NCBI GenBank assembly: GCA_902571795.1
Contig: CACGDL010000008.1
Coordinates: 1 to 41,454 of the forward strand
Length of the DNA: 41,454 bases
Direction: 5' to 3'
Source of the DNA: an uncultured Prochlorococcus sp.
GTDB lineage: Bacteria; Cyanobacteriota; Cyanobacteriia; PCC-6307; Cyanobiaceae
Shown here: positions 1-41,454 of the stretch, piece after piece
Layout: each line of letters begins with the position of its first letter
Position numbering within the stretch: the stretch's first letter is position 1
Program-made: the position numbers and the translations under genes
The notes under the pieces: model-generated
Told to the model about the DNA's origin: nothing
Databases searched by the model: none
Seen by the model: only the letters and a program-made list of their open reading frames with translations

Positions 1-24
1 TTCTCAGAAGTCTCAATAATCCAA

Positions 25-85
25 ATAGCGATTAAATAGCGATTATTTGTATAGCTTTGTATAACTTTGTCCAGTTAATCGCTAA
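25..85. other. Left-end arm-type sites of the arsenate/phosphate cassette (E0)
   Basis: Two copies of ATAGCGA (25-31 and 36-42) are 4 bp apart, followed after another 4 bp by TTGTATA (47-53), repeated at 57-63. An inverted TCGCTAA lies at 79-85. The same layout with TTAGCGA occurs at the other end of this cassette (4131-4179). The window therefore seems to begin just inside a cassette whose tRNA-Pro fragment is off the left edge. The role as recombinase binding sites is inferred. I see no gene between 86 and 234. Confidence 0.6.
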
Positions 86-234
86 CCATCACTAGGTTCA
101 CTAAACCTCTAAATAAATAAAATAATCAATAAAGTACCAATACTGAAAATTAAACTCCAACCCTGAGAATTAATTTTCAATTCAAAAATTATTTATATGT
201 GATGAACAAAAGACCTAAATAGGTTAAAAACCAT

Positions 235-558
235 TTATTCACAAGACCTTTTACTTGATGATGACTGAATTAAATTACCCATCCAATTTTTAATATCTGA
301 TAATACTTCCAAATCTAATTTGTAGTAAACCCATCTACCCTCTTGTCTGTCAGAGATAAGACCTGAATCTTTTAGGATTTTTATATGATAGGAAATTTTA
401 GATTGAGATAATCCAGTTAATTTAACTATGTCGCAAACACATATCTCTCCACCCATCATTAATTCAAGAATATTTATTCTAATCGGATCTGAGAGGGACT
501 CCATTATCCCAATAAATTGATCACTATCAATCTTTTTAAGTTGTTCTAACAAAATCAA
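235..558 (-). CDS. arsR: ArsR/SmtB-family arsenic-responsive repressor
   Basis: The protein has 107 residues with the winged helix-turn-helix typical of ArsR/SmtB: PIRINILELM, then GLSQSKISYHIKILKDSGL as recognition region, then the wing around RQEGRWVYYKL. The Cys40-Val-Cys42 pair in GEICVCDI matches the metalloid-binding ELCVCDL motif of E. coli-type ArsR, so arsenite sensing is likely. A third Cys lies near the C-terminus (106). It is divergent from the GAPDH-arsJ operon, and the intergenic region carries two perfect dyads that should be its operators (605-642). It probably represses the operon, perhaps itself, and possibly pstS, which has the same operator pair. Confidence 0.93.
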   Translation of the reverse strand: MILLEQLKKIDSDQFIGIMESLSDPIRINILELMMGGEICVCDIVKLTGLSQSKISYHIKILKDSGLISDRQEGRWVYYKLDLEVLSDIKNWMGNLIQSSSSKRSCE

Positions 559-604
559 AAGATCATTAACTTTTTAAATACTAACCTAAAAAATTTAATT
601 ACAC

Positions 605-642
605 ATATCAAGAATTATTGATATATCAATTATTTTTGATAT
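605..642. promoter_or_regulatory. Two tandem ArsR operators upstream of GAPDH-arsJ
   Basis: Two perfect dyads, ATATCAA-N6-TTGATAT, lie at 605-624 and 623-642. They share two bases and have centres 18 bp apart. They lie between the divergent arsR and GAPDH starts, which is the usual ArsR position. The same word with the same 6-bp spacer occurs twice upstream of pstS (3970-4006). Binding by ArsR is inferred from position and symmetry. Confidence 0.8.
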
Positions 643-668
643 ATATTATATTAGGTTTTGATATTTCT

Positions 669-1697
669 ATGAAAATTGGAATTAACGGATTTGGAAGAAT
701 TGGTAGGTTAGTTTTAAGAATTTTATGGGAAAGAAAAGATATTGAAATAACTCATATAAATGAAATTAATGGGGATTCTTTAACTGCATCTCATTTACTA
801 GAGTTTGATTCTGTTCATGGTAGATGGAATAAAAATATAGCTTCTAATGACAACGAAATAATAATTGAAGATAAAAAAATTTCCTTTACATCAATAAAAA
901 ACTATCTTGATGTCCCATGGAATAAATCTTCAGTTGATCTTGTTTTGGAATGTACAGGTAAAAATAAAGCTCCTAAAGAATTAAATCCATACTTTGATTC
1001 TCTTGGAATAAAAAAAGTAATAGTGGCTTGTCCTGTAAAAGGAATTGTGGGAGGGGAACAAGCACTTAATATTGTTTATGGAATTAATCAAGCCCTTTAT
1101 AAACCTGAAAAACATAAATTAATTACAGCAGCATCCTGTACTACAAATTGCTTGGCTCCCATCGTAAAAGTTGTTAATGAAAATTTCTCAATTAAACATG
1201 GGGTTATAACAACTATTCATGACGTTACAAATACACAATCTCCAGTAGATTTTTACAAAAGTGACTTAAGAAGAGCAAGAGGATTCATGCAAAGCTTAAT
1301 ACCTACTACAACTGGATCAGCTACAGCGATTGCTGAAATTTTCCCTGAATTAGAGGGAAAACTAAATGGTCATGCAGTAAGGGTTCCACTTCTAAACGCC
1401 TCATTAACCGATGTAGTTTTTGAATTAAATAAGGAAGTAACTGAAGAGCAAGTAAATAATGAATTTAAAAAAGCATCTGAAACATACTTAAAAGGTATTC
1501 TTGGATACGAGGAGAGACCCTTAGTATCCGTTGATTACTTAAATGACTGTAGAAGTTCAATAATTGATGGACTTTCAACCATGGTTGTAAATTCAAATTT
1601 ATTAAAGATATATGCTTGGTATGACAATGAGTGGGGTTATAGTTGCAGGCTTGCAGATCTTACTTCTTATGTAATTGAGAAAGAAAATAAATTTTAG
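669..1697 (+). CDS. gap: Glyceraldehyde-3-phosphate dehydrogenase of the arsenate operon
   Basis: This is a 342-residue NAD(P)-type GAPDH. It begins [13 protein letters not shown] (dinucleotide fold) and has the catalytic SCTTNCLAP motif with Cys near residue 157, followed by the HDVT and WYDNEWGYS blocks; the length is normal. I chose ATG 669. The longer frame from TTG 618 begins inside an operator and adds residues that GAPDHs lack. In ars operons with arsJ, this enzyme uses arsenate in place of phosphate to make the labile 1-arseno-3-phosphoglycerate, which ArsJ exports. The arsJ start lies 5 bp after its stop, so the two form one transcription unit under the ArsR operators. Confidence 0.95.
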
Positions 1698-1702
1698 TTT
1701 TT

Positions 1703-2959
1703 ATGAAGTTATCTAGCCTTCAACAATATAGTGTCGTTACCGCAAACTATTGGGCATTTACTCTTACTGACGGTGCATTGAGAATACTAGTTGTTGGTCA
1801 TTTTCATGAACTTGGTTATTCAACTCTGCAAATTGCTTTACTTTTTCTTTTCTATGAATTTTTTGGAATAATTACAAATCTTTTTGGAGGATGGATAGGG
1901 GCAAGATATGGTTTGAGACTTACTTTATGGATAGGAACAATTCTGCAAATTCTTGCTCTATTCATGCTGATTCCAGTCAAAGAGAATTGGTCAGTAATCT
2001 TTAGCGTCTCATACGTTATGTTAGCCCAAGCACTAAGTGGGGTAGCAAAAGATTTAAATAAAATGAGTGCAAAAAGTGCAGTTAAATCAATAGTTCCAGA
2101 TTCAGAAGAGAATAATCAAAATAGTCAAAAACAATTATTTAAGTGGGTTTCCATTTTAACAGGATCTAAAAATGCACTTAAGGGTGTTGGCTTCTTCCTA
2201 GGGGGGCTCTTATACAAACTATTGGGCTTTAATAATGCAGTTGGAATAATGGGTTTAGGTCTATGCTTCGCATTCTTTTTAACTTTATGTCTTCCTAAAG
2301 ATTCAGGAAAAATGAAAAGAAAGCCAATTTTTAAAGACCTTTATTCAAAGTCTCAAGGTATTAATATTCTTTCAAGTGCAAGGTTTTTCTTATTTGGGGC
2401 ACGAGATGTCTGGTTTGTAGTAGCTCTTCCAGTATTTTTAGACATTTCTTTTGGATGGGATTATTTAAAAATAGGGCTGTTCTTGGGTGGATGGATAATA
2501 ATCTATGGTTTCTTTCAAGTATTAGCTCCATTACTTAGAAAAGTATGGGGGAAAAATAATAGCCCAACAAAAACTACTGTTCAATTTTGGGGACTTATCT
2601 TGACGGTTATTCCTTTATTTATTGCAGGAGCATTAAACGGTGATAAATCATTAGGTCCTGTAATTGTTATTGGATTAATAATATTCGGCTTTATTTTTGC
2701 AATGAATTCATCTACTCATTCGTACTTGATTTTGGCTTATTCAGATAATGAGAAAGTAAGTTTAAATGTTGGTTATTACTATATGGCTAATGCAGCGGGA
2801 AGATTATTTGGAACCCTACTATCGGGCTTATTATTTATGCTAGGTAAAAATGCCACTATAGGTATGCAGTATTGTTTATATACTTCATCTATTTTGATTT
2901 TTATTGCTTGGCTTACTAGTTCTAAATTACCTTCCTATTCTTCCAACAGCCTCAATTGA
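1703..2959 (+). CDS. arsJ: ArsJ-type MFS exporter of 1-arseno-3-phosphoglycerate
   Basis: This 418-residue major facilitator protein has about 11-12 hydrophobic segments, starting YWAFTLTDGALRILVVGHFH and with the MFS loop GGWIGARYGLRLT. The pairing with an operon-encoded GAPDH and ArsR is the known ArsJ arrangement, where the carrier exports the arsenylated sugar phosphate so that arsenate does not have to be reduced. Its 3' end overlaps the convergent pstS gene by 33 bp, a compact end-to-end arrangement. The function call rests mainly on context plus the overall ArsJ-like N-terminus. Confidence 0.9.
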   Translation: MKLSSLQQYSVVTANYWAFTLTDGALRILVVGHFHELGYSTLQIALLFLFYEFFGIITNLFGGWIGARYGLRLTLWIGTILQILALFMLIPVKENWSVIFSVSYVMLAQALSGVAKDLNKMSAKSAVKSIVPDSEENNQNSQKQLFKWVSILTGSKNALKGVGFFLGGLLYKLLGFNNAVGIMGLGLCFAFFLTLCLPKDSGKMKRKPIFKDLYSKSQGINILSSARFFLFGARDVWFVVALPVFLDISFGWDYLKIGLFLGGWIIIYGFFQVLAPLLRKVWGKNNSPTKTTVQFWGLILTVIPLFIAGALNGDKSLGPVIVIGLIIFGFIFAMNSSTHSYLILAYSDNEKVSLNVGYYYMANAAGRLFGTLLSGLLFMLGKNATIGMQYCLYTSSILIFIAWLTSSKLPSYSSNSLN

Positions 2960-3898
2960 TTTTTTTAAAATTTCTCCTTTCAAGGGAACGAAACCTAAGG
3001 CAGGAGCTTTATCTTGATATTCATCGCTGAGCAATTTATAGAATGTATCTTGAATTGCCTTAGTATTTCTTCCATTACCTCTTTCGTAAGCAAGTATCCA
3101 AGTCAATGTTGCTATTGGATAAGCTCCTTTAGCAGTAGGATTCGGATTTTTACCAGCCAAGTTTTCATCAAGATTTATTCCATTTAAAGCTATTGCACCT
3201 GATTCAGTATTAGGGGTAACGAATTCACCAGAAAGATTTTGAAGTGCAGCAGCCTTAACATTACCTTTAATGTATGACTGGTTTACATAACCAATTGCAC
3301 CTGGAGTATTTTGAATAACACCTGCAACACCAGAATTACCTTTTGCGCCAACTCCCGAAGGCCATTTAACAGATTTGCCAGTACCTAAATTCCAGGTTTT
3401 AGAGAAAGCCTCCATCGAATTTGTAAAAGCTTTGGTCGTGCCAGAGCCATCAGAGCGATGGGCCCAAGTTAATTTACCTGACTTACATCCTAATTCCTTC
3501 CAATTTTTTATCATTCCCATTGCTAATTGAACAGCCTGCTCTTGAGTTAATTTCAAATCGCAATCATAGTTATATCCAAACGCAATTGTTCCACCAACCA
3601 TCGGTATTTGTACAAGTCCTCTTTTAACTTTCTCTATATCAGAATCTTTCATTGGATCATCTGATGCACCAAAATTAACAGTTTCGTCTATGAAAGCTTT
3701 TCTTCCAGATCCAGAACCTACTGCTTGATAATTAACTCTAGGACCTCCAGATTTAGCTAAGTCAAAAAACCACCTGGTATAAATTTTCGAAGGAAATGAT
3801 GCACCAGCTCCACTCAATCTTTTTGATGCCATCGCAGATGGAGAAAGTATTAATGAAATTGCAGAAGATAAAATGAGAGTTTTTTTAAAAATACTCAT
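2927..3898 (-). CDS. pstS: Periplasmic phosphate-binding protein PstS
   Basis: This 323-residue protein has an N-terminal signal peptide (hydrophobic stretch to about residue 24, ending SAMASKRLSG). Phosphate-contact motifs of PstS follow: GAGASFP, then AVGSGSGRKAF, then RSDGSGTTKAF. It would deliver phosphate to a PstCAB transporter, which is not in the window. No pho-type regulator lies nearby; instead the region upstream carries two dyads matching the ars operators, suggesting arsenic-linked control. This could be a variant selected for phosphate/arsenate discrimination, but that is inference. It overlaps the arsJ 3' end tail to tail. Confidence 0.95.
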   Translation of the reverse strand: MSIFKKTLILSSAISLILSPSAMASKRLSGAGASFPSKIYTRWFFDLAKSGGPRVNYQAVGSGSGRKAFIDETVNFGASDDPMKDSDIEKVKRGLVQIPMVGGTIAFGYNYDCDLKLTQEQAVQLAMGMIKNWKELGCKSGKLTWAHRSDGSGTTKAFTNSMEAFSKTWNLGTGKSVKWPSGVGAKGNSGVAGVIQNTPGAIGYVNQSYIKGNVKAAALQNLSGEFVTPNTESGAIALNGINLDENLAGKNPNPTAKGAYPIATLTWILAYERGNGRNTKAIQDTFYKLLSDEYQDKAPALGFVPLKGEILKKSIEAVGRIGR

Positions 3899-3969
3899 TA
3901 GAGACTTAGATTAAAGACAATTCATTTATAGCATCAAACAAAAAGCGAAATACAAAGATTAAGAAATAC

Positions 3970-4006
3970 ATCAAAATATTTTGATATAATCAAAAACTAT
4001 TGATAT
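3970..4006. promoter_or_regulatory. Two ArsR-like operators upstream of pstS
   Basis: ATCAA-N6-TTGAT dyads are centred near 3977.5 and 3996.5, 19 bp apart, and are 70-110 bp upstream of the pstS start. Arm sequence, 6-bp spacer and tandem arrangement match the GAPDH-arsJ operators (605-642). ArsR control of pstS is inferred. Confidence 0.65.
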
Positions 4007-4053
4007 ATACAACCTGATCGCTCGCTTTAAATGCTTAATAATTGCATAAAAAA

Positions 4054-4071
4054 AGAGGGTTTTATCCCTCT
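4054..4071 (-). terminator. Rho-independent terminator, minus strand
   Basis: On the minus strand AGAGGG pairs with CCCTCT across a 6-nt loop and is followed by a run of T. It could end transcripts coming leftward from the sigma-factor cassette E1 before they reach the pstS promoter. Confidence 0.6.
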
Positions 4072-4074
4072 ATG

Positions 4075-4091
4075 TTAGATCGACTGTCAAT
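4075..4091 (+). repeat. TTAGAWCGAYTGTCAA motif, copy 1
   Basis: TTAGATCGACTGTCAAT is one of four close copies in the window (also 12021, 29573 and, inverted, 38760). This copy lies 40 bp inside the right-end arm sites of cassette E0. Function unknown. Confidence 0.5.
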
Positions 4092-4130
4092 CAATGATAT
4101 TTTACAGCTCCTAAAGCACTAGGTCTTTGG

Positions 4131-4179
4131 TTAGCGATTATTTAGCGATTAATTGTATATCTAAGGATAATTTTGTATA
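4131..4179. other. Right-end arm-type sites of cassette E0
   Basis: TTAGCGA occurs at 4131-4137 and 4142-4148 with a 4-bp spacer. After another 4 bp comes TTGTATA (4153-4159), and again TTGTATA at 4173-4179. This matches the left end of the cassette (25-63) in word and spacing. The distance to the tRNA-Pro fragment is 131 bp, the same as for the right end of the SDH cassette. Confidence 0.6.
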
Positions 4180-4278
4180 ACTTTGGCCTATTTTTAAGAC
4201 TCGTAATTTTGTAGATATAGCAACTAACAAGCTATAGCCTCACTTGTTTATTTAACCTACTGTCTCAAATTGGAGGGC

Positions 4279-4326
4279 GGGTGCTTTGGGAGCACTAGGT
4301 CGCAGGTTCGAATCCTGTCGCCCCGA
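4279..4326 (+). repeat. tRNA-Pro(UGG) 3' fragment, core copy 1 (intact)
   Basis: The 48-bp core runs from the anticodon stem through loop TTTGGGA (anticodon TGG), variable region, T-arm GGTTCGAATCC and the 3' acceptor strand CGCCCCG plus A. No 5' half is present upstream, so this is not a functional tRNA but an integration scar. It marks the E0/E1 boundary. Confidence 0.92.
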
Positions 4327-4349
4327 CTCAATCAAAACCAAGTCATACT

Positions 4350-4377
4350 AGCGAGTTACCCAGACTCGCTTTTTTAT
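4350..4377 (+). terminator. tRNA-Pro terminator carried with core copy 1
   Basis: AGCGAGT / ACTCGCT hairpin with a 7-nt loop followed by a T-run, 24 bp after the tRNA fragment. The same hairpin follows copies 2 and 8, so it travels with the tRNA 3' end and is probably the native tRNA-Pro terminator. Confidence 0.85.
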
Positions 4378-4387
4378 TGGAAATATT

Positions 4388-4419
4388 TGTCCACGCCTAA
4401 AGTGGACAGATAGTGGACA
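4388..4419. other. Left-end arm-type sites of cassette E1
   Basis: TGTCCAC (4388-4394), 7 bp, GTGGACA (4402-4408), 4 bp (GATA), GTGGACA (4413-4419): an inverted pair plus a direct copy. The same GTGGACA pair with a 4-bp spacer is found at the right end of this cassette (5621-5638). The inverted/direct triple 61 bp after a core recurs with another word at 31771-31801. Confidence 0.6.
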
Positions 4420-4438
4420 ATTTAATCAAAAATTTAGA

Positions 4439-4699
4439 CTACAATTCCTCAATAATTCCATAAGTCACAAAATCATTAATTTCATTAACATCCACAATAT
4501 TCCTAGATATCACTAATTGAGGAATAAAAATGCAAGAAATAATCACTGAGGTAAAAGTTAATCCATAAACGTTTGGCTTGAGAATTAAGTCCTTAAGCCT
4601 TTTATATAAAGAATTAGATTGAATTTTTTTTACTTCTTGTTTATAAGAAAGTGCATTCTCAATCATTTGATTAAGACGTTCCTTTTGTAATTTAGACAT
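4439..4699 (-). CDS. Putative single-pass anti-sigma factor
   Basis: This 86-residue protein has a charged N-terminal cytoplasmic part (about residues 1-45, rich in K/E/Q with helical character), one membrane segment (about 46-65) and a short acidic C-terminal tail outside. Its start overlaps the end of the ECF sigma gene by 8 bp, so the two are probably translationally coupled. Small single-pass proteins directly downstream of ECF sigma genes are often their anti-sigma factors. I see no classical zinc-binding anti-sigma motif, so the call rests on context and topology. Confidence 0.55.
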   Translation of the reverse strand: MSKLQKERLNQMIENALSYKQEVKKIQSNSLYKRLKDLILKPNVYGLTFTSVIISCIFIPQLVISRNIVDVNEINDFVTYGIIEEL

Positions 4700-5246
4700 C
4701 CAATAATTCCTCCAAAATATTTTTTGGCAAAATAGCTTTTAACTTTTTGCGAGCACGAATAATGAGGCTTTCAGTTGCCTTGTCACTTTTTTTTAAGATC
4801 CTAGACACTTCTCTCTGTTTATAGCCAGAAAAATAATGAAGCAAAATGGCTTCTTCCTGATCTTTAGGAAGTTTTTGAATATTTTTTAAAAGCATTTTTC
4901 TTAATTCATTAGTCGTATGATTTTTATTTGTTATTTCTAAGTTGGAATAATTATCTTTAAATTCTTCAGCACTTTTATATCTTCTAAAAAAGTCCATGCA
5001 AGTTGAAACAACGATTTTATGAATATATCCTTCTACACTTCCTTTGTTTACCCAATTAGGAGCTGATTGCCATACTTTAATTAAAGAAATTTGTACTACA
5101 TCATCTGCATCCTCAGAATGCGATGAACCCAAAATCTTAATTGCTGTTGCATGCATTTTGTATCCCAAAGAGTTTGCAATGAATCGGAAAGATTCCTTAT
5201 CACCCTTTGTTACTTTGAGCATGTAAGCACTAAGGTCTGCAGACAT
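4692..5246 (-). CDS. ECF-type RNA polymerase sigma factor
   Basis: This 184-residue protein has two sigma domains. Region 2 is around residues 30-95, including DADDVVQISLIKVWQ and the -10-binding YIHKIVVSTCMDFFRR. Region 4 is around 120-172 (LPKDQEEAILLHYFSGYKQREVSRIL...RARKKLK). No region 1 or 3 is present, as expected for the ECF class. It lies 3 bp after the EF-hand gene and overlaps the membrane protein gene, giving a three-gene unit filling the cassette. It probably directs a small regulon in response to a periplasmic signal. Its target promoters are unknown. Confidence 0.93.
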   Translation of the reverse strand: MSADLSAYMLKVTKGDKESFRFIANSLGYKMHATAIKILGSSHSEDADDVVQISLIKVWQSAPNWVNKGSVEGYIHKIVVSTCMDFFRRYKSAEEFKDNYSNLEITNKNHTTNELRKMLLKNIQKLPKDQEEAILLHYFSGYKQREVSRILKKSDKATESLIIRARKKLKAILPKNILEELLDV

Positions 5247-5249
5247 TCT

Positions 5250-5552
5250 CTAATTTCCTTCATTTCTAAATTTATATATCCTTTTTTTCATTTCTTGCTT
5301 AACTGCTCGTAGTTCTTTTTTTGATAACTTACCATCACCATTCTTATCAAAATTCAAAAATAGTTTATCTATACGATCACGATGAGCTTCCATCATCTCG
5401 CCTTTAGAGAGAAGTCCATCTCCATTCTTATCGATCTTCTGAAATCGCTTGCGCATTTTAATAAAACTATTTTTCTCAAAGGTTGGATTGGAATAAGAAG
5501 GTAATGCGATAAAAAAGGCTAATGCCAAAATTAAAAATGAAAAATTTTTCAT
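5250..5552 (-). CDS. Secreted EF-hand calcium-binding protein
   Basis: This 100-residue protein has a signal peptide (about residues 1-21) followed by two canonical EF-hand loops: DKNGDGLLSKGE and DKNGDGKLSKKE, both with acidic residues at positions 1, 5 and 12. Each loop is flanked by basic amphipathic helices. It is the first gene of the unit with the ECF sigma factor and its putative anti-sigma factor. The arrangement suggests a periplasmic Ca2+ or metal sensor that acts on the membrane protein to release the sigma factor. Binding is established for the motif; the signalling role is inferred. Confidence 0.9.
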   Translation of the reverse strand: MKNFSFLILALAFFIALPSYSNPTFEKNSFIKMRKRFQKIDKNGDGLLSKGEMMEAHRDRIDKLFLNFDKNGDGKLSKKELRAVKQEMKKRIYKFRNEGN

Positions 5553-5620
5553 AAAGGTTTTAAATATCTATAAATTATTAACGTAGAAATCAATAAAAAT
5601 CCTTCGCACAATTATATAAA

Positions 5621-5649
5621 GTGGACAAATAGTGGACAAATATTGTTTG
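5621..5649. other. Right-end arm-type sites of cassette E1
   Basis: GTGGACA at 5621-5627 and 5632-5638 with a 4-bp spacer, followed after 4 bp by TTGTTTG, which resembles the TTGTATA third site of E0 and E7. The word equals the left-end word at 4402-4419. The distance to the next tRNA fragment is 92 bp. The region downstream to 5729 is non-coding. Confidence 0.6.
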
Positions 5650-5729
5650 AATTGTCAGGACAAACTACGCAGAACTAAGCAAAAAAATAGTTATAGCTTG
5701 AAAACCCAGTGCTGCACTAGAGCTGTTAA

Positions 5730-5775
5730 GTGCTTTGGGAGCACTAGGTCGCAGGTTCGAATCCTGTCGCCCCGA
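5730..5775 (+). repeat. tRNA-Pro(UGG) 3' fragment, core copy 2 (intact)
   Basis: Same sequence as copy 1 from GTGCTTTGGG to CGCCCCGA. The upstream 90 bp resemble those of copy 7 (34820-34910), including the GACAAACT word and the TAACTTGAAA-like stretch. It marks the E1/E2 boundary. Confidence 0.92.
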
Positions 5776-5797
5776 CTCTTAAAAACCAAGTTATACT

Positions 5798-5824
5798 AGC
5801 GAGTCTCCCAACTCGCTTTTTTAT
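5798..5824 (+). terminator. tRNA-Pro terminator carried with core copy 2
   Basis: AGCGAGT / ACTCGCT stem with a 6-nt loop and a T-run, the same element as after copy 1. Confidence 0.85.
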
Positions 5825-5828
5825 TGTT

Positions 5829-5870
5829 TACTGTCTCAAGTTGAGAAAGGGGAGCTCTTGGGGGAGCTAG
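5829..5870 (+). repeat. Strongly decayed tRNA-Pro core relic
   Basis: The ACTGTCTCAAGTTG stretch aligns with the sequence just upstream of core copy 1 (ACTGTCTCAAATTG). The following GGGGAGCTCTTGGGGGAGCTAGG aligns loosely with GGGTGCTTTGGGAGCACTAGG. It is probably an old core damaged by mutation. The repeated word TACTTTGA at 5878 and 5899 follows. Confidence 0.4.
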
Positions 5871-5907
5871 GATTATGTACTTTGATCTAATTTGTGCCTA
5901 CTTTGAA

Positions 5908-6156
5908 CTAGAAATAACTATTGTAGATACTTGTTTTCTTCCATCCCTCCTCTAGTAGTTTTTTATATTCTTCTCTAGCTCCTTCAATAGTCTCTACTCT
6001 TGAACCCTTCATAACTGGTTTACTACTTCTTTTATAAACACATCCATAGCTAATCATCATTGCATCAATACTAGGACTAGGCTTCGATACATCTTCAAAT
6101 GGTTCAAATACTTTTATTCTTGATCTATCCCTATTTATAAGAGTAAATTTTTCCAT
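5908..6156 (-). CDS. Small hypothetical protein, DUF1651-like
   Basis: This 82-residue soluble protein ends with a segment containing REEYKKLLEEGWKK. That resembles the end of DUF1651 proteins, which are common in marine picocyanobacteria, where a short helix of the type EA..W..L...GW is conserved. The function of that family is unknown. It is immediately followed on the minus strand side by the 37-residue membrane protein gene at 6159-6272 (2 bp apart), so the two are probably co-transcribed. Confidence 0.6.
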   Translation of the reverse strand: MEKFTLINRDRSRIKVFEPFEDVSKPSPSIDAMMISYGCVYKRSSKPVMKGSRVETIEGAREEYKKLLEEGWKKTSIYNSYF

Positions 6157-6158
6157 TA

Positions 6159-6272
6159 CTACTTATATGTATTGAGTAATGCTATGTAAATTCCCAACAA
6201 TATGAATATTGACATGCCTACACCGATAGCTTCATTTGGTTGATTATTCCAAAACTCCTGAAAATATCCCAT
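6159..6272 (-). CDS. 37-residue single-pass membrane protein
   Basis: Begins MGYFQEFWNNQPNEAIGVGM and continues with a hydrophobic segment to a short polar tail. It is clearly related to the 37-residue protein at 31893-32006 (shared WNNQPN..IGVG and LGIYI..L, identical length), which lies in a different cassette. Conservation of frame and length between the two supports translation. Function unknown; the size and topology recall small photosystem or cytochrome-complex subunits, but no known family is recognised. Confidence 0.65.
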   Translation of the reverse strand: MGYFQEFWNNQPNEAIGVGMSIFILLGIYIALLNTYK

Positions 6273-6315
6273 AAAAAAATTCACTCTCTAGTAAAGAATA
6301 CTAAAGAAAATAATT

Positions 6316-6438
6316 ATGGAACGAATAGAAAAGTATTACGAAGAAATTGGAAAAATAATAAAAGATTTAACTTTCTCTTATGTGGACAAACAAGGTGAGC
6401 TTTGGGATGATAGAAAAAAAGAATGGGAGAAAATTTGA
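6316..6438 (+). CDS. Hypothetical small charged protein
   Basis: A 40-residue reading frame beginning MERIEKYYEEIGKIIKDL and ending EWEKI. It is rich in K, E and aromatic residues and probably helical. It overlaps the start of the next gene (6423) by 16 bp in another frame, which suggests coupling. No homology recognised. Confidence 0.45.
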   Translation: MERIEKYYEEIGKIIKDLTFSYVDKQGELWDDRKKEWEKI

Positions 6439-6617
6439 TTACTAAAGTGGATGATACTTCTTGGCAGAAAGAGTTCTTGGAGATGAAGTCACATTCAACC
6501 TCAGATGTAAGACTTCTAATGCAAGGTGCAAAAGGATTCAGAGAGGCTTGGCACTTAGGTACTCTGCATGAAGAATACAAAATCATGAAACGTCGAGAGC
6601 ACCAACAACAGCAGTAA
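6423..6617 (+). CDS. Hypothetical small protein
   Basis: A 64-residue frame beginning MGENLITKVDDTSWQKEF and ending in a QQQQ tail. Composition is normal for a soluble protein; it contains MKSHSTSDVRLLMQGAKGF. It overlaps the end of the preceding small gene. Not recognised; the opposite-strand frame here looks like a shadow. Confidence 0.5.
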   Translation: MGENLITKVDDTSWQKEFLEMKSHSTSDVRLLMQGAKGFREAWHLGTLHEEYKIMKRREHQQQQ

Positions 6618-6699
6618 CTAAATAACGAATACCAAAATGCAAAAAGCCAAATTAAGTATCAAACTTAAGGTTTTAGAAGTAAATTTCATAAACAAAAAA

Positions 6700-6718
6700 A
6701 GGGCGACAGATTCGCCCT
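6700..6718 (-). terminator. GC-rich hairpin, terminator on the minus strand
   Basis: AGGGCGA / TCGCCCT with a 5-nt loop; on the minus strand it is followed by TTTTTTTG. Downstream on the plus strand there is no T-run. No minus-strand gene is close enough to assign it to. Confidence 0.5.
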
Positions 6719-6737
6719 AAATAAAAAAGCTTGATAA

Positions 6738-6886
6738 TCCCCATCACCCAGCTCTTTTAGAAATCCTAGCACTATATATGGTGTTTGTAAGTATTAAAAA
6801 TTACCTATCGATGGGGTTGTTTGTTCCTTTTTAATTTGTCATGATAGAAATCCCCATCATCCAGGCTCGCAAGGGTCTTTTTTTTT
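6738..6886 (+). ncRNA. Candidate small RNA with terminator
   Basis: This gene-free stretch holds the repeated word AATCCCCATCA.CCAG (6735 and 6849) and an inverted GATGGGG (6810-6816) that could pair with either copy. It ends in a good Rho-independent terminator: AGGCTC-GCAA-GGGTCT (6863-6878, GNRA-type loop) followed by T9. There is no convincing reading frame. A trans-acting RNA or a leader with alternative pairings is possible; both are inference. Confidence 0.35.
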
Positions 6887-6997
6887 GCCTGTAAAAACGA
6901 TTCAAAAAGAAACACATACATATAACAGTCTCTCTAGATACACAAAAAATCCATCATAAAGTATTAGGATAATTTTACTAAAGGTAAGGAATTCAAT

Positions 6998-7252
6998 ATG
7001 TCTCTAAAGAATCAAACTAATGATATTTATCCATGGGATTATCAAATAGGAGATGATAATTTCCAATTAGAACCTTGGATTCTAGAGAAAGGGAAAGAAT
7101 TTGTGTCTATTGAGAAAAATATAGATAACAAAGGTTTTTTTTACTTACAAAAGAATAAGGAGAAACGTCTTTCTCTTAACTCTTTACAAATAAAATCAAC
7201 TTATAATCAATTGATGAATTTTGGTTATAAGTTACGAATAAGCAAGCTCTAA
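6998..7252 (+). CDS. Hypothetical 84-residue protein
   Basis: A soluble frame with many aromatic and charged residues: PWDYQIGDDNFQLEPW near the start and a C-terminal stretch NSLQIKSTYNQLMNFGYKL that faintly recalls the DUF1651-type ending of the gene at 5908. The upstream AAGGTAAGGAA may serve as ribosome site. The function is not recognised. Confidence 0.55.
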   Translation: MSLKNQTNDIYPWDYQIGDDNFQLEPWILEKGKEFVSIEKNIDNKGFFYLQKNKEKRLSLNSLQIKSTYNQLMNFGYKLRISKL

Positions 7253-7302
7253 TTTTCTTTTGATTTATAGTAATAATCTTCAGAATCGCGAAGTAATAAT
7301 AA

Positions 7303-7590
7303 CTAATTATTTCTATTAAATTTATTGTATTTTTTATTGTTGGGTCTGTCTCTTTTCTCAGCTTCGTTGACCCTTATCTCTCTTCCCATCCATTCAACAT
7401 CTTGAAGATCATCAATAGCTTTTTTTTCGGAATTATAATCATTTAAATCCACGAAAGCGAAACCTCTTTTTCTTCCTGTTTCTCTATCAAGAGGTAAATA
7501 ACATTTTTTAACTACTCCATAATTACTAAAAAGTTGTTCAAGATCTTCGACCTCAGTTTCCCAAGATAAATTTCCAATAAAAATAGTCAT
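7303..7590 (-). CDS. RRM-type RNA-binding protein, paralogue 1
   Basis: This 95-residue protein has a single RNA recognition motif: RNP2 IFIGNL near residues 3-8 and RNP1 KRGFAFVDL around 41-49, followed by a basic Asn/Lys-rich tail. This is the cyanobacterial Rbp type, thought to act in RNA stability, mRNA location or cold response. It is nearly identical over the RRM to the protein at 11587-11865; only the tails differ. Both are in cassette E2 on the same strand. A shadow frame on the other strand can be ignored. Confidence 0.95.
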   Translation of the reverse strand: MTIFIGNLSWETEVEDLEQLFSNYGVVKKCYLPLDRETGRKRGFAFVDLNDYNSEKKAIDDLQDVEWMGREIRVNEAEKRDRPNNKKYNKFNRNN

Positions 7591-7719
7591 TTCTTTAATT
7601 TTTTTGAAGGTATAAATAGTTGCTTTGGACTAGTGAAGTTATCTCCAATCAAATGCTTCCATTGTTCTTACTCTAACTCTTTATTCGCTATGTAACGAGT
7701 AGAAAAACTTACATATATA

Positions 7720-8061
7720 TTACAAACCCATTGCTCTTCTCAGCTTTGCAGCCTCATCTAAACCTTCCATAATTGTAAATGTAGAATTTTCAGTAGCTTC
7801 TTTTCTTAGCTTTGAAAGTTCTCTATATTCTTCAGATTCATAAGCTTCGAGCGCATCTTTCATGGAAGGGAATTCACAAATAACGGCTAAATCAGCATCT
7901 TCTGTCCTCTCTTTTCCTTGAGGCTCTGTATCTTTTGCAAAGACTTGGCCTCCAACCTCTTTCAGCCATGGTCCAACTTTATTTACATATTTATCAAATA
8001 AATCTTGATTAATTATTTTTGCAGTCGATATCCAATAACCTTTAGCTCCTCTTTTATTCAT
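7720..8061 (-). CDS. DUF1330-family protein
   Basis: This 113-residue protein has the DUF1330 pattern: KGYWISTAKI at the start, then KYVNKVGPWLKEVGGQVFAK, then AVICEFPSMKDALEAYESEEY with the conserved FPS..A...Y.S.EY. The family adopts a dimeric ferredoxin-like alpha/beta barrel fold and has no settled function. It lies 27 bp from the next small gene on the same strand (8088-8222). Confidence 0.85.
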   Translation of the reverse strand: MNKRGAKGYWISTAKIINQDLFDKYVNKVGPWLKEVGGQVFAKDTEPQGKERTEDADLAVICEFPSMKDALEAYESEEYRELSKLRKEATENSTFTIMEGLDEAAKLRRAMGL

Positions 8062-8087
8062 TTATTTATCTATGTATTTCAAATAGA

Positions 8088-8222
8088 CTACATCATTTCG
8101 TGTTGATCAAATTTATTTTTTAACTTTGCTGCTTTATGGATTAATCCAACTGCTTCTTTTCTTCCTTTCGCTTGTTGCGCCTGGCGCATTAAGTCAGCAT
8201 ATTTTTTGTTTAGTTTTTTCAT
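8088..8222 (-). CDS. 44-residue hypothetical helical protein
   Basis: Starts MKKLNKKYADLMRQAQQAKG and continues RKEAVGLIHKAAKLKNKF. It is basic and predicted to be helical throughout. The frame, composition and position between two minus-strand genes support it. Function unknown. Confidence 0.6.
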   Translation of the reverse strand: MKKLNKKYADLMRQAQQAKGRKEAVGLIHKAAKLKNKFDQHEMM

Positions 8223-8434
8223 TTGTTTGTTTGTGTAGTGTCAAAGACACAGGCTTAATAAGTGATTGTCATTTTTTGAATCAGCTCTATTGAATAGATC
8301 AACACAACTTGTTTATCAGAACTTATTTGACTCTTGCAGGTGGGATTCTTTTTCAAAAATTCTTTTGCTGGTCAATATTGCTTAGTCTTATCTCTACCTG
8401 AGATTAATTAACAATAACACAAGAACAAAAATAG

Positions 8435-8743
8435 CTATTTGAAAGATGCTTTACTCTCTAAATACCTGCAAATAAATTCAAAGTTTTCGTAGTCCATAGT
8501 TATTGTCTTAAACCTATCTGTTTCTATTTTTCTATTCCCAAAATTCTGCAATTCAACTTTAATAGATGGATGTTTTATTGAGTACGATGGAGTAAAGCCA
8601 ATACGCTTTGCACGTTTATGCAAATCCTTTTTAAGTCGGGGATCACAGCCACAGAACAAGATAGTTGGCCTAGAAGAATTACCTATGGAAGCATCAGTAA
8701 TTCTTTGTTCTAAATCGGATGCAATATTTTCGAGAACTTTCAT
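8435..8743 (-). CDS. Hypothetical 102-residue protein
   Basis: A basic soluble protein: an N-terminal helix (MKVLENIASDLEQRITDA), then RPTILFCGCDPRLKKDLHKRAKRIGF with a Cys-Gly-Cys, then two beta-like stretches. No family recognised. The 212 bp downstream toward 8223 hold no gene that I can support. Confidence 0.6.
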   Translation of the reverse strand: MKVLENIASDLEQRITDASIGNSSRPTILFCGCDPRLKKDLHKRAKRIGFTPSYSIKHPSIKVELQNFGNRKIETDRFKTITMDYENFEFICRYLESKASFK

Positions 8744-8771
8744 TTAAATTTTTTTACTTCGAGAGACATAA

Positions 8772-8903
8772 TTAATAACCAATATTATTTCTAGGGTTAG
8801 TTATGTAAATTATTAAATTTAGAACGTAATTAGCAGGCAAGTTTAATGGTTTCAAAAGTAGCAAAGCAATTCCTTGAGTTAAGTTAAATCCTTTTTCTTC
8901 CAT
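8772..8903 (-). CDS. 43-residue hypothetical, hydrophobic middle
   Basis: Frame starting MEEKGFNLTQGIALLLLKPL and ending PRNNIGY, with a hydrophobic stretch that could be membrane-associated. Only coding statistics by eye support it. Confidence 0.4.
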   Translation of the reverse strand: MEEKGFNLTQGIALLLLKPLNLPANYVLNLIIYITNPRNNIGY

Positions 8904-9038
8904 AAATAAAAGAAGGGGTTAATTTATACATTGTAAATAGATTGTCAATTAATAAATTGGTCAAACGGTCTTGAATCAACAACTTAGTAACTTAATTAAA
9001 TTATTAAAAACTAGTATTTATTTAGTAACTTATCGGAT

Positions 9039-9179
9039 ATGAAAATAATTTTAAAAAGTGAAACTTCACTAGGTCTAGAATCCTACGAAGAACTAGGTTT
9101 TAATTCTGAAGAGGAACTTGAATTAGAAATTTCTAAACTTACTAAATTTAGACCTGAATTTGATACTAATTTGGAATAA
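9039..9179 (+). CDS. 46-residue acidic hypothetical protein
   Basis: Frame beginning MKIILKSETSLGLESYEELG and continuing with many Glu and Leu. The composition is typical of a short soluble helical protein. No homologue recognised. Confidence 0.45.
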   Translation: MKIILKSETSLGLESYEELGFNSEEELELEISKLTKFRPEFDTNLE

Positions 9180-9283
9180 GTTGATAGCGGTTCAAAAAGT
9201 AAAGGTTTAATTTAATATTCTCTATTTTTTAATTATTGGTTTTAATTTGATTCTTCCAAGTTAATTGCTCAACAACCATTAAA

Positions 9284-9315
9284 AAAGTCAGCCTGTATCC
9301 CTACTAGCTGACTTT
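9284..9315 (-). terminator. Terminator of the HLIP unit
   Basis: AAAGTCAGC / GCTGACTTT, a perfect 9-bp stem with a 14-nt loop; on the minus strand it is followed by T-rich sequence. It lies 25 bp after the stop of the last gene of the HLIP unit. Confidence 0.7.
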
Positions 9316-9339
9316 CATGACGATGTAAGTTTTGAAAAA

Positions 9340-9447
9340 CTATACGAATGTATTTGATGTTGTGATGCTTAAAACAACTGCAACAAAGAATATGTAAGGA
9401 ACCACCTTGAGGGGTACATATCCTTGTTTTTTAGATATAAAATCCAT
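9340..9447 (-). CDS. 35-residue membrane protein paired with an HLIP
   Basis: Starts MDFISKKQGYVPLKVVPYIF and continues as one hydrophobic segment to a short end. Its ATG directly follows the TAA of the HLIP gene, so translation is very probably coupled. The terminator at 9284-9315 closes the unit. Its function is unknown; partnership with the HLIP is inferred from the arrangement. Confidence 0.6.
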   Translation of the reverse strand: MDFISKKQGYVPLKVVPYIFFVAVVLSITTSNTFV

Positions 9448-9582
9448 TTATACAAATCCCGGAATAATTTGTCCAGTTGTTAGATATGCGCCAATAAGAG
9501 CAATAAAGCCAATCATCGCGAATCTACCATTGAGCTTCTCAGCTACAATTTTTTCCTTCTCAACTGTTTTTGTTTCGTTCAT
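9448..9582 (-). CDS. hli: High-light-inducible protein (HLIP), short form
   Basis: This 44-residue, single-helix protein has the chlorophyll-binding core EKLNGRFAMIGFIALIG (E..NGR.AM.G), where Glu and Asn/Arg ligate chlorophyll and pair helices. HLIPs protect photosystem II assembly intermediates from light damage. The very short form on a mobile element is typical of the multicopy, phage-type hli genes of Prochlorococcus. It is translated just ahead of a 35-residue membrane protein. The upstream 215 bp to 9797 hold no other gene and should include the promoter. Confidence 0.93.
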   Translation of the reverse strand: MNETKTVEKEKIVAEKLNGRFAMIGFIALIGAYLTTGQIIPGFV

Positions 9583-9797
9583 TTGTTTGGTTGGTTGTTT
9601 AGCTAAGATGCTTCCAAATGCAATCTTGAAACAAATCTAATAATAGAAAAATTTAAATGTGAGTATAATTACTTACTCTCATACCCTCTATAAGCTGTAC
9701 TTATTAGACTTTTTTAGATTTTCAAAATTTTAAAGGAACAATTATTCAATAAAAGTTAAAAAGAGAATTAATAGCTATTAATAAATAAAGGATATTA

Positions 9798-9947
9798 ATG
9801 AACCTAAAAATCAATATAAATTTTTTAGAAAAATATATAGCTCATTTTGTAATTGATATTGAATATAAAAGGATTACAAAAAAATTAAAAGGATATGATT
9901 TAATGGCTGACGTTGATGATCAAAGATTTCATCATTTTTGTTCTTAA
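9798..9947 (+). CDS. 49-residue hypothetical protein
   Basis: Frame starting MNLKINI and ending DDQRFHHFCS, basic in the middle (EYKRITKKLKGYDL). The upstream AAAGGATATTA offers a ribosome site. Not recognised. Confidence 0.4.
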   Translation: MNLKININFLEKYIAHFVIDIEYKRITKKLKGYDLMADVDDQRFHHFCS

Positions 9948-10027
9948 ATTTAAGTGCATTAGCCAGTAATTTATCTCAGTCATGAAGACAAAGATAATTT
10001 ATTGAACTTTCTTTTGATAATAGAGTT

Positions 10028-11515
10028 TTATGAATAAAGATCAATAGACTTAATTTGCTCTTCTGCCCAGTCCTGTACAGTGAATGACTCTACTGCTGAT
10101 GTCATCATCTCAATTCTCTCTAATTGTTCTTCCAGCGACATTGAAATTGCTTCATTAATGGATGCATCCATTTTATTTTGAGAATAAGGGTTAGTTAGAA
10201 TTGCCCCATTTAACATTACGGAGGCTCCTGTAAACTCCGATAAAACAAGAACTCCTGGTTTACCTTTTCTTGCTGCCACATATTCTTTGGCGACAAGATT
10301 TAGTCCATCTCGAAGAGGCGTAATCCAGCAAATATCTGCTTGAGTAAACCAAGCAACCAATTCTTCATAAGGAATTCTTTTGGTTGATAAACGTATTGGA
10401 ACCCAATCAATAAGACTAAATTTACCGTTAATTCGACCCACAATTTCTTCTATTGCCCTTTGGGTTTCCTTATATATTTTCATTCCGCTCGTAGCTGAAA
10501 CGCATGCCATCATTAATACAATTTCTCCATGCAAGTCTTTTCTTTTCTCCAATAAACGTTCAAAGGCCAAAAGCAATTCTTCATTACCTTTTGTATAGTC
10601 AACTCTACTAGCTGACAAAATCAGCTGACGCCCTTTTTTTGTACCTTCTTTAATTTTTTGTATTTGAGTCTCTACAGTCTTACTTTTTACTAGATTAGCT
10701 ATTAGATCTGGAGAAGTCCCAACTGGGGAAGCGATTATTTTTATCTTTCTGCCATCATAATTTAGATATGGAGTAAAGGATGGTTCTGAGAGTGCACTTC
10801 CTACTGAAATAAATTTTTTACTAACAGACACTTTAGAATCTTTTTTTGCTCCTAAAAGAGAGCTTGCCGCTCTTGCAAAGTTTTCTGCATATCTTGGAAT
10901 ATGAAATCCAACCACATCACATGAAAGTAGACTTTCTAATATTTGATTTCTCCAAGGTAGAATCCCAAATACATCGCTAGAAGGAAATGGAGTATGATGA
11001 AAAAAAATTATTTTAATGTCAGGCCTGATTTCCCGAATATAGAAAGGAGCAAGCCATAAATTGTAATCGTGTATCCAAATTGTTGCTGATTTCGCTGCTT
11101 GATTACAAGCAGTTGTTGCAAACCTTTTATTTACTTCCTCAAATATTTTCCAATCTGCATTGTTAACATCGAAATAATTAGGAAATGTATGAAGAATAGG
11201 CCAAAAAGACTCTTTTGAGGTTACATGATAAAAACTACTTATTTCTTTTTTATTTAAGGGTATTCTTATTAAGTCAAATGATGTTTCCTTATTAATTCTA
11301 GTTATTTCATCTTCTTCATTATCAATATCTTTTATTTCACGCCAAGCTATCCAAGTACCATCTACCTTATCTCTAAAAATATTCCTTAAAGTGGGAATAA
11401 TACCGTTGGGACTTTTTTGATCTATCCATTTCTTTTTACCCAATTTGTCTTTAGATTCGTCATAAGGAGACCTGTGATAAAGAACAATAAAATCGCTTTT
11501 TCTTTTTAATATCAT
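10028..11515 (-). CDS. ggpS: Glucosylglycerol-phosphate synthase
   Basis: This 495-residue GT20-family glycosyltransferase aligns from end to end with cyanobacterial GgpS: the start LYHRSPYDE and KSPNGIIPTL, then FYHVTSKESFWPILHTFP, WIHDYNLWLAPFYIR, FFHHTPFPSSDVF, SASRVDYTKG, and ITPLRDGLNLVAKEYV near the C-terminus. It makes glucosylglycerol phosphate from ADP-glucose and glycerol 3-phosphate, the first step to the osmolyte glucosylglycerol. The matching phosphatase is not in the window. It is a single-gene unit on a tRNA-linked element, so salt-adaptation capacity may be moved by it. Confidence 0.94.
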   Translation of the reverse strand: MILKRKSDFIVLYHRSPYDESKDKLGKKKWIDQKSPNGIIPTLRNIFRDKVDGTWIAWREIKDIDNEEDEITRINKETSFDLIRIPLNKKEISSFYHVTSKESFWPILHTFPNYFDVNNADWKIFEEVNKRFATTACNQAAKSATIWIHDYNLWLAPFYIREIRPDIKIIFFHHTPFPSSDVFGILPWRNQILESLLSCDVVGFHIPRYAENFARAASSLLGAKKDSKVSVSKKFISVGSALSEPSFTPYLNYDGRKIKIIASPVGTSPDLIANLVKSKTVETQIQKIKEGTKKGRQLILSASRVDYTKGNEELLLAFERLLEKRKDLHGEIVLMMACVSATSGMKIYKETQRAIEEIVGRINGKFSLIDWVPIRLSTKRIPYEELVAWFTQADICWITPLRDGLNLVAKEYVAARKGKPGVLVLSEFTGASVMLNGAILTNPYSQNKMDASINEAISMSLEEQLERIEMMTSAVESFTVQDWAEEQIKSIDLYS

Positions 11516-11586
11516 TGAATAGATTCTTTTTAATTAATAGAGTTAAAGGGGGGGAATTTAATTTTTTTTAATTAAGTATTTAATTT

Positions 11587-11865
11587 CTAATGATTATTTT
11601 TCTTGAAATGACTTTTATGGGAATTTTTTCGTTCACCCTCATTTACCCTTATCTCTCGTCCCATCCATTCAACATCTTGAAGATCATCAATGGCTATTTT
11701 CTCAGAACTTTGATCATTTAAATCTACAAATGCAAACCCTCTTTTTCTGCCTGTTTCCCTGTCGAGGGGTAAATAACATTTCTTGACTACTCCATAATTA
11801 CTAAAAAGCGATTCAAGATCTTCTACTTCAGTATCCCAAGATAAATTTCCAATAAAAATAGTCAT
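11587..11865 (-). CDS. RRM-type RNA-binding protein, paralogue 2
   Basis: This 92-residue single-RRM protein differs from the protein at 7303-7590 at only a few positions up to about residue 78 (same RNP2 IFIGNL and RNP1 KRGFAFVDL), with a shorter His/Lys/Asn tail. The two genes flank ggpS and the HLIP region within the same cassette. The pair suggests a local duplication with selection for the RRM. Confidence 0.95.
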   Translation of the reverse strand: MTIFIGNLSWDTEVEDLESLFSNYGVVKKCYLPLDRETGRKRGFAFVDLNDQSSEKIAIDDLQDVEWMGREIRVNEGERKNSHKSHFKKNNH

Positions 11866-12020
11866 TTTTTTTTGTCCTTGTGTAATATTTTCGAATAGTT
11901 AGCAAGGACCAGCGATAAAAGACCAATACAAGATACTACTTTATTTACAATAACTCTTGGTAGATGAGATTCAGTATTAATAGACCTAACCGTTAATAAA
12001 TAAGTTATTTGCCTCTTATT

Positions 12021-12037
12021 TTAGATCGACTGTCAAT
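12021..12037 (+). repeat. TTAGAWCGAYTGTCAA motif, copy 2
   Basis: TTAGATCGACTGTCAAT, 77 bp beyond the stop codon of the intact integrase. A related copy lies in the same position after the integrase remnant (29573). Confidence 0.5.
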
Positions 12038-12113
12038 TCTTAAAAACGTATTTCTTCTTGAGGTATTGATTCAGGAAAACCAAGCCTTAATTATATCTCC
12101 AATTATTTATTAC

Positions 12114-13376
12114 CTAATTAACTGAAAATTCTAATCTTTCTACAACAAAATCAAAAGCATTCTCTAAATCTTTTGTATTGAATCTTGAATAGCTTTTCAA
12201 ATGAGTTTCAAGATCATGTCCCATTGCATCAGCTATCTGTTTTGGTGATCTATAAGTTCCATTTTTGTTGATCCTATTATGGGCAACATAGGCGTATCTA
12301 TGCCTGAAAGAATAAGGTGTGCATTCTTGTCCTTCAATTTCAGCTTCCTTGCAAATAGACAACCAAACATTCTTTGGGCTTCTATCTCTTAACTGTTTTC
12401 CTAATCTATCTGCTCCTCGTCCTTTAGATATTTGAGGAAGAAGTTCTCCAGCAGCAAATCTCTGCTGCAAAGTAAGACACCAATCAAAAGGATTTCCATC
12501 TATATCTAAAACAAATAAAGGAAATAATCTTCTTCCATTTATCTTAGAATTCGATTTCTTATAAGTAGTCCAAAGTTCTGTTTTATTATTTTTTAGAACT
12601 AAATATCTAAGTTCCTCAGGCCTTAATCCATATACGGCACAAAGCTGAGTTGCAAATTGCCATTTTGCTGCATGCTCATTATTTGCGAAGGCATCAACCA
12701 ATCTTCCAATCTGGGAATCTGTTAATGGATAACCCACTCTCTTTTCTGTAGTTACTTCTTCTTCAGCTTTATTAAAAACTGGTGGTCTCCAATATGATGG
12801 AAAGTCTTCTCTCTCAACGCACCAATTTAAAAATCTATTAAAAGCTAATCTCATATGTCTTCGCATGGTTGTCCCTTTAGCCCATCCTCTTTTTTCTAAA
12901 TTTTTACCATGTTGATATTCATTACTGACTTTATCCCATAATCTTTTCCCATTTTGAGGTCTTGCCTTTGATCTCTTTACGTAAAAGAAAATTGCTTTAA
13001 TTACAGGAAGATGCTTCCTTTCCCAGGTATTTTCTTGAATAGTGTGTCTATTAGAATTTCTGTAATTCTCGAGAGCCATATCCCAATCCAGCTCAAATCT
13101 AGAAGATGATTTCTGTGAAATATCAAAAGCAGCCTTTAAAGAAATATTGGATTTATAGTTTTGATAAGTGTCTGCAGCAGTTTCTATAAGTTTCAAAGCC
13201 TCTACCCATTGATCTTCTTGCCATTTGTATGGAAGGTTTATTGATAAAAATCCTGATGCTTTTTTCCCATATAAAACACGAATATTTCCTCTATCAGGTT
13301 GAACAGTCCAACCAGTTCCAACAGAGACTTTAATTGCTCTTCTAAATACTTTTATCCAAGAGTTAGTTTCTGCCAC
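12114..13376 (-). CDS. Tyrosine recombinase (integrase) of a tRNA-Pro-targeting element
   Basis: A 420-residue phage-type integrase. The N-terminal part (about 1-110) should be the arm-binding domain, the middle (110-200) the core-binding SAM-like domain, and the C-terminal part catalytic: Arg252 in GLRPEELRYL, Arg358 in YSFRHRYAY (Tyr instead of His before it), His387 in MGHD and the nucleophile Tyr396 in SYSRF. All essential residues are present. It reads away from core copy 3, with a 7-bp dyad and three TGCAGTC repeats between its start and the tRNA fragment. It is the only intact recombinase in the window and a candidate to mobilise cassettes in trans. Confidence 0.95.
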   Translation of the reverse strand: MAETNSWIKVFRRAIKVSVGTGWTVQPDRGNIRVLYGKKASGFLSINLPYKWQEDQWVEALKLIETAADTYQNYKSNISLKAAFDISQKSSSRFELDWDMALENYRNSNRHTIQENTWERKHLPVIKAIFFYVKRSKARPQNGKRLWDKVSNEYQHGKNLEKRGWAKGTTMRRHMRLAFNRFLNWCVEREDFPSYWRPPVFNKAEEEVTTEKRVGYPLTDSQIGRLVDAFANNEHAAKWQFATQLCAVYGLRPEELRYLVLKNNKTELWTTYKKSNSKINGRRLFPLFVLDIDGNPFDWCLTLQQRFAAGELLPQISKGRGADRLGKQLRDRSPKNVWLSICKEAEIEGQECTPYSFRHRYAYVAHNRINKNGTYRSPKQIADAMGHDLETHLKSYSRFNTKDLENAFDFVVERLEFSVN

Positions 13377-13401
13377 AAAGCGTCCGAGTGCTCCCCTTTT
13401 A

Positions 13402-13421
13402 TTCTACGCAAATCCGTAGAA
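13402..13421. promoter_or_regulatory. Perfect dyad upstream of the integrase
   Basis: TTCTACG-N6-CGTAGAA, 26 bp upstream of the integrase ATG. Position and symmetry suggest an operator, perhaps for autoregulation or an element repressor. No -35/-10 pair is clear. Confidence 0.45.
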
Positions 13422-13446
13422 ATATAACCCTACCCAGGCAAAAGTA

Positions 13447-13473
13447 TGCAGTCTCGTGCAGTCTTATGCAGTC
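13447..13473. other. Three tandem TGCAGTC repeats (integrase arm sites)
   Basis: TGCAGTC at 13447, 13457 and 13467, a 10-bp period, between the integrase start and core copy 3 (51 bp away). They are the probable arm-binding sites of this integrase. No matching word was found at the left end of the cassette after core copy 2. Confidence 0.55.
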
Positions 13474-13523
13474 TATGATTGAAGTTATAGCTGAGATAAC
13501 AGAGTCTCACTAATTGCGTATTA

Positions 13524-13569
13524 GTGCTTTGGGAGCACTAGGTCGCAGGTTCGAATCCTGTCGCCCCGA
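13524..13569 (+). repeat. tRNA-Pro(UGG) 3' fragment, core copy 3 (intact)
   Basis: Intact from GTGCTTTGGG to CGCCCCGA. Unlike copies 1, 2 and 8 it is not followed by the AGCGAGT terminator but by a different shared tail (TCAGTTATAGCAGTAAGTCT) also seen after copies 4 and 5. It marks the E2/E3 boundary. Confidence 0.92.
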
Positions 13570-13605
13570 TCAGTTATAGCAGTAAGTCTCAGCTAATAAT
13601 ATAAA

Positions 13606-13639
13606 ACATGCAAAAAAGTGAGCACGCAAATGGCATGCA
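13606..13639. other. Left-end arm-type sites of cassette E3
   Basis: ACATGCA (13606), 9 bp, GCACGCA (13622), 4 bp, GCATGCA (13633). Spacing 7-N9-7-N4-7 is identical to that of cassette E4 (15935-15968), and the word returns at the right end of E3 (15743-15760). The rest of 13640-13720 is the likely promoter region of the barrel gene. Confidence 0.6.
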
Positions 13640-13720
13640 AAATACACTTTCATGCTGGTTTGTATACAAAGATCCATTGCACAATAAAAAAAGTGATAAG
13701 TTTAAAAAAAAATTTTTAAG

Positions 13721-14842
13721 GTGAAACTATTTAAAGCCCTATCTATTTTCCCCTTAGCTTTTAGTTCTATTCTTTCTGTTTCTGCTAATGAATACAAATT
13801 TGAAGAAATCAAATTTGATCAAACTGAAGACAAGCAAGATATATATGAACCAAAAGACAAATTAGACGAATACATAATCAAAGCAGCAATTTATTCAACT
13901 AAGTTTGTTCCTTTAATGAATCAAGGTGCTGAAGGTAGTGAATTTACCGATTTGATGTTTAGTGATGGTAAAAGAATATTAGCTGATGCCGGATATGACT
14001 TTGTAAATTCAACAGCAAATAGTTCGATTCAAAGTATTCCATTTTTTACCCAAACAACCGTAAATATTTCTGGCGGAACAGAATCTGATACAAGTTTCTC
14101 TTTAAATATTTTAATGAAGTTAGGAGAACTGGCAAAAGATGATGAGGGTGATTTAAAAACTTTTGCCTTCTCTCAAGCAAGATTTGCTACAGCCACAAAT
14201 GCAGATGGTGCAACTACAAACTTAGGTCTAGGAATTAGACATCGTCCCAATGATGTATCAATGTTAGGAGCTAATGCATTCTGGGACTACAGAATGACAG
14301 ATTATAGTGATGCGCATAGCAGACTTGGTCTTGGAGGAGAATATTTCTGGAAAGATTTTGAGCTTAGAAATAACTGGTATATGTCTATAACTAATGAAAA
14401 AGATGTAACTATTAAAGGTGTTTCCTACAAAGAAAGAGTAATTGATGGTTGGGATGTTGAATTGGGATATAGATTGCCTAATAATCCACAACTTGCTTTC
14501 TTTGTAAGAGGGTTCAACTGGGACTACAAAAATACACAGGACAATTCTGGCTTAGAAGGTTCTGTTAGTTGGCAAGCTACTCCACATATTGGATTAGAGG
14601 CTTATATTTCCAATGAGATTGCAGCAGCATCTACAACCGTAAATACTTCTCTGCCAGGTACAGATGAAACATTCTTTGGCTTAAGAATGAATTTAACCGG
14701 CAACCCAGTGACTTTTGGCAAAAAAGATTATAAGAAAAATATGATCACTCAAATGATCCAACCTGTAAAACGTAAATATGATGTTCTTTTAGAAAGATAT
14801 GGAGCTACTGATGGCTGGACTGCCAGAGTAAAAACAAAATAA
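13721..14842 (+). CDS. Inverse-autotransporter-type outer-membrane beta-barrel
   Basis: This 373-residue protein starts at GTG and has a signal peptide (to about residue 22, SVSANE). An acidic linker is followed by a domain resembling the intimin/invasin beta-barrel (IAT_beta): SQARFATATNADGATTNLGL, then RHRPNDVSMLGANAFWDYR, then LGLGGEYFWKDFELRNNWY, in alternating beta-strand pattern to about residue 330. Full-size intimins carry Ig-like passengers after the barrel; here the protein ends almost at once, so it is a barrel without passenger. It forms a unit with the secreted protein 12 bp downstream. A role in surface display or adhesion is inferred. Confidence 0.8.
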   Translation: MKLFKALSIFPLAFSSILSVSANEYKFEEIKFDQTEDKQDIYEPKDKLDEYIIKAAIYSTKFVPLMNQGAEGSEFTDLMFSDGKRILADAGYDFVNSTANSSIQSIPFFTQTTVNISGGTESDTSFSLNILMKLGELAKDDEGDLKTFAFSQARFATATNADGATTNLGLGIRHRPNDVSMLGANAFWDYRMTDYSDAHSRLGLGGEYFWKDFELRNNWYMSITNEKDVTIKGVSYKERVIDGWDVELGYRLPNNPQLAFFVRGFNWDYKNTQDNSGLEGSVSWQATPHIGLEAYISNEIAAASTTVNTSLPGTDETFFGLRMNLTGNPVTFGKKDYKKNMITQMIQPVKRKYDVLLERYGATDGWTARVKTK

Positions 14843-14854
14843 GGAATTAAAAAA

Positions 14855-15739
14855 ATGTACAACTTTCAAACAAAAAAAATGAAAAACTTAATTTTTAAAA
14901 CAGCTGCAACTATTTCTATCTTTTCTTTAGGTCTTTTCAATGCTAAAACCGGCTTGACTGACACCTATGTATATGGTTCAAACTCCACACGACCAGATTC
15001 TCTAAAGGTAACTTTCTATGAGTTAGGAATAGCAAATTCTGACTTTACAAAAGTATTTTCTGTTTTAAATAGTGCATCTGGTGTAGAAGTAGACATTTCC
15101 GACCTAAATTCAGTAAACAATATGGCTACGGGGGTTACACCTGTTGTTGGAACTTATACCCACCTTTATGCAGTTATAAGCAATACATATAAAATGAAAG
15201 GATCATCAAATGGGTGTTACACAAAAAATATTAGTGTAAATCAATCAAATTCCGTTTTTGATGCTTCAATTACTACAAAAAATGGAGCTACTTACCAGAC
15301 AAACACTTCTTACGACGGTTGGTCTGCCGCAACATCTAATTCTGCCGAATTTGGCGAGGCCTCACTGAGAGAACAAGGTTTTGGTGTAGGTAATGATGGC
15401 GAACCTAACATGGTGGGAGCATATGGCCCTGCTGTTCCTTCAACTAACCTTTCTGTTGGTGGCAATGAAGTACTATCTGCAAAAATATATGTCACTAATA
15501 GCAGTAATCCATATTCCATTGTTAACGAAAATACTGCTGTAAGTGAGTTACCAGCATCTTCCACAAGAGATAGGATGTTGTATGTTGGCGAATTATCCTC
15601 ATCAGTTATTGTGACTGATAATTCAAAAGGAACAGTACAAATTTATTTTGATTACTCTAATGGCTTAGCTTTTGATGACGACTGCGATGCAGTTAAATTT
15701 AATAGTGGAGATTTTGATATGAGCGTAATTACTGAATAA
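14855..15739 (+). CDS. Secreted protein of unknown function, partner of the barrel
   Basis: This 294-residue protein has a signal peptide after a short basic start (KKMKNLIFKTAATISIFSLG). The start at 14855 is preferred because AAGGA is well spaced before it; ATG 14879 is the alternative. The mature part is rich in Ser, Thr, Asn and Val with beta-like patterning and only two Cys (Cys117 in NGCYTKN and Cys277 in DDDCDAV) that could form a disulfide. It could be a surface or appendage protein carried across by the barrel encoded just upstream, but no domain family is recognised. Confidence 0.75.
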   Translation: MYNFQTKKMKNLIFKTAATISIFSLGLFNAKTGLTDTYVYGSNSTRPDSLKVTFYELGIANSDFTKVFSVLNSASGVEVDISDLNSVNNMATGVTPVVGTYTHLYAVISNTYKMKGSSNGCYTKNISVNQSNSVFDASITTKNGATYQTNTSYDGWSAATSNSAEFGEASLREQGFGVGNDGEPNMVGAYGPAVPSTNLSVGGNEVLSAKIYVTNSSNPYSIVNENTAVSELPASSTRDRMLYVGELSSSVIVTDNSKGTVQIYFDYSNGLAFDDDCDAVKFNSGDFDMSVITE

Positions 15740-15742
15740 GAA

Positions 15743-15760
15743 GCACGCATATGACACGCA
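15743..15760. other. Right-end arm-type sites of cassette E3
   Basis: GCACGCA (15743-15749), 4 bp, ACACGCA (15754-15760), immediately after the stop codon and 91 bp before core copy 4. The word matches the left end of E3 (13606-13639). Confidence 0.6.
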
Positions 15761-15850
15761 AATCAATTCAAATTAGAACGAATTAGGCCACACTTATTTT
15801 TCTAAAAGTACTGATAGCAAAATAAGTCTCAGTTATAGCCTCAATCTTGC

Positions 15851-15898
15851 GGGTGCTTTGGGAGCACTAGGTCGCAGGTTCGAATCCTGTCGCCCCGA
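15851..15898 (+). repeat. tRNA-Pro(UGG) 3' fragment, core copy 4 (intact)
   Basis: A 48-bp core identical to copy 1, followed by the TCAGTTA..AGTCT tail shared with copy 3. It marks the E3/E4 boundary. Confidence 0.92.
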
Positions 15899-15934
15899 TC
15901 AGTTACACTTGTAAGTCTGAAGCTAATAATAAAT

Positions 15935-15968
15935 TGCGCCCAAAAAACCTTGCACCCAAAACGCACCC
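15935..15968. other. Left-end arm-type sites of cassette E4
   Basis: TGCGCCC (15935), 9 bp, TGCACCC (15951), 4 bp, CGCACCC (15962): the same 7-N9-7-N4-7 geometry, and the same distance from the core (37 bp), as in E3. The last site ends 3 bp before the start codon of the nucleosidase gene, so recombinase binding and translation start are nearly contiguous. No matching pair was found near core copy 5. Confidence 0.6.
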
Positions 15969-15971
15969 ATA

Positions 15972-16763
15972 ATGGATAAAAAAAACATACTTCCAAAACA
16001 CATAGGTATTCTTTGTGCAATGCCTGAAGAAATTGGTTCTACTCTTGAAAATTTAAAAAATATTGAAACAAAAACATATGGTGACTTAAAAATTCATTCC
16101 GGAGATTGGCGTTTTTCTAACTCATTTTCCAAATCTTTTAAGATTCGCCTATCAATCGCTTGGAGTGGCTGGGGTAAGGTAAGTGCAGCTAGAGCAGCGA
16201 CCAGATTAATTTGTCATCAATTTAATAAAGTTAAAGTTGATACAATCTTTTTTACTGGTGTAGCAGGAGCAGTAAATTCAAAGCTAAAACAATGGGATAT
16301 TATTGTACCTTATGAATTAATACAGCATGATATGGATGCACGACCACTTTTCAATAAATATGAGATACCCGCCCTAAAGACTGTAAGAATAAAAAGCAAT
16401 AAATCAATAAGAGATTGGACATTAAGAACTCTAAAAAACTCAAAAAAAGATGGCTCACTGAGAAATTTTGGAAATATTTATGAAGGTCTAATCGCTACAG
16501 GAGACAAATTCATAAGTAATAAGAACGACATTGAAAAAATATCAAAAGAGATGGAGGACCTATCTGCTGTAGAAATGGAAGGAGCCTCAGTTGCACAAGT
16601 AGCTAAACAGGAAAAAATTCCATTTCAGATAATTAGAGTAATTTCTGATGAAGCCAATGAAAACTCATCTGAAGATTTTAGTAAATTCCTTACAAAATAC
16701 AACCATCACTCCGCGAAATTAATTTCTGCTCTCATAGAAAATATAGAAAGTTTGACAATTTAG
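15972..16763 (+). CDS. MTA/SAH nucleosidase-like enzyme (PNP/UDP superfamily)
   Basis: This 263-residue protein has the MTAN signatures: ILCAMPEE at the start (Glu20 as catalytic acid), SGWGKVSAARAAT, FFTGVAGA, then SAVEMEGASVAQVA (Glu203 holding the ribose) and RVISDEA (Asp226 contacting the purine). All catalytic positions are present, so hydrolysis of methylthioadenosine, adenosylhomocysteine or another purine nucleoside is plausible. It is about 30 residues longer than E. coli MtnN, with an insertion between about 118 and 165. It is the only gene of its cassette. PNP-like domains also occur in phage-defence proteins as NAD or nucleotide cleaving effectors. Confidence 0.85.
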   Translation: MDKKNILPKHIGILCAMPEEIGSTLENLKNIETKTYGDLKIHSGDWRFSNSFSKSFKIRLSIAWSGWGKVSAARAATRLICHQFNKVKVDTIFFTGVAGAVNSKLKQWDIIVPYELIQHDMDARPLFNKYEIPALKTVRIKSNKSIRDWTLRTLKNSKKDGSLRNFGNIYEGLIATGDKFISNKNDIEKISKEMEDLSAVEMEGASVAQVAKQEKIPFQIIRVISDEANENSSEDFSKFLTKYNHHSAKLISALIENIESLTI

Positions 16764-16814
16764 CAAAAAAAAATTATTTCTATTTAAATTTCGATATATG
16801 TAAGAAAAGCTGGA

Positions 16815-16859
16815 TGCTTTGGGAGCACTAGGTCGCAGGTTCGAATCCTGTCGCCCCGA
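16815..16859 (+). repeat. tRNA-Pro(UGG) 3' fragment, core copy 5
   Basis: Intact from TGCTTTGGGAGC onward, with one altered base at its 5' edge (GATGC instead of GGTGC). It is followed by the tail AGTTATAGCAGTCGATCT, akin to copies 3 and 4. It marks the E4/E5 boundary. Confidence 0.9.
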
Positions 16860-16903
16860 TAGTTATAGCAGTCGATCTCAGGAATATCAAAAATCAGTCT
16901 CAC

Positions 16904-16973
16904 TGTATCCTTGCAAATTTCCGTGGATTATGTCGATTTAGTAATAAAAAATCCACGGAAGTTAACGGATACA
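16904..16973. other. Large imperfect palindrome at the left end of cassette E5
   Basis: TTCCGTGGATT (16919-16929) is perfectly inverted as AATCCACGGAA (16950-16960), and outside it TGTATCC (16904-16910) as GGATACA (16967-16973). The word ACGGA also repeats directly at 16955 and 16965, a 10-bp period. It lies where other cassettes have their arm sites (45 bp after the core). The region to 17314 has no supported gene. Confidence 0.5.
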
Positions 16974-17314
16974 TTTGCAGATTATTGTTGTATAAGTTCG
17001 AATTTAGGCAATAATAAAAATATTAGATGTTTGCGCCCTTTAAACAACCCACAGTAGTGACCACGATTCTTCATCTATGCACCTTCGATAAGTGCGGGGA
17101 TTATAAAAAACAACTCTATATATTGAGAACACGCAACCGACCACCAAATCTACCAACTTTAGTAGAGAAGATAAAAGCCAATATTCAAATCAGGAGAAAT
17201 AATGTGACCTTCAAAAGAGGTAATTAATTTTTGTCTCCTTAATAATTACATGCGTTGGTAGAGGAATTAAGTCATAATCTCTTTAAATATATTGAAGTAA
17301 TCCTAAAAAACTTT

Positions 17315-17443
17315 ATGGCAAAATATTCAATTAAGTGTTCAAGATGTTGTGCCTCTATTAATTCGAATAATGCATCTTTGAATGTTAGTTGTGAATATTG
17401 TTTTGAACCAGTTAATCGATTTAAAAAAGAAAATAATTTATGA
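17315..17443 (+). CDS. Small zinc-ribbon protein
   Basis: A 42-residue protein beginning MAKYSIKCSRCCASI, with a second pair CEYC: two CxxC knuckles 19 residues apart, a four-cysteine zinc ribbon like the N-termini of the larger proteins at 18122, 25077 and 26066. An upstream in-frame start at 17255 exists, but the ATG at 17315 gives a compact domain. Its stop overlaps the start of the metallopeptidase gene (ATGA), implying coupling. Confidence 0.65.
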   Translation: MAKYSIKCSRCCASINSNNASLNVSCEYCFEPVNRFKKENNL

Positions 17444-18051
17444 AAAAATTAATTAAAAAACTATTATTATCTTTCATACCTTTATCTTTATTTTCTTTCA
17501 CTCCAATAAATTCTGCTCTTGTTGATTTAAAAGATACTGAAAGGCTAATTGAAATTGTTCTTGAAGGTGCCTCAAGAACCATGGGTAAATATGCAGACGC
17601 AAAAAAAGTTCAGTGGGATTGGTGCGAAGATACTTATTATGATTCAAGTCAAAATCTTATTTGCTTGGAGAAGAAATTCATGTCTGAACTTTCAGAAATA
17701 GGAGATGCTGCTGTAGCTTTTGTTGTAGCTCATGAATATGCTCATCATGTTCAATATGCTCAATACCAGTTAATCTCCAAGGCACGCAATAACACTATGA
17801 GAATTGAATTACAGGCTGATTGTTTCGCAGGAATAATATTAGCAAGTATTCCAACAATATCTTTTGGACCAGATGATGTAGAAGCAATGTTGAAAACTGC
17901 TTTTATTGTTGGAGATCAAGATTATGACAGTGAATATCATCATGGCCCTGGAGAGAATAGAGCTCTTGCGCTTAGATCAGGATTAAGATTTGGTGGATCA
18001 AAAGGGAAAAATAAGGATGCTTACTATAAGATGTTTTGTTTGGGAAATTAA
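17440..18051 (+). CDS. Secreted zinc metallopeptidase (YpfJ-like)
   Basis: This 203-residue protein has a signal peptide (about 1-26) and the zinc motif HEYAHH (His98, Glu99, His102) in AFVVAHEYAHHVQYAQ, followed by IELQADCFAG (third ligand region near Glu123/Asp127). This combination matches the putative neutral zinc metallopeptidase family Zn_peptidase (PF04228). It is shorter than YpfJ, lacking most of the N-terminal region. It is coupled to the small zinc-ribbon gene and lies before a zinc-ribbon membrane protein, suggesting an envelope quality-control role. Confidence 0.85.
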   Translation: MKKLIKKLLLSFIPLSLFSFTPINSALVDLKDTERLIEIVLEGASRTMGKYADAKKVQWDWCEDTYYDSSQNLICLEKKFMSELSEIGDAAVAFVVAHEYAHHVQYAQYQLISKARNNTMRIELQADCFAGIILASIPTISFGPDDVEAMLKTAFIVGDQDYDSEYHHGPGENRALALRSGLRFGGSKGKNKDAYYKMFCLGN

Positions 18052-18121
18052 AATTTTTCTTTTTATAAAAAATTTAATCTTAAAGTATGTAATTAAGTCA
18101 TAATCATAAAAAAGATATCAA

Positions 18122-18808
18122 ATGCCTGAAATAAAAGAGATATCAAATAAATGTAGTAATTGTGGTGCCCCCATCAAATGGGACGGTTCTTCCTTTGTAG
18201 TGAGATGTGAATACTGTGATAAAAAAACAGTTATTGGAAACAAGACGTTTAATTTTATCGAGTATAAATTAATTCTTACTCAAATAAAGAAAAATTTAAA
18301 ATATATTTTACCAAGCTTTGGATTGCTTATATTGATTTTTGCCTATATAAATTCTAGAAAAATTCCAACTTACAATTTTGTAACGAGTGCAGAAGCTAAA
18401 GCAGCCTGCGATAAATATAAAAAGAAAAAAATAGCATCTCATAAGGTTAAGGTGCTATGTGAAAACTGTAAAAAAGAAACTCATGCTGCTTTGAAATTAA
18501 GGAATCTTGATAAAGATAAAGATTGGTTTTGCAGCAGAGGGAAAAACAATCCTAAACAATATGAGGCTGTATTGCAGACAACTATGGAATATGGTTTTGG
18601 AGCTAAATTTGACAGTTATAATAAATGTATAAGAAAAGAGAAAAAATTAATTGAAAAAAAGGATAAAGAATTAAATAATTCCTACATTACCTATTTCAGG
18701 ACTTCTTGTCTAATTCCGTATCTATCAAGTTATGAACAAGCAAAAGAAGTATTGTTGAATGTCACAAAATTCAAAACAGAAAGAATTTTTAAATTCAAAG
18801 AAAAATAA
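18122..18808 (+). CDS. Zinc-ribbon single-pass membrane protein
   Basis: This 228-residue protein has an N-terminal zinc ribbon CSNCGAPIKW...CEYC (residues about 11-33), a membrane segment (about 60-78) and an external domain with several Cys, including a second CENC knuckle. The ribbon is of the same type as in the proteins at 25077 and 26066 (C..CGAPI.W....V.CEYC). Such zinc ribbon plus membrane proteins resemble YdjG of the Bacillus PspA-YdjGHI envelope-stress system. The molecular function is unknown. Confidence 0.75.
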   Translation: MPEIKEISNKCSNCGAPIKWDGSSFVVRCEYCDKKTVIGNKTFNFIEYKLILTQIKKNLKYILPSFGLLILIFAYINSRKIPTYNFVTSAEAKAACDKYKKKKIASHKVKVLCENCKKETHAALKLRNLDKDKDWFCSRGKNNPKQYEAVLQTTMEYGFGAKFDSYNKCIRKEKKLIEKKDKELNNSYITYFRTSCLIPYLSSYEQAKEVLLNVTKFKTERIFKFKEK

Positions 18809-18825
18809 GAACTATTCAAAAATTT

Positions 18826-19275
18826 TTAATAATTAGCGTTTAAATGTTTTTCACAGTTATTTTTAGGTAAGTAATTTCTTTGCTTGCTCCATGGGAGTTT
18901 GTTATATTTTTCTTTTTCTTCAGAACTAAGATTTTTATAAACCATGGATACTTGATCAAGAGCATATAAAACAAATTCATCATATGACTCTTTTTCAGCT
19001 TTTATATATTTGAAATAATAATCTCTAGCTATAGGTTTATTTTTTAATAAAACGTTTTCAAAAGTCCATAATGCTTTACCTTGTTTTATTTCTCCAACTT
19101 CTTCCATACAAATTGCTTTTGCAGCTAAAAGTCCATTAGTAAACCATGGAAATTGTCCTTCAACAGCCATGAACTTTGGAGCTGAATTTGTACTGAAAGA
19201 AAATAAATTTCCTATAAATAAACTTATTAAAATAAATATAATATTTTTAAAAGTTATAGGTAGAAATTTATTCAT
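18826..19275 (-). CDS. Secreted or membrane-anchored protein, unknown
   Basis: A 149-residue protein with a signal peptide or anchor (about 10-30), then a mixed-charge domain containing EGQFPWFTNGLLAAKAICMEEVGE and two Cys that could pair. It is convergent with the zinc-ribbon gene before it. Not recognised. Confidence 0.6.
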   Translation of the reverse strand: MNKFLPITFKNIIFILISLFIGNLFSFSTNSAPKFMAVEGQFPWFTNGLLAAKAICMEEVGEIKQGKALWTFENVLLKNKPIARDYYFKYIKAEKESYDEFVLYALDQVSMVYKNLSSEEKEKYNKLPWSKQRNYLPKNNCEKHLNANY

Positions 19276-19410
19276 TTTTTATAAAAATTAAAAATAATAT
19301 CAACTCAATTTTTCAATTTTAGATTAGTTTTTATTTAGAACTGTAAATTGTTAATTTTAAAGAAATAATTCCTGAACAATGCTAATTTGAGAAATAAATA
19401 TTTTTTTAAA

Positions 19411-20148
19411 GTGAAATCAAATACGAGAAATATTTTTATATCAATATCATTCTTTTTTGTGATCTTATCTTTTGAGATCTTACCAAGTACTATATTCTCT
19501 AAATTTGGTTTAACCAATATTTCATTATTACCAAAAGTTTTTGCTGAGTCAGCGAATGACTACTTTGAAAAAGCAAATAGTTCATTAGCCAAGAAAGACT
19601 ATCAAAGTGCGATAATTTATGGAGAAAAAGGGATAGATCTTTTTATCAAAAATGGCAAAGAAAGTGATATTAAATATTCATTACTGCAAACTATTGTTGC
19701 AGTAGCAAAAATGGAATCTGGAGATAATAAAGGAGCTGTTGATATCCTTACAAAAGCAATAGAAACTAATCCAGATACTTACAATTACAACTTAAGAGGT
19801 ATGGCAAGACAGGAGACAAAAGACTTTAAGGGTTCAATAGAAGACTTCACAAATTCACTTAAATTAATTAAAGGGTCTGATAAAAATATGAAACTTGATC
19901 TCATACAAAAAAGAGGATATGTAAGATTTATAAGTGGAGATTATACAGGTGCGATTCAAGACTATACAAACGCAATCGAAATTATGCCTAATGCTTCATA
20001 TTATATGTTGAGAGGATATAACAAGTATTTAACCGGAGACTATAAAGGAAATTGCGAAGATATATTTATGGCTGAAAAAATAGGCACTCTTGATCAAAAT
20101 GAGATAAATAAAATGAAGGATAACTTTAAATGTTTACTTTTTGAATAA
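19411..20148 (+). CDS. TPR protein with N-terminal membrane anchor
   Basis: This protein of about 245 residues has a hydrophobic N-terminal signal or anchor and an export-like AESANDYFEKAN junction, then about four to five tetratricopeptide repeats (ANSSLAKKDYQSAIIYGEKG; AVDILTKAIETNPDTYNYNLRG; DYTGAIQDYTNAIEIMPNASYYMLRG). The start may be GTG 19411 or TTG 19387. TPRs mediate protein-protein contacts, here outside the membrane. It belongs with the other secreted TPR proteins of cassette E5. Confidence 0.75.
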   Translation: MKSNTRNIFISISFFFVILSFEILPSTIFSKFGLTNISLLPKVFAESANDYFEKANSSLAKKDYQSAIIYGEKGIDLFIKNGKESDIKYSLLQTIVAVAKMESGDNKGAVDILTKAIETNPDTYNYNLRGMARQETKDFKGSIEDFTNSLKLIKGSDKNMKLDLIQKRGYVRFISGDYTGAIQDYTNAIEIMPNASYYMLRGYNKYLTGDYKGNCEDIFMAEKIGTLDQNEINKMKDNFKCLLFE

Positions 20149-20180
20149 TGATCTGGAGAGTTAATTATATTAAATTCTTC

Positions 20181-21626
20181 TTATTGCAAATTAAAATCTC
20201 TACATAAATTTTTAAACCTATTATTAGATTCTATTGGTTCCCAAAGGCCATAACCTCCTGTCCAAGTTTTACCCTTATGCGAAACATATGTCATATATTC
20301 TTTATCTTTTGTGCAATCTACTAAAAAAGTAAAATCAAACTCTTCAATTGGTTCTTTTTCTGGATTGATTTGCTCTTTTATATGTCTGTATTTGAGAAAA
20401 TATAAATCAGCATCATATTTAAAAAGTTCTTTACAACCTAATCTTCTCGTTCTGGTTGGATAACCTGTCCATTTATTTATTTTGCATAATTGAACTGCCT
20501 GTTGAAAAATATTCCTTTTCCTTTTTAAACCTTGAGCTGATTTATTAACTGTTAGTTGATTTCCCCACTTTTTTTTATTCTTAAATGGGACACTCTTGAT
20601 AAGCTCTTGAGTATCATCTCTTGAATAATCAGGATGATATTGTGCATCATCATAAAATGTTAATTTTGGTGGTCTTAAAGAATTGGCTTTTGCTTCTTCC
20701 CAAGTTTTTCTTTGTATTGATTCTGAATTATATTCAGACCATCCTTTACTACCGTTATATTTTTCTTTAAGATCACTTACAATTTTTGAGCATCCGCCAT
20801 CCTTTTCTATCATCTCATTAATTTTATTAATCGATTTTTCACTTTTAGTAAGATAGTTAAAGTCTAATTGAGATAATCTTTGGAATGAAAATATTTGATG
20901 GTTTTTATATCTTAATCTTCTTAAATTTGCTTGTTTTGGAGTAAAGTCTCCAGTTTTCTCTAAACAAGTATTTATAACTTCAAACTTCTGAAATTGTTCA
21001 ATATCGTATTTGCTTAGATCTTCAGAAGGTTCTTCTGGAATTTTATTAATAGGAAAATATTTCATACAATAAGAATCATTTTTTCCATTTATCCACTGCA
21101 ATGATTTTTTATCATCTCCAAGGTCAACAGCTTCTTTGAAATCATAACAAGCACCCTTATTATCATTCATTTTTTTCTTTAAAAAACCTCTTGAAGTAAA
21201 GGCATCTTTTTCTGATGGGTCAGCTACTATTCCTTTGTTGTAGGCTGATAAAGCTTTATCATAATCTTTCAAATCAAAGTTATATATATCAGCTTTTACT
21301 AAATAGGATGTTGAAAAGAAAGGCCTTTTTTCGATTATTATATCGAAATCATTTAAAGCACCTTTAAAATCCTTAAGTGCTCTTTTTATATATCCCCTCC
21401 TAAAAATAGCGATCAAACTATTTGGATCTTTTTTGATCGCTTTGTTGATTTCTCGCAAAGCACCCTTATAGTCTTTTTGATCATATTTTGAATCTGATAA
21501 ATTCATTAAAGTTTTAATTTCATCAGCTTTAATGTGATTACAAAAAAACAAATTCCAATTTATTGGAATTAATATCGACAAAAATATTATTGGGTATTTT
21601 TTATTGATAATTAAATTTTTAGACAT
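20181..21626 (-). CDS. Secreted TPR protein with unknown C-terminal domain
   Basis: This 481-residue protein has a signal peptide (to about residue 34), then TPRs to about residue 190 (DQKDYKGALREINKAIKKDPNS; DFKGALNDFDIIIEKRPFFS; DYDKALSAYNKGIVADPSEK; NDNKGACYDFKEAVDLGDDK), then about 290 residues of unknown fold with KRNIFQQAVQLCKINKW and GGYGLWEP blocks and paired Cys. It ends just before the next gene on the strand (3 bp gap to 21630), so the 229-residue membrane protein and this gene form a unit. Confidence 0.75.
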   Translation of the reverse strand: MSKNLIINKKYPIIFLSILIPINWNLFFCNHIKADEIKTLMNLSDSKYDQKDYKGALREINKAIKKDPNSLIAIFRRGYIKRALKDFKGALNDFDIIIEKRPFFSTSYLVKADIYNFDLKDYDKALSAYNKGIVADPSEKDAFTSRGFLKKKMNDNKGACYDFKEAVDLGDDKKSLQWINGKNDSYCMKYFPINKIPEEPSEDLSKYDIEQFQKFEVINTCLEKTGDFTPKQANLRRLRYKNHQIFSFQRLSQLDFNYLTKSEKSINKINEMIEKDGGCSKIVSDLKEKYNGSKGWSEYNSESIQRKTWEEAKANSLRPPKLTFYDDAQYHPDYSRDDTQELIKSVPFKNKKKWGNQLTVNKSAQGLKRKRNIFQQAVQLCKINKWTGYPTRTRRLGCKELFKYDADLYFLKYRHIKEQINPEKEPIEEFDFTFLVDCTKDKEYMTYVSHKGKTWTGGYGLWEPIESNNRFKNLCRDFNLQ

Positions 21627-21629
21627 TAT

Positions 21630-22319
21630 CTATTTAATATCTTTCAAAATGTCCAAAACTTCTAATTCATTTTCAGATAATTTGATCAAATATAAATCTT
21701 CCATACAATCAGATTTCCTGAAAAATGAACTGAATTCAAGAATATCGTTAATCCTTTTTATTTCATTAATTATCTCTTTGTTATTAGAGAATGAAGCAGA
21801 TGCTTTTTTGAGATATGTTTTCCACTCTTTTTTATAACCTTTAGATAAATCTCTAGCCTTTGAATTTTCTTTTGATTTTTTTATTTGTTCTTTTTCTAAT
21901 TCTTTTCCTTTTTCAACCCAATTATTTTTTTTGATAATAAGCTTATCTTTTTGCTTACCAATCTGCTTACTAGAAATCGAAAAAATTTCATTAAAGATTA
22001 AGTTGGCAATTAATGGAGCTATTACTAAAAGAAGAGATATTTGAAGATTAATGCCTCCATATAAATAAGAAAAAATTGATACTGTTGATATTAAAAAACA
22101 AAATAATAAAGAGTTAGAGCTGCTGAATTTTACTAAAAAATTTTCTTTTTTAGTTTTATTGATTAGTCCTAATTGAACCGCAAAAACTAAAGATACAGCA
22201 AAGTAGATTACAAGAGGAATAAATAATTCAATATTTTGAATAGGTCTATTACTGAAAAGAACAATTAAGATTGTCCATAAACTTAATAATGGAAGCCAGA
22301 TAAAGGGAAGAGATTTCAT
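21630..22319 (-). CDS. Polytopic membrane protein with cytoplasmic coiled coil
   Basis: A 229-residue protein with four hydrophobic segments in the first 115 residues, followed by a long charged helix (KGKELEKEQIKKSKENSKARDL) likely to be coiled coil, and an acidic C-terminal end rich in Leu and Ile. It is 3 bp from the start of the TPR gene downstream and 43 bp after the SPFH gene. It is probably an integral part of the same membrane assembly. No family recognised. Confidence 0.65.
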   Translation of the reverse strand: MKSLPFIWLPLLSLWTILIVLFSNRPIQNIELFIPLVIYFAVSLVFAVQLGLINKTKKENFLVKFSSSNSLLFCFLISTVSIFSYLYGGINLQISLLLVIAPLIANLIFNEIFSISSKQIGKQKDKLIIKKNNWVEKGKELEKEQIKKSKENSKARDLSKGYKKEWKTYLKKASASFSNNKEIINEIKRINDILEFSSFFRKSDCMEDLYLIKLSENELEVLDILKDIK

Positions 22320-22362
22320 TTGATTATTTGTTTTTAGAATAAAAATTATGCATATTAAAAAA

Positions 22363-23307
22363 TTAAATATCGTCTAATAATTTAAGCCTTTTTTCGTTAT
22401 ATTCTTTTTGGCTTATGAGATCAGATTCTAATAGTTCTTTTAAATCTGATAACTTTTCTTTTAATGTTTTTTTATTTTCTTTACCAGAACTTCCTTTATT
22501 TAACAAATCATTGGCCATACTAAAATCTTTTTCTGCTGCTTTATTTAAAGCATTTAAAGCTTTTTCTTCCTGATAAAAGCCTTTTGTATCTGATGCTGCT
22601 TTAGCTCTTATTCTTAAACTTGCTGCATCTGCAAGACTCTCTTTTATTTTCTTATATTCTGGATTTTCTCCAATTACTTCTATTCCTTGAATAAAGAATT
22701 CAATTACTTTTAAACCAAATCTTTCAAATAGGACTTCTAAAGAATCTTTAGTATCATTTGAAGCCTCTCCAAGAATAGTCTCAATATTAAAAACATCTAA
22801 TGTACCCTCTTTAATCTTTTCGGCGATATATTCTTTTAAACTTCGCTCAATACTCGGCATCAAGAAATCCTTTAATTCGTCTTTAGACATTTGCTTCTTT
22901 TTGCCAACTACCTGTAAGACCAAAGATGCGGGATCTTCAATTCTTAGTAAGATCGATCCATAAGATCCAACTGGAACAATAAGTTGATGAGTGTTGTCTT
23001 TAACTTGTAGCTGAACGCCCCATTTGTAGTCAGTAGAAACAACTTTACTTACGAACCAAACATCTATCTTTATTGGAGAATTATTACCAATTGATCTTCT
23101 TATAATTCCATCCATACCAGGAATATTTCCTGATTCAATTACATGTCTTCCAGCATCTAAGATCTCTATAAGCTGTCCATTCTCGAATATTAATGCCTCT
23201 TCACTCTCATTTACTATTACCTGAGAACCCACCTCAATCTCTCTATTTGGATATTTCCATATCAAATAGTCACTTGAACTTTTACTTTCAATGGTTCTAA
23301 TAGCCAA
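22363..23307 (-). CDS. SPFH/Band 7 protein of the YdjI (COG4260) type
   Basis: This 314-residue protein begins SDYLIWKYPNREIEVGSQVIVNESEEALIF, the hallmark start of the YdjI-like (virion core protein) SPFH family, then the SPFH beta-rich domain to about residue 220, then an Ala/Lys-rich helix and a C-terminal SHOCT-like motif (LSDLKELLESDLISQKEYNEKR). YdjI proteins normally end in a zinc ribbon; here the ribbon is absent, but separate zinc-ribbon membrane proteins are encoded nearby. It probably forms membrane-associated oligomers in an envelope-stress or membrane-repair assembly. Confidence 0.8.
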   Translation of the reverse strand: MAIRTIESKSSSDYLIWKYPNREIEVGSQVIVNESEEALIFENGQLIEILDAGRHVIESGNIPGMDGIIRRSIGNNSPIKIDVWFVSKVVSTDYKWGVQLQVKDNTHQLIVPVGSYGSILLRIEDPASLVLQVVGKKKQMSKDELKDFLMPSIERSLKEYIAEKIKEGTLDVFNIETILGEASNDTKDSLEVLFERFGLKVIEFFIQGIEVIGENPEYKKIKESLADAASLRIRAKAASDTKGFYQEEKALNALNKAAEKDFSMANDLLNKGSSGKENKKTLKEKLSDLKELLESDLISQKEYNEKRLKLLDDI

Positions 23308-23385
23308 TCTTAAACTTTACTTTGAATGAATTTATTATTTAAAAAATATATCATTACTTTAGAAATTGACATTGAATTAATAATT

Positions 23386-24606
23386 TTATTCATCATTGGA
23401 TCTGTATTTCATGACGATAAAGATAATCACTAATAGAAGTATTGGAATGATGTAAAAATATTTCTTAAATAATTCCGATAAGTCTCTCCTAAAATTCTCC
23501 GATTCATAGTTTTGTTTATTTTTTTCAATCTTCTCATCACTCGAATCTTTACATGCATCAACTAATGTTTTCTGACTAGTAAATAGTTCATCAAGGAAAG
23601 ATTCTGTTTTCGCTCTTTCTTTTACAAGCTTCATGCTTGTATCTTTTGCTCCTAAAGAAATTCCTTTTAATAAATCTGAACATGCTTTATCTCTATCAAT
23701 CCAATATCCTTCTAATCCTCTTTGAAAATAGGCATCACCATTCATAGGATTTTTCTTTATCTCTGCATCAAAATCTTTTTTGGCTCCATCAAAATCCCCT
23801 GTTTCACTTTTAGCTAATCCTCTGAGGTAATAATAATCTGTTTTTATAGGGTTAATTTCTTTCTCAGAAAGCTCAATAATCTCTTCTTCTGATTTTTTAT
23901 CTAGTAATTTAATAAGACTATCAACATCAGAAATAACTCCCTTATAGTTATTAATTTCAAAATTTGCTCTACTTCTTAAGCTAAGTGCTGAAATATCTGA
24001 CTTATCTTTTTCTAAAGCAGAATTTAAATCTTTTATCGATCCTAAATAATCACCTAATACAAATTTTGCGTATCCCCTATTTGAATAAGCCTCTTGATTT
24101 TTACTATTTTCAACTTCCTTATCTAAATACTCTATTGTTTTATTCCATTTCTCTTCTTCTATTTCCTTTAAGCCTTTACTCAAGAAGTAGCCTTCTGGTC
24201 TTATACCTAATAATGATCTCTTGCTTTCTCCATCACATATAATTTCTCCCTTCTCCCTCTTTGAGTCGCAGGAATATTTAAAAAGCTCATCCTCATCTAT
24301 TTTGAATTCAACTAATTGTTTTTTTCGAGAGCCAAAGCCTTTTTTCTTCTTTTCTTCTATTAATTCATCAACCCTATATTCTTCATCAACTAAAATTCCA
24401 GATTTATCGATTTTTGTGATTTCGCCATTATCTTTAATGCAATATTTAAATTCTTGATTGCTTGGGGTTACAAAGTCTGGGTTTTCAATACACTCTAATT
24501 TTTCTTCAAAAATACTACTTGGATTTGAAAAAACAGGCTCTGGGCTAAGACAAAAGAATCCTATAAAGGCAGAAGCAAAAATATATTTCCCTAACTTTCT
24601 TTTCAA
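23386..24606 (-). CDS. Secreted TPR protein with C-terminal membrane anchor
   Basis: This 406-residue protein has a signal peptide (ending PVFSNPSS), a Cys-containing N-terminal region of about 110 residues, TPRs from about 140 to 310 (NSKNQEAYSNRGYAKFVLGD; SIKDLNSALEKDKSDISALS; DFDGAKKDFDAEIKKNPMNG), and a terminal membrane helix (KYFYIIPILLLVIIFIVM) with a short basic tail. Its TPR domain would lie outside the cytoplasm, tethered to the membrane. It lies with the SPFH protein and the nuclease on the same strand. Confidence 0.75.
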   Translation of the reverse strand: MKRKLGKYIFASAFIGFFCLSPEPVFSNPSSIFEEKLECIENPDFVTPSNQEFKYCIKDNGEITKIDKSGILVDEEYRVDELIEEKKKKGFGSRKKQLVEFKIDEDELFKYSCDSKREKGEIICDGESKRSLLGIRPEGYFLSKGLKEIEEEKWNKTIEYLDKEVENSKNQEAYSNRGYAKFVLGDYLGSIKDLNSALEKDKSDISALSLRSRANFEINNYKGVISDVDSLIKLLDKKSEEEIIELSEKEINPIKTDYYYLRGLAKSETGDFDGAKKDFDAEIKKNPMNGDAYFQRGLEGYWIDRDKACSDLLKGISLGAKDTSMKLVKERAKTESFLDELFTSQKTLVDACKDSSDEKIEKNKQNYESENFRRDLSELFKKYFYIIPILLLVIIFIVMKYRSNDE

Positions 24607-24680
24607 GGACTTAGAAATTTAATTCATTCTATTATTCCACATATTTAATATTTTTAAATATCTAATGAATTTGTAGTTAT

Positions 24681-25058
24681 TTATTTTGACCATTCACATT
24701 GATATGCATATTTTTTATAAATTTTTCCATAACCTTTATTTACTATCAATTCTTGAATATTTATTCCATCTATAAAGAGTTCCGCAACCGTTCTCCCGTA
24801 TCTATCTTTGGTTATTCTTTTTATTGATATTTCCTTATCTGCAACTAATTTATTTAAAAAATCTCTTGCTTCTATTGCTTTTTCAGGATCGGAATTCTTT
24901 CCTTTTAGTTCGGGCGTATCTATACAAGCTAATCTTATCTTTTCACCATCAACTGCCGTACATGTATCACCGTCATAACAACTTTTGATAACTATTGAAG
25001 AAAAATCTAACTTAGCTAACAACTCATAATTTAGAAATAATGATAAAAATAAAAGCAC
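24681..25058 (-). CDS. Exported thermonuclease-family nuclease (SNase-like)
   Basis: A 125-residue protein starting at GTG, with a hydrophobic signal and then the staphylococcal-nuclease fold: CYDGDTC (calcium-binding Asp29/Asp31), KIRLACIDTPEL (Arg42, Asp47, Glu50) and DRYGRTVAEL (Arg89), which together give the full catalytic set. It ends KYAYQCEW like other cyanobacterial members. It likely cleaves DNA/RNA outside the cytoplasm, for nutrient use or against incoming DNA. It lies 18 bp downstream of the zinc-ribbon gene at 25077, so it shares the operon. Confidence 0.88.
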   Translation of the reverse strand: MLLFLSLFLNYELLAKLDFSSIVIKSCYDGDTCTAVDGEKIRLACIDTPELKGKNSDPEKAIEARDFLNKLVADKEISIKRITKDRYGRTVAELFIDGINIQELIVNKGYGKIYKKYAYQCEWSK

Positions 25059-25076
25059 TTATATTAGGTTTAGAAA

Positions 25077-26048
25077 TTATTCGGTTGGTCTTATCATTTT
25101 TTCAGTGAGATCCAATACACATTGTTTTTTTGTGGGAGGATTATAGCGATCTCTTTGAAAAGTAATATCCAGATTAATTAGGGTGGGATTTTTAGAAATA
25201 ATTTCTTTAACTAAATTTTCTTCAGGCGTATAACTTGTCCTTAATTTATCAAATATTCTTTGAGACCAATTTGACCATGTAATTTCATAAAAAGAATATG
25301 CAGGGCTTATCAATACAGGGTCTATGCCTGTTTCATCTATTTTTATTTTTCTTAGTTTTTCTATTCGAGCTCCATCCTTTTGATTTTGAATAATTAAATC
25401 TTTGAGTGCTTTATAAAGTGACTGAACTTTTTTGCAATCATTTTTAATATTTTTTGTAAGTAAATTATTTCTTTTTTTTATAGTTATTGAGGGAGTTTCA
25501 TAAAAAATATATACTCTTTTATAACCTTGTGAAGTTTGAGTTGAGTAACGAATACCATTTCCCCAAATCCCATTTTCGTCATCTGTAAGCTTATTTTTAG
25601 ATTTTTCAAATTCTTCTTTATCTAATACTTTTTTCTCAATATTATCTAAAGAATAGATTGTTTTTTTAAAGAATTTTCTACAATCTTTATATGTACTTTT
25701 TGCATTGAATGTTGTTGATTGATTTGATGAAATATTTTTGCAAGCTTCGTCAATTTTTACTTTGTAGGGTCTTGTAGGATCATTAATTATTTTGTTTAAG
25801 AATAAACCCAAAATAGAAACTAAAGAGGTTAAAAGGATAACTTTTGAATATTTATTTTCTATAACTTTCTTGGCAGGAAGATAAATTTTACTAAATTTTT
25901 CTTGAATATCTCTGTTGACTTTTAAATTTAGAAAATCATTTTTTAAATTATTTTTATATCCGCAGAATTCACACTTAACAACTGGAGCTCCCTCTTCCCA
26001 ACTTATAGGAGCTCCGCATCTTGAACATTTTTCAGGGACTTTAGTCAT
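25077..26048 (-). CDS. Zinc-ribbon membrane protein, paralogue A
   Basis: A 323-residue protein: zinc ribbon CSRCGAPISWEEGAPVVKCEFC (residues 8-29), a linker, one membrane helix (about 68-86), then a large external domain with conserved Cys (DEACKNI, YKDCRKFF, KNDCKKV). The order matches the neighbour at 26066-27133 throughout, and the DNA over the ribbon is identical for 67 bp while the rest has diverged strongly. The 17 bp separating the two genes indicate one operon. Confidence 0.75.
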   Translation of the reverse strand: MTKVPEKCSRCGAPISWEEGAPVVKCEFCGYKNNLKNDFLNLKVNRDIQEKFSKIYLPAKKVIENKYSKVILLTSLVSILGLFLNKIINDPTRPYKVKIDEACKNISSNQSTTFNAKSTYKDCRKFFKKTIYSLDNIEKKVLDKEEFEKSKNKLTDDENGIWGNGIRYSTQTSQGYKRVYIFYETPSITIKKRNNLLTKNIKNDCKKVQSLYKALKDLIIQNQKDGARIEKLRKIKIDETGIDPVLISPAYSFYEITWSNWSQRIFDKLRTSYTPEENLVKEIISKNPTLINLDITFQRDRYNPPTKKQCVLDLTEKMIRPTE

Positions 26049-26065
26049 TTAATTGGTTATAACTT

Positions 26066-27133
26066 CTAATACAGTTCTTCGCATTTAAAAAAGATATTTT
26101 GCTTTTGATTAATTAACATTTCTTTTAATGTTGCATAATTATCAAGATAAGCAGAATAGTTTTCTTTTTTTAAATTTTTACGAATTCTTTCTGATAAAAA
26201 ATAACCTTGATTATAAAGATCTAATAGTATTTCACTTCCTTCTATTTTTATAATTTGGTCAATAAATTTATTTTGCCTTTTTGTCATTTCCTTAAAAATT
26301 CTTTTTGCAGGCATATTTAAATCCATATTTTTAGAATTTAAAGAACTATCTTTATAAAATTTTTTATAACCTCTGCAGAATTTATAGGGAAGATAATTAA
26401 CATCCTCAAACACTTTGTTATTTTCATAAATTATTTTCGAACTTGAGACAAATCTACTATTAATAAAATGTTTATAAACGACCGCAATATTATTAGAACT
26501 ATTAAATCTTATGTATTGTTTTTGAGTGTAGTCTATTGAAATTGATTTATTATATATTTCTTCCTCTAATTTTTTTAATGATTTCAAATAAGATTTAAGA
26601 TAATTACTTTTATCCTCAAGATTTTTTATTAATAAAACTGTATCTTTCATGTAATTGACACAATCTTTATAATTAGATTTCGATTGAAATTCTGTTGCTC
26701 CGTAATTAATAGATTCTATTAGAGATTGATTACAAACATTCTTTATTTTTTTATTGTAAGTTCTGATTGGATTACTTAAATATGAATTTATAAGAAGAAA
26801 AAAAGCTGATAAAAAAATCAAAGAAAGTGTTATTTTTGATTCCTTTCTCTTGAAAAGTTCTTTCCCTTTTTTTATGTATTTATAAATTAGATTTTCTGAG
26901 ATGATATTTTGGTTTTTTATAGCTTTTCTAAAACTTTCTTTAGTTATTAGTAGGTATTTTGCAGAATTATTTTTTATTGAATATATAAATGAAGATTGTT
27001 TATTATTAATTATTGAATCTATTTTAAGAAAGTTATTTTTATACCCACAATATTCACACTTAACAACTGGAGCTCCCTCTTCCCAACTTATAGGAGCTCC
27101 GCATCTTGAACATTTTTCTGGAATATTGCTCAT
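26066..27133 (-). CDS. Zinc-ribbon membrane protein, paralogue B
   Basis: A 355-residue protein: the same ribbon (CSRCGAPISWEEGAPVVKCEYC), a longer Lys-rich cytoplasmic linker, a membrane helix (about 101-119), then an external domain with the motifs KNVCNQS and YKDCVNYM shared with paralogue A. Duplicated genes with a nearly fixed ribbon and divergent external domains suggest a constant cytoplasmic partner and variable external binding. Function unknown. It follows the DnaB-like gene after 33 bp. Confidence 0.75.
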   Translation of the reverse strand: MSNIPEKCSRCGAPISWEEGAPVVKCEYCGYKNNFLKIDSIINNKQSSFIYSIKNNSAKYLLITKESFRKAIKNQNIISENLIYKYIKKGKELFKRKESKITLSLIFLSAFFLLINSYLSNPIRTYNKKIKNVCNQSLIESINYGATEFQSKSNYKDCVNYMKDTVLLIKNLEDKSNYLKSYLKSLKKLEEEIYNKSISIDYTQKQYIRFNSSNNIAVVYKHFINSRFVSSSKIIYENNKVFEDVNYLPYKFCRGYKKFYKDSSLNSKNMDLNMPAKRIFKEMTKRQNKFIDQIIKIEGSEILLDLYNQGYFLSERIRKNLKKENYSAYLDNYATLKEMLINQKQNIFFKCEELY

Positions 27134-27166
27134 TAACTAAATAATCACCAGTTCCTATTAAATATA

Positions 27167-28090
27167 TTATGCAGCTAAATTTCTATATCTAGTAAATTGA
27201 GGTTCAAAAAGTAATTTAACTGTTCCTACTGGACCATTTCGGTGTTTGGTGACTATTAATTCTGCTATGCCACGTTCTTCAGTTTCTGGATGATAAAACT
27301 CATCTCTATAAAGCATAATTACCACATCTGCATGTGCTTCTAATCCTTGAGTCTCTCTTAAATCACATAACATGGGACGGCAGTTTTCTCTCTTTTCAAT
27401 ATCTCTAGAAAGTTGAGACATAAGCACTACAGGCACATCTAATGCTTTTGCCATCTCTTTAAGGTCAAGGACAATTTTAGATAACTCTTTATCTCTAGAC
27501 TCTTTATTGGGACCATCCATCATTTGTATATAGTCGACTACAACTAGTCCAAGTTCTCCTAGTCCATGCTTTTCTTTAATCTTCTTACATTTTGAAAGCA
27601 TCTCCTTAACTTTAATAGAACCTTTATCACAAATAAAAATGGGAACTTCTGCGAGGTCCTCTATCTCTTTACCAATCAAACCCCATTCATCTTGTTGAAG
27701 TCTTCCAGTTCTCAATCTTCCTGACTCAATACCAAGTTCCATAGAGAGAAATCTATAACTCATTTGTTCTCTACTTTGTTCCAAGCTGAAATAGCAAACA
27801 GGTAATTTATTTCTCTTAGAGACATTTTGTGCAAGATTCATTGCAAAAGAAGTTTTACCCATTGAAGGTCTACCAGCAATAACAACTAATGAACCCCTTT
27901 GCAGACCTTGTGTCATTGCATCTAAGTCATAAAAACTTACGGGTACACCTGTTGAGTATTTTCCTAATGAACTTTGTTCTATGTTTTCAAAAGTTTGTGG
28001 CATTATGCTCGCTAAGTTTTTCATATCCTCAGAATCTTTTCTTAAACGAATACCTTTAAGTTTTAATTGCTTTACCTTTTTGTCTCTCAT
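27167..28090 (-). CDS. DnaB-type RecA-fold helicase domain, stand-alone
   Basis: This 307-residue protein corresponds to the C-terminal ATPase domain of replicative helicase DnaB: Walker A GRPSMGKTS (Lys79), CYFSLEQSREQM, Walker B LVVVDYIQMM, MSQLSRDIEKR and DLRETQGLEAHADVVI. The N-terminal collar domain of DnaB is missing and replaced by about 40 basic residues. Such stand-alone versions are found in phages and satellites, for replication or helicase hijacking, so it suggests replication capacity for the ancestral E5 element. ATPase motifs are intact. Confidence 0.9.
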   Translation of the reverse strand: MRDKKVKQLKLKGIRLRKDSEDMKNLASIMPQTFENIEQSSLGKYSTGVPVSFYDLDAMTQGLQRGSLVVIAGRPSMGKTSFAMNLAQNVSKRNKLPVCYFSLEQSREQMSYRFLSMELGIESGRLRTGRLQQDEWGLIGKEIEDLAEVPIFICDKGSIKVKEMLSKCKKIKEKHGLGELGLVVVDYIQMMDGPNKESRDKELSKIVLDLKEMAKALDVPVVLMSQLSRDIEKRENCRPMLCDLRETQGLEAHADVVIMLYRDEFYHPETEERGIAELIVTKHRNGPVGTVKLLFEPQFTRYRNLAA

Positions 28091-28167
28091 ATTAAATTTT
28101 TGTTGGAAACTTATATAAGCAAACCTAGAAAAGAATGCAAATTAAGTTTCTCGAAGTTAACTATTAA

Positions 28168-28584
28168 TCAAATATCATTCTTAAAAAAAGCAAGCATAAT
28201 TCTTTCTGTAACCTGACTAATATTGTCCAGTTTCCACTCTTCTTTGAGTGATCGAAGTTTTTTAATTACTCTATTGTGCATTTGTAATCTAATCTCGTTG
28301 TAAGCATCTTCATTTTCCTGCCTTAATCTTTCTTGGGCACAAATATCTCTCATTCTCTTCATACCTGTTGCTAAGTTTTTCTCAATTGTTTCTTTTGACT
28401 CATTTAATATTTCTGCTATTTCATCAGTTGTATGGAGAATCTCAAAAGGTTCCCCTAAACCTAAACTTAATTGAAGAACTGCTCTTTCTAATTGAGGAAA
28501 AGATTCTAGTTGCTTTATAAGGAATCCTGTAGAATCAATTTCTGGTTCTTTATTCTTGTTTATAGGAACTACTTTTTCTTCCAA
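28168..28584 (-). CDS. Sigma-70 region 4-like DNA-binding protein
   Basis: A 138-residue protein. Residues about 28-78 read like sigma region 4: FPQLERAVLQLSLGLGEPFEIL, then a helix-turn-helix TTDEIAEILNESKETIEKNL and a basic MKRMRDI. No region 2 is present. The C-terminal 60 residues are helical and charged. It could be a transcription regulator that contacts the core promoter complex, or an appropriator of phage type; both are inferred. It is divergent from no neighbour; all genes here are on the minus strand. Confidence 0.6.
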   Translation of the reverse strand: MEEKVVPINKNKEPEIDSTGFLIKQLESFPQLERAVLQLSLGLGEPFEILHTTDEIAEILNESKETIEKNLATGMKRMRDICAQERLRQENEDAYNEIRLQMHNRVIKKLRSLKEEWKLDNISQVTERIMLAFFKNDI

Positions 28585-28658
28585 AAAATTTATATTGGTG
28601 AGGACTTTAAATATGACATTTCATATTTTCAATACAAAAACTTTTAAAGAAACTTAAT

Positions 28659-29096
28659 TTAAATTTCTCTCCATTCATTGTTATCCCATATATAGTTCTT
28701 TGTTTTTTGCTCTAAGTCACTTATCCATAAAGGTCCTAATTCTAGAGTAGAGGGGTTTATTTTGAACAAAAATTGTTTCTGCCAGGAAACCTGTAGATCA
28801 ATAATTTTCATATTCATTTTTTTTTCTTGGAGACATATATGATTTATGTAATCAAATAAATTTGTATATTCAACAAACTCTCCAAATTGAGGAGTGAAGT
28901 TAAAAGTTTCACTAAGATTTTTAATACCCTTACCTACATGTACTTCCCATCTAATTTGAACAATAGCACCTTTATTTTTATTAAATATCAACTCTTTCTG
29001 TTTAGTATTCAATATTGAACAAGCATAATATCTAACTCCATTTTCCTCACCATCTGGACTTATATGATATTCAATATTGCGAAAATCTTTTGCCAT
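28659..29096 (-). CDS. Hypothetical 145-residue protein
   Basis: A soluble, beta-rich-looking protein with EYHISPDGEENGVRYYACSI and GAIVQIRWEVHVGKGI blocks and many Trp, Tyr and Phe. It lies 3 bp after the TPR gene at 29100-29525, and both are on the same strand, so they are surely co-transcribed. The family is not recognised. Confidence 0.65.
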   Translation of the reverse strand: MAKDFRNIEYHISPDGEENGVRYYACSILNTKQKELIFNKNKGAIVQIRWEVHVGKGIKNLSETFNFTPQFGEFVEYTNLFDYINHICLQEKKMNMKIIDLQVSWQKQFLFKINPSTLELGPLWISDLEQKTKNYIWDNNEWREI

Positions 29097-29099
29097 AAA

Positions 29100-29525
29100 T
29101 TAAAAAATATTTTTTAGTTTTTCTGCTTTTCTATCATCCTCATCAGCGCCTTCATTATCACCTGATTTACGCTTGCTTTCTGCACGATAATTATATAAAT
29201 ATGCTTTATTAGGATATATTTCTATTGCCTTTGTGTAATCATCAATTGCTCCTTGATAATCTCCTAATTCACTCTTTGCATCTCCACGCAATCTATAAGC
29301 AAATACACTATTAGGTTCAATTTCTATTGCCTTTGTATAATCTTCAATCGCATCTTCATAGTTTTCTGTTCCTTTAAAAGTCCCGCGACTTATAAAAAAT
29401 CGGGCATCATGAGGGTCAATTTCTATTGCCTCATTTAAATAAATAATTGCATTATTAATATTACCTTTTTTACACTCTTCCTTTACAAGTTTCATGAGTT
29501 CAGAAATAGTTTTTGGTTCATTCAT
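29100..29525 (-). CDS. Cytoplasmic TPR protein
   Basis: This 141-residue protein has no signal peptide and about three TPRs: GNINNAIIYLNEAIEIDPHD, NYEDAIEDYTKAIEIEPNSV, DYQGAIDDYTKAIEIYPNKA. It ends with an acidic EGADEDDRKAEK segment. It is likely an adaptor for the 145-residue protein encoded 3 bp downstream. Unlike the other TPR proteins of this cassette, it would remain inside the cell. Confidence 0.85.
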   Translation of the reverse strand: MNEPKTISELMKLVKEECKKGNINNAIIYLNEAIEIDPHDARFFISRGTFKGTENYEDAIEDYTKAIEIEPNSVFAYRLRGDAKSELGDYQGAIDDYTKAIEIYPNKAYLYNYRAESKRKSGDNEGADEDDRKAEKLKNIF

Positions 29526-29572
29526 AAGTCAAGGATATATGGAATTTCTTACAAAATAATTTTAAATATCAT

Positions 29573-29594
29573 TCTAGAACGATTGTCAATCAAT
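29573..29594 (+). repeat. TTAGAWCGAYTGTCAA motif, copy 3 (variant)
   Basis: CTAGAACGATTGTCAATCAAT, 30 bp beyond the stop of the integrase remnant, the same placement as copy 2 after the intact integrase. The CAATCAAT extension is shared with copy 1. Confidence 0.45.
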
Positions 29595-29624
29595 ACACTT
29601 CGATTCTCTATTCAAAGTATGTGT

Positions 29625-29885
29625 TCATGTTATTTCCGACAAGTCAGATGCCCTATCTAGATCCTTGGTCTGGAATCTTGCATAACTTTTTAGATTTGTG
29701 TTTTGATCATGGCCCATTAAATCGGCAATTTGTTTTACTGTTCTCATAGTTCCATCTTGTTTTGTTTTGGTGTGAGCGACGTACGCATATCTATGGCGAA
29801 AACTATAAGGAGTGCATTCTAGACCTTCTGCTTTTGCTTCCTCGCAAAGAGACTTCCATACGTTCTTAATGCTTTTCTTTCTCAA
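29625..29885 (-). pseudogene. Integrase C-terminal remnant
   Basis: 86 residues corresponding to residues about 333-418 of the integrase at 12114-13376: ECTPYSFRHRYAYVAH, then QIADLMGHD and LKSYARF with the nucleophile Tyr. The first catalytic Arg and all DNA-binding domains are lost, so it cannot act as recombinase on its own. There is no ATG, but TTG 29885 is preceded by AAGGAG at good spacing, so the fragment may still be translated. The frame is continuous with the gene upstream except for one TAA. Confidence 0.85.
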
Positions 29886-29894
29886 GTATTCTCC

Positions 29895-30113
29895 TTATTC
29901 TGCTTCTTCTTTAACTTCACTTGCCTTTAAGTCTCCCACTTGTACTTCCACTTCTTTTACTTCAACTACTTTTACCTTTTGCTCTTCCGTTTTAACTGCA
30001 ACTACTTTTGATGCTATGGATTCAAACTTTCCTTTAATAAAATTTACTATGAAAATTAATATTGGAACATGGGCTAGACCACCCATTATCACTTTAGTTT
30101 CTGAATAATACAT
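29895..30113 (-). CDS. 72-residue membrane-anchored acidic protein
   Basis: A short N-terminal part with one hydrophobic stretch (ILIFIVNFI), then a tail built of Val, Lys and Glu with repeat-like EVKEVEVQV and SEVKEEAE. It stops at TAA, in the same frame as the integrase remnant which begins 9 bp later. It could be an independent small gene that landed here or part of a former fusion. Not recognised. Confidence 0.5.
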   Translation of the reverse strand: MYYSETKVIMGGLAHVPILIFIVNFIKGKFESIASKVVAVKTEEQKVKVVEVKEVEVQVGDLKASEVKEEAE

Positions 30114-30357
30114 TTGTAAGTTAATGAAAACTTAAATATTTAAGCATAAATTTAATTTCTAAATTTATTTTTATTAAGCCAATAAATAATTAGTAATCAT
30201 TGCTTGATATATAGTTCAATAATCTTGCTATCCTTACTACTTCCACTAATAGCTGCTCTCGTTTTACCAACTGCTAACGTCAAATTTTAGGTAAAGTACC
30301 TATTTTTAGTTATTTATTTAAGCGATATTATTTTGAGCAATTAACAGGATTAAAACA

Positions 30358-30471
30358 ATGATGAAACTTGCTATCGTTTTCTTACCAATAATCTTTGCAG
30401 TTATATGGATGCTGTTCATTGGGTTAAGAATAAATAAAAGAGATGAAAATAGAAAATTAATTAATTATTAA
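30358..30471 (+). CDS. 37-residue single-pass membrane protein
   Basis: Begins MMKLAIVFLPIIFAVIWMLF and ends with a basic tail (NKRDENRKLINY). ACAGGATTAAAACA before the ATG includes AGGA. It is directly followed, with no gap, by another small frame starting at TTG (TAATTG), suggesting coupled translation. Family unknown. Confidence 0.55.
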   Translation: MMKLAIVFLPIIFAVIWMLFIGLRINKRDENRKLINY

Positions 30472-30603
30472 TTGAAAAGCTTACTAATCCCACTACAAGA
30501 GCTTTGGCAGAATCATCATGACCCAACTCATGCAGCTTATGGTATTGGTGGTTTAATAGCATTTTTCATAATTTATAATCGATTACTCAATAAATATCAG
30601 TAA
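30472..30603 (+). CDS. 43-residue membrane protein, TTG start
   Basis: Residues KSLLIPLQELWQNHHDPTHA then GIGGLIAFFIIYNRLL: an amphipathic start and one membrane helix. It starts with TTG directly after the stop of the previous gene. The pattern LW.N....A.G.G with one helix faintly recalls the 37-residue family at 6159 and 31893. Confidence 0.45.
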   Translation: MKSLLIPLQELWQNHHDPTHAAYGIGGLIAFFIIYNRLLNKYQ

Positions 30604-30742
30604 CAAGAAACCCCTCCAGAAATTCCAACTACTGAAAGGGTTATTAAATCGACTCGCAACTATATTGAATCAATCTATGTCTTGCAGCAAACGTAGAGTG
30701 TGCTGACGAGGTTTGGCCTCAATTAATTTATAGCAAAAAATT

Positions 30743-30958
30743 TTAAACTCCCGCTACTTTTCGTTCCGCTTGTCGTTTTTTTAGAATTGAATAAGCTTGT
30801 GAAGCCCATTTTCTAGAAATATCAAATTCAGTATCTAACTTCTCTTTGAGTAATTTACCAATTTTAAATACTTCCACGAAGCCTAGATAAATTATTATTA
30901 GCACCTTTATTATGTTTACCGCACCCGCTGCTATCTTTTCGATTCTTTGCTCTTCCAT
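30743..30958 (-). CDS. Hypothetical 71-residue protein with one hydrophobic segment
   Basis: Residues 1-35 include a hydrophobic stretch (AGAVNIIKVLIIIYLGFV), then a basic, helical part (KWASQAYSILKKRQAERK). It resembles a small membrane-bound DNA- or protein-binding factor, but no family is recognised. The 138 bp before its 3' end hold no gene that I see. Confidence 0.5.
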   Translation of the reverse strand: MEEQRIEKIAAGAVNIIKVLIIIYLGFVEVFKIGKLLKEKLDTEFDISRKWASQAYSILKKRQAERKVAGV

Positions 30959-31020
30959 TTGAACTTATTAAAGCTCACTAAAATTAACAGAGTTGAGAAT
31001 TTATGCAAATGTTTTTTAAA

Positions 31021-31055
31021 TTAAAAATAACTTCTAAAGATAGAATTCTTCTTCC
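31021..31055 (+). repeat. Direct repeat, left copy, flanking a small gene
   Basis: Sequence TTAAAAATAACTTCTAAAGA then TAGAATTCTTCTTCC. A copy with few changes lies at 31456-31490, just after the stop of the gene between them. Confidence 0.6.
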
Positions 31056-31180
31056 AACCTTTTTCCATAAATGATTGTGTATACAAGCTTTATACACCTC
31101 GATTTTTTATAATTTTCTTGCTTTTTCCTTATTTTTTCGTAAGTATGCGTATATAGGCTTTCACATAGGGGTTGACGATT

Positions 31181-31459
31181 ATGCAAATTCCAGACGAAAT
31201 GTTGAAAGAAATTAGAGAAAGTGGATACGATCAAGAGCTTGTATTTACACAAATAAGAAAGCTATTAGAAAGCGATAAACCAATTAAAGAAAACGATTAT
31301 AATCTAGAGCTTTTAGACAATTACTTATTAGATAAAGATCCACAAGAACTATCTAAAAATGCTTCTGAGATAGTTATGGCAGCAGAGCTTATAGACAATT
31401 ACTTATTAGATAAAAGATTTATGAGAGAGCTTGAAGATGAAGAATATGATGCTGCTTAA
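31181..31459 (+). CDS. 92-residue acidic protein with internal repeat
   Basis: Starts at ATG 31181 with AGGGG 10 bp upstream (the in-frame TTG at 31172 is less well spaced). The protein is very acidic and helical, with the repeated element LLDNYLLDK / LIDNYLLDK (about residues 43-51 and 70-78). The gene is bracketed by 35-bp direct repeats (31021 and 31456). No family recognised; antitoxin-like or protein-binding helical bundles are possible. Confidence 0.6.
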   Translation: MQIPDEMLKEIRESGYDQELVFTQIRKLLESDKPIKENDYNLELLDNYLLDKDPQELSKNASEIVMAAELIDNYLLDKRFMRELEDEEYDAA

Positions 31460-31490
31460 AAATAACTTCTAAATATAGAAGTCCTCTTCC
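31456..31490 (+). repeat. Direct repeat, right copy
   Basis: TTAAAAATAACTTCTAAATA then TAGAAGTCCTCTTCC; matches 31021-31055 with few changes. It overlaps the stop codon of the gene it brackets. Confidence 0.6.
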
Positions 31491-31543
31491 TTAATTATAA
31501 GTTTATGGTATCTTCTAGATTCTTATGGAGCACTTGTTCAATT

Positions 31544-31561
31544 TTAGGGAATATTTAGGGA
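31544..31561. other. Right-end arm-type sites of cassette E5
   Basis: TTAGGGA twice with a 4-bp spacer, 104 bp before core copy 6. Spacing and position match the right ends of the other cassettes. The left end of E5 has ACGGA words (16955, 16965), only partly similar. Confidence 0.55.
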
Positions 31562-31664
31562 AAAATCTATTAAGCATTAGAAAGTCTTATAAGGTTTTAG
31601 AGGGAAAAATGGCATTCAAAATAAGTTGTACCTTCAAATAGCAGTTATAAGTGATTCGAAACTA

Positions 31665-31710
31665 GTGATTTGGGAGCACTAGGTCACAGGTTCGAACCCT
31701 GTCGCCCCGA
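31665..31710 (+). repeat. tRNA-Pro 3' fragment, core copy 6 (mutated)
   Basis: Three substitutions relative to the intact core: GTGATTT for GTGCTTT, GTCACAGG for GTCGCAGG and GAACCCTG for GAATCCTG. It marks the E5/E6 boundary. Confidence 0.88.
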
Positions 31711-31727
31711 CTCTAATAATCCAATTC

Positions 31728-31756
31728 ACAGAAAGGTTTCCCAGTCTGTCTTTTTT
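31728..31756 (+). terminator. Decayed or variant tRNA-Pro terminator
   Basis: ACAGA / TCTGT stem with a 12-nt loop and T-run, in the position of the AGCGAGT hairpin after copies 1, 2 and 8. Confidence 0.5.
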
Positions 31757-31770
31757 ATTGTGTAATTATT

Positions 31771-31801
31771 GACATCACTCTCTTGATGTCAGTTTGATGT
31801 C
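31771..31801. other. Left-end arm-type sites of cassette E6
   Basis: GACATCA (31771), 6 bp, TGATGTC (31784), 4 bp, TGATGTC (31795): the same inverted-plus-direct triple as at 4388-4419, and at the same distance from the core (61 bp). The right end of E6 carries a different word (34799-34816). Confidence 0.6.
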
Positions 31802-31892
31802 ATTTGCGTGTCTTTTCTTAGTTGTTCGTAGATATTCTTAGATTCAAAAATTAATATGACTGGTAAAGAAGTTAATTTCCTATAATTTTTAT

Positions 31893-32006
31893 ATGGAATT
31901 TTTAACTAATCTTTGGAATAATCAACCAAATAAAGTTATTGGTGTAGGTGTAGCTACAGCAGCATTGTTGGGGATTTATATATTTTTATTAGATATAACT
32001 AAGTAA
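31893..32006 (+). CDS. 37-residue single-pass membrane protein, paralogue
   Basis: Residues MEFLTNLWNNQPNKVIGVG, then a hydrophobic helix and LLDITK. It is related to the protein at 6159-6272 in cassette E2: same length, WNNQPN..IGVG and LGIYI shared. It ends 1 bp before the next gene (32008). Function unknown. Confidence 0.65.
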   Translation: MEFLTNLWNNQPNKVIGVGVATAALLGIYIFLLDITK

Positions 32007-32007
32007 A

Positions 32008-32325
32008 ATGTTTCGACTGCTTCCGTTACCGATTTTTATTTGCATTTATCTATTTTCTTGGTGGAGATGTAAAAAAAATATTATCGCAAGTGATAAGCAA
32101 CTAAAACCTTGCATTGATTGGGCATATCTAAAAAATTTACCGCTTCCCAAAAAACCATCTTTTGTCGAGTTTTATATTGTTTATGTTTCTTCTTTTTTTA
32201 AATTCCCTTTAGGGATAATTATTCAACAACTACCTTTCGCAAAGAAAGTAAGATACTACGAAAGAGAGATGAAATTAATATTTGATAAATGGAATTTAGA
32301 AAAAATAAAAAAAATAACTAACTAA
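32008..32325 (+). CDS. Membrane-anchored hypothetical protein
   Basis: A 105-residue protein with an N-terminal membrane helix (LLPLPIFICIYLFSWW), a basic region with WAYLKNLPLPKKPSFVEFY and a second weakly hydrophobic stretch. It is co-transcribed with the 37-residue gene before it. Not recognised. Confidence 0.55.
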   Translation: MFRLLPLPIFICIYLFSWWRCKKNIIASDKQLKPCIDWAYLKNLPLPKKPSFVEFYIVYVSSFFKFPLGIIIQQLPFAKKVRYYEREMKLIFDKWNLEKIKKITN

Positions 32326-32377
32326 ATCAATATTTAATTGCCATTTCCAATGCGGACAAATTGGAGACAAAAGATGC

Positions 32378-32791
32378 TTAATTGAAAGGTGAAGAGTTAT
32401 TAGTAGGAGCTATAAGTAGAATTTCAAAAACTATCCCAGTTAAGGCAATTGGTAAAACCCAAATACCAATAAATCTATGGTCAAAAAATCTTAAATGATC
32501 TTCACCCCTGAAAACACTTCGTAAAGAAGTAAATAGGGTTTCTGGTTGCTTATAAGATGGCCCATTTTTAGAAGGAGAATATGGCTTAACAAAGGAGGAA
32601 GAAGCAGAAAACTTTGCAATTTTTCTTAAAAAATAAATAGGTAAAACCCATATAGCAACGAATCTTCCACCAAGCCACTGTCTCGCATTAGGCAGAGCAT
32701 ACTCTTTGATAGATTTATTCTCTGGCATTCCAGATTCCAAATTCTTATAAATTTTTTCTAATGTAAATTCATTACTTGATTTATTGATCAT
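32378..32791 (-). CDS. Membrane protein with duplicated RF..IWVLPI segment
   Basis: A protein of about 137 residues. I chose ATG 32791 (preceded by CTGGAAATCAA) because a longer frame to 32896 runs through a strong hairpin. It has two hydrophobic segments that begin alike: GGRFVAIWVLPIYFL and DHRFIGIWVLPIALTG, about 65 residues apart, an internal duplication. The rest is polar. The C-terminal segment is longer and more hydrophobic. No known family, but the pattern of Arg before a helix recalls pigment-binding membrane proteins; this is speculation. Confidence 0.55.
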   Translation of the reverse strand: MINKSSNEFTLEKIYKNLESGMPENKSIKEYALPNARQWLGGRFVAIWVLPIYFLRKIAKFSASSSFVKPYSPSKNGPSYKQPETLFTSLRSVFRGEDHLRFFDHRFIGIWVLPIALTGIVFEILLIAPTNNSSPFN

Positions 32792-32831
32792 TTGATTTCC
32801 AGAAAAATTTACTTTAAAGGTGAAATAAATA

Positions 32832-32880
32832 AAAATATTCCTAACTACTAAAATAACTAAAACGTAGCTAGGAATATTTT
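32832..32880. other. Long, nearly perfect hairpin
   Basis: AAAATATTCCTA-A-CTAC pairs with GTAG-C-TAGGAATATTTT, a 16-17 bp stem with one mismatch, loop of 15. It lies just upstream of the gene ending at 32791 on the minus strand. It may be a bidirectional terminator or a leader structure. Confidence 0.5.
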
Positions 32881-33066
32881 CGTTGGCTAGGTTCATAAAG
32901 ACGGAATCTATACCGTTGCAGATTCGCCAAATATCTACATATTCTTTATAAATAAAAAACTCTATTTTAAAAAGTAAATAATATACATAATCATGAATAA
33001 AATTTAATAACTGGATTTATATAGAAAATTAACTTTAATGTTCCTGACTATTAAAAATTATTTAAA

Positions 33067-33148
33067 CCTCATTTTCTAAGATTGCGAAAAAGAAAATGAG
33101 GTCAAAGGGAGGTTCTCATTACGAACCGCTTTATCAAAGCTAGCGGTT
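33067..33148. ncRNA. Candidate structured RNA region
   Basis: Within the gene-poor stretch 32881-33253 there are three stem candidates: CCTCATTTTCT / AGAAAATGAGG (33067-33101, perfect 11 bp), GGTTC / GAACC near 33112-33127, and AACCGCT / AGCGGTT (33124-33148). The last two share GAACC and so exclude each other. It may be a small RNA or a switch; the strand is not known. Confidence 0.35.
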
Positions 33149-33253
33149 AGTAGATTGCCCTAATATCTACTTATATATTTATATAATGAGTTTTAAAATA
33201 CGGGAAGATTAATTTTATACAAATAAGTGTTTAATATTTTATGTAATTATTAC

Positions 33254-33352
33254 CTAGGAAAAACTAATTAATGTACTTACAATAATTATTGAAAGATAAA
33301 AAAATGCATAAAGAGAAACTGCAAAAAACAAATACTGTTCAATTGGAATCAT
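33254..33352 (-). CDS. 32-residue single-helix membrane protein
   Basis: Residues MIPIEQYLFFAVSLYAFFYL, then a hydrophobic run to LISFS. The size and topology are like small photosystem subunits such as PsbM or PsbT, but no signature can be named. It lies with the other small membrane proteins of cassette E6, 35 bp after the gene at 33388-33576 on the same strand. Confidence 0.5.
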   Translation of the reverse strand: MIPIEQYLFFAVSLYAFFYLSIIIVSTLISFS

Positions 33353-33387
33353 GACAGGGTATTAATTTAAGGGTAAGAAAAATTTGA

Positions 33388-33576
33388 TTAATTTTTTGTT
33401 AAAAAGATATTCTCTAAAATATAACTTTGTTCAATTGATTCATTTTTAAGAGAAATATTTTTTGGCAAATTATTATTTGTATAATTAAAAGCACCCCATT
33501 TTTTTAGCCAAAACAAGGTATAAAAAAATACGATTAAAAAAGGTGCTCCAACAATTAAAAATCTAATATCCATCAA
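33388..33576 (-). CDS. Small membrane protein, related to the N-terminus of the PsbF-like protein
   Basis: A 62-residue protein beginning MMDIRFLIVGAPFLIVFFYT and continuing LFWLKKWGAF, with a polar, Asn-rich tail. Its first 30 residues match the start of the neighbour at 33586-33882 (MD.R.L.V.AP......T.FWL..W..F). The start vaguely recalls PsbY. Only 9 bp separate it from the neighbour. It may be a truncated duplicate that lost the PsbF-like part. Confidence 0.6.
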   Translation of the reverse strand: MMDIRFLIVGAPFLIVFFYTLFWLKKWGAFNYTNNNLPKNISLKNESIEQSYILENIFLTKN

Positions 33577-33585
33577 AATTTCCTA

Positions 33586-33882
33586 TTAATAAGATTTAAA
33601 CTGCATTGCCAATATTGCTCCAAGGAAGAAAACGGTTGGAATCCCTAGGGCATTAACTGCTGCGGTTCTTACAGTAAATACTGGATAACCTTCTGCTGGT
33701 CTGCCAGTATCAGGAATTAATGCTGAATCTTCCCATACTTGATAATTTTTAAAAGGAGCTACTCCCCTCTTTGGTAATCCCAATGGTGTTAATCTAAATA
33801 CATCCCACCTACCTAACCAAAAGACTGTAAATATCCATGAGAATATTATTGGTGCAATAACAAGTAAAATCCTGAAATCCAT
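33586..33882 (-). CDS. PsbF-like (cytochrome b559 beta) protein without heme His
   Basis: A 98-residue protein with two membrane helices. The first (residues 4-23, [14 protein letters not shown]) is PsbY-like. A linker follows, and the C-terminal 33 residues ([15 protein letters not shown], then [15 protein letters not shown]) match PsbF very closely. In PsbF the heme-ligating His stands in VH.L; here it is Asn77 (AAVNAL). Heme binding as in cytochrome b559 is therefore unlikely. It could replace or mimic PsbF during photosystem II assembly, or act as inhibitor. The canonical psbEFLJ operon is not in the window. Confidence 0.8.
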
Positions 33883-34102
33883 TTCTAAAAAGTAATGATA
33901 AATTTGATTATTATTTTGTCTTTTTTAGTTAAATAAATGATTTGATCATTAACTTATATTTAAAGAAAAACCTCTAATAACATTGTTTCTAATCATTAGT
34001 AACATCATGAAATGATTAATTGATTTATTTAAAGTATATTTTTTTGGATTGCGATATTTAGATATTTTTTTTGATGTAGATTTTAGGTAATTAAAAAAAA
34101 AT

Positions 34103-34471
34103 ATGGAAACCTTTAAATTCTTACTTTTTGGTTTTGCAGGCGTTAGTCTAGTTTTTTGGGTAGCAATAATAGCTTTGTGGCATGCATACATGTTTCCAAG
34201 ATTCTTCAATGAAGATAAAGGCTTAAATTCTGTTATCAATCAAGAAATAAAAGTTTCTACAGATCCAATCTTAGGCAGTTTGGTTAACAGCAATAATTTC
34301 AGAAATAGAGATAAATATTCAATGAAAAGTTTTGTTATTGCAGACTTTTCATCTGAGAGTAATAATTTCAAACTGAATAAATTCTACACAACAGTAATGA
34401 TAGGAGTTGCTTTTGCTAGTTTTATTTTTCTCACTTATGGATTAAGCAGTTCAATAACAACGGTAAGTTAA
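34103..34471 (+). CDS. Two-helix membrane protein, unknown
   Basis: A 122-residue protein: an N-terminal helix (FLLFGFAGVSLVFWVAIIAL) followed by WHAYMFPRFF, a polar loop of about 55 residues, and a second helix (TVMIGVAFASFIFLTYGLS). It is directly followed by a 27-residue membrane peptide gene (TAA then ATG). Not recognised; context suggests a thylakoid location. Confidence 0.6.
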   Translation: METFKFLLFGFAGVSLVFWVAIIALWHAYMFPRFFNEDKGLNSVINQEIKVSTDPILGSLVNSNNFRNRDKYSMKSFVIADFSSESNNFKLNKFYTTVMIGVAFASFIFLTYGLSSSITTVS

Positions 34472-34555
34472 ATGGAATCTATATATGTAATTGTTTTTAT
34501 TACTTGCTTTGTTTATTTAATTTTTGACTCATTCAAAAATATAAATATTAAATAG
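34472..34555 (+). CDS. 27-residue membrane peptide
   Basis: MESIYVIVFITCFVYLIF, then DSFKNINIK: one helix and a short basic tail. Its ATG touches the stop of the gene before it. The size is like PsaM/PetN-type subunits; no family is recognised. Confidence 0.45.
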   Translation: MESIYVIVFITCFVYLIFDSFKNINIK

Positions 34556-34559
34556 ACTG

Positions 34560-34721
34560 CTAATGTTTTTTGCCAGCTAATAAAATTTTTCTTCTTATAT
34601 AAAAGAATACTACTGTAGTAATTATCATTGCAGGTGGATGAAATGATATTGAATTTAGATATTCGAAGTAATCAAATGATTCCAAAATTTTTGCTCGTAA
34701 TTCCCCAAAACTATATTCCAT
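34560..34721 (-). CDS. 53-residue membrane protein
   Basis: Begins MEYSFGELRAKILESFDYFE, then SISFHPPAMIITTVVFFYIR and a basic end. The N-terminal part is amphipathic and one membrane helix follows. It is convergent with the previous gene, 4 bp apart. Not recognised. Confidence 0.5.
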   Translation of the reverse strand: MEYSFGELRAKILESFDYFEYLNSISFHPPAMIITTVVFFYIRRKILLAGKKH

Positions 34722-34798
34722 CTCTCAAATTTTTATTGATTTAAATAGATCAATATCTTGTATAAAATGCTAGTCAAATTTTTCTTAACTAATATTTT

Positions 34799-34816
34799 GC
34801 GTACAAATTAAGGACA
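34799..34816. other. Right-end arm-type sites of cassette E6
   Basis: GCGTACA (34799), 4 bp, AAGGACA (34810), 94 bp before core copy 7. The words and the following 90 bp resemble those at 5621-5730 (GTGGACA type), and not the TGATGTC word of the left end of E6. Confidence 0.5.
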
Positions 34817-34910
34817 AATATTACTTTATTTGTCACGACAAACTTTACAGAATCATGCAAATAATTAGATATAACTTGAAATCCTAGTGCTAAACTATGG
34901 CTTTTATTAA

Positions 34911-34956
34911 GTGCTTTGGGAGCACTAGGTCGCAGGTTCGAATCCTGTCGCCCTGA
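34911..34956 (+). repeat. tRNA-Pro 3' fragment, core copy 7 (one change)
   Basis: Intact except for CGCCCTGA instead of CGCCCCGA at the 3' acceptor strand. It has no terminator hairpin after it. It marks the E6/E7 boundary. Confidence 0.9.
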
Positions 34957-34985
34957 GTGACTTCTCAAAATTTTTAAAAACGTTT

Positions 34986-35014
34986 CGGGCGAGGAATTGG
35001 CGAGGATTTGTATA
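34986..35014. other. Left-end arm-type sites of the SDH cassette E7
   Basis: CGGGCGA (34986-34992), 4 bp, TTGGCGA (34997-35003), 4 bp, TTGTATA (35008-35014). The right end of the cassette has CGGGCGA, 4 bp, CGGGAAA, 4 bp, TTGTATA (38465-38493). The region to 35150 holds no gene. Confidence 0.6.
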
Positions 35015-35150
35015 ACTTTTAAGGGTATATAAACAGTTTTTAAGATGAATATGCATCAATAAGGCAATTTTTATATACAGAGATTTTCTCACATTATTAA
35101 ATGTTTGATTAAAATTGGGGAAATAAATTTAAAACATTAATATTTAATTT

Positions 35151-35765
35151 TTGGACCTAGAAATTCTTACACAAAAATTTCAATCTTACAGTGGATTAGT
35201 ATTAGTTTTCTTTATTACAGTTCATCTTGCAGGTGTTATTTTTGCAGGAATTAATCCTGATGCTTTTGAAATATACGCGACAAATTTACATTCGAGTTTA
35301 TTTTTACCTTATTCAGAAATAGTACTTGCCACAACATTCATAATTCATATTTTTCTAACATTAAAAAAGGTTTTAAAAAATAGATCAAGTAATAAAGCAA
35401 TTTTAAAGACTAGGAGAAATGATTACTTAGGAGTACTTGCATCCAAAGTTCAACCTTTTACAGGCGTAATCTTAGCTTCCTTTTTAATAATTCATCTCTT
35501 GCAATTAAGATTCCCTAGACCTGACGATAACTTGGAGTTAATTTCTTTAAAAAATAAATTGGGAGGAGTTCATATTTTAGTTCTTTATTCCTTAGCATCA
35601 ATCTCACTTTTTTTTCATATGGTACAAGGTATTGAATCAGGTCATAGAAGTTTAGGGATCTTAAGTCAAAGTAATTCGTTAAAAATAAGATATATAAGTA
35701 GATTTATATCTATAATTTTTGGACTTTCTTATTTAATAATGACTTTTTACTTAAGATTTAAGTAA
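35151..35765 (+). CDS. sdhC: Succinate dehydrogenase cytochrome b subunit
   Basis: This 204-residue protein has five membrane helices and several conserved His: FITVHLAGVIF, TFIIHIFLTLK, FLIIHLLQLRF and FFHMVQGIESGHRSLG. This is the cytochrome b558 (type B, two-heme) family that anchors SdhAB and passes electrons to quinone. The start is TTG 35151; no ATG fits. It is followed by sdhA after 4 bp, the C-A-B order usual for this family. The whole set is bounded by tRNA-Pro fragments with matching arm sites. Confidence 0.85.
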   Translation: MDLEILTQKFQSYSGLVLVFFITVHLAGVIFAGINPDAFEIYATNLHSSLFLPYSEIVLATTFIIHIFLTLKKVLKNRSSNKAILKTRRNDYLGVLASKVQPFTGVILASFLIIHLLQLRFPRPDDNLELISLKNKLGGVHILVLYSLASISLFFHMVQGIESGHRSLGILSQSNSLKIRYISRFISIIFGLSYLIMTFYLRFK

Positions 35766-35769
35766 TAAA

Positions 35770-37695
35770 ATGAATAACTTCATTAATCCAAATTTGCCAA
35801 CAGGAGAAGTAGAAGGAGCGTGGCAAAAAACAATTAAAAACCTGTCAAATCTTACTATTGAAAATAAAAATAAATTTGAAATTATTATTGTAGGATGCGG
35901 CTTATCAGGCAGTTCTGCTGCAGCTACTCTCGCTGAGGAAGGATTTAAGATTAAACTTCTCACTTATCATGATAGTCCCAGAAGAGCACACTCAGTATCA
36001 GCCCAAGGGGGTATTAATGCGGCAAGATCGATATTAGATGAAAAAAATAAAATTGTTATAGATCAATTATTTCAAGACACCGTACTTGGAGGTGATTTTA
36101 GAGCTAGAGAAGCAAGTTGCCAACGTCTTTCTGAATTAAGTAGTTCCATAATTGATCAGTGTGTCTCACAAGGAGTACCTTTTGCTCGTGAATATGATGG
36201 AACTCTTGCTACCCGAAGATTTGGAGGTGCTGTAGTTAGTCGAACTTTTTACGCCCGAGGTCAAACAGGACAACAGTTACTATATGGAGCTTATCAAGCC
36301 TTATCGCGACAGGTGAATCTTGGAAATATTGAACTTTTTACAAAAAGAGATGTGCTTGATTTGGTAATTGTTAATGATATTGCAAGAGGAGTAATTGCAA
36401 GAAATTTAATTAATGGAAATTTAGAGACTTATAAAGCAAATTGTGTTGTTTTAGCAACTGGAGGATATAGCAACGTCTATTACCTATCAACAAATTCATT
36501 AAAATCGAATGCCACTGCAATTTGGAGGGCCCACAAAAGGGGGGCGAATTTTGCAAATCCCTCTTTCACACAAATACACCCAACATGTATCCCTCCTGAA
36601 GGTATTTATCAAAGCAAATTAACTTTAATGAGCGAAAGTTTAAGGAATGATGGAAGAATTTGGTTACCAAAAAAAATTAATTCAAAAGATGATCCAGAAA
36701 ATATTCCAGAACATGAAAGAGACTATTTTCTGGAAAGGCAATATCCTAAATATGGGAATTTAGTTCCCAGAGATGTCGCCTCTAGAAGAGCAAGAGAGAT
36801 CTGCGAAAAAGGTTTTGGGATTGGCTTTGGTGGTAAAGGAGTATATCTTGATTTACAAGACTCAATAAATAGAGATGGATTAGAGGTAATAAAGGCTAAA
36901 TATGGGAATTTATTAGAGATGTATGAACGAATTGTCGGTGAAGATCCAACAAAAGTACCTATGAAAATTTATCCAGCCCCTCATTACACAATGGGTGGAT
37001 TATGGGTGGATTACAATTTAATGAGTAATATAGATGGCCTTTTCGTTTTAGGAGAAGCTAACTATTCTGTTCATGGCGCTAATCGGCTAGGTGCAAATGC
37101 TTTATTGCAATGCTTGTGTGATGGATACTTTATATCACCAAAAACTATCACCTCTTGGTTAGCAAATAATAAGAGTATGGATAACAGAAGTATTGATGAG
37201 GCTTGTAAAGAGGCTTTAAATTACGTCGATAAAAAAGTTAAAGCTTTACAAAAAATAAAAGGTGAAAAACCTGTTGACTATTTCCATAGAGCTCTAGGGG
37301 AAATAATGATCTCGAAATGCGGTATTACTAGAAATAGAAATGACCTAAAATCTGCCCTTGAAGAAGTAGAAATTTTAAGAAATAATTTTTATTCTAATTT
37401 AAAAATACCTGAAACAAATTCTGGTTTAAATGTAGAGCTTGAGAAAGCTCTGAGGGTAGAAGACTTTTTTGAACTCTCCATACTTATGATTAAAGATGCT
37501 ATTGAAAGGGAGGAATCATGTGGAGCCCATTTCAGAGAAGAATATCAAACTAAGGAAGGAGAAGCAAAGAGGAATGATGAACTTTTCTCCCACATAGCAG
37601 TTTGGAAATTTAATTCTGATAATAATTCTCATATAAGATTTTCTGAAGACCTAAACTTCAAGAAGATTAACTTAAATACTAGAAACTATAAATGA
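35770..37695 (+). CDS. sdhA: Succinate dehydrogenase/fumarate reductase flavoprotein
   Basis: This 641-residue flavoprotein has the FAD-binding VGCGLSGSSAA (residues 41-51), the covalent FAD site His74 in RRAHSVSAQGG, substrate-site THIS-type blocks (FTQIHPTCIPPEG, then RDVASRRARE), HYTMGGLWVDYN and HGANRLGANALLQCL at the C-terminal part. Its length agrees with the Bacteroidetes/epsilon-type SdhA associated with b558 anchors. It oxidises succinate to fumarate. It overlaps sdhB by 4 bp (ATGA). No missing residues seen, so it should be active. Confidence 0.95.
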   Translation: MNNFINPNLPTGEVEGAWQKTIKNLSNLTIENKNKFEIIIVGCGLSGSSAAATLAEEGFKIKLLTYHDSPRRAHSVSAQGGINAARSILDEKNKIVIDQLFQDTVLGGDFRAREASCQRLSELSSSIIDQCVSQGVPFAREYDGTLATRRFGGAVVSRTFYARGQTGQQLLYGAYQALSRQVNLGNIELFTKRDVLDLVIVNDIARGVIARNLINGNLETYKANCVVLATGGYSNVYYLSTNSLKSNATAIWRAHKRGANFANPSFTQIHPTCIPPEGIYQSKLTLMSESLRNDGRIWLPKKINSKDDPENIPEHERDYFLERQYPKYGNLVPRDVASRRAREICEKGFGIGFGGKGVYLDLQDSINRDGLEVIKAKYGNLLEMYERIVGEDPTKVPMKIYPAPHYTMGGLWVDYNLMSNIDGLFVLGEANYSVHGANRLGANALLQCLCDGYFISPKTITSWLANNKSMDNRSIDEACKEALNYVDKKVKALQKIKGEKPVDYFHRALGEIMISKCGITRNRNDLKSALEEVEILRNNFYSNLKIPETNSGLNVELEKALRVEDFFELSILMIKDAIEREESCGAHFREEYQTKEGEAKRNDELFSHIAVWKFNSDNNSHIRFSEDLNFKKINLNTRNYK

Positions 37696-38423
37696 GAGAT
37701 TTTATTTCAATTAAATTTAAAGTTTGGAGGCAAGTTAGTAATGAATCTAACGGGTTATATGAAGAATTTAGTTTAGAAAAAGTATCTATAAAATTATCTT
37801 TACTCGAAGCCTTAGATCAATTGAATGAAGAATTAACAACTAAAAATATTAGGCCTATTACCTTTGATCACGATTGTAGAGAGGGAATATGTGGTAGTTG
37901 TGGTTTTTTAATAAATGGTCAACCTCATGGGCCAAAAAGAGGTACAGCTACTTGTCAGCTTTATATGAGAAATTTTAAAGATAATGCTTTGATAATCCTT
38001 GAACCATGGCGAGCAAAATCATTCCCAATCATCCAAGACTTATCAGTAGATAGAAATGCATTGGATAAATTAATTATTTCGGGTGGCTATTTTTCTACTG
38101 AGACTGGTAATTCACCGGATGCCAATTCAATTCCAATAAGTCCTAAACAAGCATTTTCGTCTTTTGAAACCGCTACGTGTATAGGTTGTGGGGCTTGTGT
38201 TGCAGGATGTAAAAATGCATCATCAAGTCTTTTTGTAGCTGCGAAACTAGCTCATTTAGGACAACTCCCTCAAGGGATTAATGGTAAAAAAGAAAGGTCA
38301 ATAAAAATGCGAAAACAAATGACTATTGAAGGTTTTGGTCAATGTAGTAATAATCTTGAATGCGAGGCTGTTTGCCCCAAAGAAATATCCGCCGATTGGA
38401 TTAGCTGGATGAATAAAAGTTGA
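37692..38423 (+). CDS. sdhB: Succinate dehydrogenase iron-sulfur subunit
   Basis: This 243-residue subunit has the [2Fe-2S] ligands Cys62, Cys67, Cys70 (DCREGICGSCG) and Cys88 (TATCQL), then CIGCGACVAGC and a final CSNNLECEAVCPKE, giving the remaining Cys for the [4Fe-4S] and [3Fe-4S] centres. It links SdhA and SdhC. It is translationally coupled to sdhA. The operon ends 42 bp before the right-end arm sites of the cassette, so the cassette carries nothing else. Confidence 0.95.
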   Translation: MRDFISIKFKVWRQVSNESNGLYEEFSLEKVSIKLSLLEALDQLNEELTTKNIRPITFDHDCREGICGSCGFLINGQPHGPKRGTATCQLYMRNFKDNALIILEPWRAKSFPIIQDLSVDRNALDKLIISGGYFSTETGNSPDANSIPISPKQAFSSFETATCIGCGACVAGCKNASSSLFVAAKLAHLGQLPQGINGKKERSIKMRKQMTIEGFGQCSNNLECEAVCPKEISADWISWMNKS

Positions 38424-38464
38424 GAAATTTCATTGAATTAAATTTATAAAACCTTTTTAAATTT

Positions 38465-38513
38465 CGGGCGACAAACGGGAAAGGAATTGTATATTTACGG
38501 ATAATTTTGTATA
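38465..38513. other. Right-end arm-type sites of the SDH cassette E7
   Basis: CGGGCGA (38465-38471), 4 bp, CGGGAAA (38476-38482), 4 bp, TTGTATA (38487-38493), and again TTGTATA at 38507-38513. It is 131 bp before core copy 8. The layout equals that at 4131-4179 (E0), with another heptamer. Confidence 0.6.
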
Positions 38514-38612
38514 CCTTTGACCTATTTCTGAGACTAATAACTTCTCTGAAATTACGACTCACTTGCCAAAGCCTGACTTGTTTATTTAGATTACCATCTA
38601 AAATTGGAGGGT

Positions 38613-38659
38613 GGGTGCTTTGGGAGCAATAGGCCCAGTTTCGAATCCTGTCGCCCCGA
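38613..38659 (+). repeat. tRNA-Pro 3' fragment, core copy 8 (damaged)
   Basis: Several changes: GCAATAGGCCCAGTTTCG instead of GCACTAGGTCGCAGGTTCG (including a missing base), rest intact. Flanking sequence resembles that of copy 1 for about 150 bp upstream. It marks the E7/E8 boundary. Confidence 0.88.
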
Positions 38660-38682
38660 CTCAATCAAAATCAATTCATACT

Positions 38683-38708
38683 AGCGAGTTACCCAGACTC
38701 GCTTTTTT
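38683..38708 (+). terminator. tRNA-Pro terminator carried with core copy 8
   Basis: AGCGAGT / ACTCGCT hairpin with a 7-nt loop and T-run, identical in stem and loop to that after copy 1. It would also end sdhCAB transcripts. Confidence 0.85.
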
Positions 38709-38735
38709 ATTGGTCAAGATACAATTACTAGAATT

Positions 38736-38753
38736 GTGGTCAGATAGTGGTCA
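38736..38753. other. Left-end arm-type sites of cassette E8
   Basis: GTGGTCA (38736), 4 bp (GATA), GTGGTCA (38747). The position after the terminator, and the GATA spacer, equal those of E1 (GTGGACA), with one base changed in the word. The right end (39598) has GTGATCA. Confidence 0.6.
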
Positions 38754-38759
38754 AATTTG

Positions 38760-38776
38760 TTGACAGTCGTTCTAAC
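38760..38776 (-). repeat. TTAGAWCGAYTGTCAA motif, copy 4 (inverted)
   Basis: On the minus strand GTTAGAACGACTGTCAA. It lies 6 bp inside the arm sites and 24 bp upstream of the start at 38801; read on the plus strand it begins TTGACA, so a -35 role cannot be excluded, although no -10 box is well placed. Confidence 0.45.
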
Positions 38777-38800
38777 ATAAGGGGTAACTAGCTGATTTTT

Positions 38801-39196
38801 ATGAAGTTAAAAAATATTTTAAAAACTACTGGAGCTCTTCATATTCTGTTGGGATTGTTAATTATTTCTTTACTCATCTTTTCAGTGGAAACTATTGCAG
38901 GCGATGCTTCAAGTGAAACATTGCTTTTTGTTAGAGGTACTGCAGATGTTGTAGCAGCTAGTAATTTGGGAATAGGTTTTTTATTAATTATTTGTAGTTC
39001 CATAAAAGATAAAGCCTCTTTAAGAAAAGTTTTATCAGGTGAATTAGCTTTGATTTTTTGTTTTTTAGGAGTAGCTCTATTCAATACTTTTAACGCTGGG
39101 ACAATTGTTGATGGAGGTCCCCCGACTCCATTTTGGATTGTTTTAATAGTGAATCCTCTTTTATGTATTTATGGATTAGTTAACAATAAAAATTGA
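38801..39196 (+). CDS. Four-helix membrane protein, unknown
   Basis: This 131-residue protein has four hydrophobic segments (about 10-30, 50-68, 80-98, 108-126) with short loops, and polar residues at RGTADVVAASN and GGPPTPFW. It is similar in layout to small DUF4345-like membrane proteins, but the relation is not certain. Function unknown. Confidence 0.6.
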   Translation: MKLKNILKTTGALHILLGLLIISLLIFSVETIAGDASSETLLFVRGTADVVAASNLGIGFLLIICSSIKDKASLRKVLSGELALIFCFLGVALFNTFNAGTIVDGGPPTPFWIVLIVNPLLCIYGLVNNKN

Positions 39197-39263
39197 AACG
39201 CTTACCACTTACGCCGCTTTTAAATAAGTCGCTCTAAGATAAGTTGCAATTATTTGTTTATTT

Positions 39264-39545
39264 ATGTTGTTTCTAATTTCTTATAAATTTACTGATGCAA
39301 ATGCCCAAGACAAGGGAGCAAAAATGCTAAAGGAATGGTATGACCATGGAGGGCCACAAAATAGACCAGAGGGTTATGACGTTAAATCTTGGATTTTCTT
39401 ACCTCAACATGGCAGAGGTTACTCTGTTGTAGATGCTGATTCTCTAGAAACTATTTGGAAACAATGGAGTCCTTGGAAAGAACTATTGGAATTTACTATT
39501 GAACCTTGTGCAGATTTAGATCAAACAGTAGCTTTATATTGTTGA
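39264..39545 (+). CDS. DUF3303-like protein
   Basis: A 93-residue protein: MLFLISYKFTDANAQDKGA then a middle HGRGYSVVDADSLETIWKQW and an end with Pro-Cys. The pattern of a beta strand followed by GRG..VV.ADS.E.I...W is that of the DUF3303 (ferredoxin-like fold) family of cyanobacteria. No activity is known. Confidence 0.7.
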   Translation: MLFLISYKFTDANAQDKGAKMLKEWYDHGGPQNRPEGYDVKSWIFLPQHGRGYSVVDADSLETIWKQWSPWKELLEFTIEPCADLDQTVALYC

Positions 39546-39586
39546 TGAAACTCTCATTATTATAAGAAAGATAGTTAGGGCTGAAT

Positions 39587-39604
39587 TCCTTAAAATAGTG
39601 ATCA
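39587..39604. other. Right-end arm-type sites of cassette E8 (decayed)
   Basis: TCCTTAA, 4 bp (AATA), GTGATCA (39598-39604), then AATA and TTGCTTA. It aligns with 5621-5649; the second word differs by one base from the left-end word GTGGTCA. It lies 98 bp before core copy 9. Confidence 0.45.
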
Positions 39605-39701
39605 AATATTGCTTAAATTGTCAGGAAAAATCAAGTAAAATTAAGTAAAAGTTTAGATATAGTTTCACTTCGTTCTCGTGAGGACTGTCGCATTTTGCCT
39701 A

Positions 39702-39716
39702 GCGGGTGCTTTGGGA
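39702..39716 (+). repeat. tRNA-Pro fragment, core copy 9 (truncated)
   Basis: Only GCGGGTGCTTTGGGA remains before the sequence departs. It is the last trace of the series, probably the oldest junction and the island edge. 39717-39844 holds no gene; it should include the promoter of the HLIP gene. Confidence 0.7.
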
Positions 39717-39844
39717 ATTATTGTATATTTTGTTACTAACCAATAGCCCTGAAAAGGTAAAACATATTTGGTTGATGAAATACCTTTTTAACCTATTTAG
39801 CCTTTTTATTTTTTAAGATATAAAAGAATTAAATTTTTAATAAA

Positions 39845-40099
39845 ATGAGTAAATTTAAAGATAACTTTTCGAGCGAAAGCTTTTTCCCAGACAGTAATTA
39901 TTATCTTGACCAAGAAAACACTTCTAAAGAGGAGACTATTTCAGAAGATAAAAAATCCAATATGGAGGTGAATTTTGAATGGCCAAATACTTATTGGTTT
40001 ATTGCTGAAAGAACAAATGGAAGGCTTGCAATGATAGGTTTCATGGCTGTCATTATTAACTATACCTTATTTGGATGGATAGCTTATCCAATTCTTTAA
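39845..40099 (+). CDS. hli: High-light-inducible protein (HLIP), long form
   Basis: This 84-residue protein has an acidic N-terminal extension of about 45 residues and the HLIP helix with ERTNGRLAMIGF (residues 55-66), ending FGWIAYPIL. HLIPs bind chlorophyll and carotenoid and quench energy around photosystem II. The longer form is more typical of vertically inherited hli genes. It is joined directly to the next gene (TAA then GTG). Confidence 0.93.
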   Translation: MSKFKDNFSSESFFPDSNYYLDQENTSKEETISEDKKSNMEVNFEWPNTYWFIAERTNGRLAMIGFMAVIINYTLFGWIAYPIL

Positions 40100-40327
40100 G
40101 TGAGTAATTCTAATTTTGACAAAAATGGTGTGGATAAGTATGGAACACATTGGCTTCAATATGCTGCGTTTGTTGTAACTGCGTTTGCTATTTATTTTGG
40201 CTGGTTTTTTTTCAATGATGCTAATTTCCACCATTTCGCCGTAAAAATATTCAAGTTCTGGAATTGTAATGGATATAACCCATTAAGTTATTGCTTGATG
40301 CGTTGGAAAGTAGACTTTTATCCTTAG
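40100..40327 (+). CDS. Small membrane protein paired with an HLIP
   Basis: A 75-residue protein starting at GTG right after the HLIP stop. The N-terminal 45 residues have KYGTHWLQYAAFVVTAFAIY, a membrane helix. The C-terminal part (after FHHFAVK) is Cys/Asn-rich with uneven composition, so a frameshift near 40240 is possible. Function unknown. Confidence 0.55.
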   Translation: MSNSNFDKNGVDKYGTHWLQYAAFVVTAFAIYFGWFFFNDANFHHFAVKIFKFWNCNGYNPLSYCLMRWKVDFYP

Positions 40328-40480
40328 AAAAGCGATAGCTAAATCTTATTAATTGGTTAATTCAAATAGATCAAGGGTAAAAAACTTTATTATAAATAGA
40401 ATAATAAAGATCAATTTTTTAAGTATATGTCTATTAATTCATGGAATGATATTCCTAAATGGGGCAAATAAACACTTGTC

Positions 40481-40597
40481 ATGACAACCAGAGAAGAATT
40501 AAAGAAAGAGGTAGCTAGAGAAGAATGGGAAAAATTTATTATTCAGAGTTGTAGAATAACCGAGGAAGATTGGACAAAAAAGAGCTGGGGCTGCTAA
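40481..40597 (+). CDS. 38-residue hypothetical protein
   Basis: Residues MTTREELKKEVAREEWEKF, then IIQSCRITEEDWTKK and SWGC. Acidic, helical. The regular composition supports translation. The 165 bp following it (to 40762) hold no clear gene. Confidence 0.5.
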   Translation: MTTREELKKEVAREEWEKFIIQSCRITEEDWTKKSWGC

Positions 40598-40762
40598 TCC
40601 TCTTCAGGTGGTCAAATTTTACTCAATTACTAACTAATGGCAGTAAAAGTAGAAAGAGTTTCATACTATTTAAATTATTTCTACCAAAGTTGAAAAAGTA
40701 TAAATCTTGCACTTTTGCTAACCAATTTACTTTGACTTCACAATCATTTTGTTGGTTTTTGA

Positions 40763-41454
40763 TTAGTCAAATGTTTTTGAGGAATTTTTGAGTAATTCAT
40801 TTAATTCTAATAGTTCATCTTTACTAAGTTCTCTATATTCTCCTGTGGGCACGTCCAGCTTAATATTCATAATTCTTATACGTTTTAATGACCGTACTCT
40901 ATAACCTAAGGCCTCACACATTCTTCTAATCTGGCGGTTAAGTCCCTGTGTGAGTATTATTTTAAAATTTCTTGGTCCCAATTGTTTTACGAAACAATTT
41001 TTGGTTTTTGTGTCTAATATTTCAACTCCATTACTCATGCTTTGAATAAAGTCGCTATTAATCGGACGATTAACTTTTACAATATATTCTTTTTCATGAT
41101 TATTTCTTGCTCTGAGTATTTTATTTACGATATCTCCATCATCAGTTAAAAAAATCAATCCCTCACTAAGCTTATCTAATCTTCCTATAGGGAAAATTCT
41201 TTTAGGATATTTAATGAAATCAATTACATTATTTGGTTCTACTTTTCTATCTGTTGTGCAAACAATTCCTACAGGTTTATTAAAGGCTAAGTACGTGTTT
41301 TTTTTTCTCGTTGATTTTTCCATTATTTGACCTTTAACTTCTACTTGATCACTTTCTTCTACTTTGGCTCCAATTTCTGGAATTTTGCCATTGATGGTTA
41401 CCTTTCCTTCTAAAATTAATCTATCTGCTTCTCTTCTGGAACAATAACCGACTT
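40763..41454 (-). CDS. rluF: 23S rRNA pseudouridine synthase RluF (partial)
   Basis: The reading frame stays open to the right edge, so the start lies outside the window. The visible part begins in the S4 domain (CSRREADRLILEGKVTINGK), followed by the RsuA/RluB/E/F catalytic domain: FNKPVGIVCTTD, then the catalytic loop FPIGRLDKLSEGLIFLTDDGD with the Asp, then NHEKEYIVKV and QGLNRQIRRMCEALGYRV. The sequence agrees best with RluF, which modifies U2604 of 23S rRNA in E. coli. The ATG at 41323 is internal. It is a probable core gene that marks the right flank of the island. Confidence 0.92.
   Translation of the reverse strand, partial: VGYCSRREADRLILEGKVTINGKIPEIGAKVEESDQVEVKGQIMEKSTRKKNTYLAFNKPVGIVCTTDRKVEPNNVIDFIKYPKRIFPIGRLDKLSEGLIFLTDDGDIVNKILRARNNHEKEYIVKVNRPINSDFIQSMSNGVEILDTKTKNCFVKQLGPRNFKIILTQGLNRQIRRMCEALGYRVRSLKRIRIMNIKLDVPTGEYRELSKDELLELNELLKNSSKTFD

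Follow-up and report, generated by a model that had tools for sequence, protein, structure and literature searches.

The stretch of DNA analysed here (the window, 41,454 nucleotides from an uncultured Prochlorococcus sp.) contains seven good-quality copies of a tRNA-Pro(UGG) fragment, one of which forms the left border of a cassette coding for succinate dehydrogenase (SDH). Between this fragment and a second one the only recognisable genes are sdhC, sdhA and sdhB (35151–38423), all with open reading frames, and GGGCGA repeats, here called arms, are found inside both cassette ends (Table 1). The initial annotation had described this arrangement, and the coordinates, the fragment matches and the arm scores agree with it. 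It had also regarded the cassette as non-autonomous. In fact neither a recombinase nor any other hallmark or satellite gene lies between the two tRNA-Pro fragments, and the non-autonomy of the cassette is therefore supported. An intact tRNA was not found in the window by ARAGORN. Minor reading frames of 59, 55, and 87 aa in the interval overlap the ends or the fragments and form single-member clusters, and a further one of 70 aa lies antisense at the sdhC–sdhA junction. A reading frame of 56 aa at the right end was found again in four other loci but is probably not a gene because it spans the arm and the core. When the window was compared by BLASTN with three other genomes (L120, L121, and L122), the homology began at position 34910 in all three and ended at 38680, 38663, and 38712, respectively; the homologous blocks thus start with the left fragment and end slightly past the right fragment.

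Table 1. Features of the sdh cassette and of its neighbourhood (positions in the window)
Feature	Position	Strand	Remarks
Tyrosine recombinase (420 aa) of a different cassette in this array	12114..13376	-	Pfam PF00589 26.9 bits (cut-off 27.1); PHROG integrase family
C-terminal remnant of a second tyrosine recombinase	29625..29885	-	PHROG integrase family; no Pfam match
Cassette to the left of sdh, with cytochrome b559 beta (long form) and others	31665..34910	+	Homologue to the right of sdh in G141
Left tRNA-Pro(UGG) 3' fragment, left core site	34911..34956	+	tRNA positions 29–71, 100% over 43 nt
Left arm, repeat pair (11-bp period)	34987..35014	+	76 nt after core start
sdhC, cytochrome b subunit	35151..35765	+	TTG start; Pfam/NCBIfam; four invariant candidate haem histidines
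sdhA, flavoprotein subunit	35770..37695	+	Pfam/NCBIfam; PDB 9lay_A match; dN/dS
sdhB, iron-sulfur subunit	37692..38423	+	Pfam/NCBIfam
Right arm, paired repeat	38466..38493	+	Second half drifted; 149 nt before next core
Right tRNA-Pro(UGG) 3' fragment, decayed, right border	38613..38659	+	tRNA positions 27–74, 91.7% over 48 nt

Pfam and NCBIfam assign the three products to the subunits of succinate dehydrogenase/fumarate reductase. Judged by its sequence, SdhA is a succinate dehydrogenase flavoprotein of the B. subtilis type which appears to have kept the residues for FAD and substrate: it scores 848 bits against TIGR01811 (cut-off 541) and 1001 bits against NF005749 (cut-off 866), and its residues 5–641 match PDB 9lay_A. 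A histidine, an arginine, and a cysteine, which we take to be catalytic residues, are invariant across 23 aligned rows (one genome counted twice). The assignment to the b558 type is weak by score, as SdhC reaches 64.8 bits against TIGR02046 (cytochrome b558) and so remains below the cut-off of 96, whereas the four candidate haem ligands H25, H66, H115, and H156 are invariant, together with H47, in 24 rows (one genome counted twice). With dN/dS values of 0.09–0.17 in eight pairs, sdhA is under purifying selection.

The arms of the window (CGGGCGAGGAATTGGCGAGG on the left, CGGGCGACAAACGGGAAAGG on the right) score 28/29 and 27/29 against the motif of the relatives, compared with 99th percentiles of 18 and 16 in shuffled sequences. 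In each pair the second half has drifted; several relatives keep both halves exact. Arms above the shuffle threshold are present at one or both ends in nine of the 12 loci of the genus, a tenth (G183) being marginal, and in none of 11 loci of other genera; in these 11 loci a tRNA-Pro beside SDH was not found either. The distance between arm and core is regular, amounting on the right to 148–149 nt in 21 of 22 cases across different cargoes, and on the left to 116–123 nt in 28 of 35 cases and 76 nt in six. Over 39 cassettes the left and right ends match each other to a degree reached by none of 20,000 permutations, although 18 of the 39 match poorly (score ≤16).

SdhA is encoded by 12 of the 266 genomes of the genus, which we take to be the high-light clade, and by three of the 87 near-complete ones. 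As most genomes of the genus are incomplete assemblies of the single-cell type, absence from a single genome is weak evidence. In nine of the 12 copies the operon lies next to a tRNA-Pro fragment and bears an arm repeat at one end or at both, and in six of the 12 fragment and arm are present at both ends, with a length of 3704–3762 bp and differing neighbours. The remaining three copies, those of G183, G525, and G075, have no recognisable cassette. All nine copies with arms group as a single clade (support 100/97).

Within the tandem arrays in which these cassettes stand, the sdh cassette does not keep a constant position. In the window the b559 cassette lies to the left of sdh, but in G141 its homologue lies to the right, and the position of a pstS block also differs between arrays. 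An intact tRNA-Pro gene lies immediately before sdh in G099 and one cassette before it in G141. A further tRNA-Pro called by ARAGORN (L124:13924) was not taken as intact, because it combines a fragment with unrelated sequence in its 5' part. Among ten loci examined from searches of 265 genomes each with the neighbouring cassettes (two for G099, eight for the window) there was neither an excised circle nor an exact empty site, and the two neighbours of sdh were never directly joined; the homologues of these neighbours had identities of 88% (G104) and 87% (G106) with the G099 query and of at most 92% with the window query.

We consider it likely that a 3.7-kb non-autonomous element which inserts at the tRNA-Pro(UGG) gene carries sdhCAB and no other cargo. 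Alternatively, the repeated tRNA-Pro fragments and the shared cassettes could serve as substrates of ordinary homologous recombination that moves sdh, with no site-specific recombination acting on it now. The repeated 46-nt fragments and the common leaders supply homology for such exchanges, and the left leader of G099 is unlike that of the other copies, its homology to G141 starting at the arm and not at the core. In addition, G143 and G061 have a block of 7.3 kb in common (97.2% identity) that consists of a recombinase cassette and sdh. Because this block holds two cassettes, at least one transfer may have involved a larger unit or homologous recombination. Homologous recombination as the explanation is nevertheless unlikely: around sdh, the window and L120, L121, and L122 are homologous only within the cassette, one sdh copy lies immediately after an intact tRNA-Pro gene, and the right arms keep their distance from the core with different cargoes.

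It is even less probable that sdhCAB is part of a larger autonomous element with recombinase and cargo, a tycheposon, and only seems separate through an internal tRNA fragment. The cassette adjoining sdh upstream in G143 and G061 does encode a full-length homologue of the recombinase, but the remaining four bounded copies have different left neighbours, and a recombinase was detected in none of the 12 non-sdh cassettes that have both arms of the sdh class in view. From the latter result we infer mobilisation in trans. A phmmer search of 29 stretches, made with a single query that a divergent recombinase could escape, gave four recombinase matches, each upstream of a cassette of this arm class. 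In the window, the recombinase at 12114–13376 is a candidate helper in trans for the sdh cassette. It has general integrase matches only, and the arrays carry tRNA-Pro cores; the end repeats of its own cassette are unlike the sdh arms and do not match each other (rank 30 of 39).

Vertical inheritance would require that sdh is ancestral and was lost almost everywhere. Its presence in the ancestor is plausible because the SdhA proteins of the genus form one group beside those of other Prochlorococcus-like genera, and G183 and G525 have common flanks on both sides. However, loss alone does not yield the fourfold-site identities of G061 and G143, which amount to 91.3% for sdhA, but only 53.4% for rpoB and 53.8% for gyrB. 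Over all pairs the identity of sdhA correlates negatively with that of rpoB (−0.30, 55 pairs) and gyrB (−0.26, 28 pairs). AU tests, whose groups were defined with the trees already in view, reject an rpoB clade for sdhA (p = 2e-5) and two sdh groupings for rpoB (p = 3e-4 and 1e-11). These rejections and the shifting positions in the arrays are left unexplained by vertical inheritance, which we hold to be very improbable overall; it is contradicted for the arm-bearing copies and possible for the three copies without arms. As sdhA strongly conflicts with rpoB and gyrB, lateral transfer of sdh within the genus is well supported, and the history of sdh is lateral in most of the 12 genomes. The initial annotation had suggested that transfer of the complex as a cassette underlies its uneven presence, and the low number of genomes with SdhA, the mostly different neighbours, and the AU tests are in agreement with this; instead of one locus in all strains with a host-like tree we found the opposite.

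That sdh was recently imported from outside the cyanobacteria (Bacteroidetes or epsilon-type donor) can practically be dismissed: the enzyme type is common to many phyla (∼54–58% identity), but seven SdhA proteins of the genus group together with 18 others from the family (100% SH-aLRT), apart from 19 other bacteria. In the collections searched SdhA is picocyanobacterial, and the foreign donors considered at the outset are not supported. Carriage of sdh by phages was likewise rejected, as viral contigs yielded neither a relative of sdh, in a search that reaches close relatives only, nor an exact match to the arms; records near the genome of the window may be left out of both searches. A phage collection contains six records with 28–36% identity, four of them annotated as succinate dehydrogenase or fumarate reductase.

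For the insertion of the 3.7-kb element at the tRNA-Pro gene we propose the following course. A tyrosine recombinase from another element would bind the arms, and strand exchange would take place in the anticodon arm (GTGC-TTTGGGA-GCAC). Insertion would restore an intact tRNA-Pro upstream and leave a 3' fragment downstream, and every new insertion would displace the older cassettes from the tRNA, whereupon these could decay. The arms would act as a class label that selects the recombinase for each cassette. The cassette may have a single origin, in which such ends came to enclose a resident Prochlorococcus sdhCAB, and its cargo would be a functional SDH that feeds the electrons of succinate into the plastoquinone pool. 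The copy in the window may no longer be mobile, since its right core and its arms have drifted. More tentatively, and with somewhat more doubt than belief, we suggest that the tRNA-Pro gene of the genus could be a natural integron-like shuffling site for recombinase-less cassettes that have one core in common but carry paired arm codes specific to their class (GGGCGA, GGACAAAT, GCGATTA, GGTCAAAT, and others). The code would set which recombinase moves which cassettes, so that metabolic units such as SDH could be traded between lineages as single cassettes.

The closest known kind of element is the tycheposon, reportedly described from Prochlorococcus by Hackl and colleagues (in Cell, in 2023). 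The part of PMC10872708 that cites tycheposons gives a size of 4–200 kb and seven tRNA genes. Similarly, the sdh cassette lies at a tRNA gene and has partial tRNA copies at its ends, the same array contains tyrosine recombinases, and nutrient-related cargo is found. In contrast, the sdh element lacks a recombinase and other element genes of its own, is at 3.7 kb just below the size range given in that part, and carries a complete respiratory complex; the paired arm repeats are not mentioned in the portion of the tycheposon account compared. An entire respiratory complex as the only cargo of a cassette is new here, and the class-specific arm code is apparently a new feature as well. Integrons collect promiscuous cassettes in tandem beside a fixed entry point, with the enzyme encoded elsewhere. 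The sdh-type cassettes also stand in tandem by a fixed entry point and would be served in trans, but they enter at a tRNA-Pro gene and bear arm pairs. For lambda Int and related tyrosine recombinases, arm-type sites flank the core. The short repeats on both sides of the core at a fixed distance resemble these sites, with the difference that in the sdh arrays the repeats vary by cassette while the core is constant, and that the element does not itself code for the enzyme. In the part consulted of a study from 2023 (PMC10119275), the SDH of picocyanobacteria is listed as Pro-eCAG_014 and Syn-eCAG_006, and the SdhABC modules are anti-correlated with high-nutrient low-chlorophyll (low-iron) regions. 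That part has the identical three-subunit unit and patchy distribution; it gives the distribution and no mobile cassette.

SDH links the TCA pathway with electron flow in respiration and photosynthesis. If the lateral history holds for the named strains, the presence of SDH reflects recent gain or loss of a mobile unit and not fixed ecotype biology. The claim made on SDH in 2016 is thus questioned, not overturned; our genome counts are not split by ecotype. Carboxysome and iron-binding proteins of known strains, considered as a means of assigning the clades, had no match in G061. Strains with and without the cassette make the question testable. If the arm code is true, it would provide a sequence rule predicting which island cassettes are still mobile and by which enzyme they are moved. 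Movement of the sdh cassette between lineages, which the comparison with relatives indicates, would help to explain why few strains have SDH.

The window is an array of cassettes partitioned by tRNA-Pro 3′ halves. We found nine copies of the tRNA-Pro fragment, seven of them good and two poor, all on the plus strand and with matches starting at tRNA positions 25–33, and no intact tRNA in the 41,454 nt of the window, whose source genome consists of 71 contigs with a completeness of 76.8%. Two of these fragments border the succinate dehydrogenase (SDH) genes (see table).

Features of the window, with positions and remarks
Feature	Position	Remark
sdhC, sdhA, sdhB	35151–38423	Reading frames open
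Left tRNA-Pro(UGG) 3′ fragment	Start 34911	Left border of sdhCAB
Right tRNA-Pro(UGG) 3′ fragment, decayed	38613–38659	Right border of sdhCAB
Genes ahead of the first tRNA-Pro fragment	235–3898	ArsR-type regulator, GAPDH, MFS transporter, phosphate-binding-like protein
Inverse autotransporter beta-domain protein (PF11924) and partner	13721–15739	
Largest cassette, 14.9 kb	16814–31665	DnaB-type helicase, sigma-factor-like protein, recombinase remnant
Yfr13 small RNA	30623–30720	Within the array

The largest cassette is like a decayed satellite-type element, and the GAPDH and MFS transporter genes at the start of the window suggest what we take to be an arsenate-detoxifying pair. Sequence resembling positions 30602–31011 adjoins 131-aa/DUF3303 genes in two other loci (L328 and L331). 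By eye, pairs resembling the autotransporter pair are found in cassettes of loci L121 and L241, and one of the fragment-bounded cassettes of the tRNA-Pro array in L124 holds a 360-aa psbA-like gene (photosystem II D1; 10596–11678 of the oriented locus).

Among the 12 sdhCAB loci of the genus, tRNA-Pro fragments adjoin the genes at both sides in six (the window and L120–L124), and the core-to-core lengths of these bounded copies are 3704, 3707, 3717, 3716, 3762, and 3724 bp. A fragment is present at the right side only in L125 and at the left side only in L126 and L128, the latter locus being cut off by the contig end; three loci (L127, L129, L159) have no flanking fragment. The BLASTN blocks of the window with L120 (34910–38680), L121 (34910–38663), and L122 (34910–38712) correspond to the fragment-bounded cassette and extend at most ∼50 nt past the right fragment, and further cassettes common to the window and these loci form separate blocks in changed order; for example, sdh has the b559 cassette on its left side in the window and on its right side in L121. 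The neighbouring genes vary among the loci with the exception of L120 and L122, which have an upstream recombinase cassette in common, and of L127 and L159, which have common flanks. In L123 (genome G099) the left core belongs to an intact tRNA-Pro, and in L121 (genome G141) one cassette separates sdh from the intact tRNA-Pro. In genome G199 (L126, 11311–11997 of the oriented locus) the cassette has no right end and a tRNA-Ala, then further genes, come after sdhB, possibly the result of a rearrangement through the array. In G075 (L129, 8344–11631) sdhCAB, with an 81% identical SdhA, lies amid genes resembling polysaccharide synthesis genes by eye, and no tRNA fragment was found around it within the fetched locus.

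The ends of the sdh cassette carry a paired repeat with a period of 11 bp, GGGCGAGGAAT-GGGCGAGGAT in the left arm and CGGGCGACAAA-CGGGCGAGGA in the right arm (forms in L120 and L123). Arms exceed the shuffle threshold at one end at least in 9 of the 12 genus loci, the marginal G183 excluded, and in none of 11 loci from other genera. The arm motif (≤3 mismatches) was found in 33/265 genus genomes, seven being sdh carriers, and a control pattern gave zero in all rows among the matches listed. Of the further motif loci, 29 stretches from 27 genomes were analysed, and the arm adjoins a tRNA-Pro fragment in all of these except L266. In L266 (position 336, G099) genes for tRNA-Thr and tRNA-Tyr are ∼1.3 kb away from the arm. 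Spacing is narrow: over sdh and other loci together, the left arm starts 116–123 nt after tRNA position 29 in 28/35 cases and 76 nt after it in 6/35, these six all being sdh cassettes, whereas the last of the 35 is without a fragment; the right arm is 148–149 nt ahead of the next core in 21/22, the remaining one also lacking a fragment. By eye, the other cassettes of this arm class carry varied cargo (very long repetitive, HLIP-like small and RNA-binding-like proteins, unknowns). No recombinase was detected inside the 12 of them with both arms in view; the four recombinase matches in the 29 stretches lie upstream, beyond those cassettes or within other stretches.

An arm code seems to be general across cassettes. 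In 39 cassettes from nine loci, which are not independent because some recur between loci, the left–right end match averages 19.8 within a cassette versus 11.4 between cassettes, the within-cassette value being reached by 0 of 20,000 permutations, and the own right end ranks first for 16/39. The best repeat period is 11 in 44 of 78 ends versus 10.8% of Markov-resampled sequence, and a score ≥11 at a period of 10–12 occurs in 51/78 ends versus 2.1% of resampled sequence and 13/442 control stretches. The end repeats of the window's recombinase cassette (GGGGAGCT type, left) are unlike those of sdh. Counting against the code, 18/39 cassettes have a poor end match (score ≤16), as would be expected if old cassettes decay.

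SdhA matches (E ≤ 1e-50) occur in 12/266 genus genomes, in 3 of the 87 near-complete ones, in 11/200 genomes of an earlier genus sample, and in 96/300 of a family sample. Comparison with core genes points to horizontal transfer of sdhA. At fourfold sites, identity is higher for sdhA than for rpoB in 37/55 pairs (rpoB being available in 11 of the 12 sdh genomes; correlation −0.30) and than for gyrB in 21/28 pairs (8 of 12 genomes; correlation −0.26). G061 has the most divergent rpoB (48–53% fourfold identity against the ten other rpoB-bearing genomes), and its sdhA is 83–91% identical at fourfold sites to that of G000, G143, G141, G099, G058, and G036; G075 and G525 are near to G000 in rpoB (76 and 73%) and distant in sdhA (54 and 56%). 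In AU tests, with groups chosen after tree inspection, the sdhA data reject the rpoB clade (p 2e-5) and the rpoB data reject two sdh groupings (p 3e-4 and 1e-11). The dN/dS of sdhA is 0.09–0.17 (eight pairs), so purifying selection acts on it.

In the SdhA tree, all nine copies with arms belong to a single clade (100/97), and the three arm-less genus copies fall outside it. In a wider quick tree with SH-aLRT support only, seven genus copies form one group (100) adjoining nine sequences from other small-genome genera; the joint group (100) is separate from 19 other bacteria. The closest relatives beyond the genus, which belong to small-genome genera (genome G248 among them), are 63–67% identical, the remaining family members 57–63%. 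On the simplest reading, a resident Prochlorococcus sdhCAB would have been captured a single time into a cassette that later spread. G183 and G525 have common sequence on each side of sdh, an HLIP-like gene region at the left and an SRAP-like gene at the right (named from sequence), and the left gene has a homologue in the window that matches a high-light-inducible family; this locus may be near the source locus, with ∼6.6 kb of other DNA separating the left stretch from sdh in G525. Alternatively, the G183 locus could be a decayed cassette, since it keeps a marginal left-arm relic (17/29 against a shuffle threshold of 16).

The nearest known kind of element is the tycheposons. The available parts of the tycheposon literature mention neither SDH nor arm repeats, and among the matches listed for Prochlorococcus literature (SDH, sdhA, genomic island, tRNA-Pro), titles and abstract openings describe no sdh on a mobile cassette.

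According to PMC5111396, MED4 is without SDH, and enzymes replacing 2-oxoglutarate dehydrogenase are absent from Prochlorococcus and marine Synechococcus. The SdhA of the cassette is full length, matches the succinate dehydrogenase/fumarate reductase flavoprotein structure 9lay_A over 5–641 and keeps the invariant residues in common with its relatives; eleven cysteines are invariant in SdhB, and four histidines of SdhC, located within or next to hydrophobic stretches, are candidate haem ligands. The complex could reduce fumarate in the dark. Knowledge of the family favours succinate oxidation, and judged by this the enzyme of the cassette would likely oxidize succinate and feed the plastoquinone pool.
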